NCBI RefSeq assembly: GCF_041381155.1
Contig: NC_091134.1
Location: forward strand, 66,750,969-66,814,968
Length of the DNA: 64,000 bases
Direction: 5' to 3'
Origin: Argopecten irradians
Lineage: Eukaryota; Mollusca; Bivalvia; Pectinida; Pectinidae
Below, one piece after another: positions 1-64,000 of the stretch; the stretch's first letter is position 1, and each line of letters begins with the position of its first letter. The notes beneath the pieces were generated by a model, which searched no databases, was not told the DNA's origin, and was given only the letters and a program-made list of their open reading frames with translations. Both the position numbers and the translations under genes were made by a program.

Positions 1-445
1 TTGGTGTATGTAAGAGTATTTTACTTTGTATATTAATTCAAGTATTCTAACATTGCAAGACTCAATGAGTTTAGGAATTATATATATACAACACAACACA
101 CATTATGAAATTGAGCACGGTAATTGTTGACAGTGTTCTAGGTAATACATACTGAAGTGTGCTGTACAGTTTAGTTCCAGCCATTTCTCCAAAGCTTCAC
201 CAAAATAAGTAGACTGCTCCTGTCATAGAACAATATGGATACTTATATGGAATCAGATATTACTTTTAACAATCATATTGTTGTGTATCTGAAAAAAGGT
301 ATAAAGTTCCATTCGAATTCACTAAGAATTTTTACAATGATATCTCAATCTAATTGACACATGATCAGATTCCTGATATAGTATAACATATATGAATCAA
401 TACCTTGCTTTATCTACATGATTATATGTACTAATATATACTTAC
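1..445 (-). other. Intron of UTP20 running off the left edge
   Basis: AT-rich sequence without an open frame or a recognisable exon on either strand. It lies downstream of the GTAAGT donor of UTP20 exon 2, so it is read as the first part of UTP20 intron 2. The third coding exon was looked for here on the minus strand and not found. Confidence 0.6.
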
Positions 446-948
446 CCCTGGCGTATCGTCATGGTGTCTAATCTTGTGAATGACATCGATATTGATATCT
501 GAAATCCTTTCAGAAAATGTCTGGAACTACAAAATAAAAAGTATTAAGCATTTTGTTAATCAGAAATTTTACATTACCTTCTAGGACGCATTTTCATAAT
601 ATGGCCTCGTAGAATTCGAACCTTCTGTAGAATTAAATAATGGTAAAAATATATTGCAGAAACACGGTCACCAGACAGACTGAAACATTGTTTTTGGTAT
701 ATATAACCAGATGCATACTTGTGATCATATCACATATTATATCTGGAAAATATTTTGGAAATAACTTGAAAGTAGAAGAAAACTACACGTATATGGCCAT
801 TTCGTAAACATAAACATTAAACACGTGTATTTTCAATTTTGGTCAAGGAAAAAATGCGGGGACCCTATACAAATACAAAATCATCAACAGCCTAATCGTT
901 ACTTACTCTGAAAGTATTCTCAGATCTGTGGTATGATGATTTCCCCAT
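446..948 (-). CDS. UTP20: UTP20 (SSU processome component), coding exons 1-2, 5' end only
   Basis: UTP20 is a very large HEAT-repeat scaffold of the nucleolar small-subunit processome, needed for 18S rRNA maturation. Two minus-strand exons are seen. Exon 1 (948-907) encodes 14 residues, MGKSSYHRSENTFR, and ends at GTAAGT. Exon 2 (526-446) follows a TTTTGTAG acceptor, encodes 27 residues starting FQTFSERISDINIDVIHKI, and also ends at GTAAGT. Both junctions are phase 0. The joined peptide matches the start of vertebrate UTP20 as I remember it (ENTYR, then FLTFAERL, then NVNIDIIHRI). The start codon is the only ATG in exon 1 and lies at the same point as in the vertebrate protein. Both exons are too short to show up as long open frames. 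The remainder of the gene, well over 2,500 codons in relatives, lies left of the window. Confidence 0.85.
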
Positions 949-2521
949 TTTTACTGAAACTTAGGTAAACTTTCAAATATCAATCAGTCGCATGTGGCAT
1001 CATGTGGGCAGCCATATTGAGAATGAACTACCGTTCGTTACAAACGTCGGAGTGATCAGATCGATTTGTGTCAAGCATCCGGTTGACGTCGAGTCCGATG
1101 TCAAGACATGGATTATGCTGAATCGAAAGTAACTGCTAAAACAACTTACTTTTACGGGACTGCAAAATGTGTTATTTAAATGGTAAGACAGATAAATATT
1201 CCTTGATTAAGATCAAAAGCATATATCATTTTAGCAGGTTTATATGTGCAATGGCGAACTGGGAAAGGGGTCGTGATGGCTAAAATCAAATGAGTTCTTC
1301 TGAAAAGATCCAGACGTGTTTTGTTTAGCCTGTCAGTCCTGTAAGGTAATACAAAAACAAAAATCGTATACACTAGGGAATAATTTAAACATCATCCAAA
1401 AGGGGAAATTGTATGAAACTGTGTATCATTACAGAATGCAATGAAAAAAATGGAATTTTGTGGATTTTGTGAATACAAAGCCATTTTTTTTTGTTTATTT
1501 TTTTATTCTTGTATTCACACTTTATCGTTTATTCCCCGACTCCCATTTGTGAAGAAAGAATATGTATTTCCTTAATAGATAATTCATTTTTGTCAGCTGA
1601 TTTTATTGGAAGCTGCAAGGAATATTAATTATTTGAGCACCATCTAAGGATCTTTACCAAAAAGTTGAATAAATGCAAAAATGAAAAAAAATGCTGATGC
1701 TTCAAATGGATTTAAAACAACATGGGATCAATGGCAACGGTCATTGTATTATCAAAAGGAATGTATAAATATTATTCGAATGACAAGAGTGTTTGAACAG
1801 CTCACAGTAATATAATGAGCTTATACTGAAAAAGCATCATATCTATGCATTACACATATGGTCATGAAAACTTCACCTGTCAGTGTACAGACCTAAATGT
1901 TGAAGAGTTTTTCTTATATTTTCCTGTATGCGCTACCTTAGAAATGACTCACAAGTAATATATTTTAGTACAAAAACATAGAGAAAGATGTATAACAATG
2001 TAAAAGGCCCATATGAGTAGATACTGAGTTCATTACTTACAGGTTAGCAAACAAACTTTGCCTAAAAACAACCCACACAACTAGAACATAGAGAGTTTAA
2101 GAGTTTCAAGGCTGAACAGCTCATGAATCTGAAATTAAACTAATGAAATAGAAGTAGAAGTGTTTCTTTATAGTTTCCAAGCCAAATAAATGTACCGGTA
2201 GAAGTTATGGAAACAACCATTCTCTTCCTGTCCAATCTATTGACTTTTAAGCTCTATCTCAAATTGATATACATTTTGCTTGACTTTTCCTTATCTTATT
2301 TTACTTCATTAGCAGTATCGTAGATAGACTTAATGGATGATAAAGTCCTTTTCATTATTTCTACTCTAAGATGCCATGTAATAAATTCATAATGTTATGT
2401 ATTTGGTCACATCTCATCATTTGTAGCATAGTTAAACTAACTTAGATAAAGAAATTGATTAGGAAATGTACATTCTAATTGATTTCCTTCAGGATGACTG
2501 GTCTGAGGCCCTTAGACCCTG
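949..2521. promoter_or_regulatory. Shared upstream region of UTP20 (-) and AP4B1 (+)
   Basis: This is a 1.57 kb divergent intergenic stretch. Next to the UTP20 start it is relatively rich in CG dinucleotides (about 1010-1110), as expected for a housekeeping promoter. Further right it is AT-rich with no coding signal. Just before the AP4B1 start, a pyrimidine-rich run ends in TTCAG at 2492. This suggests AP4B1 has an untranslated first exon spliced in here, but that exon was not located. No TATA box or specific factor site could be called with confidence. Confidence 0.4.
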
Positions 2522-4643
2522 ATGGAAAGTGTACCTGTTGTGGACCTAACGTCGCTGAGATCCAGCCTCTCTACCCTCACACTACAAAGTGATGCCTTGT
2601 CTTGCAGAAAAGCTCTAGCTAAGGTCAGTATATGGAGAGGTGTCCATCATGGAATGAGGGGAGGAAAAAAGAATGTGTTACAATGTATACATGTTTGTCT
2701 TGTCCAGTCATGTCGTAACCATCCTATCTTATCCCACCCTGTCCTGTTCCATCCTGATATATTTGGCCAAAGGAAAGGGCAATTAACTCTTGCAGACTTT
2801 GTGGTATTTATGTCATTAGATGTGTAGCGGATTTTAATTGTAAATAGTGATACAGTTGCCTTCTACCTTCACTCTAGGGGATTTCCCTTTTGCTCAGTCC
2901 ATAGAGCAACTGACCAGTAAGTTAAGGGTCGCAGTTTCCAGCCCGATGGTGGCACACACACTACTCTAACACTGTTACAAACGCACACTTTTGAATCAGA
3001 TCTTTATATTCTATTCTTTTCGAGTAATTTATTAATGAAAATCAAGAGAATACTTTGTAAATTGCTTGACCAATGCAACACAATATAATATCTAATGGAA
3101 GACAATTATATGTTTAAATCTTTACTTTCAGGTTCTTGCTGCAAAAACAAACGGCATGAATTTGACGGATATGGTACCCAAGATATTGAAGCTTTTAGCT
3201 CACCCAGACCTCATAGCAAAGAAGATAGTATATTCTATCTTAACAGAATATGCACATAAACAGCCTGATATTGCATTACTTGCTATCAACACTCTAACTC
3301 AAGAATGTTCTCATGGCAATCCAATGGTTCGTGGCTTAGCTTTGAAAACAGTTTGTTCACTGAACCACGAGAATTTCTTTGAGTTTGGTCAAAGTGCTGT
3401 TATTTCTGCCTTGAGGGATAGCAGTGCATATGTACGGAGGGTAGCGGTGAACTGCTGTGGGAAGCTTCATTATAGATCCCCAAACATTTGTCAGGAGAGT
3501 GGCCTAACAGACAAACTCTACCACATCATACGGGACCCTGACCCCATCGTTGCTGTCAACGCCATCATGACGTTAGAGGAAATTCTCAAAGAAGAAGGAG
3601 GACTGGTTGTAAATAAAAACATAGCACATTATCTTTTGAACAAGCTTGAGAGCCTGACTCCATGGGGACAAATATACACGATGAACATCTTAGTTAAATA
3701 TACACCAAAGTCTGAAGATGAAATGTTTGACATTCTGAATATGCTAGATAAATACCTGACTCATAATAGCTGTAGTGTGTCCCTTGCTTGTTTGAAGTTG
3801 TTTAGTCACCTTATCAAAGACTTTCCCCATTTAAAGCCAGAGGTGTTGAAGAAAAGTCTCACAGGTATTTGCTCTGTTTTAACATCAGGAAACCATGAAC
3901 TTATATATTGTGTTATTGAAGTTTTGGAGGAGTTCATGGAGAAAGCCAGTGATATAATTGTCCCTCAGTATAAAAACCTGTTCTGTAAGTACAAAGAGCC
4001 TGCTTATCTTAAACAGAAGAAGATAAACATGTTGCCATCACTTGTGACCAATGATAATGGAAGTGAGATTTTAGATGAGCTCTGCCTTTATACCACCGAC
4101 TCTTCCAAGTCCGTTTCTCTTAGTGCTATCACGGCCATGGGAACAGTAATAATGGTCCAGCCTTCCACAGCGAAGCACTGTTTTACCAAGTTCAGGCATC
4201 TGATAGAGACAGATGTAGGCTACATTCTGTCCAACACCCTCCAAGTCTTACAGCGCATAGACATGCGCCACATTGAGGAATTCACAGAACTTCTAACTCT
4301 CATCACAACCAAATCCGACCTCCTACAAGACGACGCTGGCAGATGTGCCTTCTTGGTCATACTTGGTCGATATGGAGATAGAGTTATGGATAGCACATAT
4401 ATCCTTGAGGATTTCCTGGAAACCTTTGGCGAAAACAACATGATGAGTCCTGTGGTACAGTTACACACGCTGACTACAGCAGTGCAGATGTTTTTCCACC
4501 ACCCAGGGGTCTGTCAGGGCATGCTAGGTGAGGTCCTGGAGGCAGGGGTAGCATCCTCCGACAAAGCCGTACAGGATCAGGCCATATTTTACTATACACT
4601 AATGGCTACTGATGTAAATGCTGCAAAGGCAATCTTAATGTGA
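2522..4643 (+). CDS. AP4B1: AP-4 complex subunit beta-1, short form without ear domain
   Basis: Beta subunit of the AP-4 adaptor coat, which sorts cargo such as ATG9A at the trans-Golgi network. Two coding exons: 2522-2623 (34 codons, donor AAG/GTCAGT) and 3132-4643 (503 codons plus stop, acceptor TTTCAG), phase 0, about 537 residues in total. The ATG at 2522 is chosen because TAG lies in frame at 2513 and the N-terminus aligns with human AP4B1 (RKALAK then VLAA against RNVIQR then VIRY). The armadillo/HEAT trunk is plain: LLAINTLTQECS, NPMVRGLALK, SAYVRRVAVNC, RDPDPIVAVN, LEEILKEEGG, YILEDFLETFGEN. The frame stops directly after the trunk (FYYTLMATDVNAAKAILM). Human AP4B1 has 739 residues, so the hinge and C-terminal ear, which bind tepsin in vertebrates, are absent. 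No ear exon was seen downstream and a polyA signal follows at 4750. A GTAAAT at 4614 is a possible but weak donor. Confidence 0.9.
2872..2960 (+). repeat. tRNA-derived SINE head in AP4B1 intron 1
   Basis: The segment contains TTGCTCAGTCCATAGAGCAA, a tRNA D-arm-like A box with complementary GCTC and GAGC. About 35 nt later comes GGTCGCAGTTTCCAGCCC, a decayed B box (consensus GGTTCGANNCC). Order and spacing fit a tRNA-derived SINE read on the plus strand. It is too degenerate to be a working tRNA gene. Confidence 0.5.
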
Positions 4644-6688
4644 TATTCTAAAGTTACAGTATTAAACCATGATATTCATTGTCAGTGACCAAACTGCTGT
4701 ACATGAAACTTAATTGAACTGTCCATAAAGACATAAATTTACAATTTCTAATAAAATATTGCATAATGCAAACAATAACAATAATTGCTATTTGATTAAT
4801 GTAAAATACTAGTATGAATGTGATCAGGAAAATTGTTGTTCAATAAGATAAATATGTACACCTTTGTGACCTTTTACACCTTGACTGTTATATAGGACAT
4901 GGTTACCTCAGTATCGTTTTAGGTAGAAATATTGTAATGTATACACGATGTACATTAAAATGCGATTATTTATTTCTTGTCTGTATATCTATAAAGTACT
5001 ATAGTTCTTGATATCAAATCAGGAATCAAAGGATCACCATGAGATAGCCTTTTGCCTGTAACCTTATCACGTTTTCAATGTTTCAATATTGATATAAAGA
5101 TATAGAGACTTGATATCGAGTCTGCATCCTGTTGGAATTGATTAAGCTGATTTTTCATCTTAGATCATGATGGTAAGATTTGCTAAAACTTAATGGTCAC
5201 TTTCAATATATTATAACAGCTGACTGTTAATTTCCATTGATCTCTTTTTAAAATTGCCTCATTTTTGACATCATTGGTCACCTGGTATCCATGTAATCAG
5301 CCAACAGAGCGTTCTGTGGTTTCTGAGGGTGCATTTTCTACATCACAAATATAATGCTCAAATAATAGGATTTCCACAATTGTCATGTCATTGGCCTTTT
5401 ACCAAATTTAACATATATACATACTGTTTGATTTTATAGCACACTAATATAAATGGCATGGAAAGTTGGAGCTTGCTTTAAACTTTGGCGGCTACCATGT
5501 AGGGCAAAACTAAAATTTGATTTTGTATCTTTAGACTCTTTTTCCTTGGGTTATTTGAATCAAAAGAAAAGGTAGAAAATTTATGTTGAAAAAAGTAATT
5601 CTTCAAAAAGTAGGTATTTCTCTTCAATATCAAATCCTAAATTCCCGATTTATATTGGCATAGCCAAATATTACACCAAGCATATATTATAAGCTTTCTG
5701 ACTATCCTTATTATTGGTTGGTAGATTTGACAGTATAACCTGATGTAGATGAGATGATGTTTTAGATGACGCTAGATAACTAGCTTATAGTTTGTATGAA
5801 GTTGTCACTTAATCACCTGTTATCAAGGTAATTATTTTACTGTCCTGTTAAATTCTTTGTCAACTACACATAAGAACTAGAAAATTTAGTTTAAAATAAT
5901 TTGTAAATATGCTTTGTTGGTGATTAGATGTACAAGTGTCCCCAGCTGTAAGATTTATAAGGAACTCTGATGAAGTCCAGGATCTGTTGTGTTTTGTGAT
6001 TCACCATTAGTATACATTGTGTATATTGGTTGTACTTATCAAATGTTAAATTTAAAATATTGTCCTGTTTATGTTTAAATTGAAACTAAAGTGCATTTCA
6101 AATTCATTAATAAAATGGACAATGGGAAAATCAATTAGCATGTTGTTTCTCTTTATACATTCTTATAATACTTGCAAAATTGTAACATTATCTTTGACAG
6201 TAAATTTGAAATAGCACTATTCCATAAACATGTGTGTATGTGGTACAACTAGAGGTCTACAGCACTTTCTTATTGGAATACATTAAATACTGTAGCTTGT
6301 CATTTTTTTTAAATGAAATTTTAAGGTTTATTCAGAAATAAAAAAAAATATCATTGTTACCATATAACATGTTTATATATAAACATGTTTCAATACAAAA
6401 CTTATAAATGCCTTAATGCACCATGGTGGTTGGTTAATAACAAGATTAGTTAAACACTCTCTCTGCCAAATCTTACACTAGCATACATAATGTATACAAA
6501 GTGCACTTAGTATAGAACTTCTTGAGAATCACATGCAAAGCACGATAGAATCATGACTGACAATTTGAAATATATGATTGACTAAAATTTTAATACATTG
6601 TACATTAATCAGAACAAAAAGTGCTGGAATATTTAACAAGTGAGATAGCAAATCACATGTAGTTGAAATGTTCTCTACAAATTGATTA
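4644..6688. other. AP4B1 3' flank, no gene seen
   Basis: AT-rich sequence following the AP4B1 stop. An AATAAA polyadenylation signal at 4750-4755 would give a 3' UTR of roughly 130 nt. The remaining 1.9 kb has only short chance frames on both strands and no splice-bounded exon that I could recognise. Exons for the missing AP-4 beta ear were looked for and not found. Confidence 0.5.
4750..4755 (+). terminator. Polyadenylation signal AATAAA of AP4B1
   Basis: Canonical hexamer 107 nt after the AP4B1 stop codon, in AT-rich sequence. It supports the gene ending here without further exons. Confidence 0.5.
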
Positions 6689-8223
6689 CCGCGCGGGACA
6701 CTATACCGTTGACAAACGTACTTGTCTAGCCGCGCCGTGATCAGTGTGGCTGACACAGGTAGCTGATACAGTGACTGGTGTGATTGTGCTATATTTAGAT
6801 TGTGTGGTTTGTATTATCCGAGCATGTGGGATTACCGGAAGCACAGTGACACTCGTGAATGGAAATTATAGTAGATCCAAGCCCCTGGTATCTTACAAAA
6901 TTAATTTCTTAGTAACCAATTGCTTGTGCCAAAGCCTTTCTGTTTTTTTGAAAAACAAGTCTGTAACCCGTAGAAAATAACTTTCAAACAGAAATTCAAT
7001 AGACAGACAATAAAGATTGCGAAAAAACAGATGGGTTTTTGTCAAGAAAACACACGCTAATTTTTGTTTTATTACAAGTAAATCATATAATCAAATATAA
7101 TTAAATCATGAATAAATATTGGTTTAACAGCGCTGTTTATATCGCTATTTTTTCTTCTATTTTTGCCTCATATATTCATGTAGCACATCAGAAAAAATAT
7201 ATAATGTACCCGGTACTGGCAGATATTTTAACTTGCATGGTATTGTGGAAATGCCACCCTGAGAGGATTATTATCAAACAGGATGATCTTAACAATATAT
7301 AAATTCAACATGCATATTTTGTTTTTTGGTGCACCGATAAAAAAACAGTTGTTTGTACAACACAGTTGAGTCGACGTCTACTGTCCCTTTGATCAATCAG
7401 TCAGTTAGGTATAATTGACAGACATGCGAAGTGTATGGACCCTCCCCTGTTATTACATTGTATAGGTAAATATCATTGGCTGGATAGCTCTCACCACACG
7501 TGTCAGTAATACAGGTGATTGACAAGGCGGCGTGGTTTCTGAACCGACCGGTGACCCAGCTATTTAGATTTTTTAGACATGTTTCTAAAATAAATTGCAT
7601 TTTGTATGATTTTTTAAATCATGGTTCACCAGAAAATCTACTAGATTCTACTAGAATTTGTGTTTAGACTACAAATAGATACATCATACAATATGTAATT
7701 ACTACCAAGCACTGACGGCTGCGATGTCTGAAAAGCTACCGTACAGAAAATAAATCTTCCTTGTAATTCATAGAATGACTCCTTACAACCAAGGCATTGA
7801 TAACAATATATCTTGTAAGTTTATCATTCGTGTAAGTTTTCTCCGTACCAAATTATCCTGGCACGAAAATTCCCGTATTCGTTGACATATCCTGATGCGA
7901 TAAACTATTTTTTTCTATCTTTTGACATCCGTGTCTCGTTAATCTGGTTAATTGGCTCATTTGTTGTATGTCTTACCGTTTGTGTATAGTTCAATTAGTC
8001 GTAGTCTTGTTTTTCCGTCAGTTCGTCGTCCGTTGGAGTAGAGTTTACCGCGAACATGTCAGTGTCAGCGATGCGTTTGTATTGCGTTGTTCTATATTTA
8101 AACTATGCGGTGATCGGCTAGTACACCACTTTCCCACACAGTGCTCAAGCTACCTGCATCAGCCGCACTGATCACGGCATGGCTAGACAAGTACGTTTGT
8201 CAACGGTATGGTGTCCCGAGCGG
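6689..8223. mobile_element. Non-autonomous DNA transposon with ~76-bp inverted ends and TA target duplication
   Basis: The left end (CCGCGCGGGACAC, from 6689) and the reverse complement of the right end (CCGCTCGGGACAC, ending 8223) stay aligned for about 76 bp with roughly seven mismatches. They share ACCGTTGACAAACGTACTTG and CCGTGATCAGTG. The element is bounded by TA on both sides (6687-6688 and 8224-8225), as for Tc1/mariner-type insertion. The 1,535 bp contain no frame longer than about 78 codons and nothing resembling a transposase, so it must have been moved in trans. Few end differences suggest a fairly recent insertion. Confidence 0.8.
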
Positions 8224-8643
8224 TAAAAATCGTAATAGTTACAATTGTTTGTACAAATATCAACTTTATACCCATTGATAAAGTTAATAAAGCACTTTCT
8301 GTTAAAAATATCACATCTTCTTAAATAGTACAAATACATTGGACAGATCAATGTATCCCTTGGTGATACATTTTAATTTAGTCTTTTTACCACAATGTCC
8401 TGACAGGAATACTCTGAACCTGTCTGTAAAATAGCCTAATGGAGGACAATTTTGCTTGCTGTAATCAATGTTTCCGCGGAATTGGCTGTCCAAGTCCACA
8501 GTGAATAACATCTAAGTAAATTGCGTTACATTAAATGTGATGTTGGATTGAGTCCACACTCCAACAAACAAAGAGCTGCGCTATAATGGTCACTAATGTA
8601 GTCCTGGTCAGTGTTGAGAACATTGACAATGGTTATCTGTTGG

Positions 8644-10740
8644 TCAATATATTGTCCATGTGACTTGTTTCATGGGCGCTGCTCTTTCCATTGTTAAATC
8701 CTCTAAAGCTTGTCTCGATTGCTCTGAAATCATACAAAAAGATCAATGAGATAACAGTTTTGCATTTTTTATATGATTCAAACTTTCATTGTGGAATCCA
8801 TGTGTTAAAAACAAAGAGAAACAAACAAAATGAATAAATCAATACAGACAAAGTATAGGTGTACCTCTAAGGGAGATAATCTACACAAATTATATTTATA
8901 TGTATGTGTAAAGGAGGTTATCAAGATTGCTATTGATATTCAAAGCAGAATATACATGACTTTGATGGAATATAAAATACCTGTAATTTTTGGACAGCCA
9001 TGAAACAGAAGGATGGAGATCTGTGGACAGAACTGTAACACCCCTTCCACAGCTTCATCTGTCAGGTTTATACAACCATCCATGTGGACCTCCTGGGTAG
9101 TAAACAGCAATCACCATGACAATGGATAATGGCATTATTTCAATAATGCATTAGAAAGTTTGATTTGATTACCAAACTTTTTATGGAAAAATTGCATCAA
9201 CTTATGAAATAAACGATAAATTAAACATCAGGCTCTGAAGTTAATATAAAAACTTGTTTAAGTTGGTCCCTGATTAGTTTTCTGTTTACCTTCAATGTTT
9301 TGGAACAGCTTCCTGATACCAGTGCAATCACACCATTGTCTGTTACCTGGTCATATAAATGTACAAATCAAATGATTTAAATATATTGAGCAGGTACAGA
9401 AAATCACAAAATGATGAAGATTTTATACATATACCATAAACTGAGCTCATTGGTTATCTGATTTTGTTTTGTGTTGACACAAAGATTGCTTTGTGAACTT
9501 CTGTCAAATTCATCCTAATTTACTTTCCTCTGCCTAAATTATACCAACATGTTTAACCTTGAATTTGAACATGACGACTTACATTTGTTTTCGAGAAGTT
9601 GACACTTTTGAGAAAGTGTGAGTTTTGTCCTAAGGCCTGTAGTGATTGATCCGTGAGTAGATGACATCCCCCAATGTTGAGGAGTCGTAGATGTGGACAG
9701 GAAGTAGATAGAGTGATAACTGCAGTGTCTGTAAGATTGATACATCTCCTGAGGTAGACTGTTTGCAGCTGTGTAGAGGTGTGGGCCACATTTATTATAC
9801 CTGGCAATTAAGGAGTGGTTACCGGCAATGCTTCATATCTCGATAAATTAGAAGTTGAATTAATGTGACGGTTTTCATATAAGTTGCCATCAACAACAAA
9901 AGAAAAAAATATCAAACAAAAAACATACAAAAATTAACTACAATATATACCTGATGTTATTGTATGAAAGAATAAGTTGTATTTTCATTGGTAATACATT
10001 ACACAAGCAACCGATTGACAATTAACCAAATCTAAGTGAACCCTTAACACCTCAGTCAACGTTATATAACACTGCACATACCCTGTGATGATATGTTACT
10101 GCGAGACAGTTTTGCTGAGTTGAGATCTAACTTTTTAAGCTGTGGACACTTTAAGAGATGCTGTAATCCTACATCGGAAACTTCACATTCACTAAGATCC
10201 AATACTTTGAGCTTTTGATGTAAAACCTACAAACAAAACATCAACAGTGCAGCATAATGAAATACAAAATTCTAAATATAGAATAGAAATCAATGAAGAT
10301 GTTAAGTTTCACTAGATGCTGTTGCCGTAATAATTAAAGCACCACTTCCTGTTTTAGTTCAAAAATTGAAATTAAGGTGTCATTACTCTTCATGACATTA
10401 AGACTTCTCATTATTTCTAGAATTATGTTTGTCTAGACTACAGATATATGGATGTTCTTATTGACTTCTTATCACATTACCAACTTTTGTTTGTACACAA
10501 TTTAAACCCATGCAATCATAGGTGTAGTGTCTATTATAGCAAATCCAATGTGCTATATATAATTGTTATTACTGAATTGTAAAATTATAAAAATTACAAG
10601 AGCTAACCTTTGATATGTTTGTATCTGAAACAAGGCCTCGTTTTGACATTAAATAAAGACATTTGTCCTTAAGGTTATCGGGCAGCATCTCTATCCCATC
10701 TAATGAAGTTGACAGGTTACACACCAGGCACTGCACACAG
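8644..10740 (-). CDS. AMN1: AMN1 homolog, leucine-rich-repeat protein, six exons recognised
   Basis: Homolog of Amn1, an LRR protein that in budding yeast antagonises the mitotic exit network; its animal role is little known. Minus-strand exons: 10740-10608, 10226-10082, 9800-9583, 9346-9290, 9092-8981 and 8723-8644 (stop TGA at 8646-8644). All junctions are GT-AG and the phases agree throughout, giving 247 residues. Cysteine-type LRRs (LxxLxLxxCxxITD) run through most of it: [75 protein letters not shown]. The C-terminus MKQVTWTIY nearly equals human LKQVTWTVY. Human AMN1 has 258 residues, so only about ten N-terminal residues are unplaced. The first recognised exon starts either at acceptor TTTTCAATAG (10740) or as part of an uninterrupted frame from an ATG at 10847, which would add 36 unfamiliar residues. 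The first option is favoured because of the pyrimidine tract. Confidence 0.88.
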
Positions 10741-10847
10741 CTATTGAAAATGGAGAATAAAAGTGTTTTACTGTACAAATTACTGGTATTAAGAGTGCAC
10801 TTCTCTCTGCGGCCGAAGGCAGTGTAGAGCGAAGCTGTGCCGACCAT

Positions 10848-11462
10848 AACACTTGCATGAGGATATTAAGATTCCAATAAATTCCAGTACCCCTTGGAAT
10901 TTGAAATCATGTCCCGCGGGAAAAGTCTCGCCCCTCCATGCAAGCAGCCATGTTTTAATTCTTGTTATCAGCACGATGAGATTTGAAATTGTCTCTTTAG
11001 ACAAAATGTGTCATCAGGATACACTTTGAAATTGCTATAAGTGGTTTTAGATAAATACACAAAGACAAGACTGACACAATAAATGTACAACTGTACTGGT
11101 AAAAATTATCCACTGTTTGTGTGTTGTCAAGCGCACGGCACCGTCAGCTACGAGGTCAAGGAAGCTTAGTGCCAAAGATGACTGCACACATTCCCGCGAT
11201 TTTAAAGATCTTAAGGAAATTAAACTATTGAGATAATCCAGGGGTGTAGAGATTGTAAGTGATCGGAACCCCTGGTGCATCGAGGATGGTATATATGCTA
11301 ACTCTTTTTCTTCTTGTGGTAAGACCATGCACTCCGTTGTAGCCGGCGATTATGTGGCTTTGGGTTTTGCGCAGAGGCGTGGGGAGGGGGTAATTACAGT
11401 AGATTTTTTTTAGTTTTTCAAAGCACTCTATAAGATAAAAACAATAAAAACATTTGTTGTAT
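10848..11462. other. Upstream region of AMN1, first exon not located
   Basis: The missing first coding exon of AMN1 (about ten codons, ending with two bases of a split codon) should lie in this region or further right on the minus strand. Several short ATG frames occur, including one with a good start context near 10953, but none reaches a donor in the right phase. Parts resemble dispersed repeat. Nothing else is visible. Confidence 0.4.
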
Positions 11463-12020
11463 TTAGATGGATGTGAGGGCTTCAAGGACTGTGTATGGGA
11501 TGTGTGCCAACTTGAGTGTTGTGCTTTGTACTGCTGCTACTGGTAAGAGATTCCATTGTGTAGTTGTATATGGGAAGAAGGAGCATTTGTCCGTGTCTTT
11601 GGTAGCAGAGATATGTCTAAATGTGTGGGGGTGTGCCTGTCTCGTTCTGCTGTCTGTTTTGGCGAGTATTCGTGTGTTGACTGCGACTAGTTTGCATGTG
11701 ATTTTGTACAGAAGTGTCTTGACTGTATTCTGCGTGTGTATAGTGATGATAGTTTTAGTTGGTGTATCATGTCTGGTACTGCACTTGTGTTGTGATATCT
11801 GTTTTGTATGTAGCGTTGTATTTTTTCTATTTGTGTAATCTGGTGTGTGTGGTAGGGGTTCCCACACGGAAGAGCAATATACCAGTTTGGGTCTAGTGAG
11901 TGCCTTGAATGCATGTTCTTTTAAATGTGGTGAGTTGATTTTAGGTTGCGTTTCAGAAATTAAGCTGAGTGATTTGTTTGCATTGGAAGTGTAGTGAGTG
12001 ATAAGTGTAGCGTGAAGTGC
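11463..12020 (-). mobile_element. LINE fragment: C-terminal part of a reverse transcriptase ORF (CR1/Jockey-like)
   Basis: The minus strand reads PHLKEHAFKALTRPKLVYCS and then SVWEP, the usual region after the RT thumb in CR1/Jockey-type elements. It is followed in another frame by IEKIQRYIQNRYHNTS, and then by HPHTFRHISATKD and FFPYTTTQWNLLPV, the standard ORF2 tail. At least one frameshift (near 11870) separates these pieces and the upstream RT and endonuclease are missing. This is a short, old, 5'-truncated copy from a family different from the larger LINE at 36990-40212. Confidence 0.75.
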
Positions 12021-12336
12021 AATGAACTGTCAATTCAGGTATATCCTGCTAATTAATAAAAACTCCCTTGTGTTTGAATCAAGGTTTGACCACAAGCAAT
12101 ACTACATTATATTTACATTTTCACTGCAGACCCACTATGTAACCTTAACAGACGCTGTTGGCAGTCATATAGACAATAAACTTCAAGCGCTAATCATGAC
12201 GTCATTATCATTATGCCGTCACAATTGTTGTGCCAGCGATCACGAAAAACGGCTGTTCAAATGGCTGTTCCATCCTTGACGATAACGAATGATTATAAAT
12301 TCACTATAGATGCAAAATCCTTTGGCATTTCAACAT
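12021..12336. other. Intergenic, no feature seen
   Basis: About 300 bp between the LINE fragment and the hairpin. It contains only short chance frames. Confidence 0.4.
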
Positions 12337-12424
12337 ATAGCCAATATGAATGCCAACCGGACAGAGGCAAATCAAACATGAAGTGCGAATTTGCCTCCGT
12401 CCAGTTGGCATTCATATTGGCTAT
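12337..12424. repeat. Near-perfect inverted repeat, 36-bp arms with 16-bp loop
   Basis: The left arm (12337-12372, starting ATAGCCAATATGAATGCC) is the reverse complement of the right arm (12389-12424) with only two mismatches. The 16-bp spacer is unrelated. It would form a stable cruciform or RNA hairpin. It lies about 400 bp upstream of the ARFGAP2 start, beside a tRNA-like sequence. It could be a small foldback element or part of a larger MITE. Confidence 0.75.
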
Positions 12425-12469
12425 GAATGCCACCTGAAAGACGTCCAATGCTTAAGTAAATGTAAGATG

Positions 12470-12570
12470 AGCAAAATAACAACAGTCGGGTCGGGATTCG
12501 AACCAGGACTCTCAAAACATCACATTTACGTGAACCGATTACTACTAGATTATTCTTGCGTGATTTTGTG
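12470..12570 (-). repeat. tRNA-like SINE head upstream of ARFGAP2
   Basis: On the minus strand TAGTAGTAATCGGTTCACG resembles an A box. About 25 nt later GGTTCGAATCCCGACC is a perfect B box, followed by a T-stem-like complement. The acceptor stem does not pair well, so it is read as a tRNA-derived SINE or decayed tRNA rather than an active tRNA gene. Confidence 0.5.
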
Positions 12571-12799
12571 GAAGTCTAGATCTCTTTACCATATAATGGA
12601 TTAAAACCTTGTAGATTTCCAGGAAAAGCAAAAATACCAACCCATCTAACAATGTTCTGACTTTGCCATAAATGCAAAATGCCGCCATGTTGTTTATAGT
12701 AGTTAGTTGTGGAAAATTGACCAATGAAATGCAAGCATATTATTCGCTCCGTTCCATGCACTTGGATGATCATGTGACTCATAAGAAAACGTCACCAAA

Positions 12800-13203
12800 A
12801 TGGCAGATCAGCCGACGAAGTCAGATATCCAAACAATTTTCAAGAGATTGAGGTCTATACCAACAAATAAGGTGATTATCCTTGCTGTGGACAAAGTCAG
12901 CGAAGTTGTTAATTATTTAAAATATTTATTGGGGTATCTCGTCTGAGAGAAGGCGTTGATAAAACATTTTTATACCACATATGTTGTGTCGGTATTTCCA
13001 AACTTTCCAGAACACCGTCGCATGTGTCAGAAGTTGACAACTCAAGTGACATGCGACACTTCTCAGTTTGAAACCAAAGTCAGATCTTCTAAGACAAAGA
13101 ATACGGAAGCGTATCAATTGTATTATCAGTCAACGTCTATAGTTTCTCAAACTTTCTTTTTGGTTTAAAACCTTAAGTGAAGTAACAGACCCTCCCCCCA
13201 ACG

Positions 13204-13238
<35 letters not shown>

Positions 13239-16200
13239 CACACCCTATCAGGGTTGAAATGACATGAAACTTATTCTAATGATAATTGATTTATTGTAAA
13301 TGTATTGTTTTATTTCTATATTTGAAGAAAAAAAATTGATATGGAAAACAACTCCAAGCATAACCACCTAAAATATGTTCATTATGTAAAACTATTTTAT
13401 TCCAGCAATGCTTTGACTGTGGTAGCAACAACCCTACATGGGCAAGTGTGACCTATGGTGTGTTCCTGTGTATTGACTGCTCAGCTACCCATCGGTCACT
13501 GGGTGTCCATGTTACCTTCATTCGGTCCACTCAACTGGACACCAGCTGGACATGGCTACAGTTGAGAGCCATGCAAGTGGGAGGCAATGCCAATGCTGTA
13601 AGTCTTGATTGTAATTTCTAATACAGCTAGATGTTGCAAACTGTCAGTATCAAAGTATTTGTGACATCTGTTTAAGCCAATCCTTACTTGTTTGAGGAAT
13701 GTATCTTCATGCTAAAAAAAATTGGTTGCATTCCATTTGTCTCGAGAGCAATTTGTATTTCATATTGGTCTCAGAAAGCAACCCAATTCATCACCCTTTG
13801 AAATCAACCAATTTGAACTAAAGTAAGATTCAAGTTACTTCATGAATTTGTAAAAGAGTTAAGAATTGTATATAATTCACTACGCTGTGATTTCACTTGC
13901 ATAGATGATGATTGTGTTCAAATGCAATCAAACAATATAACACTTAAATATCTTATAATTGTATGTCCTCAAATAAATGCATAAATAAATATTATGTGCA
14001 AAAGATTCTATTGATTTCAATAAAGAAAATAAAACATGACATCTTTAAGTTTAAAGTTGGTTAGTATTTACTGCAATTATTTTGAAAATTAAAAATACAA
14101 CTACAAAATTTCATAATTGCAACATTTTTTCTGCAGATGGCTTTTTTCCGACAACATGGATGTACAACAACAGATTCTCAGCAAAAGTACCACAGCAGAG
14201 CAGCAAAGATGTACAAAGAAAAGCTTCAGTCTCTAGCTAATAATGCAAACAGATTACATGGCACCAAGGTATGCCTCTATAATCTATAAACTACATACAC
14301 TGTTGTGTTGCCTTATTAATTGTCAATAATGAAGCAAGGCCAAGAAAATAAAATGTTGTGTTTTCCCTTTCATTTCTCAAAAAAAAATAGGTTCGGTAGG
14401 TAGGGAATTAAAAAAAAAACAAAAAAAAAAACAGCAAATATTTCTTGAGGGTGTAAAGTAATAAAATGGAGAGACAAAAGATAGTTCACAGCATTAAATT
14501 ATATTACAGAGGACTCCAGCAATTCATGTAATGATTATTTGAATGTTTCGGTTATTTGCATAAACTTACGTGGTCCCGATGTTTCTTTATCTTTTTATTT
14601 GAACTCCATGTATTTGTATCAATTTATACTGACCTACAAATAAAAACCTAAGAAATTGTAAAAACAAGATTAAATATTTTTCTAGCAGAAAAATAACAGC
14701 GAAATTCGTCGATCACTAGAAATCTGCATGGTGACACATTAAAGCTATTGGATGGCTTGTAATTTTATTCTATGTATGAATAGGTAAAAATATTTGACAC
14801 TGATACGATTTACATCAGCTGCTGTAGATTATAATTTCATTATCACCACTGACTCAAACATCTTATTCAGGCATTTACACTTTCAAATATATTTAATTGT
14901 TAACGTAACATACCTTAGTTCGCAATTGGTAGGAGAAACCATGCTTCCTTACAACAACTGCCATTCATGGGATAGACTCGTTCAACCAGCGTAGTCTTGT
15001 TGAGTACGTCCAACAGACAAGTGCGTATCAAGCGTCTGGTTGAACGTGGTATAGAGTTGTAGTGCAATTATTACCCGTAAGTTTTGTATGTAATATGGAT
15101 GTCAAAAATACTTCCTACACTGTTTAATTGCTGTTCGAATTTGCATTAGCTTCTGAAATATTATCAAGCTAATTCACCACATCGATCAACAATACAACAG
15201 AATTCTCAAAACATTCAAGGCCTGGTGAATGCAATGATGCATCACCTGCCGCCATTTTCATATTCTTTCACATGTGTCAAAACAACACTTTGAATTTGTC
15301 CTTTGAAGTTTAATCACTAGGGCTGCCACGATACGGCAGAAGCGTACCACGATATATTGTGATACACAACAACTGTATTGCGATATATATTGCAATATTT
15401 TGACCTTAACATATGTGGTGTCTATTTTGTATATATTCCATAATAAAAACACCCTTTACATTATACAAACATACAGTGCTATGTTATGTAGTTTTACATC
15501 GATTTGAACCGTGTTGTTGAGTAACAGAAATGTTCAAATGTGAGTTTCTTGTTTTAAAAAATACGAGTCTGTTTGTGAAAATGCTAGGCTACAGACGATC
15601 GTAACCTAATAATGCAATAACTAAACATGATAGTTTACACTTTTGAACCTAAATAATGAAAAAAATTAAGTACAATTGTCCTGGCAAAATAAGCTTACGA
15701 TCGTGATTAAACTTCAAAGGGCTGATCGGCTTGCAGTGTTGTTTTGACACGTGTAGGAATTCGAAAATGGCGGCGGACGATGAAGCCTGAAATAGCTGGC
15801 AAAATCCCTGCAGCCATGTATTCACCGGGCCTTAAATGTGTTTAGAGAATTATATATTCCGGTATTGTTGATTGATGGAGCAAATCAGCTTGATAATATT
15901 TCAGAAACTAGCCTAATGTCATATTGTTTATATTCAACGTCATGCAAATGTTTGAATTATTTGAACATTATACACGTTAGTTACAAACATTTGACCGACA
16001 TCTGAATCGAATGAAAACGAAAGGGATACCCACATGGCTTCATATTATCGGAAAGGAAAACAAATACAACTTGCTGGTTTGGTTTTAATGACAGGACGTT
16101 TTAAATATATCAAATTAATGAAATTATGATACTAAGAAAATATATCGTAAAAAAACCGGTACAGGTAAACTGTATCGCGGTACAATATTTTTTGGTGGTG

Positions 16201-19200
16201 CATTGCAATACCCCAATATACCGGTGAACCGCGGCAGCCCTATTAATCACGATCGTAAGCTCATTTTTTTCGGAGAAAATGTACCTAAATATGTTTGTTA
16301 TTTAGGTTCAAAATTGATATGTAAATATTTGCAGACACAATACTGTTTAGCTATTGCATTGGGTCACGATCGTTGCCTAGCTTTATTAGCTCACCTGGTC
16401 CGAAGGACCGAGGTGAGCTTATGGGATACCGCAGCGTCCGTCGTCCGTCGTCCGTCAACAATCGACTTCTTCTCCATAACCGCTGGTCGGATTTCAACAA
16501 AATTTGACTGGTAGCATCCTTATGGGCTACTAACTGAAAATTGTACAAATGATGGGGCTGATCCCCCGGGGCCTGAGGGGCGGGGCCAAAAGGGGTCAAT
16601 TTGGCTATTTCCATATAAACGACTTCTTCTCTGAAACCAAGCATGAGATAGCACCCATAATGCAATGGTAGCATCCTTATAGGTGGGGGATTCAAAATTG
16701 TACAAATGATGGGGCTGCCCCCCCGGGGGGCCTGAGGGGCGGGGTCAATGGGGTCAATTTGGCTATTTCCATAAAAACGACTTCTTCTCTGAAATTAAGC
16801 AAGAGATAGCACTCATAATGCAATGGTAGTATCGATATAGGGTGGGGATTCAAAATTGTACAAATGATGGGGCTGACCCCCCGGGGGCCTGAGGGGCGGG
16901 GTCAAATGAGGCCAATTTGGCTATTTCCATAAAAACGACTTCTTCTCTGAAACTAAGTAAGAGATAGCACTCATAATGCAATGGTAGTATCGTTATAGGG
17001 TGGGGATTCAAAATTGTACAAATGATGGGGCTGACGAGGGGCGGGGTCAAAAGGGCCAATTTGGCTATTTCCATATAAAAGACTTCTTCTCTGAAACTAA
17101 GCATGGTATAGCACCCATAATACAATGGTAGCATCCTTATAGTGTGGGGATTCAAAATTGTGCAAATGATAGGGCTGACCCCCGGGGGCCTGAGGGGCGG
17201 TGTCAAAAGTGGTCAATTTCCATATAAATGACTTTTTCTCTGCAAATTAACATGGGAGTACGCTCATAATGCAATGGTTACATCCTTATAGGGTTTGGAT
17301 TCAAAATTTTGCAAATGATTGGGCTGACCCCCGGGGGCCTGAAGGGTGGGGTCAAAAGGGGTTAATTTAGCTATTTCCATACAAACGACTTCTTCTCTGC
17401 AACTAAGAATGGAAGAGCACTTATAATGCAATGGTAGCATCCTTATAGGGTTGGGATTTGAAATTGTACAAATGATAGGGCTGACCCCCGGGGCTTTAGA
17501 CGACAATAGATGCGAGGTCAAAAAGGTCAATTAGGCTACTACTTTCATATAAATTACTTTGTCTCTGAACCTATGTATTTGATAGCATATTTGTATGGTA
17601 TCAAGAGCATCATTGTATGGTTGTGATTCAAAATTAAACTTTGGGAGTCAATTTTGCTTTTTTTTCTAATTGTCAAAGTCTTGTGATAATTACTAACAAA
17701 AAACCAGGTGAGCGATACAGGCCCTCTGGGCCTCTTGTATATGTGTCAGTTAACGTAAACCAAACACCTTACATTGGTTGGAACATTTTGGTTTTAAATG
17801 ATTTGAGATTTCAATTTTTGAATATTTTTATGCTTTAGGCTATAATACAAGCATTTACAAGAAGTGAGTGTGAAACAATAATAATGGAAGACAGAATTTT
17901 CTGGATGACCCCTCCCTCCCCAAAAAAAAGATTAAGGTCGGTGGGTTAAAAATAGGGTCGGTCGGAAAAGCGAAAACACAACTTTTTTTTTCCTATGCCT
18001 AACTAAAGTACAGTGGACCCTCGATAATCCGGACACCTTGGTTCCCAGCCTAAACCGTCCGGATTACGAGTTTTCCGGACTGCCGAATTTCGTGTTCTTA
18101 GTTAATTAAATTGTCACGTACGAGTTACTCCCCTTGACCTTGTAATCGATGATAGGCTTTTATGTAACATACGTGTATTATAATTAATACTTTGTTTGTT
18201 ATGTTTTATAGGTATTCTTTTTCATTACGTTAAGAATAATAATAAATAAACATATTTCTTTTTCAAAATACGAAACATAAAGCCATCGTTAATTGTGTAC
18301 TATGTATGCATATAACTACGTATCCCACTCTTGATGTGTCGTACGGCAAATTGCCTAAGCAAGGATCAATATCATCTACGTTCTTGGCATAAAAAAAAAC
18401 CATGATAACAAATAGTTGTGAACATTTTATGATCTCATATAATTGTTATTTTGTATAATGGTTGTTTTTAATAACCATTTCCACAAATCTTTGCTTTCTG
18501 ACTTACAGATGTGCGTAACAATTGCAACCACGCGCCCGGTTCACGTCTAACTTCGTGCACAATGTCACACACGTGTAAATGGCATGTGCTGTAGCCTTTT
18601 TATCTTATACCACAGACGATGGATTTGAATAGATTCACTTACATTTAAAATTCTTATTAATTTTGTGAGTATTATCTCACTTTATTGTATCTGATACTCA
18701 TAGCGATATATTCTGTATGCGAAACAAGTAAGGTATCTACAGCATACGTACCCGTACCCAAGCTCAAACTTCATGTTTAAAAGCATATGGCTAAAAATAT
18801 ATATTACGTATCTCAATTACAACACTGAAGTTTGATCTCCTATAGAAAACCAATGAACCGTTACATGACTGCACGTACCTGTGTGAAAGTTGTTCAGGTA
18901 AACGCCCGTGGCTATGACCTGGCAGTCGTTGTTATGACAACTCACACTAACTAGTGTTATTTGGCAGTGTGTATTTTACACATGACTGTAGCTGGCCTGG
19001 GATTTTCTCGGCACGTGGCGACAACAAATTGTCCGGATTATTGCGGGAATTTATTAACGAAAATTACATTCCGTTCTTAAAATGGAGTTCCGGATTCCGA
19101 ATACAAATTTCCGGACAAGTGAGTATAAATAACGTTACGGAAATCCGTTTCCTGATATTTCCGTCCGGATTGTGAGTTTTCCTGACTATTGACGTCAGGA

Positions 19201-22200
19201 TTATCGCGGGTCCACTGTATGTCTTCAGACCCTAGCTGTAGCAATAGAATTTTGATGTATATTCAATGATTTTATGTTATATAAGTGTTCCTGAAACAAT
19301 ACTGCTTTTACTATTTGGTCAGAATAATAAATATCAATTATACATGTTGGTTTGTACTTTGTAATACTAAGATTTTAGTATGTTCATTCCTAAGATAGAG
19401 TATTTTTCTCCCCCACATGAATTCACTACTAAGAAATTTTATGAAAAAAATGACAAATAAGAGAACAGAGGGTACAGGTTTTCTAATGTTTGTGACTTTG
19501 TTTTATCTGTACAGCTGATCATTGACACCAGTAACCATGGAAACAAGGTCAGAGGTCATAATACAGGCCCAGACTTGTTTGCACTTTGTTAACATTTTCT
19601 GCTCAAACAATTATTTACCTAATGATAGTGAATTTTTAGTGTTTATCTCTGACATGTGTTTTGAAATTAACTTTTTTCTTTATTTTGAATACACACATTG
19701 AAGTTGTTTTAATGACTAGAATGTTTGTTTTGATTATAAACTGAATTCTTGGATACGTAGGTAGAAATATAGATGACTGTATATCTTATTGTCACTGTCT
19801 AATTCTAATCTCAGATGTTTAACCTTATAATATTCAGTTTAAATTTGTAACCTATTAAAGTAAAATGAAAATTCAAGGATTTCATAAAAGATAAATAGGA
19901 ATAGAATATCTCTAGAAAGAATTGCAGACTTGTCTGGTGTATAGATCCTGTTGTGCTTCTGATTTTATTGAGCTTCTCTCTTCTTTGATATTTTCGCTAA
20001 GTATTTTGATGTCTTGATTTTTAATTAATAGCTATATGTGTATTTGTTTGTTTCTATAAACTGAAATTATAAAATTGCATTTAAATCTGAACTATGCCCT
20101 GCATTAGAATTATTATTAAGTGGCATATAAAATGCACAAAAGCAATTGATTTAAATGACATATAAATGTATCTGTCCGACTCCATGCAAGAATCTAATCA
20201 TCTAAATTTATATAGTCGCAGCATATCATTAAAGGGCTAAATTAGTAAATATATAAACATTACACAACCATGCTATTTGATTTGTCAAGATACCAAATGG
20301 ATTGATAGGGCAATTATCACAGTTTAATTTTGGGTGTTGAAAGTAAACTGTTACTGTCTCCACATAACACAACTGTATCATTGTTGTGGTTTAGTAGTTT
20401 CTTTTTCTGTCACTCATTATAATTGTTGTACAAGTGAAAATGCTAAGTACTTGTTAGTATTTAATATTAGAAATATTGAAATACCATTTTTAATATTAGA
20501 AATATTGAAATACCAAATGAAAAGATTTTAAACATGTTTAAAACAAAATTGAGATAAAAATAGAATATTTGTTGTTTCTTAAAAGCTTTTAGAAAGCTTT
20601 TAATTTAATATACTCAAGAACAAGATGCTAATGCGTATTAATCTTCAGTGTGTTATTGTCGATATTGCAGATAATCTAGATAGATATAGATACCATTGTA
20701 CTGTTTCAGATATGATTATTTATATACAAATAGAGGGGTTAGGTATATATCAAGCTTGGTACCATTTGGTTTAGAATTTGCAATGGTTGTATGCTTATTT
20801 ATCCTGTTTGGCATGCAATCACCTAATCTTAACTTAATAATCTTAAAAAATTTTACTAATAAATGTTTAATCTGATCTAAGTTATGTCATATCTTCATTA
20901 CAACACAAATAGTTGATCTAATTGTATACCTGTAGAATATTCAGAATTCAGTTACAATAAGATTAGTTGTTGTTTGTTCTGAATTCAGAACTGTACCCAG
21001 TACATGATTTGTTGTTCCCTGTTCAGAATTTACCCAATACATGTTTTTCAGGACTAGCATTATTATATGTTTATTTAATTTATTCCATATATATATGTGT
21101 ATGTGTAATTATTTTATCACTCTCGCTCTTATTACCCCCAGAAAATTACATTCCTTTATTTGTCATGTTTTGACTCTGAAACAATGTCCCATCAGTTGTT
21201 TACTTTGATCCAATAGGTTGTCTACCTTGACATTTTCACTAGAATATTCTGCCTTGATAGTGTTTCAGATTGAATTGTCTTCTTTGATACTTGTTAATGA
21301 CCTCCTTTTAGTTGTCCATTCACCTGCCTTAATGTTATCTCTTTTAATGTCTTATCACAAACATTGTCTTTCCTGTTCAATGATTTGAATGGTTTGGATA
21401 TCATATTCCTGCCTTTTAAGATCATTGATAATTTTGTTAATTGTTATTATTATCTGTTTCAGCTGCACATTGACAGTCATGACCCAACTTCTCCTGTCAG
21501 TAAGGAAGTGGACTTTTTTGATGAACACACAGATTCCCCCGATCCATCATTTGCGCCTTCACCGATCAGTGACAATGCCAAACTCTTTGCCACAACAGCT
21601 CCCCAGCCCATTAAGAATGGCAACTTAAACAAGGATATAGGTATACATTGAAAAAAGGATATAGGTATACGTTGAGAAACAAGGATATAGGTATACAATG
21701 AGAAACAAGGATATAGGTATATACATTGAAAAAAGGATTTATAGGTATATACATTGAGAAAAGGATATAGGTATAAATTGAGGAAAGGATATAGGTATAC
21801 AATGAGAAACAAGGATATAGGTATACAATGAGAAACAAGGAAATAGCTATAGGTATACAATGAGAAACAAGGATATAGGTATACATTGAGAAACAAGGAT
21901 ACTAATTATAGGTATACATTGAAAGACAAGGATATAAGTATACATTGAGACAGACCATCTAGTTGAATGTATTGCACAATTTATTTTATTTCATAAATTT
22001 TATTCCCTTAAATAATGATAATTTCTACATGGTTACAATAAAAGGCCATGGTGTCCATTATAATTATATTTATGTATCAGAAATAAGAAACATAAAGGGA
22101 TAGACTGTACTTGTACTTTAAGTTTTACAAAATTTAATGTAAAATACATTACACATTCTGAATTGTGGTCTACCTGATTTTTTTTTCAGACCCTTCAGAA

Positions 22201-25200
22201 GGCCCCAGTGTGGAAGCTGCTTTGAGCATGTCCCCTACACAGGCAGCAGCTCAGGCAGAGCCAAGGAAATCTATTATAGGTGCAAAGAAGCCTGCAGGGG
22301 CTCGCAAAGGGGTATGTGTATATGGCTTTCCTGTCTTCAGATTAATTGGGTTATTTTTCATGATGTTTGAAGTATAGACAATTTTATACTTCATTTATAA
22401 TTTTAGGTTAGGTTCAATTACAATATCTGTAGTATTCTGGTTATTGAAATAGATGCCTCTTTTTAGGTCATCTGACCGAAGGTCAGGATGACCTATTGTC
22501 ATCGTGTTTTGTCCGTCGTCGTGCGCCGTGCGCAGTCGGCCGTGCGCCGTGCGTTGTGCGTAAGACTATTTATACAAAAGCCTACTCCTCCTTAACCCTT
22601 GAGCGGATTACATCCATATTTGGTGTGAAACATCATTGGGGAAGGACAATCATATTTTATATAAATGAGCCTGGTCCAACCCCTAGGGGCTGAGGGGTGG
22701 AGCCTCCAAAAGTGCAAATTTTCTTAATTTTAGCTTTAAAATCCTACTCCTCCTTCGTTCTTGAATGGATTTCATCCATATTTGGTGTGAAACATCATCG
22801 GGGAAGGACAATCATATTTTATATAAATGAGCTTGGTCCGACCCCTAGGGGCTGAGGGGTGGGGCCCCAAAAGGGCAAATTTTCTTAATTTAAGCTTTAA
22901 AATCCTACTCCTCTTTCACCATTGGATGGATTTCATCGATATTTGGTGTGAAACATCATCAGGGAAGGACAATCATATTTTTTTATAAATGAGCTTGGTC
23001 CGACCAAAGGCAATGATATTTAAGATAATTTTCAACTTTAGTTCATTGTAACTGTGTGTTTTGGTGCTATAGTGAGATGTTAGATTAACTTACGACAAAG
23101 ACTGTCTGTCTATTTACAGAAGAAAGGCATGGGAGCCCAGAGAGTGAAGGCCAACTTCAACGAGATAGAGAGTCGGGCTCAGCAGCTGGACCAGGAGAGA
23201 GAAACACTAGCAGCCAACCAGGCGATGGCAGAGGCTCGTACAAAAGAGGAGCAGGAAAAACAGATGTAAGTGGTTTGTAGATGAGTGGTAAGATGATATT
23301 AGTGGATTTCACAGTGATTTTCAAGGCTTATATGAAAGATACAGGAAGAAAAAGATGTAAGGCATTTGTAATTAAAGAGTGCATAGAAATATTGTGATAT
23401 TTCCCAATGATGATCATCTGATATGCCTGGAGAATGTTGCAATGTGATAGGAAGGTTTATTTACCTGTAACTAATACTACCTGAGAGCTTGCTTGAGGAA
23501 AATGTTACATCTGAGGGTAAATATGCATTCACATGTCACTGCCACCAGCAGGGCTTTTTCTCACTGGTTTGGGAATTGGGCCTGTGGCTTTGAATTTGAG
23601 GGAAAAAGTGCAACAAAACCAGGATTTGGGGAAAATTATGAAATATGAATTAAAGCATAACAAATAAGATTTTTTCTTTCCAGTGTACTTTATGTACTTT
23701 TCTGGAGCCAATTCACAAATATTTAAAGTCTTAACCAACCAAAATCATGCAATATTTTTGGATAGTTTTCAAGAAATTTTGATTTTGGGAAATTTAAGGC
23801 TTGATTTGGGGAAAATTTTGAGGTTTTGCCATGGGGAATGGGGCCGAATTCGGCCCAAAATCATGTTGAAAAAAACCTCTGACCAGGGACATAATTGTTT
23901 ATTATACCAAAAACAATTACTTGATGATGAGTAAAATTTGCTTTTAATGCTTTATCCGTCATTGTTGTACTAGCAGAAGGGGGGATAACTCCCTGTGAAT
24001 GATGGGCAATGATGTTCTCTGATCACAGAGAATGAATATTATTAAACATAAGTTACTCTAATAAGTACACAGGGTAGGCTTACCCCTTACTTTAATGAGT
24101 ACACAGGGTAGACTTACCCCATACTTTAATTAGTACACAGGGTAGACTTACCCCATACTTTAGTTAGCACACAGGGTAGACTTACCCCATACTTTAATTA
24201 GTACACAGGGTAGACTTACATCATACTTTAATTAGTACACAGGGTAGACTTACCCCATACTTTAATTAGCACACAGGGTAGACTTACCCCATACTTTAAT
24301 TAGTACACAGGGTAGACTTACCCCATACTTTAATTAGTACACAGGGTAGACTTACCCCATACTTTAATTAGTACACAGGGTAGCATACTTTAATTAGCAC
24401 ACAGGAGAGACTTACCCCATACTTTAATTAGTACACAGGAGGTAGACTTACCCCATACTTTAATTAGTACACAGGGTAGACTTACCCCATACTTTAATTA
24501 GTACACAGGGTAGACTTACCCCATACTTTAATTAGTACACAGGGTAGACTTACCCCATACTTTAATTAGTACACAGGGTAGACTTACCCCATACTTTAAT
24601 TAGTACATAGGGTAGACTTACCCCATACTTTAATTAGTACACAGGGTAGACTTACCCCATACTTTAATTAGTACACAGGGTAGCATACTTTAATTAGTAC
24701 ACAGGGTAGACTTTCCCCATACTTTAATTAGCACACAGGGTAGACTTACCCCATACTTTAATTAGTACACAGGGTAGACTTACCCCATACTTTAATTAGT
24801 ACACAGGGTAGACTTTCCCCATACTTTAATTAGCACACAGGGTAGACTTACCCCATACTTTAATTAGTACACAGGGTAGACTTACCCCATACTTTAATTA
24901 GTACACAGGGTAGACTTACCCCATACTTTAATTAGTACACAGGGTAGACTTACCCCATACTTTAATTAGTACCACGGGTAGACTTATCTCATACTTTAAT
25001 TAGTACACAGGGTAGACTTACCCCATACTTTAATTAGTACACAGGGTAGACTTACCCCATACTTTAATTAGCACACAGGGTAGACTTACCCCATACTTTA
25101 ATTAGCACACAGGGTAGACTTACCCCATACTTTAATTAGTACACAGGGTAGACTTATTACAGGTAGACCCCATACTTTAATTAGTACACAGGGTAGACTT

Positions 25201-28200
25201 ACCCCATACTTTAATTAGTACACAGGGTAGACTTACCCCATACTTTAATTAGTACACAGGGTAGACTTATCTCATACTTTAATTAGTACACAGGGTAGAC
25301 TTACCCCATACTTTAATTAGTACACAGGGTAGACTTACCCCATACTTTAATTAGTACACATACAGGGTAGACTTACCTCATACTTTAATTAGCACACAGG
25401 GTAGACTTCCCATACTTTAATTAGTATACTGTACACAGGGTAGACTTACCCCATACTTTAATCAGTACACAGGGTAGACTTACCCCATACTTTAATTAGT
25501 ACACAGGGTAGACTTACCCCATACTTTAATTAGTACACAGGGTAGACTTACCCCATACTTTAATTAGTACACAGGGTAGACTTACCCCATACTTTAATTA
25601 GTACACAGGGTAGACTTACCCCATACTTTAATTAGTACACAGGGTAGACTTACCCCATACTTTAATTAGTACACAGGGTAGACTTACCCCATACTTTAAT
25701 TAGTACACAGGGTAGACTTACCCCATACTTTAATTAGTACACAGGGTAGACTTAACCCATACTTTAATTAGTACACAGGGTAGACTTACCCCATACTTTA
25801 ATTAGTACACAGGGTAGACTTACCCCATACTTTAATTAGTACACAGGGTAGACTTACCCCATACTTTAATTAGTACACTGGGTAGACTTACCCCATACTT
25901 TAATTAGTACACAGGGTAGACTTACCCCATACTTTAATTAGTACACAGGGTAGACTTACCCCATACTTTAATTAGTACACAGGGTAGACTTACCCCATAC
26001 TTTAATAAGTACACAGGGTAGACTTACCCCATACTTTAATTAGTACACAGGGTAGACTTACCCCATACTTTAATTAGTACACAGGGTAGACTTACCCCAT
26101 ACTTTAATTAGTACACTGGGTAGACTTACCCCATACTTTAATTAGTACACTGGGTAGACTTATCTCATACTTTAATTAGTACACAGGGTAGACTTACCCC
26201 ATACTTTAATTAGTACACAGGGTAGACTTACCCCATACTTTAATTAGTACACAGGGTAGACTTACCCCATACTTTAATTAGTACACTGGGTAGACTTACC
26301 CCATACTTTAATTAGTACACTGGGTAGACTTATCTCATACTTTAATTAGTACACTGGGTAGACTTATCTCATACTTTAATCAGTACACAGGATAGACTTA
26401 CCCCATACTTTAATTAGTACACAGGGTAGACTTACCCCATACTTTAATAAGTACACAGGGTAGACTTACCCCATACTTTAATCAGTACACAGGGTAGACT
26501 TACCCCATACTTTAATTAGTACACAGGGTAGACTTACCCCATACTTTAATTAGTACACTGGGTAGACTTACCCCATACTTTAATTAGTACACACTGGGTA
26601 GACTTATCTCATACTTTAATTAGTACACAGGGTAGACTTACCCCATACTTTAATTAGTACACAGGGTAGACTTATCTCATACTTTAATTAGCACACAGGG
26701 TAGACTTACCCCATACTTTAATTAGTACACAGGGTAGACTTACCCCATACTTTAATTAGTACACAGGGTAGACTTACCCCATACTTTAATTAGTACACAG
26801 GGTAGACTTACCCCATACTTTAATTAGTACACAGGGTAGACTTACCCCATACTTTAATTAGTACACAGGGTAGACTTACCCCATACTTTAATTAGTACAC
26901 AGGGTAACTTACCCCATACTTTAATTAGTACACAGGGTAGACTTACCCCATACTTTAATTAGTACACAGGGTAGACTTACCCCATACTTTAATTAGTACA
27001 CAGGGTAGACTTACCCATACTTTAATTAGTACACATAGACTTACCATACTTTAATTAGCACACAGGGTAGACTTACCCCATACTTTAATTAGTACACAGG
27101 GTAGACTTACCCCATATTTTAATCAGTACACAGGATAGACTTACCCCATACTTTAATTAGTACACAGGGTAGACTTACCCCATACTTTAATTAGTACACA
27201 GGGTAGACTTACCCCATACTTTAATTAGTACACAGGGTAGACTTATCTCATACTTTAATTAGTACACAGGGTAGACTTACCCCATACTTTAATTAGTACA
27301 CAGGGTAGACTTACCCCATACTTTAATTAGTACACAGGGTAGACTTACCCCATACTTTAATTAGTACACTGGGTAGACTTATCTCATACTTTAATTAGTA
27401 CACAGGGTAGACTTACCCCATACTTTAATTAGTACACAGGGTAGACTTACCCCATATTTTAATCAGTACACAGGATAGACTTACCTCATACTTTAATTAG
27501 TACACAGGGTAGACTTACCCCATACTTTAATCAGTACACAGGGTAGACTTACCCCATACTTTAATTAGTACACAGGGTAGACTTACCCCATACTTTATTT
27601 AGTACACAGGGTAGACTTACCCCATACTTTAATTAGTACACAGGGTAGACTTACCCCATACTTTAATTAGTACACAGGGTAGACTTACCCCATACTTTAA
27701 TTAGTACACAGGGTAGACTTACCCCATACTTTAATTAGTACACATGGTAGACTTACCCCATACTTTAATTAGCATACAGGGTAGACTTACCCCATACTTT
27801 AATTAGTACACAGGGTAGACTTACCCCATACTTTAATTAGTACACAGGGTAGACTTACCCCATACTTTAATTAGTACACAGGGTAGACTTACCCCATACT
27901 TTAATTAGTACACAGGGTAGACTTACCCCATACTTTAATTAGTACACAGGGTAGACTTACCCCATACTTTAATTAGTACACAGGGTAGCATACTTTAATT
28001 AGTACACAGGGTAGACTTTCCCCATACTTTAATTAGCACACAGGGTAGACTTGCCCCATACTTTAATTAGTACACAGGGTAGCATACTTTAATTAGTACA
28101 CAGGGTAGACTTTCCCCATACTTTAATTAGCACACAGGGTAGACTTACCCCATACTTTAATTAGTACACAGGGTAGACTTACCCCATACTTTAATTAGTA

Positions 28201-31200
28201 CACAGGGTAGACTTACCCCATACTTTAATTAGTACACAGGGTAGACTTACCCCATACTTTAATTAGTACACAGGGTAGACTTACCCCATACTTTAATTAG
28301 TACACAGGGTAGACTTACCCCATACTTTAATTAGTACACAGGGTAGACTTACCCCATACTTTAATTAGTACACAGGGTAGACTTACCCCATACTTTAATT
28401 AGTACACAGGGTAGACTTACCCCATACTTTAATTAGTACACAGGGTAGACTTACCCCATACTTTAATTAGTACACAGGGTAGACTTACCCCATACTTTAA
28501 TTAGTACACAGGGTAGACTTACCCCATACTTTAATTAGTACACAGGGTAGACTTACCCCATACTTTAATTAGTACACAGGGTAGACTTACCCCATACTTT
28601 AATTAGTACACAGGGTAGACTTACCCCATACTTTAATTAGCACACAGGGTAGACTTACCCCATACTTTAATTAGTACACAGGGTAGAATTACCCCATACT
28701 TTAATCAGTACACAGGGTAGACTTACCCCATACTTTAATCAGTACACAGGGTAGACTTACCCCATACTTTAATCAGTACACAGGGTAGACTTACAATTGT
28801 TTTGTGATGCAGGGCTTCAATGAGATTAGCCTACAAAGATATGAGTCTACAAAGGAAGAAAGAAGAGGATAAATTAAAGGCAACAGACCCTAAGAAAGCT
28901 GCACAGTATGAACGACTAGGCATGGGCTTCGTAGGAAACAAGTAAGGACTTGTGGCTTAGTTTTCATGCTAATATAAAGAACAATGTTTTGTTCAACAGG
29001 AATCAGTATCTTTTTTTTTCAGTTCCAATAATTGATTGGTGAGATATAGCAAGCTGACATTTACAAAAAAAATTTAGATTCAGATATAAATGATTAATTT
29101 GTCCCTGTAGGTATACTCTGATGTGTATCTGTGTTTTAATTCACCCTTCTGCCTTTATTTCCACAGACTCGTGAACTTCTTGTTTCCTATTTTTCAGAGA
29201 ATTCAGTCATTCAGCCATATCAGATATGCAGACTTTTGAACAGTCTCAGCCAAATAAGACAAACAATTCAAACGGTGCTGACCGCTATGAAAGAAAATCA
29301 GCCCGATCCAAAAATTTCTTTGATGACGAGCTTGATTCTATGGGATTTTCATCATCAGCTTCAAAGTAAGACTAAATCTGAGAGAACATGTTTCATTCAT
29401 TAAATCTATTTGATTTTATGTGATCAACCTAATGAAATAGAAGGAAATGTTCTTGGTTGGTGTAAGTTATGTTACTGACTTAAGAGTTGATGAATAAAAG
29501 TTTGTATTGATGCTGGCTGATTACAAATATGACAGTTTGTTTGGTGAGAAGGTTATATTGAGTTTAAATATTTTACAGATATGACAGTCCATTCGGTGAG
29601 GAGAAGGATTCTTTCAGCAGCTGGGGCAGTAGTAACAAGTCTGGTAGCTGGGATATAGATCGATTTGAATCTAAACAACAAAGTTTTTCTGAATCCTTGT
29701 CCTCCTCACGGGATGATGACAGGTAGGGCAATGTCCCTGTAATGTGCCTGTATATCATTACAGATCTGTCTCTCGTATAGCATCTTTGTGTTAACTTTCT
29801 TCCATCATATAGCATCTGTTTAATTTTAATTCAACATCCATGAGATCTTCACTTTTTTTTCATAGTCACTAATTTGTACATCATAATGTCTACTTTCTGT
29901 TTAAACCAAACAAAAGGAGATTTGAGTTTTTTTGGTTTTTTTTTTGTCTTTTGTATAAGAATAATTCAACAAATAAAATAAAGTCTGCTCTGTTATGATT
30001 GTCATGTGTAAATTCTTTTACAAAGCGGAGAGAAGGAGGAGGATGAGATACAGGGTGATGTAGAGGAGGGGTAAATGTCATCCATGTCAAAGGTCAGGGT
30101 CAAAGGTCAAGAGCTTGCAACCCTTAACTCTATCATATATTTCTGTGATGATGTTTTTGTCATTTTCAACTTTTAAAGAAAGAACTTGTGTCTGAAATAA
30201 TTGAAGAACATATTGGTTTTATACCTAAATAAAGTCCTGCTGCTGTGACCTTTGACCCTGGTTGTTCACACCTGTAAGACACAGCCAATAAAACACTTGC
30301 TTTATCTGGTTCTGGCATGCATACTGGTACATGTAGTATAATGGTATCACTAGGTCTTTATTAGACATATTTGATTTTAAAATGTTTGTCTTTTTTTAAA
30401 CAAGTCAATTGTGATTTCACACAAGATTTTAATACATACAAGCATTATCATCATCAAAACCTTTAAGAACTTCCCGGTTAGTTCAAGGACAGGAAGTGCT
30501 CACATCCTGATTAATGGATAATTACAAATTAATATGCATGATATGCCAAATTTCAAATTACAGTAAAAGTGTCAAAACATTGCAGTGTGTGTTGTTCTAA
30601 CTTGTGTAGAATGCACAAAGACCTGCTGTGGGGTATATTGTTGTTAGATATTCCTACAGGAATACATCAGTAGATTAACTGGAGGATTCACTACTCCATG
30701 TTGGTTGGTTCTTTTTTAGAAAAAGTATTGGACTTTCTTGTACACTGCTATAAATGTAGACGTTTATAAACTTGTTATGGTGGATGACTTTATATAACTT
30801 TTTAAGTCCTTCCTGTTTTCTCCTTTCTCACATGTTAAAAATTACTGATTGAGCTGTTAAAATTTAACTTTCAGGAGTTTTATATCTAACTTGATAACCT
30901 CCATTTAGTGATCATCAAAATATTATGGTTGTGAGGAACATTTGTGTAGCAGGTAGTAATAAGCCTGATTACTCGATCACCTATATCTCACTGAGCTGGG
31001 CTATATCAAAGATGACAATGACCAGACAATTGAGGAGCTGTTACCTTACATTACAGATGTTCACTTGAACATTTTAAATCAGAAACGAAAAGAACATATT
31101 TGAGAAAATTCAGTTTGACTCGGCTTTTACTGTGCCAAGTAATGTTATTTATTTCATTTTTATTTTGAAATCCAGCAATTTCACGTAAAAATCCCTGTGT

Positions 31201-34200
31201 TAGAGAGTTTTTAGGTCACCTGAGACAAAGTCTCTAGTGACTTATTCTAATCACCTTTTGTCCATCGACGTGCGTCGTATGTCCGTAAACAATTTATATT
31301 TTCGACTTTTTCTCCAAAAATGCTGAAGCAATGTCAATGAAATTTTGCACAAACCTTCTAAGGCACAAGGCCCATCAAAATTGTGAATGATATGGTCCCC
31401 AGCCCCTCTTCTGAGTTCACAGGTTTGATGGAAGCAAATACTCTTCATAGATTAAAAGGTTAAATTTATAAGATCACTGACCAAAAAACTTCAAGGGCCA
31501 GCATATTAGTGTTTATATGTCTTTGTTTCATCCTATACGAACTCAGGTGACTGTTAAGACCCATGGGTCTCTTGTTTCTTGTAGTGCTTAAATACTTTGC
31601 AATCTGATTTTGTCTTTGTGAGTTTTACAACCCTGCCATAGGAGGTGATTGGGATAATGGCCTCACTTTCACACTTTACACCTGTAAAGTTGATAAAGAT
31701 GGCTTCCCGTGTATTTTTGCTTTATTTTGATTCTCAGCAAACATTATTTTTTTCTGTATTTTCTCTCAGTTGTATAACGTACGAGGTTTGAGTTGATACC
31801 ACAAATAACTGCTAGTATAAATAATTATCTACTAATTAACAGTATTAATTATGGATTTGAAATAATTCTAAGAAAGTTATACTTCAAGTTCCTTGATCGG
31901 TTTGGTATTAAGGCAAAGCTCACAACTTAGTTATACAACCCTAGAAAAATACAACCAAAAAAATTGAGCACAAATTTGTGGGAACCCATCTTAAATATGA
32001 TTTTACTGATAAATACCACTTAAAATGTTTGATAAACATGGAAAAAATATAAGCATCAGATCATAACCAGTAGATAATGTTTCAAATGCTATCTCTAGTT
32101 TTGAATCGGCTAGTCATGTTACATATATAACCGAAATCTTTTGGTTTCATTCCTTTGTAAGATTAGATATTAAAACCTCACTTAGCCTAGAGAGTTTTGT
32201 ATGTGTCTGAATTCTAAAAACTTGTAGCCATGTATTGGTCAGACAAAATTCATATTTGATTATACTTCTGAAATTAGAAATGAAAATATAAATGATATTT
32301 AAGTCTTTGGATATACTGTAATACTAAATTGTAAATGAACTAGATATATGTCGGCCCTGACTTTGATCACACATGACCATTAAGTATTGGTGTGTGTGAT
32401 AGGTCACTCGAGTTGTTGTCTGACTACCAGAGTTTGTGTTACAGACCCAGCCGAAGTCGGAAGGCCTACGACTACAACACTACTACTGGTACCTCGGATG
32501 AGGCTCAGAAAAAATTCGCTGGTGCCAAATCTATATCGTCAGACCAGTTTTTTGGTAACAAGGAAATGGATGTAAGTTTGTTTTGTAAAGAATCCTAAAT
32601 CTTGTGGTTCCTTCAATAAGATGAAGGAAATAACTAAAATGTCCATGATCTGGTATTTTGATTACGTTCTGATTGGTGCCCAGGGCACCCAACATTGTTC
32701 ACCACTACTGATTCAGAAATTAAAAATAGATAGAAAAAAAATCTATTAAATTAGCTATCTATGTAATTGATTATGTAGACTGCCAACTATCTAAAGATCT
32801 GAAATTTTATCTGTTGTCCTTGTTTGTAGTTTGCTATGAAACAGAATATGTCAAGATTTGAGGGGAGCTCAAGTATATCGAGTGCAGATTTCTATGGGGA
32901 CTCATCAAGTAAACGGTCACAGAACTATGGCAACGCTGGACCCGACTTACAGGACATCAAGGATGGAGTGAGGCAGGGAGTGACAAAAGTGGCTGGTAAA
33001 CTCTCTACACTAGCCAATGGTGTGATGAACTCTCTACAGGTAAATAGGCCCTAAGGGGACATTGGTTACAGGTTGATACAGCACCAGTTCTTATTTGTAA
33101 TTGTAGTTTATAATAGATACAAACAGCTACATAAGGCCTGCATTGTCATGATAATGAAGGTGTCATGTTTTCAAATGTATAGAGGTCATGGTTCACAATC
33201 AATATACACTGGGTTACATAGTTCATAGGAATCACAATTTTACATTCTCAAAAGTTCATTAGGTTAGTCGTCATAGAATACATATATCTTGGTCTGAGAG
33301 CACTTTTGTGCTGATCATCTGTTCACAGTTCATTGGTATCCATATTACAAATTATAGGATTTGAAAGTTTGGAATAATGTATTCACTTAGTTACAAGTTT
33401 TAAACCACACGTTTTAAATGTCAACATGTTCTGTAAATAGAACATTGAAAGGTTAATGGGTTAAAGTTCATCTGATGAGAAGTTTGGAGTGTGTTCAGTA
33501 AGTTCACAGAATCAAATGTTATCATAGTCTGCACTTCTGTCACACTAACTTTAGAAGCATGGTACTACTGATGTATAAAAGTCATATTGCAATATAAGGC
33601 ATGTTTATGTATTGCACTGCTATAGTGGAAGAGTGGTGTAAAAGTGACGTCCTGTAAATCATTGTGTTGATAGTTCCATTGACTGTGTTAAATGGTGTCT
33701 ACGTTACAGAGAAAATGATGCCTCCTAGAACCATAGGTAACACGTTTACCTATCATTGATGGTGGTCGGGGGTGTCTATGGGTAGTAGTAGCTTTGGGGT
33801 CCATTTCTCAGTGCTGTTGAGTCTTTCCCTGCGTGATATGTTTGCCTTATCTCTACCCTTGTCACACACTTGTTACAGTTTATATTTTCAAGCTTATCTC
33901 CCCTCATCTACATCAATTCAAATTTTTCATTGACCTTCTTTAGTTAAATACTTTAAAAGAATTTTTTCTTGTTGATTTTTGATGTTGTGAAACAGCATTC
34001 TTAGGTACGCTCGGCGAGCCTGTGCACATCAGAACAATGAAACCTCTACGCGATGAAAATTAAAAGTTGTTTTGTTCATTTCACTTAATACTTGATGTTA
34101 TGAAAAATAAAACCCCAATATACACCATAGATGGAGTGTTTTAAGTGTTCCGTTGGGACTCTATGATATTGGTATGACTCCGAGATAGTAGTCTCCCGAA

Positions 34201-37200
34201 AATCACGAACAACGCCTTCTTCGCTGTCTTCCTCCGCGACAGACTTGCGGTGGATTATAGATTGCGTACGTTTATTTAAATTTTACGTAATTTATGCTAC
34301 TGATCGATTACTGTAATCAAATGTTTGGAAGGTTACTACAAAACAAAGTTCTTATAACGCTTATAAAGTTTTTTGTGTTGGTTGCATTGACGAACTATAT
34401 CCGATGATACACTGTATTATTGCGCAGTAAAAGTTAATAGTTTTGAGTATGTGTCTGTCACTGGGAGTTGTGTCTTTCGTTTATCGACAACTGCCTTATA
34501 TTGAAAGGGGAAAGGTACAAAATTTATCAACATAAACTTACAAAATATAATGATGATATAGATCTATATATGTACGAGCATTTTCAAGTGACAAATAAAC
34601 TTATATTACCGTGTCATGTACGGTAGCCTTATGAAGACTTGCTAAAGTCCGATGTATTGTATGAATTTTTTTTTATGTTAGCGTTCTTATGAATTCAAAA
34701 GAAATTTGAGTGTTATAAGTAACCAAATAATGTACCTTTTACTTGGCAAAAGTATATGGCCATGTTTCATCATGAGTCAAAAGTAAGCAAAGCACAACTC
34801 ATGGTATAATGTTCTGCACGATAATATATCGCCAACCAGTTACTGTTAGGCTTACGAAGACTTGCTAAAGTCCGGTTCATGAGTCAAAAGTCAGCAAAGC
34901 ACAACTCACGGTATAATGTTCTGCACGATAATATATCGCCAACCAGTTACTGTTAGGCTTACGAAGACTTGCTAAAGTCTGGTACATTACATGAAGTTTT
35001 CTTGATGTTAACCGCTAGCGATCTTGTGAATTTAAAAGAAATCCGAGTGATATACGTAATGAAATAATGTACCTTTTATTCGGCAAAAGTATGATTTATT
35101 AGTCAAAAGTCGTCAAAGCAACCCATGTAAGTTTTCTAAAAAGGAAATCAAAACATGTCCGGAAATGGTAATATTTCTAATGTTATATTTTTCCGAAAGT
35201 ATTCTTCAATGTTAAGAGGATATTAAGATACAGATATGTTTACTTATCATTTTTTGTCTTTGAAGAGACATTGATGAAATTGATAATTTAGTATTTAAAA
35301 AAAGAATTATAAAAAATGATACTCAGATTCTGAACGGTTTCATTGGTGTCGAAATTGTTATTTCAGAAATAATTTAGATATAAAATTTATTACAGTTATT
35401 TCAGGAAAATGAGTTATTCAACTTATTAATCTTGAAAAACTTAAAATATCATAAAATAATTACGGTATACTGTAAATATATTTTGTTAAACTCCGAAATT
35501 CAACACTGCACACTTAAAGTGAACAGTCGGGCAAGGATGGCTAAAGTCGGTAAAAATGGTGTGAATGTATCCAGTATAATTTCTTATGGAATGGAAAAAT
35601 AAAATCTCTCGTCAAAATCTGTCTGCGTACGAAGAAATTGATTTAAAGTTTGGGAATTCTAAAACGTCCTCCCGGCTCACTATGTCCGTGGTTACATTTC
35701 CACACAGCCTCGCTTTCAATGCTTTCAACTTTTCTTTACTTTAATGGTCAGAACTGGGAAAGAAAGCAGAACTTGACCGTCGTATTAATATGTGAGAACT
35801 TTTGGAAGGCCAATGAACGCATTTAGACTGGTTTTCTTTGCCCGACTATTCACTTTAAAGTATACTAAATTCAATATTTAAATGAAAAACCAATTTCTTT
35901 ATTATTTGGTTTGGATCCTTCAATCACAGCATCTATGAGTGGCCTTGGCACTTTGATCTTCTAAAGCATAGCATAGCTCATAAGACCTTTCAATTTTTAA
36001 ATCCCAATTTTGACTTTAAAGCTACAAATAAGTATTTCACTGTAGCTGTTTTAATTTTATTTACTGCCTGCATGCTGGTCCCTGCTTTGTGGGCATTGTA
36101 AGCTGCTATAATAATTATGGTATGGTATCATGGTCTTTATAATGCTAAAATTATGGTGAAATGTTGTTGATATATTACCTCTAGTGTTATTTCTGTTATG
36201 TTTTTGAAATATATCGGTTTTTCTATGAAGAAAAAAATTATTTAATCAACTATGTATCTCACAGATCTTTTCATTAACTGGAGTATGAAGAATGTAGCAT
36301 TACACCTTATTATGTACCCTGCTTGGCTGAATTATATAGTGTAGGGTTTATGAAAGATCAGAGTTTTAGTGTTACAGAATTAAGGTGTGCCATGTTTATT
36401 TTGAGGTCCTTCACAAGTTTGATATTCTGCTGTGTGTCTATTGTAGCTCTGATGGGAACTACATTGTAAATATAACGCCCTGCTTCACCTAAGGCTGGCG
36501 TTATATGTAGAAGTTACCATGCTGTGTTTATCTTTCAGAACTAGACTGCAGACCAGGTGTAGTAATATCCTCTGTGTGTTGTTTCACCTTGGCTTGACCT
36601 TGTCCTGTAACCACACTGTCTCCTCACACAACACTAGATTATAGCTCAACTCTTGTCAATGAAATGCAATAGAAATCTTTGTTATAATAATGTTATGCCT
36701 TAAAAGGATGTTATTCCATATTCCTGACCAGTATACATCATACTTGTCCCCTCAAACTGTCCCGTGTGATTACAGGACAAGACTTTATTGCATTATATTG
36801 ATAGTAACTATATACTACAGCTTGTTTGCTGTGTAGTACTAATCAGTAACTTTTACTTGTGCTAGTCTGTCATAACTTATCACTCCTAGTATAATGTAAT
36901 GACTTTATCATGTCTGTCATAACTTATCACTCCTAGTATAATGTAATGACTTTATCATGTCTGTCATAACTTATCACTCCTAGTATAATAATAATAATAA
37001 TAATAATAATACTTTATTTATTGAGGGTGGCATATTTAGCATGGAGCTAATCTTCCATATGGCCCTCAATTATATAAACACAAACAAAATTGACATAAAT
37101 CATCAAAATATACATCACATGCATATGATAACAATCTATATAGAATACAATGGAAAAACACAAGTGAAATGAAACACATACATTACTGTTCCATATACAG

Positions 37201-40200
37201 TATACTGTATAGTATATATTCCTTAAACGAAATAATAGGAACTGTTTTGATATAGGTAACATATATTGAGCATAATGTAAATAAATAATTCATTTAGATT
37301 ATCAAGTTTGATAGTAAATAATTTCTTAACTTTTGCTTAAAAGTTACAAAGGATGTGGAGTGTGTTATATCAAGTGGAAGATTATTCCAAGATACAGCTC
37401 CAGAGTAGCTGAATGACTTCCTCATTGTCTCTGATTGTAACTTAGGTAAAAGGAGTTTATTTTCTGTAGCTGATCTGAGTTTGTACAAGCAAGAATTTTG
37501 ACAAGTTTCAATTAAAGTACATATATAATCCGGTGTCATATTATGCAGTACTTTATAAACCAAAATTACAGTATGATATTTTAATCTGAGTTCAAAAGGG
37601 AGTGCTTAAGCTTCTTTAAAAAGGGCCAAACTGTCAGAAAGTATTGGTTTATCTAGCATTATTCTAAGAGCTTTCTTTTGTAGTTTTGTAATATGATTTA
37701 TTTGTTGTTTTGTCAAACCATTACCCCAGACTATAGCGGCATAATCTAAAATTGGTAAAATGTAGGAATTGTAGTAAATTTTCCTAGCTTCTCTTGGTAG
37801 ATAGCTTTTCATTTTTCGTAGTAATGCAATTGCTATTGAGAGCTTAGATGCTACCTTTTTTACTTGTTCTGACCAGTTTAAAAATTTATCTATGTAAATA
37901 CCTAAGACTTTCTGACAATTTGAATGATTGATATGTGTATCATTTACTACTAGATGGATATCCATTCCTGCTATTTTCCTCTTACTCCCAATAAGCATAC
38001 TATTTGTTTTTTGTAAATTTATGTTCATATTATTAAATTGGCACCACCTAAAAATGTTTTTAATATCTTCTTGAAGGCTTTGTTCAATTTCAGGTAATGT
38101 ACTGCCTTTTGTGTGTATAGTCGTATCATCAGCATACATATCAACATTACATTGTTTTACATACATTTGTAAATCATTAATATAAATAAGAAACATAAGT
38201 GGACCAAGAATTGAGCCCTGAGGTACACCTGTTTTTATCAGTTTAGGAGAGGATGACATACCATTTGATTGTATAGATTGAAATCTGCCAGATAGATAAG
38301 ATGTAAACCACTGCAGACTTGACATTGATACATTTAAAAGTTTAAGTTTATGAAGAAGTATTTTGTGATCAACAAGGTCAAAAGCTTTTTGTAGATCTAT
38401 AAAAAGCGTTCCTATCATTTGACTGTTGTCTATACCTTTAAGCCAAGTGTCCAGCAGATTAATGAGAGCTGTTTGACACGAGTGCTGAGATCGAAAGCCT
38501 GACTGAGAGCTATGCAGTATGTTATATTTGGTCAGATATTTGTAAAGATGCTTAGTTACATGTTTTTCAAATATTTTTGAAAGAGTTGGTAAAATTGAAA
38601 TTGGTCTATAATTATTTGGATTTTCCTTTTCTTTGCCTTTATGTATTGTAACTACTCTAGCTTCCTTTAATATATTAGGGAAGATATTTTTATTCACACT
38701 AATATTAATTATATGTGAAATATGTGATGATATTAAGTCTTTACATAGTTTAAGAATTTTAGGACCTATTCCATCATTCCCCACTGCTTTAGTAGCATCA
38801 AGCCTAGTTATGTAATCATAAGTTTCATCCACTTTAATTAATGGAATACAGAAAGCTGGGCTATTACCTACTTTTTTGTTTACCTGTTTGTGAAAAAGGG
38901 CATGATCACTTTCATTGAATGGCTTTTTCTTAATATTGTCAGAGATATTCACAAAATGATTATTAAGATAATTTAGGATGTTTTGTTTACCAGTAATATG
39001 CTCATTTTCACAGAAGATTTCTGTTGGTAATTGATTTTTGTTTGCAGTTTTCGTCATGCTACTTAAATGATTCCATAAAGTGTTAAACTTTATTTTTAAT
39101 TGCGTTCTTAAAGAGTTCACTTTTTGACTTCAATATTAAGGTGTTTGTTTTGTTTCTCCATAATCGGTAGTTAACCATATCTTTATTTTTGTGATAATTG
39201 TCTCTGAGATTCCTTGCATTTGATATCTCGGTATTATACCAGCTAGGCTGTTTGGGTATTTTCACTCTTTTAGATTTGATTGGTGCATGCTTGTTTAATG
39301 TATCTAAAATTGAAGAGGTTAGGTGAGATAAAGCCTCATTTGTGTCTTCTATTAGGATAATTTCATTGATTGTTGATGATGATAGGTCTGATAAGAAATT
39401 ATGTTCATTGAATTCTTTAAAACACCTGTATGATATTGTTTTGTGTGATGAAGATGCTTGTTTAGACGATTTGGTTTTTACTGTGATACACACTGGATAA
39501 TGGTCACTTATTGCTATGCTAGGCACTATGACATCTGTAGTGATATCAGGATTACTGCAGTAAATATGATCGATCAGAGTACTAGTATTTTCAGTGACTC
39601 GAGTTGGTTGGTTCACGAGTTGAGTAAGGTTATGTTCTGATATCACATTTTCCCATTTTATATTTGGAGTATTGGCTGTATTTAGCAGTATTTAAAATCT
39701 CCCATGATAAGTACTTCAAGATCTTCACTTGTTGCTTTATCCATCATATGATCAAATACATCAATCCAGGACACATTACTGCTAGGAGGTCTATAAAGGT
39801 GGCAAATCAGAACACTTTTACTATGGCTAGGATTAATTTGTAGCCAAATACATTCTATTGCTTCTTCTTCTAGATCACTTCTTCTGGTATATGGTATACT
39901 TTCTTTAATGTAAGTCACAATACCTCCACCTACTCGGTTTGTTCTATCTCGTCTCTCCATATTAAATCCTTCAATGTTTATTAAGGTGTCATTGACAATA
40001 TCTGATAGGAAAGTTTCACATAAACCAAGCACATGAATAGAGTGATTCTGTTGTAAAAGAAAAGTTATTTCATCAATTTTTGGTAACAAATGTCTAATAT
40101 TCCAACTACCTATGTGAAGGCCTTTACTCAGAAAATTTAAAGTATTTAAATTCACGTTGATGTTGGGATCAGTATATTTACTATTAGGTTGACTAATTAA

Positions 40201-42344
40201 TTAGTTTGATTAATGTAATGACTTTATCATGTCTGTCATAACTTAACACTCCTAGTATAATGTAATGACTTTATCATAGTCTGTCATAACTTATCACTCC
40301 TAGTATAATGTAATGACTTTATCATGTCTGTCATAACTTATCACTCCTAGTATAATGTAATGACTTTATCATGTCTGTCATAACTTATCACTCCTAGTAT
40401 AATGTAATGACTTTATCATGTCTGTCATAACTTATCACTCCTAGTATAATGTAATGACTTTATCATGTCTGTCATAACTTATCACTCCCATAATAATGTA
40501 ATGACTTTTTCTTTATCAGTTGGCCTGCTTTGTAGTATTTTCTAACAGTGTATAATGTAAACCTACTTATTTTAGCGGTAGTTTTATTTTAGCGCTTTTC
40601 ACGCTGTTTTTTTTAGCTCATTCATGTTCATCGCTAAATGTTGTAAAAGGGTATTGACGGTATTGAACCACCGCATTGCCCTACTATATATATATATATA
40701 TATATATTATTTTAAGAAAAATCCTTACGGACGAAGTCTATAAGAAATAAAAACAATAACGAATGACTAGTTATATATATATAACAATAATAAACATCTC
40801 CTGAAGAACAGCGACAGCTGGGAAAACGTTAGAGATCGATGGCAGATTTGTTTTCGTTTTTTTTCTATTTAAATTCCATCACAAGGATATTCAACATTTA
40901 TTTATTATATATAAATATATATATATATATAGCTTTACAGTACATTATTATGTATATATCACTTTTATGAGTTGTTTACACTTAGCTAGATATCCAGTAT
41001 TTTAGTCTGTAAATCTAGATAAACAACCTAATGTTTTCTTTCTCTTGCTGTAAAACTGTTTTAGAGTGGTAATGCTGTGTGCATAGCAGCACAACGTTAC
41101 TGATTCTGAAACATTTTTATGATTCATGTAAGATTATGACTAATAATCAACTGATAAAGTGCTTTTATTTTTGAACTTTGAGCTGTATCTGTATTACAAT
41201 GCTTTGCTATTTTTTGCCATTCTGGGTTGAAGTTATTATAATCACCAATTAAAGTATAAGCTCTATAATATTTTGATCACAAGTATGCTCTATAATATTT
41301 TGATCACAAGTATGCTGTGAAGTTGTTGTAATTGCAGCTTCTGTTAATAATGTTGAGATTTAAGTCCACACTTGTCAAAAGAATACTGTGAACGCTTCAA
41401 CACCTTAACAGTGGAAGTCAACAGATAAAACTAAATCACTTACAATACAATTCACTCATTTTAAACCCTCTAGATTCACAGTAATTATAATTATTATAAT
41501 GGTGTTCTATCATCTTTTTATATGGGCTTTTGAGGGAATAAACATCGGAATATGAATGTCCCTGTATTGTCTGTAAATATATGATCAGCATACTGATCAC
41601 CATTTCAATTTTATATGCATAATGCATATGCAGAAAGAAATCAGTTAATAATCTATACAGTGAGGATAATAAATACCTGGTAAGTGTACAGGTAGATATA
41701 TATGGGTAGGTATAAAAACTTAGATTCTTCTATTCAATGTTCAGTTAGGAAATGTATATTTTGAGAATATATGGAAAGACATTTTTATCCATATGCAGGG
41801 TATCAACGAAAATGAAACACAAAGCTATTTCAAAATTGTAAAAATGCTAATCCGTGTGCCAATCTCTCATACTTGCAGTTTATAGGAGATTATTTGAAGT
41901 AAAGAGTTCTGATGTTCATCGGCCCAAAGCTAAAAAAAAAAAAACCTTATAGAACGACAGAATAATTTAGACTAGATTTAATGTAGATATATCTTGTATG
42001 GCATGTCTATTAATTTATTGTTGAAGAGGTGGGGGGGGGACTTCAAAATCTTATTTATCTTTTACTAATGTGTACTGAAAGCTCATTGTGTATCCGATTA
42101 GGCTTCCTTGGCCAAGATTAAGGTCTAAGTTAACACTTTTACTTGTTAATACAAAACAAAAACACTTCTGCAATGAACTCTTAAACTGGTCTTCAGTCTC
42201 AATGAGATGGTGAGATCTGGTCAAAGCCATTTCTGTTTTTATTCTTCATGTGAAATTTAAGTAAATAGTTTTTTGGGGAAATCAAAATAAATTTTACCTA
42301 ATTAATAATTTGTTCTTTAATTGCAGGAGAAATACGGAAGTTAA
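12800..42344 (+). CDS. ARFGAP2: ADP-ribosylation factor GTPase-activating protein 2/3
   Basis: Golgi ArfGAP that stimulates GTP hydrolysis on Arf1 and works with the COPI coat. Inferred exons: 12800-12871, 13406-13597, 14137-14268, 21463-21640, 22190-22311, 23120-23265, 28813-28941, 29198-29365, 29579-29722, 30026-30070 (possible cassette), 32445-32571, 32830-33039, 42327-42344. All junctions are GT-AG in matching phase, giving 560 residues (545 without the cassette); human ARFGAP2 has 521. The N-terminus carries the ArfGAP zinc finger C26-x2-C29-x16-C46-x2-C49 with arginine finger R54 in HRSLGVH, then FIRS and GGNANA. Exon 5 has [15 protein letters not shown], and exons 6-7 a charged helical stretch ending ERLGMG. 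Two ISS motifs follow ([10 protein letters not shown] near 472 and [10 protein letters not shown] near 499), then the amphipathic tail [17 protein letters not shown] and EKYGS-stop (human LQDRYGSY). The start ATG sits in CCAAAATGG. Family assignment is secure; choosing ARFGAP2 over ARFGAP3 is not, because invertebrates usually have one such gene. Confidence 0.92.
13198..13238. repeat. (CA)n microsatellite in ARFGAP2 intron 1
   Basis: Pure CA dinucleotides preceded by two CGCA steps, within the first intron. Confidence 0.9.
14269..15134. other. ARFGAP2 intron 3, first part
   Basis: AT-rich intron. Poly-A-rich stretches near 14380-14435, with GTTGTGTTTTC and GGTCGGTAGG-like parts, recur in inverted form at 17900-18005 and look like a dispersed bivalve repeat. 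At 14983-15055 an 11-bp perfect inverted repeat (CGTTCAACCAG and CTGGTTGAACG) forms a hairpin. No exon is seen. Confidence 0.5.
15135..16385. repeat. Split repeat unit 'X' on both sides of the hAT element, with an inverted copy inside it
   Basis: Left half about 15135-15317 and right half 16243-16385 join into one roughly 330-bp unit interrupted by the hAT. The same unit, inverted and uninterrupted, lies at about 15565-15965 inside the hAT. Shared landmarks are TTTCTGAAATATTATCAAGC-like, TGTCAAAACAACACT, CCTTTGAAGTTTAATCACGA-like, ATTTAGGTTCAAAA and ACGATCGT. Identity is imperfect, so both copies are old. Its own family is not recognised. Confidence 0.65.
15318..16242. mobile_element. Non-autonomous hAT transposon with 8-bp target duplication
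   Basis: The ends are TAGGGCTGCC(A/G)C in inverted orientation, the usual hAT start. The 8-bp direct repeat TTAATCAC flanks it exactly (15310-15317 and 16243-16250). The 925 bp contain no transposase frame. The subterminal parts are rich in CGATA/TATCG-like motifs (ACGATATATTG, TGTATCGCGGTAC), typical of hAT transposase binding regions. Confidence 0.85.
16388..17738 (+). mobile_element. Hairpin-capped element with ~160-bp tandem core (copy 1)
   Basis: It begins with a hairpin (16388-16419: AGCTCACCTGGTCC, loop GAA, GGACCGAGGTGAGCT), followed by GTCCGTCGTCCGTC. It ends with CCAGGTGAGC, about 6 nt, then the hairpin AGGCCC-TCT-GGGCCT and CTTGT (to 17738). Between lie about seven imperfect tandem units of roughly 160 bp, each with ACGACTTCTTCTCTGAAA, CAATGGTAGCATCCTTATAG and a GC-rich GGGGCCTGAGGGGCGGGG part. 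Frames through it are chance. Rolling-circle (Helitron-like) or foldback kinship is possible but not shown. Confidence 0.7.
17739..18010. other. ARFGAP2 intron 3 between mobile elements
   Basis: Contains the inverted counterpart of the 14380-14435 dispersed repeat (GGTCGGTCGG followed by GAAAACACAAC and a T run). No exon is seen. Confidence 0.4.
18011..19217. mobile_element. Tigger/pogo-like non-autonomous DNA transposon
   Basis: The left end CAGTGGACCCTCGATAATCC and the right end (reverse complement CAGTGGACCCGCGATAATCC) form inverted repeats of the Tigger type. TA lies at both borders (18009-18010 and 19218-19219). Subterminal copies of TCCGGATTA and TTCCGGAC recur near both ends. The 1,207 bp have no frame above 73 codons and no DDE transposase motif, so this is a non-autonomous or internally decayed copy. 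Confidence 0.8.
19218..21462. other. ARFGAP2 intron 3, last part
   Basis: AT-rich intron with no recognised gene. A 31-bp direct duplication (TTAATATTAGAAATATTGAA and following) lies at about 20459-20517. It ends at the pyrimidine-rich acceptor TTATCTGTTTCAG of exon 4. Confidence 0.5.
21631..21952 (+). repeat. Tandem array of the exon 4 splice donor
   Basis: The exon 4/intron 4 border AACAAGGATATAG/GTATAC is followed by about twelve imperfect copies of a 22-27 bp unit, AAGGATATAGGTATACATTG plus a short GAGAAAC-type linker. Eleven of the copies keep GGTATA and the last has AAGTATA. The array therefore repeats the last coding bases and the 5' splice site itself. Confidence 0.85.
22465..23010 (+). 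mobile_element. Hairpin-capped element (copy 2), 3'-truncated, in intron 5
   Basis: It begins with the hairpin AGGTCATCTGACC-GAA-GGTCAGGATGACCT (22465-22494), then GTCCGTCGTCGTGCGCC. About 2.6 tandem units of roughly 163 bp follow (TCCTACTCCTCC, GGTGTGAAACATCAT, CCCTAGGGGCTGAGGGGTGG). No 3' hairpin with CTTGT is seen, so the right end is missing. Confidence 0.65.
23266..24052. other. ARFGAP2 intron 6 before the array
   Basis: AT-rich intron. The stretch 23545-23880 contains related GATTTGGGGAAAAT segments and the palindrome GGGCCGAATTCGGCCC, and looks like an unclassified dispersed repeat. No exon. Confidence 0.4.
24053..28793 (+). repeat. 34-bp minisatellite array, ~139 units, filling intron 6
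   Basis: Units read TACACAGGGTAGACTTACCC followed by CATACTTTAATTAG, 34 bp, head to tail for 4.74 kb with mostly single-base variants (GCACAC, CACTGGG, TATCTC, AATCAG) and a few units shortened by a dozen bases. Each unit holds a small palindrome GGGTA-GACT-TACCC. The array ends 19 bp before the AG of the exon 7 acceptor. There are no unique spacers, so it is not a CRISPR array. Confidence 0.97.
30026..30070 (+). other. ARFGAP2: Candidate 45-nt cassette exon of ARFGAP2
   Basis: Preceded by a T-rich acceptor ending TTTTACAAAG and followed by GTAAAT. Its length is a multiple of three and its phase (1 in, 2 out) fits both neighbours, so it can be included or skipped. It would add an acidic segment, [14 protein letters not shown], at a place where vertebrate ARFGAP2 also has an acidic stretch. 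It rests on splice signals and frame only. Confidence 0.5.
30071..31212. other. ARFGAP2 intron 10, first part
   Basis: AT-rich intron with no exon or element recognised. There are short GGTCAAAGGTCA-type repeats near 30090. Confidence 0.4.
31213..31575 (+). mobile_element. Hairpin-capped element (copy 3), short and complete
   Basis: 5' hairpin AGGTCACCTGAGAC-AAA-GTCTCTAGTGACTT (31213-31243). 3' end CTCAGGTGACTGTTA followed by AGACCC-AT-GGGTCT and CTTGT (to 31575). The inner part (363 bp total) has a single core with TTTTTCTCCAAAAATGCTGA. The architecture equals copy 1 with different stem sequences, so this small copy defines both ends of the family. Confidence 0.7.
31576..32444. other. ARFGAP2 intron 10, last part
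   Basis: AT-rich intron. No feature apart from the acceptor GTGTTACAG before exon 11. Confidence 0.45.
33040..34617. other. ARFGAP2 last intron, first part
   Basis: Start of the 9.3 kb last intron. If the donor at 33040 is not used, reading continues for VNRP and stops at 33052-33054, giving an alternative C-terminus. No element was recognised; 33990-34480 is less AT-rich and may be old repeat. Confidence 0.4.
34618..35130 (+). repeat. Nested direct duplications in the last intron
   Basis: A block of about 105 bp (from CATGAGTCAAAAGT to GACTTGCTAAAGTC) occurs twice in a row, at about 34771-34874 and 34878-34983. Flanking parts (GAAGACTTGCTAAAGTC, ATAATGTACCTTTTA, GGCAAAAGTAT) also recur between 34632-34755 and 34968-35090. 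This points to an older, longer duplication. Confidence 0.7.
35511..35860. mobile_element. 350-bp MITE with CACTTTAAAGTG-type ends
   Basis: The left end CACTTAAAGTGAACAGTCGG and the reverse complement of the right end CTTTAAAGTGAATAGTCGGG match over about 27 bp and read GTCGGGCAA inward. The ends are themselves palindromic around TTTAAA, which hides the target duplication. There is no coding capacity and the superfamily was not determined. Confidence 0.65.
35861..36864. other. ARFGAP2 last intron, middle part
   Basis: AT-rich. It contains a 9-bp-arm hairpin at 36471-36505 (TATAACGCC and GGCGTTATA). No exon seen. Confidence 0.4.
36865..40510 (+). repeat. 47-bp minisatellite split by a LINE
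   Basis: Units begin GTCTGTCATAACTTATCACT and continue with CCTAGTATAATGTAATGACT and TTATCAT. About three copies lie left of the LINE (36865-36989) and about six right of it (40213-40510). The phase continues across the insertion with only a short overlap, so one array was interrupted. Confidence 0.9.
36990..40212 (-). mobile_element. LINE with endonuclease and reverse transcriptase (CR1/Jockey type), 5'-truncated
   Basis: Read on the minus strand. An AP-endonuclease domain begins near 40155 ([39 protein letters not shown]) and continues in a second frame at 39646-39083 ([17 protein letters not shown]). RT lies at 39120-37606 ([41 protein letters not shown], catalytic MYADDTT). The tail is at 37563-37294 ([20 protein letters not shown]). 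Three frame changes (near 39680, 39100 and 37590) separate the four blocks; otherwise the frames are open, so the copy is fairly young. The 3' end is a (TAA)n-type tail on the array side. ORF1 is missing; the endonuclease frame is open up to the truncation near 40212. Confidence 0.92.
40684..40930. repeat. (TA)n tracts around a retroelement-like remnant
   Basis: TA dinucleotide runs at about 40684-40707, 40772-40782 and 40905-40930 bracket a roughly 200-bp piece that contains the hammerhead-like motif. Confidence 0.7.
40794..40837 (+). ncRNA. Hammerhead-ribozyme-like motif (minimal type I, Penelope style)
   Basis: Core strings occur in the right order: CTGAAGA (40801-40807, fits CUGANGA), then CAGC-GACA-GCTG (40809-40820) as stem-loop II, then GAAA (40822-40825). 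Stem I is ATCTC (40796-40800) with GAGAT (40832-40836), directly next to the core. Stem III is tiny (A40825 with T40830, possibly A40826 with T40829), and the cleavage position would be after A40831 (NUH = TTA). An A-G instead of G-C closes stem II, so activity is uncertain. Such minimal hammerheads are known from Penelope-like retroelements. Nothing else of such an element was recognised. Confidence 0.45.
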
Positions 42345-42418
42345 TGTCCAACTGGAGATGATTTCTACAGATTTTACAGTGAAAGTTGGTTTTTACTGTT
42401 CAAGGATGCATCAGATCT

Positions 42419-42424
42419 AATAAA
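42419..42424 (+). terminator. Polyadenylation signal AATAAA of ARFGAP2
   Basis: Canonical hexamer 75 nt after the ARFGAP2 stop and about 50 nt before the 20-bp array. If used, the mRNA would end just before or at the start of the array. Confidence 0.5.
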
Positions 42425-42472
42425 GACAGCACAGACATTCATTTTTGGTCCTAAACTGTCATTGTTAACTAT

Positions 42473-44123
42473 CGACTGTGGTCACTAGCCCAGGACTGTC
42501 GTCACTAGCCCAGGACTGTCGTCACTAGCCCAGGACTGTCGTCACTAGCCCTGGACTGCCATCGCTAGCCCAGGACTGTCGTCACTAGCCCAGGACTGTC
42601 GTCACTAGCCCAGGACTGTCGTCACTAGCCCAGGACTGTCGTCACTAGCCCAGGACTGTCATCCCTAGTCCAGGACTGTCGTCACTAGCCCTGGACTGCC
42701 ATCGCTAGCCCAGGACTGTCGTCACTAGCCCTGGACTGCCATCGCTAGCCCAGGACTGTCGTCACAAGCCCTGGACTGCCATCGCTAGTCCAGGACTGTC
42801 ATCACTAGCCCAGGACTGTGGTCACTAGCCCAGGACTGTGGTCACTAGCCCAGGACTGTGGTCACTAGCCCAGGACTGTGGTCACTACTCCAGGACTGTC
42901 GTCACTAGCCCTGGACTGTGGTCACTAGTCCAGGACTGTGGTCACTAGCCCTGGACTGTGGTGACTAGTCTAGGACTGTCGTCACTAGCCCTTGACTGTG
43001 GTCACTAGCCCAGGACTGTGGTCACTAGCCCAGGACTGTGGTCACTAGCCCTGGACTGTGGTCACTAGTCTAGGACTGTCGTCACTAGCCCTGGACTGCC
43101 ATCGCTAGCCCAGGACTGTCGTCACTAGCCCAGGACTGTCGTCACTAGCCCTGGACTGCCATCGCTAGCCCAGGACTGTCATCACTAGCCCAGGACTGTC
43201 ATCACTAGTCCAGGACTGTCGTCACTAGCCCTGGACTGTGGTCAATAGCTCAGGACTGTGGTCACTAGCCCTGGACTGTGGTCACTAGTCTAGGACTGTG
43301 GTCACTAGCCCTGGACTGTGGTCACTAGTCCAGGACTGTGGTCACTAGCCCAGGACTGTGGTCACTAGCCCTGGACTGTGGTCACTAGCCCAGGATTGTG
43401 GTCACTAGCCCGAGACTAACTAGCCCAGGACTGTCGTCACTAGTCTAGGACTGTGGTCACTAGCCCTGGACTGAGGTCACTAGTCTAGGACTGTCGTCAC
43501 TAGCCCTGGACTGCCATCTCTAGCCCAGGACTGTCGTCACTAGCCCTGGACTATGGTCACTAGTCCAGGACTGTCGTCACTAGCCCTGGACTGTGGTCAC
43601 TAGTCCAGGACTGTGGTCACTAGCCCTGGACTGTGGTCACTAGTCTAGGACTGTCGTCACTAGCCCTGGACTGTGGTCACTAGTCTAGGACTGTCGTCAC
43701 TAGCCCTGGACTGTGGTCACTAGCCCTGGACTGTGGTCACTAGCCCTGGACTGTCGTCACTAGCCCTGGACTGTCGTCACTAGCCCAGGACTGTCGTCAC
43801 TAGCCCTGGACTGTGGTCACTAGCCCTGGACTGTCGTCACTAGCACTGGACTGTGGTCACTAGTCTAGGACTGTCGTCACTAGCCCTGTACTATCGTTGC
43901 AAGTCCTGGACTATCATCGCTAGCTTTGTACTATCGTTGCAAGTCCTGGACTGTCATCACTAGCCCTCGACTGTCGTCGCTAGCCCCGGACTCACTGTTA
44001 TTGGTAGCCCTGGACTGTCATTACTAGCCATGGACTTTCGTCACTAGCCCTCGACTGTCGTCGCTAGCCCTGCACTCACTGTCATTGGTAGCCCTGGACT
44101 GTCGTTGCTATCTCTGTACTGTC
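42473..44123 (+). repeat. 20-bp minisatellite array, ~82 units
   Basis: Two main unit types alternate irregularly: CAGGACTGTCGTCACTAGCC and CTGGACTGTGGTCACTAGTC, with a third, CTGGACTGCCATCGCTAGCC. The TAGTC variants make GGACT and AGTCC palindromic within one unit. The right end (from about 43880) is more degenerate, with single-base and length changes, as expected at the old margin of an array. Confidence 0.95.
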
Positions 44124-46246
44124 TGTGATCAGTGTTGATATAGATACTTGTCGGCCTTTCTCTCCATCACTGATGAACTTGTGTAATTCTACATCAGTAA
44201 TACTAGAAGCACCATTCCACCTTTCACCTCTAACATACTGTTTATTTCCATCTGAAAGTACGACGACTACCGGTCAGCGTTGTAGTTAGTGATCATGTCA
44301 TTAACTGCACTCCTAGGCATTGTAATTGGGCAGCGTGCAAAGACAGGTATAGTTATATGTGTATAGATACGGTGCTTCTCTGATATCTACACAGAATGCA
44401 GTATTCTCTCCAGCTGTAAAACAGGAAACTAATTTGTTGTCATCATTGCCAAGAAATATCAAGATCATAAGATATTATTTATCACTGTTAGAGTGTAATT
44501 GTGAGTGTGTGGCACTGTAGGAGTGTTTAAAGAGTGATATAGAAAATTCAGATTTCAGAGGTACTGAAAGTGAAGAGAGTAATTGGAGACTTTGGACGAC
44601 TGTAAAGTGATGTATGAATGAACGGTTGCTGACATATTGTCCAGAACTTTTTTGATCTGGCTTTGGTCTTCTCTGTCTACATTGTATTAAATAGGTTATA
44701 TCATCAGAACTCGCACACAAACATAGGGCCATGGTATACATATATGTAGACAGATTTGTATTTTATTTATTTCTCTCCTATTTTCCTTAAAGTGAAAAAC
44801 AATTATTTTCACTTTTGTGGCCGCATGTGTGTGCAGATAAACAGTTTCTTGCATAATGTATAATGTAAGAAGGTTTATGGGAGCTGTGAAATCTAAGTGA
44901 TCCTTTCTATGTGTGAGAGAAGACAGTGTGGTATATATCCATGGCTGATGTATGGTCTTGTTGAGTGGTTAGTTCGACTTAATAACATGGGGTTTTCTTT
45001 TAATTTTAATGGGTTGCCTGTGTGGAAGTTATGAAATGTCAGATATTGTCAGTTAGTGCCGTTTTCATTGTATAACTTACTTAATGCAGAAAATAGGTAA
45101 AAACTTCACATGAATTATGTCCGTTACTAAGCATGGCCACATTCTGACTTTCAAAGGCAGTTCTTATAGTTTGTGGAAAATGTTAAAACTTATTCCAAAT
45201 GTAATCATTGTTATTTTGTAAGACAAGATAATATATAAATATTATATTTCACTTTAATTTGCACATGAAAGTAACTTACTGCATATTTATAGATACTTCT
45301 AATGACACATAAATAAAACATAATATAGATACATGACACATATTTGTATAGTTTTGTTCAGTGCTGTATGTCATAGTTGGTTATGAATTAAATGCATATT
45401 TCATCTTCAAATCCTTTAAATTACTTAATGGATTGTATGACCTCACAACCTTTGACATTTGGTCAAGGTCATGTGTTGATGCATCATTTAGGTTGTTGTT
45501 TACTCGTCTAAGAGTCCCCAAGTACCATGTATGTATATTACACACTGCCTTAGGTATCACTTCTTTTATTATATTTGGGGAGATTACTTCAAAAGGTGGC
45601 AAAAAATGTGGAAAAATGTGTTACTTAATTCACTCTGATTATCTGCAAAGACATTTATGATATTTATGTGTTAAGATATGTAAAATTTTCCTGTATTTGG
45701 GAATCATTCCTTGTTGTGTTTATGCCATATTCAGAAAGGTGAAGGGCAACTTGTAGCTTTTGGTGACAAAAATGTATAAAAAATGACTTTGAAGTCTCCT
45801 TCATATTAGTTGCTTTCAAATGAATGTGTCTGAAGTAAATGATACTGAACATTTGTCATTTTTACAGCGATGTTTGTTATTCGAATGAAATACCAGGGAG
45901 ACATTTTGATTGGTACTACTGGTGAAACCTGAATGATCTGTTTTTGTTAGTACGAGATGATATACATGTACTACATCATGTTATAGGACATAGTATCAGC
46001 AGTTCCCACCTGTCGAGAAATGATACACTCAAAACAAATGTCTAATAGTAGCAATTGTCCAAATTTTATATGTTGTTCCTTACTTAACATTTCAGCTCTA
46101 AATGACATTACTCTAGTATAATGATAATACGTTACAATTGCATAAGCTAAAGAAATTACTAGATTTATGTTATTTACAAATTCAAAATTTTGAAAGCAGA
46201 CTGCAGAAACTTGATGCAATGCTATTATTAGATAACATTTGAGGCA
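44124..46246. other. Region downstream of ARFGAP2, no gene seen
   Basis: AT-rich sequence, possibly a longer 3' UTR of ARFGAP2 followed by intergenic DNA. Frames up to 99 codons (45361-45660) have no domain character or splice support. Confidence 0.45.
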
Positions 46247-46268
46247 CATGGCAAGGTATGTATAAGTT

Positions 46269-47672
46269 CCCAGTGGGCACACAACATCCGGAGGACGTTT
46301 TTATTAGGTCCGATCGCAACGTTGCATTTAGGTTGCAAAAAGGTTGCAAATGAAAGTTTGGGGAACGTTTTTTGACAACGTCCGCCGAATGTTTTCATAT
46401 AATGTTTTCACAACGTTTGTATGTTACGTTGTTTATTTTCATTATTCTAGTATTTTGAAGTACAATAACAACAAAATATAGTGTTTATATAATATTTTAA
46501 TGTCTTCTGCTCATCCTGCATGAAATACGTGCAACAACTTCCACCTAGACTGTTTGTGTAGGAGCCATTTCACGTACTTCCGTGTGTACTTATGTAAGCA
46601 TTCTCATCTGTAAAAGAAAAACAGAATAAAATATTAAAAATCTATATAATGATTTAGACGATATATTTTTCATGTGCCGGTACGTTATTACATAAATAAA
46701 AACACAAATAGGATACAGGCACATCAGGGAATTTTTATAAGTTAATGTATATGTGTATACATACTCAAAATACTGACTACACATATAGATAAAATAACTT
46801 ACCGCGATATAATATAATAAACACATTCTTTTAAAAACAAGTTTGTATACGAATCAACAAAGACTTACCTTGAAATATTTTGTCGATATCTGGAAGTTAT
46901 ATATCCTGTTTGGATGCTGTCGAGGCTAAGAAATGTTATCGGTGTGAAGCACGTGTGTACACAAAGTTTGAATGAACAAAGAACCGGAAGTGAAAATAAC
47001 CGCGCAAACACCAAACAAATCTTTACGAGTTTCCACTCCTAGTTTCTGTAGTGTGCGGGGAAAATATGTAAAATGTCATATAAATAAAATCACAATTTAT
47101 TGGTATAAAAAGACGCTTTATTCTAATGATTTTATTTTTTTGTTTTAAATAGTTAATACCGACCCCTAGCGGATAAACTTTAAAATGAAAGGGAGGCAAC
47201 ACAACTCTTTTATCATAACTCGGTAGTTTACATATTTGACGTAATAATCGGTATGTAAACTTGGTATTTATAATTATACTTTTTGTTTTGTTTTCATCTA
47301 TTCAATTAATACCTATAGTATTTGTAATTAAAAAAATAAATCTATTTAAAAGTACAAAAAATGATTAAGTATTTTTTTATAAGTTAATAATTATTGAAAA
47401 AAATATAAGGCCTACTTGTATGTATCATTATTTGAATAGATTCATTCGCTTCCTCTAAAAGTTGTTTCCAACAATAATACTTTTTGAAATATATTAAATA
47501 ATTGTCAAAGTTTTTTTCCTAACCATATAAAAACATTCTCAGGACGTCAAGTGCTAATGTCGTGAGGACGTTTGGAGAAAAACGTTCTCACAACATTGTC
47601 AGAATGTCCCCGACGTCGCAACCTAAATAAAACGTTGCCAAAATGTTGTCCGGACGTTATGTGCCCACTGGG
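46269..47672. mobile_element. 1.4 kb DNA transposon with CCCAGTGGGCACA inverted ends
   Basis: The left end CCCAGTGGGCACACAACATC and the right end (reverse complement CCCAGTGGGCACATAACGTC) begin imperfect inverted repeats of about 90 bp, rich in AACGTT, GGACGT and TTTAGGTTGC motifs. The interior is AT-rich and non-coding. The superfamily is not certain and the target duplication is unclear, because the outer flanks are also inverted copies of each other (CATGGCAAGGTAT at 46247 and, inverted, ending 47691). Confidence 0.7.
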
Positions 47673-47845
47673 TTATAGATACCTTGCCATGTTATAGACT
47701 ATAACGTATGCTGCCTTACCATGTTATAGACTATAACGTATGCTACCTTACCATGTTATAGACTATAACGTATGCTACCTTACCATGTTATAGACTATAA
47801 CGTATGCTACCTTACCATGTTATAGACTATAACGTATACTACCAG
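47673..47845 (+). repeat. 32-bp tandem repeat, five units
   Basis: The unit is CTATAACGTATGCTACCTTA plus CCATGTTATAGA, with internal palindrome TTATAGACTATAA. It starts directly at the right end of the preceding transposon. Confidence 0.85.
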
Positions 47846-48344
47846 TATAACTGTCCTGTAGTTTTTACTATAATGACCGTTACTCGGCCTGTCCATAAGT
47901 GATAGTTAGGTTTATACCGAGTTTGCTGCCTGGCCAGAACTGACCAAAGCTTTATTTCTGTACATAGATGGGTATATAGTGGTGATGCTTGGTACTGACC
48001 AGACAGCTGTGTAATCCTTGTAAGATGGTGAAGATGGAGAATATCTGTTACATGGTAAAATAAAACTTTCTACATAATAATGCTTTTTGTTGTTGTTACA
48101 CTATACATGACCTTGTTCTAATAGAACCAGTCACTGTGTATTTTTATCAACCAAATTCGCAAAATTTGACCTTGAAATGTCAAATTTCCGGTCTCCGATA
48201 TTTCTGAAATTTTCACTATAACCACTTGCTATTATGTAGTTTGCAAATACAAAAATGTGTACAATAACTGGAAGTGAGGGAGCCATTGGGGAAAAAAATC
48301 TAAAAAGTGAAAAAATAGCCCTTACTTTTATTTCCCTATATTTA
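47846..48344. other. No gene seen
   Basis: AT-rich sequence. An 87-codon minus-strand frame across 48131-48394 overlaps the foldback repeat and has no domain character. Confidence 0.4.
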
Positions 48345-48495
48345 TCAATATACAAGTGATGCCCCATAATGGAGCGACATGACGATTTATCCACCCGAGA
48401 GTTGTTATTTCACCAGAGGGCATAGTCCAAGGGTGACATGACGACTTGAGGATGGGCAAATCATCATGTCGCTCCATCACGGGGGCATCAGTTGT
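48345..48495. repeat. Foldback repeat with ~40-bp arms
   Basis: The left arm around TGATGCCCCATAATGGAGCG and the inverted right arm around CTGATGCCCCCGTGATGGAG pair with few mismatches and share GGAGCGACATGA. The middle is about 60 bp and itself contains CATGACGACTT, a further copy of the arm's CATGACGATTT motif. Confidence 0.7.
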
Positions 48496-49120
48496 TTTAT
48501 TATATGAATATTACTGTTTCTATCCAAATTGTACTTCTGAAAAATATTCTGTTTCAATTGCCCATACCAGGTTATCATCGGTCTTCCCACAACAAAAAAA
48601 GCTAGGTAGCAGGATACATGTACAATTTATTTAAAAACGAAATGTAACAAAACACTCAAACCACACAGTATATTGTGTAACTATCGTTTACGAGTTCTAC
48701 TATGCTTTCTCGTGCTGAGCTTGTGTGGTTATTCAGAGTAACAAGTTTTACTATTACCGTACATGTACATACATGTATTTCAGATATGTTCAAACTTTGG
48801 CTAGGAAGGGGACAGACTTACATAGTAGATTTCAATAATTTGTTTATCATTAAAAATATTGAAAATGTTGAGCAGTAATCAACTGTATTTATTGTAAGTA
48901 ACTAAACAACTGTCAGACACGTCTCCGTATAAATTATACACAAGAAACAGAGATTAAGTGATGATTAAGAAATACTTGATAACATTCTATTAATGCTGGT
49001 TTACCTTTAATCATGTGTTAATCTGTTATAAATGATACAAAAACCAGAGCAAAGGATTCGTCCTGAAGCCCCTATATCTTTTTTACCCGGAACCTCTCTT
49101 AAGAAACATAAACAGTAGTA
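48496..49120. other. No gene seen
   Basis: AT-rich, short chance frames only. Confidence 0.4.
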
Positions 49121-49860
49121 CATTACATCTAGAAACTACCCGGATGAAGCTACTAGTCATAAAGTACTCATTGGATTTTGACCAAATTTGGTCAGAAACA
49201 TCTTTGGGGGAATTTGAACAGATTTTGTATAAATGATGGCTCTGATCCCCTGGGGCAGGGCCTAATAGGGGAAATGGAGGAAATTTCCTTCAAAATGCTA
49301 CTAGTCTAAACGTTTTTATTGAATTTTGACCAGATTTGGTGAGAAACATCTTTCGGAAAATGTGAACAGCTTATGTATCAATGAGGGCTCTGACCCCACT
49401 GGGGCAGGAGGGGCAGGGCCCAATAGGGGAAATAGAGGAAAACTACTTCAAAATGCTACTTGTCTTTAAGTTTCGAAAGAATTTCAACAAGATTTGGTCT
49501 AAGTATTTTTATGGGAAGGGGAGCAGATTTTGTATAAATGGTAATTCTGATCCAGAGACTGGAGAGGCGGGGCCCAATAGGGGAACTCAAAACGCTACAA
49601 GTCTTGGATTTTGACCAAATTTAGTCAGAAGCATCTTAGGGGGAATGTGAACAAATTTTGTATAAATGATTTAATTATTTAATTTTTTAAAACACATATT
49701 CAGTTAAAATTTGCAGTTATATATACTTTTCAGAATATGATATCGTTTTACGAAATTGAACATTAATTTGATATAGGTTTGGACCTAAAAAGGAACCCTG
49801 GTGTACACCTCAGGAAGGCATCATTAAATCATAACTAGCACAGGCCCCTGGGGCCTTTTG
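49121..49860 (+). mobile_element. Hairpin-capped element (copy 4), 5'-truncated
   Basis: About 3-4 tandem units of 150-170 bp with TTGACCAAATTTGGTCAGAA, GAACAGATTTTGTATAAATG and GGGGCAGG parts. It ends in the 3' hairpin AGGCCCC-TGGGGCCT and TTTTG near 49860. No 5' hairpin is seen. Confidence 0.6.
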
Positions 49861-50078
49861 AATTTATAGCTCATCTGGCCCAAAGGGCCGATGAGCTTAT
49901 GTCATGGCGCGGCCTCCGTCGTCCGCCAACATTTCCTTTAAATCGCTACTAGTCATTGAGTTCTGCATGGATTGTAACCAAATTTGGCCACAAACATTCT
50001 TGGGGGAAGGGGAACAGAACTTGTATAAATTTTGGCTCTGACCCCCTGGGGGCAGGAGGGGCGGGGTCCAATAGAGGA

Positions 50079-51487
50079 AACAAGAGGCCCATAGGCCTTA
50101 ACGTAGACCTGAGTTTGGATACAGAATAAAACAAAGACATATAAACACTATTTATTGGCCCATCAGGCCCTTGAAGTCAGTCATGATCTTATAAATTTGA
50201 CTTTTTAATCTATGCAAATTATTTGGTTCAATCAAATCTGTGAATTCAGAAGATTTTTGAAATTTTAGCCATTTTGACCCCTTATGGCCCCACCCCTCTG
50301 GCCCCTAAAGGTCAGCTAGGACCAATATTGATAAGATGTTAAAATGCTACCTCCAGCTAATAATTCTAACCCAGTTTGACTAATTTACTATGAAAACTAA
50401 GCAAATAAAGTTCATAAATGAACTATAGTAAACTAAAGGGTCATATAATTCACAATTTTTTTAAAGGACCTTAAGACCTTTCCATCTGTGAAGAGAATTT
50501 GATTCTACCAGTTCCAGAATTTCAGAAGAAGAATTTTAAAATTTTAGCCTATTTGACCCCTTATGGCCCCACCCCTAAGGCCCCTGGGCGTTAGTCATGG
50601 ACAATTTGTTAATAGAATTCATTGGCCATTTCATAGGGATAATTCTGATAACATTTGACTGATTTCCTATTTCAAATGACCAAATAATGCTTAAAAATGT
50701 GTTTTCCCTACATAAGCTATAGTCAACTTAACCCCCTCCCAGGGGGAAACCTGAGACCCCAGGGCCATGAAATTCACAATTCTTGTAAAGAGCCTTAAAA
50801 CCTTTCAATCTATGAAGAGTATCTGTTTCAATCAAATCTGTGAATTCAGAAGAAGATTTTTGAAATTTTAGCCATTTTGACCCCTCTGGGCCCTGGGTGT
50901 CGGCCAGGACCAATATGGATTTTGAATATATGCTATTTCAGGTTAATAATTCTAATCCAGTTTGACTAATATCCTATGAAAACTAAGCAAATAATGTTCA
51001 TAAATGTATTTTTCCTATATAAACTATAGTAAACTTGACCCCCTCCCCAGGGAGAAACTTGATACTCAGGGTTATATAATACATAATTTTTGTATAGGAC
51101 ATTAAGACCTTTCCATCTGTGAAGAGTATTTGATTCTACCAGTTCCAGAATTTCAGAAGATTTTTGAAATTTCAGCTAATTTGACCTCTTTTGGCCCCGC
51201 CCTTAAGGCCCGTGGGTGTCAGTTATAGTAAAATTTGTAAATAGGATTCAATGGCCATTTCATAGGGATATTTCTGACGATGTTTGATTAATTTCTTAAT
51301 ACAAATGACCAAATAATGCTCAAAAATGTTTTTCCTATATAAACTATAGTAAACTTAACCCCCAAAGACCTCAGGGTCATATATTCACAATTTTTGTAGA
51401 GGGCCTTGAGACCTTTCTATCCATGAATAGTATTTGATTCAACCATATCTGTGGGTGGAGAAGAAGATTTTTGAAATTTTAGTCAAA
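50079..51487 (-). mobile_element. Hairpin-capped element (copy 6), minus strand, nested in copy 5
   Basis: Read on the minus strand, it ends (at 50079) with CTCAGGTCTACGTTA, AGGCC-TAT-GGGCCT and CTTGT, the family 3' end. The body has tandem units of about 290 bp with GAATTCAGAAGA, TTTTTGAAATTTTAGCCA, TTTGACCCCT and CTATAGTAAACTT-like parts (plus-strand reading). Its 5' hairpin is not seen at 51487, so it was truncated. Confidence 0.6.
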
Positions 51488-51606
51488 ATAGAGTTCTGCA
51501 TGGATTGTAACCAAATTTGGCCAAAAACATCAGTGGAGGAAGGGGAACAGAACGTGTATAAATTTTGGCTCTGACCCCCTGGGGGCAGGAGGGGCGGGGC
51601 AGTGCC

Positions 51607-51607
<1 letters not shown>

Positions 51608-51639
<32 letters not shown>

Positions 51640-51642
51640 GCA
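51608..51642. repeat. (GT)n followed by poly-G
   Basis: GTGTGTGTGTGTGTG directly followed by about 20 G. It lies within the core of copy 5 and is a likely assembly trouble spot. Confidence 0.85.
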
Positions 51643-51780
51643 ATAGGGGAAATAAAGGTAAATCCTATGAATTGCTACTTGTCCTAGAGTTCTGCATGGA
51701 ATGTGACCAAATTTGGCCACAAACATCCTTGGGGGAAGAAGAACAGAACTTGTATAGGGGAATTAGAGGTAAATATTAAA

Positions 51781-54700
51781 ATGTAACGGTGTTGTGCATT
51801 GTGGATGACGTCATCAATCTTCTAACACTAGTGCAGTTGGTTTCCTCCTCAGAAGTTGAAAAGTCACAAAATTCATATTGGGAACAACAAGCCTTTAACA
51901 GCTATTACCTGCTTAGAATGCTCGTTAGTACACTACTAGCAAGGTGATCTGTTGTAGCTGAGAATCTTACTGTAGTCCTAGGAAAGATTTAAGATGCCTA
52001 ACTCGCCCAACTTTAATTGGAAGCTGTACTGGTTTATATCCAAGGGTTTGACTTGCCAAGTACTGTAGTCTTGATTCTTGTTGACTTTGGCATCCTATGT
52101 GGTTAATGTCTATGTAACTTGCTGTAACAAACCATGTTAACAACAGAAATGAGACAAGAATCGAGAAATATGGTCATCTATATGGAGGAGGCAAAAACAA
52201 CAAAAGTAATGATACATTGACTTTTCAAATAACACTATATGTGAGTAGAAATGTTTTGGTAAATCCTCCCAGCAGAATTGTTCTGTCATATGATGAGGGA
52301 ATAAAAATCTAATTAAGGGTTTCATTAAGGGAATATGAGACCTTATTTTGGCTTTTAAAATGTATCTGCTGCAACTACATGCTGAGTGATTCAATCATAC
52401 TGCTATATGCCGGAAAGGATGGAATTGTTTGCTTTTTCTGTTACTGTTTGATACCTTGGTCACAAATTCCCTTCTACAATTAGATGTTTTTCTTTTTCAA
52501 CTTGAGTCATGCAAAAGAAAATGTAGTGTTATCCATTATTGCGACTATATTTTTTCAATGTTTTGTTGATGCACTCCTAACTAACACAGTAACAATTAGT
52601 AGTATTCTACACCTGCTTCCTGTGGCTGTCCACCGGGAGGTAAGTAATTACAGCTGCTGTTACGTTAGCGGAATGAAATTCATTAAAACAGATCATAAAA
52701 TAGATTTGTTAATTGGAGATGAAAGATAACGATGCGAGACACGAGTACCGACACTATTCATACAGCCTCTGGGGAAACCTTTAAACGTCCTGGTTTTGTA
52801 ATAATGTTTCAAATGTTTTCTAAACTAAATCTTCTGATTTTGTAAAATTCAATAATCATAATTTGATTTGATCTAGTTTTAGATGAATGTTATGTATAAA
52901 AAAAAGATACTCCATTTATCAATTCAGTTCACACGGAATGAATAAAATGGAATTTAAACTGGTCCTTTTATGAATATATTGACCAAGAATCGGAAGGAGA
53001 CCCACACCACCGTCAGACAAGTATACATTATAACCAAATGATTTTCTCTTTAATTGCCATTGCTACAAGTTATTTATTCATTTACAGAATTTCGTCATAC
53101 TCTACTATACACATACAAAACCAGTTCATGTAATTGTACTGTAATTCTTAAAAGGTAATAGCATGACAAATTGTTTCTATAAATACAAATTGGATTAATG
53201 AAATCACAACAATTGTAATCTTTATTAATGGTCGTTTAAGAAGCTCTAGATAAATCACAAGAAACTTGTAACTTCTGAGAAGCAATTAAGCATCCTGTGT
53301 TATGGCGACTAATACCTGACACAGATATCATAGTCATGGGGTCGTCGACAACAAAACCAATAAATACCTTAATTAATGTACATGTAACTTCTTATCCCAT
53401 ACGATAGAGATTGACTCAAAAACTTCCCTATATTTTTCAACACTACAATGTAAAACATATCAGCTGGTTGTTACTTTTGTAAGATTATATAGAAGAAATA
53501 ATTTTACTGAGAAAGGTGATAGTAATAAAAGACCAAATGATGAAAATAGTTTAAGACAATAGAAATCCTTTGAACTTTGTTTTTATCATAGATCTCTAAG
53601 ATATGAATCCTTATTTTAATGCTGGAGAATGTGAAATACCAGAATGCTGTCTTGTCTTAATGACAATCGAACAGATATCCATCATCTTTGATTCCCAGGA
53701 GAATATTGTCATGGAGATGTAGATTTCTGTCAGTCATCCATCAAATCAAAAGAGACAAAGATTGTAATGTGATCAAATGTTTCTTCTTACTAATTCCCAT
53801 GGAACAGCTTTACTTCACATTTTAAGAACAAGATATAGACCAATGATGTGTGTTTTATCACCACAATCTCAGGTATGGTAGACCTGTGACCCAGAAATAC
53901 AGAATGAACAAAGAAATAAAGATTGGACAAAACGGCCACTCTCAAATCTTTAATTTTCAATAAATTCTTTATTTCTGGGTAACATGTTCTGCATGTTCAG
54001 TATGCATGTTTTAAAGTCATTTTTTGAACAGTATTGTACATAACATTTTTGGCATAATAAACATGACAAATGCCAATATCAAAACATGTTTTCAATTTGC
54101 GTGTACATATGAAATTAAACTGTCTATAGAGGATCTGTGATAAAAATAGAGAAAACAAGTTTCTTGAAAATTTTTACATGATCTAAATGTTTTTGGGACT
54201 TCTTCATTGAATGTTTTAGCAGAGTAGATGTTAAATCTAAATCTCTGGTTTTGGTTACTTCCCCTTGTCCAATTCATTTCCATAATATCTTGAACTGAAA
54301 TGATTTTTCATTCTTGCCATAAGGTACGTTGTTAATGTTTACAAGACGTACATTTGTGTGATGGAACAGTTACATTCCAACAATCTGTCGTCTCTTGTAC
54401 CTTTGAAACAGGACAAAATGATAGTATAGATGAATGTGTTATTGTACTGCGGCTGCTTGTTATATAGCAGATGAGGTTACCATATAGAAATAGAGGGTAT
54501 TTTGTATGACGGCTTGAACCGATATTCATGTACATGCATCTTCAGATAATATTTGTAGACCAACTTTATTGTGTCAAGGAAGAAATGTTATGAAAACTTT
54601 GTAATTGTTATTTTAATACGTCTAGATCCAAGCTGATGTGATTTTTATATTCTGTGGAACATTCCGATAAAATTTCCTCATTAGCCTCTTTATATCACTG

Positions 54701-55088
54701 CTCCTGCAGCAGTCAGTGTCGTAAACATACTTGTGATGGTAATCAAGCAGTTAATAGAAATTATTTCACATGACACGAGCCAAACACAATCCTGATTCGG
54801 GCAAAAAAATTGAATCATCTTTATTCAAAGAAAATGTTGAACTGTTTTCTAGCTCACACTGATAAACTCCCTCGCACCACAACAGATTAGTAACCCTTTA
54901 CAAAGAGATAGCAGTATAAATGTGTATCATTATGAAGTCGAACTGTTCCATCTTTATTATTAAGACATGCCTCAATACTTTGTTGGAATAGTCATTAATT
55001 TATGTTCTACCGTGCGATTCATGTAAAACCTTCTTATAAAGTTCTGTGTTTTAAAAGAAGAATATTGATGTTTGATTTAGGTAATTGT
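51781..55088. other. Intergenic or intronic, no secure gene
   Basis: AT-rich. A possible exon ends at 52639 before GTAAGT (see findings). An imperfect hairpin with 17-bp arms (ACCCAGAAATACAGAAT) lies at 53889-53980. No other element was recognised in these 3.3 kb. Confidence 0.4.
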
Positions 55089-58000
55089 ATTCTGGACATG
55101 GCATGAACTACATTGGGACTGTATCACTATTCTGGACATGGCATGAACTACTTTGGGACTGTATCACTATTCTGGACATGTCGTGAACTACATTGGGACT
55201 ATATCACTATTCTGGACATGGAATGAACTACAGTGGGACTGTATCACTATTCTGGACATAGTGTGAACTACATTGGGACTGTATCACTATTCTGGACATA
55301 GTGTGAACCTACATTGGAACTGTATCACTATTCTGGACATGGTGTGAACTACATTGGGACTGTATCACTATTCTGGACATGGTGTGAACTACATTGGGAC
55401 TGTATCACTATTCTGGACATGGCATGAACTACATCAGGACTGTATCACTATTCTGGACATGGTGTGAACTACGTTGGGACTGTATCACTATTCTGGACAT
55501 GGTGTGAACTACATTGGGACTGTATCACTATTCTGGACATGGCATGAACACTATTCTGGACATGGCATGAACTACTTTGGGACTGTATCACTATTCTGGA
55601 CATGGTGTGAACTACATTGGGACTGTATCACTATTCTGGACATAGTGTGAACTACATTGGGACTGTATCACTATTCTGGACATGGTGTGAACTACATTGG
55701 AACTGTATCACTATTCTGGACATGGTGTGAACTACATTGGGACTGTATCACTATTCTGGACATGGCATGAACTACATCAGGACTGTATCACTATTCTGGA
55801 CATGGCATGAACTACATCAGGACTGTATCACTATTCTGGACATGGTGTGAACTACTGTATCACTATTCTGGACATGGTGTGAACTACGTTGGGACTGTAT
55901 CACTATTCTGGACATGGTGTGAACTACATTGGGACTGTATCACTATTCTGGACATGGTGTGAACTACATTGGGACTGTATCACTATTCTGGACATGGTGT
56001 GAACTACATTGGGACTGTATCACTATTCTGGACATGGTGTGAACTACATTGGGACTGTATCACTATTCTGGACATGGCATGAACTACATTGGGACTGTAT
56101 CACTATTCTGGACATGGTGTGAACTATGTTGGGACTGTATCACTATTCTGGACATGGCATGAACTACATCAGGACTGTATCACTATTCTGGACATGGTGT
56201 GAACTATGTTGGGACTGTATCACTATTCTAGACATGGTGTGAACTACATTGGAACTGTATCACTATTCTGGACATGGTGTGAACTACGTTGGAACTGTAT
56301 CAATATTCTGGACATGGCATGAACTACATTGGGACTGTATCACTATTCTGGACATGGTGTGAACTACATTGGGACTGTATCACTATTCTGGACATGGTGT
56401 GAACTACGTTGGAACTGTATCAATATTCTGGACATGGCATGAACTACATTGGGACTGTATCACTATTCTGGACATGGTGTGAACTACATTGGGACTGTAT
56501 CACTATTCTGGACATGGCATGAACTACATCAGGATTGTATCACTATTCTGGACATGGTGTGAACTATGTTGGGACTGTATCACTATTCTAGACATGGTGT
56601 GAACTACATTGGAACTGTATCACTATTCTGGACATGGTGTGAACTACGTTGGAACTGTATCAATATTCTGGACATGGCATGAACTACATTGGGACTGTAT
56701 CACTATTCTGGACATGGTTTGAACTACATTGGGACTGTATCACTATTCTGGACATGGTGTGAACTACGTTGGGACTGTATCACTATTCTGGACATGGTGT
56801 GAACTACATTGGGACTGTATCACTATTCTGGACATGGTGTGAACTACATTGGGACTGTATCACTATTCTGGACATGGCATGAACTACATCAGGACTGTAT
56901 CACTATTCTGGACATGGTGTGAACTACGTTGGGACTGTATCACTATTCTGGACATGGTGTGAACTACATTGGGACTGTATCACTATTCTGGACATGGCAT
57001 GAACTACTTTGGGACTGTATCACTATTCTGGACATGGTGTGAACTACATTGGGACTGTATCACTATTCTGGACATGGTGTGAACTACATTGGGACTGTAT
57101 CACTATTCTGGACATGGTGTGAACTACATTGGGACTGTATCACTATTCTGGACATGGTGTGAACTACATTGGGACTGTATCACTATTCTGGACATGGCAT
57201 GAACTACATTGGGACTGTATCACTATTCTGGACATGGTGTGAACTACATTGGGACTGTATCACTATTCTGGACATGGTGTGAACTACATTGGGACTGTAT
57301 CACTATTCTGGACATGGTGTGAACTACATTGGGACTGTATCACTATTCTGGACATGGCATGAACTACATTGGGACTGTATCACTATTCTGGACATGTGTG
57401 AACTACATTGGGACTGTATCACTATTCTGGACATGGTGTGAACTACGTTGGGACTGTATCACTATTCTGGACATGGTGTGAACTACATTGGGACTGTATC
57501 ACTATTCTGGACATGGCATGAACTACATTGGGACTGTATCACTATTCTGGACATGGTGTGAACTACATTGGGACTGTATCACTATTCTGGACATGGTGTG
57601 AACTACATTGGGACTGTATCACTATTCTGGACATGGTGTGAACTACGTTGGAACTGTATCACTATTCTGGACATGGTGTGAACTACATTGGGACTGTATC
57701 ACTATTCTGGACATGGTGTGAACTACATTGGGACTGTATCACTATTCTGGACATGGCATGAACTACATTGGAACTGTATCACTATTCTGGACATGGCATG
57801 AACTACATTGGGACTGTATCACTATTCTGGACATGGTGTGAACTACATTGGGACTGTATCACTATTCTGGACATGGTGTGAACTACGTTGGGACTGTATC
57901 ACTATTCTGGACATGGTGTGAACTACATTGGGACTGTATCACTATTCTGGACATGGTGTGAACTACATTGGGACTGTATCACTATTCTGGACATGGTGTG

Positions 58001-60595
58001 AACTGTTGGAACTGTATCACTATTCTGGACATGGCATGAACTACATTGGGACTGTATCACTATTCTGGACATGGTTGAACTACATTGGGACTGTATCACT
58101 ATTCTGGACATGGCATGAACTACATTGGGACTGTATCACTATTCTGGACATGGTGTGAACTACATTGGGACTGTATCACTATTCTGGACATGGTGTGAAC
58201 TACATTGGGACTATATCACTATTCTGGACATGGCATGAACTACATTGGAACTGTATCACTATTCTGGACATGGTGTGAACTACATTGGGACTGTATCACT
58301 ATTTTGGACATGGCATGAACTACATTGGAACTGTATCACTATTCTGGACATGGCATGAACTACATTGGAACTGTATCAATATTCTGGACATGGTGTGAAC
58401 TACATTGGGACTGTATCACTATTCTGGACATGGTGTGAACTACGTTGGGACTGTATCACTATTCTGGACATGGTGTGAACTACATTGGGACTGTATCACT
58501 ATTCTGGACATGGTGTGAACTACGTTGGGACTGTATCACTATTCTGGACATAGTGTGAACTACATTGGGACTGTATCACTATTCTGGACATGGCATGAAC
58601 TACATGGAACTGTATCACTATTCTGGACATGGTGAACTACATTGGGACTGTATCACTATTCTGGACATGGTGTGAACTACATTGGGACTGTATCACTATT
58701 CTGGACATGGCATGAACTACATTGGAACTGTATCACTATTCTGGACATGGGTGTGAACTACATTGGGACTGTATCACTATTCTGGACATGGTGTGAACTA
58801 CATTGGGACTGTATCACTATTCTGGACATGGTGTGAACTACATTGGGACTGTATCACTATTCTGGACATGGTGAACTACATTGGGAACTGTATCACTATT
58901 CTGGACATGGCATGAACTACATTGGAACTGTATCACTATTCTGGACATGGCATGAACTACATTGGAACTGTATCACTATTCTGGACATGGTGTGAACTAC
59001 ATTGGGACTGTATCACTATTCTGGACATGGCATGAACTACATTGGAACTGTATCACTATTCTGGACATGGCATGAACTACATTGGGACTGTATCACTATT
59101 CTGGACATGGTGTGAACTACATTGGGACTGTATCACTATTCTGGACATGGCATGAACTACATTGGGACTGTATCACTATTCTGGACATGGTGTGAACTAC
59201 ATTGGGACTGTATCACTATTCTGGACATGGCATGAACTACATTGGAACTGTATCACTATTCTGGACATGGTGTGAACTACATTGGGACTGTATCACTATT
59301 CTGGACATGGCATGAACTACATTGGGACTGTATCACTATTCTGGACATGGTGTGAACTACATTGGGACTGTATCACTATTCTGGACATGTGTGAACTACA
59401 TTGACTGTATCACTATTCTGGACATGGCATGAACTACATTGGAACTGTATCACTATTCTGGACTGTGAACTACATTGGACTGTATCACTATTTGACATGG
59501 TGAACTACATTGGGACTGTATCACTATTCTGGACATGGGTGAACTACATTGGACTGTATCACTATTCTGGACATGGCATGAACTACATTGGGACTGTATC
59601 ACTATTCTGGACATGGCATGAACTACATTGGGACTGTATCACTATTCTGGACATGGCGTGAACTACATTGGGGCTGTATCACTATTCTGGACATGGTGTG
59701 AACTACATTGGGACTGTATCACTATTCTGGACATGGCATGAACTACATTGGGACTGTATCACTATTCTGGACATGGCATGAACTACATTGGGACTGTATC
59801 ACTATTCTGGACATGGTGTGAACTACATTGGGACTGTATCACTATTCTGGACATGGTGTGAACTACATTGGGACTGTATCACTATTCTGGACATGGTGTG
59901 AACTACATTGGGACTGTATCACTATTCTGGACATGGCATGAACTACATTGGGACTGTATCACTATTCTGGACATGGCGTGAACTACATTGGGACTGTATC
60001 ACTATTCTGGACATGGCGTGAACTACATTGGACTGTATCACTATTCTGGACATGCGTGAACTACATTGGGGCTGTATCACTATTCTGGACATGGTGTGAA
60101 CTACATTGGGACTGTATCACTATTCTGGACATGGGTGAACTACATTGGGACTGTATCACTATTCTGGACATGGCGTGAACTACATTGGGGCTGTATCACT
60201 ATTCTGGACATGGTGTGAACTACATTGGGACTGTATCACTATTCTGGACATGGTGTGAACTACATTGGGACTGTATCACTATTCTGGACATGGCGTGAAC
60301 TACATTGGGACTGTATCACTATTCTGGACATGGTGTGAACTACATTGGGACTGTATCACTATTCTGGACATGGTGTGAACTACATTGGGACTGTATCACT
60401 ATTCTGGACATAGTGTGAACTACATTCTGGACATGGCGTGAACTACATTGGGACTGTATCACTATTCTGGACATGGCATGAACTACTTTGGGACTGTATC
60501 ACTATTCTGGACATGGTGTGAACTACATTGGGACTATATCACTATTCTGGACATGGCGTGAACTACATTCGGACTGTATCACTATTCTGGACATA
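55089..60595 (+). repeat. 40-bp minisatellite array, ~138 units
   Basis: The unit is ATTCTGGACATGGTGTGAAC then TACATTGGGACTGTATCACT, 40 bp, for 5.5 kb. Common variants are GCATGAAC or GCGTGAAC for GTGTGAAC, ATCAGGACT for ATTGGGACT, and GGAACT for GGGACT. Variant combinations recur in blocks (for example starting at 56281, 56401 and 56641), showing higher-order amplification. Length variants become common after 58000. Because 40 is not a multiple of three, reading frames rotate, and the short frames within it are not genes. Confidence 0.97.
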
Positions 60596-60773
60596 GGACC
60601 ATTCAGAGTTAGGTGAGAGACTAAATGTTGGTGGAGTAAAATAAGTCCCTTTCACCTTACAGATAACTACCAGTTTACTAGTGGACACTGGCAATATTTA
60701 GATAGGAGTTAATTTTGATTTGGTGCCAAAGTTTTGTTGCTTCGGTATCATATATAACACAAAGCTATCCTAT

Positions 60774-60951
60774 TTACATTTGGTAACATTGATCTCGGTC
60801 AATGACATGCAATCTGCTATAGTTATGTATTGTATTGTCCTTTGTATTTTTGCATATATCAGTTTCTACTGATACATACACATGGGTCACCCCGTCACCA
60901 TAAGGGACACCAATGCCAGTACTTGCGTTGCATGTGTAGTCCAGATCAGGC
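60774..60951 (-). CDS. Candidate terminal exon of an unrecognised cysteine-containing protein
   Basis: On the minus strand an acceptor TGTATTTTTGTAG is followed by an open frame of 58 codons to a TAA at 60776-60774. It contains PDLDYTCNASTGIGVPYGD, HVYVSVETDICKN and VIDRDQCYQM, with three cysteines and N-glycosylation-like sites (NAS, NYS). The composition is unlike the surrounding AT-rich frames and would suit an extracellular domain. I do not recognise the family. The TAA could also be bypassed, because CAAAT/GTAAAT is a possible donor. No partner exon was identified. Confidence 0.35.
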
Positions 60952-61949
60952 CTACAAAAATACAGTGAAGGATCATTGACTTTCATTGATAATTTCCATA
61001 AAATAGCTATGTTTTTATTAGTCTCTCGAGATCCCGGGGCATCTACAATCATGGGATCTAATAAAAGGGGAAAAGAAAAAAAAAAAAACTTGTATAGATA
61101 TTGTGCTCTGGGGTGTGATTCTGTATATTGTGGCAGTAGTGGTATTTACAGGAATCATCCCATGGTTATCTCCAATGTTCACATCAGATAAAATTGATAA
61201 TTCAATTATAAGATCCTAACAATATCTTTATACCAATGGCCAATACAATGGAGACACAGGTTTTTACTTTTTAGTGCCCTAGCACTTTCTGTAAACCAAC
61301 GACACCTGCATCCACTGTGCTAGACATGCCATAATATGCTATTTTTATCAATCCATAAATATTTCTTTGTAGCAAAGTACTGTCTCGAATCTATAAAGCC
61401 ATACTAAGGATATCTCCAAACAAACAGCTGTTCCTGCTAGAACCAGGAGGTCCAAAAGAGTTAGTTCTCTGCTTCATCAGATATCACTGGAGTGTTCTCT
61501 AGGTCAGTCAGTAAGCTTGAAATGTAATTAACTAAGAAATCTACAAAACACCTTGACCATCTAAACACGTATCTCAAAGCAGATCAGTTGAAATCCTTGA
61601 AGGATACTAAAACCTCGAAGCTGGTGCTCAAGTTTCTACTCATCTTTGGCATTACATACCAGTAATCTACAAGGAACAGCCTAATTGTGTTCTTGAGAGC
61701 TAAATAAATAAATAAGAGAAACATTGAGGATTTCCATTTTTCTTTGGAGTTTTTATTTTCCGTCCAATAACTTGTTTTGAACAAAATGTGGTTTATGTTT
61801 TCTAATCTATGAACAACATCAGAGACAATGGACACACCTGCTGACACCTGTATGAGTGTTTCATTGACACATTTGTTGTTTAGGTAATACATGTTGTAGG
61901 TCAAGGTGTCACCTCTAACAATCCTGTCTAGACATCATTAACACCTGTT
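60952..61949. other. No gene seen
   Basis: AT-rich, with minus-strand frames up to 106 codons (61584-61904) that show no domain character. It could be intron of the gene that owns the candidate exon at 60774-60951. Confidence 0.35.
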
Positions 61950-62345
61950 ATACCTGTGTCAAGGTGATACGTGTTCAATAAACCTGTTGTCAAGGTGACC
62001 ATTATTGGTGTCAAGGTGATACTCGAATAGCATCAGTCCTGTCAAGGTCAGATGTCTTTATGATATTTTACTGTTGTTACGGTAAACACTGTTGTCAAGG
62101 TAATACCTGTATGATATTACTGCATGTTGTTATGGTAAACATTGTTGTCAAGGTAATACCTTTATGATATTACTTTTGTTACGGTAAACATTGTTGTCAA
62201 GGTAATACCTGTATGATATTTTACTGTTGTCAAGGTAATACCTGTATAATATTTTACTGTTGTCAAGGTAATATCTGTACGATATTTTACTGTTGTCAAG
62301 GTAATATATGTATGATATTTTACTGTTGTCAAGATGATACCTGTA
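61950..62345 (+). repeat. Degenerate tandem repeat, TTGTCAAGGTAATACC type
   Basis: Units share TGTTGTCAAGGTAATACCTG and TATGATATTTTACTG. The right half (62215-62340) is regular with a 33-bp period. The left half has longer, more divergent units with TTACGGTAAACA. The open frame across the 33-bp part (YCCQGN repeats) is a by-product of the period being a multiple of three. Confidence 0.85.
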
Positions 62346-62870
62346 TGATATTACTGTTTTACCTAGGACACACCTACAAACAAATGTATCCTTCCTAATC
62401 TCTTCTCCCAGACCTCCTGTTTAATGACTAATTATGCATACATTTCCACAAAGGTTGGTAGAATTGGATATTTTAATGTTTCTCATCATACATGAACACT
62501 GATACATTACATATATATACATATACATAACAGCAGGGTGATTACATAAGCATGATCTCTCAAACATCTGATAGCCATCCAACATCACCAAACAAGTACA
62601 TAGCCACTGACCACACCTACATAGGTAGAGCTCAACCTAACCTGGCACTGGAGTTAGTCTCTATTAGGTAATAGTCAAGTCAACATTTTCTCTAGAACAG
62701 ACAGTTAATTATGATAAGGAGACCTCTATGTTAACAGCTCTGGTTAAGGTTTAACTTGAAAATAAAACGGAGGGGTTTACAGAATACAGGAATTTTGACT
62801 CTCCTCCCGGGAGACAATAAAAGGCTTTAAAATACGGGGTTTTTTGTCTCACGTCAGGAGGTATGGCATG
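62346..62870. other. No gene seen
   Basis: AT-rich spacer between two tandem arrays. Confidence 0.4.
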
Positions 62871-64000
62871 TATGCTCTATGTTGAAGTGTATTTCAGTTT
62901 AACACTTTATAGACAGTTGTAGTTATGTTAGGTCTAACACTTTGTTGAAGTGTATTTCAGTTTAACACTTTATAAACAGTTGTAGTTATGTTAGGTTTAA
63001 CTCTATGTTGAAGTGTATTTCAGTTTAACACTTTATAAACAGTTGTAGTTATGTTAGGTCTAACTTTATCTTTCAGTTTAACACTTTATAAACAGTTGTA
63101 GTTATGTTAGGTTTAACTCTATGTTGAAGTGTATTCCAGTTTAACACTTTATAAACAGTTGTTGTTAGGTTAGGTTTAACTCTATGTTGAAGTGTATTCC
63201 AGTTTAACACTTTATAAACAGTTGTAGTTATGTTAGGTTTAACTCTATCTTTCAGTTTAACACTTTATAAACAGTTGTAGTTAGGTTAGGTTTAACTCTA
63301 TGTTGAAGTGTATTTCAGTTTAACACTTTATAAACAGTTGTGGTTATGTTAGGTTTAACTCTATGTTGAAGTGTATTTCAGTTTAACACTTTATAAACAG
63401 TTGTAGTTATGTTAGGTCTAACTCTATCTTTCAGTTTAACACTTTATAAACAGTTGTAGTTATGTTAGATTTAACTATATCTTTCAGTTTAACACTTTAT
63501 AAACAGTTGTAGTTATGTTAGGTTTAACTCTATGTTGAAGTGTATTTCAGTTTAACACTTTATAAACAGTTGTAGTTATGCTAGGTTTAACTCTATCTTT
63601 CAGTTTAACACTTTATAAACAGTTGTTGTTAGGTTAGGTTTAACTCTATGTTGAAGTGTATTTCAGTTTAACACTTTATAAACAGTTGTAGTTAGGTTAG
63701 GTTTAACTCTATGTTGAAGTGTATTTCAGTTTAACACTTTATAAACAGTTGTAGTTATGCTAGGTTTAACTCTATCTTTCAGTTTAACACTTTATAAACA
63801 GTTGTTGTAAGGTTAGGTTTAACTCTATGTTGAAGTGTATTTCAGTTTAACACTTTATAAACAGTTGTAGTTAGGTTAGGTTTAACTCTATGTTGAAGTG
63901 CATTTCAGTTTAACACTTTATAAACAGTTGTAGTTATGTTAGGTTTAACTCTATCTTTCAGTTTAACACTTTATAAACAGTTGTAGTTAGGTTAGGTTTA
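62871..64000 (+). repeat. 63/53-bp tandem array reaching the right edge
   Basis: Nineteen copies of CAGTTTAACACTTTATAAAC lie in two unit lengths. The long unit (63 bp) has TCTATGTTGAAGTGTATTTC. The short unit (53 bp) lacks ten bases and reads TCTATCTTTC. From left to right the order is L L L S L L S L L S S L S L L S L L S, mostly L-L-S triplets of about 179 bp. The array continues beyond the window. Confidence 0.95.

Follow-up and report, generated by a model that had tools for sequence, protein, structure and literature searches.

Tandem copies of the exon 4/intron 4 boundary in the ARFGAP2 gene of the scallop Argopecten irradians

Exon 4 of the ARFGAP2 gene in the scallop Argopecten irradians runs into a ladder of near-identical 5′ splice sites, which raises the question of which of these donors is used in splicing and whether the other copies have any role of their own. 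A first-pass annotation had proposed that the ladder may serve as a splicing buffer or as a length-variable switch. In this study, the ladder was analyzed within a stretch of 64,000 bases, in the following called the window, and by searches of the assembly (846 Mb, 1508 contigs). By its structure, the ladder is a member of the mirage kind of repeat, which is known but little noticed. We consider it probable that a segment of the exon-intron boundary was copied into intron 4, that copy 1 is the productive donor, and that copies 2 to 12 act as passive decoys.

ARFGAP2 gene model and anatomy of the array

The gene was modeled from reading frames and from tblastn matches of a human C-terminus sequence. 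The model comprises 12 exons on the + strand between 12800 and 33039, with 555 codons without a stop and with all phases consistent; the actual last exon is probably located further downstream. Exons 1–6 match ARFGAP2 5nzs_P (E=1.2e-81) and the model contains an ArfGap domain (E=2.1e-26), while a Pfam search with the peptides of exon 6 and exon 8 gave no family. Exon 4 (21463–21640, + strand, phase 1) is delimited by the acceptor TATCTGTTTCAG and the donor TAG|GTATAC, and ends with ...NGNLNKDI and the first base of the next codon; its phase fits exon 5, and its assignment agrees with the alignment to 5nzs_P. Exon 5 (22190–22311, + strand, phase 1) follows the acceptor TTTTTTTTTCAG. Intron 4 thereby ends at the acceptor 22189, which is unrelated to the array.

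The array is a minisatellite on the + strand at 21627–21950 with a period of 26, 12.0 copies, 82% matches and a score of 351 according to TRF, and direct repeats were seen at the same positions. In 200 dinucleotide shuffles of the region 21400–22200, the top TRF score was 78. Unit 1 begins at 21627 and straddles the exon 4/intron 4 boundary, as it consists of the last 14 bases of exon 4 followed by the donor at 21641 (donor 1; TAG|GTATAC, 21641–21646, + strand). For the alignment, units were cut by hand, and insertion columns were omitted from the column counts. The resulting 26-bp consensus unit is AAACAAGGATATAG|GTATACATTGAG. The donor G positions are 21641, 21665, 21691, 21717, 21745, 21771, 21795, 21821, 21853, 21879, 21912, and 21938, with spacings of 24, 26, 26, 28, 26, 24, 26, 32, 26, 33, and 26 bases along the array. 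AG|GT is present in 11 of the 12 units (ATAG|GTATA) and AA|GT in the last one (ATAA|GTATA). Likewise, ATAGGTATA is kept in 11 of 12 units, whereas unit 12 reads ATAAGTATA; only this unit has a changed donor core, and the divergence of unit 1 is not unusual in the alignment. All 11 occurrences of ATAGGTATA in the window lie inside the array, compared with 1.23 expected (mean of 100 shuffles, none of which attained 11; highest count 6).

The first-pass annotation had placed about twelve tandem copies of the ARFGAP2 exon 4 donor here, eleven of them with GGTATA. The gene and exon are borne out by the open 12-exon model and the 5nzs_P match, the copies by TRF, the shuffles and the gene model, and the ladder itself by the 12 donors located. 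Its span of 21631–21952 starts four bases too late.

Among the 12 donors of the ARFGAP2 model, only that of exon 4 is in contact with the array, and in the TRF list of the window no second array overlaps any exon edge of the model. Intron 6 is mostly filled by a 34-bp array with approximately 140 copies (24054–28794), which stops 18 bases 5′ of exon 7 and whose units near the end carry ACACAG|GG; given this short distance, the branch point may lie in array sequence. Two further ARFGAP2 intron regions, 22470–23005 (with 162-bp tandem units according to TRF) and 31210–31570, are probable interspersed repeats of the GGTCATCTGACC and GGTCACCTGAGAC types, which we take to be common in bivalves.

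Donor strength and predicted products

In silico splicing of each of the 12 array donors to exon 5 gave an open product from donor 1 alone. Past this donor, the frame reads GGT ATA CAT TGA, i.e., the TGA at 21649–21651 (+ strand) follows 8 bases after the first base of the donor. All 11 downstream donors share this TGA, because it sits directly past donor 1, whatever the unit length, and none of them gives a stop-free product. The phase of exon 5 is kept by 4 of the 12 donors (21641, 21665, 21821, and 21938). Use of the donor at 21665 would be translated into ...KDIGIH followed by the stop, as foreseen in the first-pass annotation, which had expected short KDIGIH-type additions ending in a stop; the cause is the TGA at 21649–21651 and not, as stated there, that units are not multiples of three.

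Donor strength was scored with a position weight matrix (PWM) built from the 11 other donors of ARFGAP2, a number of sites so small that the scores only rank. Donor 1 scored 2.85, and of the 12 donors in the gene only that of exon 1 scored lower; the leave-one-out scores of the other 11 ranged from 2.07 to 10.07. Within the array, copies 4 (21717) and 5 (21745), both GTATAT (21717–21750, + strand), exceeded donor 1 with 4.41 each, copy 6 scored 2.20, the degenerate copy 12 (TAA|GTATAC, 21938–21943, + strand) scored 0.64, and the other eight including donor 1 scored 2.85. Among the 29 other GTs of exon 4 and intron 4, six have a score above that of donor 1 (22139, 21496, 21717, 21745, 21500, and 21969), and on the + strand of the window 21% of all 4033 GTs score at least as high. 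In-phase, stop-free alternatives were found only upstream of donor 1, at 21476, 21500, and 21569, with a positive score only at 21500. The choice of donor 1 rests on phase and open frame, as scores alone do not select it. Since donor 1 is weak, leakage to other sites may not be small.

Boundary arrays at other exons and in other species

A muscle-myosin exon of this genome (L014) shares 105 of 105 residues with the PDB chains 1dfk_A and 1dfl_A; these chains and the next in rank stem from scallops and a squid. The large contigs among the matches are C1 to C16, and n=16 applies to Argopecten. Searches for the GFP and FMRFamide families, with which amphioxus and mollusc were to be distinguished, gave no match (no positive control), and PDB matches of two other myosin exons were not informative about the organism. 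Tandem arrays are abundant in this genome. With a period of 10–200 and at least 3 copies, they cover 15036 of 64000 bases of the window; the corresponding figures are 9266 of 30000 for six sampled stretches of 5 kb and 6981 of 97512 for 30 myosin-exon loci. A laxer threshold (period 8–300, at least 2.5 copies) gave 8100 of 97512 bases (8.3%) at the myosin loci and 10938 of 96729 bases (11.3%) at 30 kinesin loci. These 60 exon loci, the top 30 of 82 myosin-head matches and the top 30 of 130 kinesin matches, were inspected for arrays at exon edges. An array overlaps the protein match in five of them (L029, L031, L039, L059, and L076) and lies within 60 bases of the match in three more (L023, 9 bases; L019, 46; L063, 50). 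Six of these eight were read (all but L019 and L059), by which one clear (L039) and one probable (L023) boundary array were recognized among the 60.

The clear case is an acceptor-side mirage at a myosin XV-like exon (CNPYFV; best PDB match myosin-XV) of a gene on the minus strand. Approximately 42 copies, counted by reading, extend from L039 1657–3186 into L079 1–1046 (C5:36365997 to approximately 36368545). The 60-bp unit combines a pyrimidine tract and CTTAG with the initial 19 bases of the exon, one or two of them changed; L039 holds 25 exact copies of the acceptor. The unit length is divisible by three, and in the frame of the exon the unit is open, save for nine stops in one out-of-frame stretch (part of the array was translated). 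As it is open in the copies nearest the exon, use of their acceptors would add residues in multiples of 20. L023 1662–1865, at a myosin exon, is probably a donor mirage, with the junction GAAAAA|GTGAGTAGAT and, after it, five copies of AAAA|GTAAGTAGATT that have diverged to varying degrees. The arrays in L029 (13 bp × 3.2, 74%) and L031 (88 bp × 2.8, 77%) begin at or near the exon end and were not counted, being short or simple; that in L076 is internal to the exon and that in L063 does not reach it. Given the array background of 8 to 11%, there is no visible excess of boundary arrays at exon edges, as judged by eye in a small sample in which match edges are not always exon edges.

For comparison with published repeats, the features taken to define mirages were a minisatellite-like array, a terminal unit equal to the authentic boundary, AG/GT in the units, undisturbed splicing, length instability, and homogenized central units. 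The mirages of amphioxus are described as minisatellites of a tandemly copied intron-exon boundary in Adh3, troponin C, the globins BflGb6 and BflGb9, and PGBD5; they are found on either the 5′ or the 3′ side, AG/GT is present in many units, unit lengths range from 10–72 bp (Adh3) up to 150–160 bp, and regular splicing is reportedly undisturbed (PMC3087553, PMC3902484). The ARFGAP2 array likewise consists of tandem boundary copies with AG/GT in its units. It differs in belonging to another phylum, in its format of 26 bp × 12 at a donor, and in the in-frame stop right after donor 1.

A close human parallel is the VNTR in intron 18 of ABCA7, which has a C-rich 25-bp unit whose first GT is the exon 18 donor, with alleles from approximately 12 up to approximately 427 units. 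Use of its second donor retains one unit and leads to a premature stop, an isoform that was observed; VNTR length correlates with skipping of exon 19, given as the main effect, and inversely with expression, while unit retention is unchanged by length (PMC5954066). In ARFGAP2, too, the first GT of the array is the exon donor (21641) and retention of one unit is predicted to give a stop, but the unit also includes 14 exon bases. The human CBS VNTR c.1444_1467+7(16_21), likewise a close match, has a 31-bp unit in 16–21 copies (PMC2630376). By its name, this unit combines 24 coding and 7 intronic bases and hence also an exon-intron boundary, whereas unit length and copy number differ from the 26 bp × 12 in ARFGAP2. 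The minisatellite of IFI6 (6-16) reportedly supplies several donor sites in one transcript, according to the title of Turri 1995. Both ladders offer several donor sites, yet none of the 11 downstream ARFGAP2 donors is stop-free, while in human IFI6 two downstream units are described as donors of transcripts that encode protein isoforms (PMC4526556). The Rogers model of intron gain through tandem duplication of AGGT segments (PMC4974935, PMC3443670) agrees with the AG|GT in every ARFGAP2 unit but the last; here, however, intron 4 has its own acceptor and a new intron was not seen. Another effect of repeat length on splicing is described for dog LHX3 (PMC3223203), and tandem repeats at human exon-intron boundaries are dealt with in PMC2812944. 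A boundary array of a mollusc or scallop was not found in the literature, judged by titles and abstract openings; mention inside papers is possible, and subscription literature was mostly outside the scope.

Readings of the ladder

The reading that we favor is that of a mirage-type minisatellite. A segment over the exon 4/intron 4 boundary (14 exon and approximately 12 intron bases) would have been copied in head-to-tail orientation into intron 4, with subsequent enlargement of the array through slippage or unequal exchange. Copy 1, which lies at the exon edge and is the sole array donor with an open frame, would do the productive splicing, and the remaining eleven copies would be passive decoys. 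Low-level use of a decoy would yield a transcript with the TGA, and thereby nonsense-mediated decay or a truncated ArfGAP. The array is most likely neutral, with a poison leak that is low at most. This reading is favored because only donor 1 of the 12 is open and the 555-codon frame is open with it, because the exonic portion of the unit falls within a linker with poor alignment to ARFGAP2 5nzs_P and tandem arrays are abundant in the genome, and because a second clear mirage occurs at the myosin XV-like exon and amphioxus mirages reportedly leave splicing undisturbed. In such a linker, a change in the length of exon 4 should be tolerated. The weakness of donor 1 and the unit retention observed for ABCA7 speak against this reading.

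Alternatively, the copies could compete with the weak donor 1 and the number of copies would determine the amount of ARFGAP2 message that is removed by decay. That copies 4 and 5 score higher, that the TGA is common to all 11 downstream donors, and that ABCA7 shows unit retention as well as an inverse correlation of length and expression would be in line with this, although retention there is unchanged by length (PMC5954066). However, the donor core is not the best-conserved part of the unit. The invariant GT is unremarkable, given that 15 columns of the 26-column consensus show no variation among the 12 units; the best-conserved block of nine columns is AAGGATATA (mean 12.0 of 12), and the donor 9-mer has a mean of 11.56, which random sets of nine columns reach in 7.2% of draws. 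Selection on the donor copies was discarded as an explanation, as conservation is not centered on the donor. An RNA fold signal is also absent from the array (z=0.66; 72 of 100 shuffles fold as well), by which hiding of the donors in RNA structure was rejected; Rfam gave 0 matches at gathering score in 20000–24000. Considering also that, judged by eye, arrays were not visibly enriched at exon edges in the 60-locus sample, we regard such competition as unlikely. A regulatory role for the donor copies, though possible, finds no support here.

Still less probable is that the main donor is TCA|GTAAGG (21500–21505, + strand, phase 1), which would leave the array wholly intronic. It is in phase and has the higher score (4.02 vs 2.85 for donor 1), and splicing from it would cost 47 codons but create no stop. 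This deletion would remove the DFF-EHT stretch that aligns with ARFGAP2 5nzs_P, however, and exon 4 remains open up to donor 1.

The proposed buffer, in which spare donors would rescue splicing upon mutation of donor 1, would fit the ATAGGTATA retained in 11 of 12 units but is contradicted at the protein level: with the TGA at 21649 in all 11 downstream products, the array cannot buffer splicing and only poison (premature-stop) messages are possible. A working donor would be regained at the exon edge only if DNA slippage removed whole units. This part of the first-pass annotation, for which none of the 11 downstream copies gives an open frame, is very hard to maintain. Equally implausible is that a dispersed repeat family, or a sequence similar by chance, came to lie at the boundary by accident: parts of the array are matched at 67–79% by 36 other genomic places (C13, C8, C2, and C10), but the arrays read among them (L002, L003, and L006, on C13 and C8) have different, 27-bp units, unit 1 is continuous with the coding end of the exon, and the shuffles fail to produce such an array.

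Two further candidates were rejected. A retrocopy carrying a spliced form was dismissed since exons 3–6 matched only their own locus in the assembly (4 matches, best candidates scored), and recursive splicing or micro-exons with a TATAG acceptor were dismissed since the units, by reading, have no pyrimidine tract.

With the ARFGAP2 array, the mirage repeat type of amphioxus, with its human VNTR parallels, is extended to a scallop, which suggests that boundary arrays turn up where the minisatellite load is high. They are natural experiments on the choice of the spliceosome among near-identical donors, and on whether boundary arrays may give rise to new introns or serve as variable decoys in splicing. 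The ARFGAP2 array is especially readable in this respect because a single stop marks each wrong downstream choice. A more far-reaching proposal would be that splice-site mirages of donors and acceptors are widespread in the genome and that the ARFGAP2 copies form a poison-donor ladder, in which the number of copies determines what share of transcripts is lost at their common TGA; we consider this combination unlikely, but if true, heritable array length would tune gene output in a wild animal.

Elsewhere in the window, TRF detected other large minisatellites at 42474–44070 (20 bp × 80), 55088–60594 (40 bp × 134), and 62875–64000 (63 bp × 19). Open frames on the minus strand at 37294–40200 resemble a non-LTR retrotransposon (endonuclease and reverse-transcriptase-like, translations judged by eye). 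Upstream of ARFGAP2, an adaptin N-terminal gene (Pfam PF01602, E=1.8e-65) with one long exon lies at 3096–4643.
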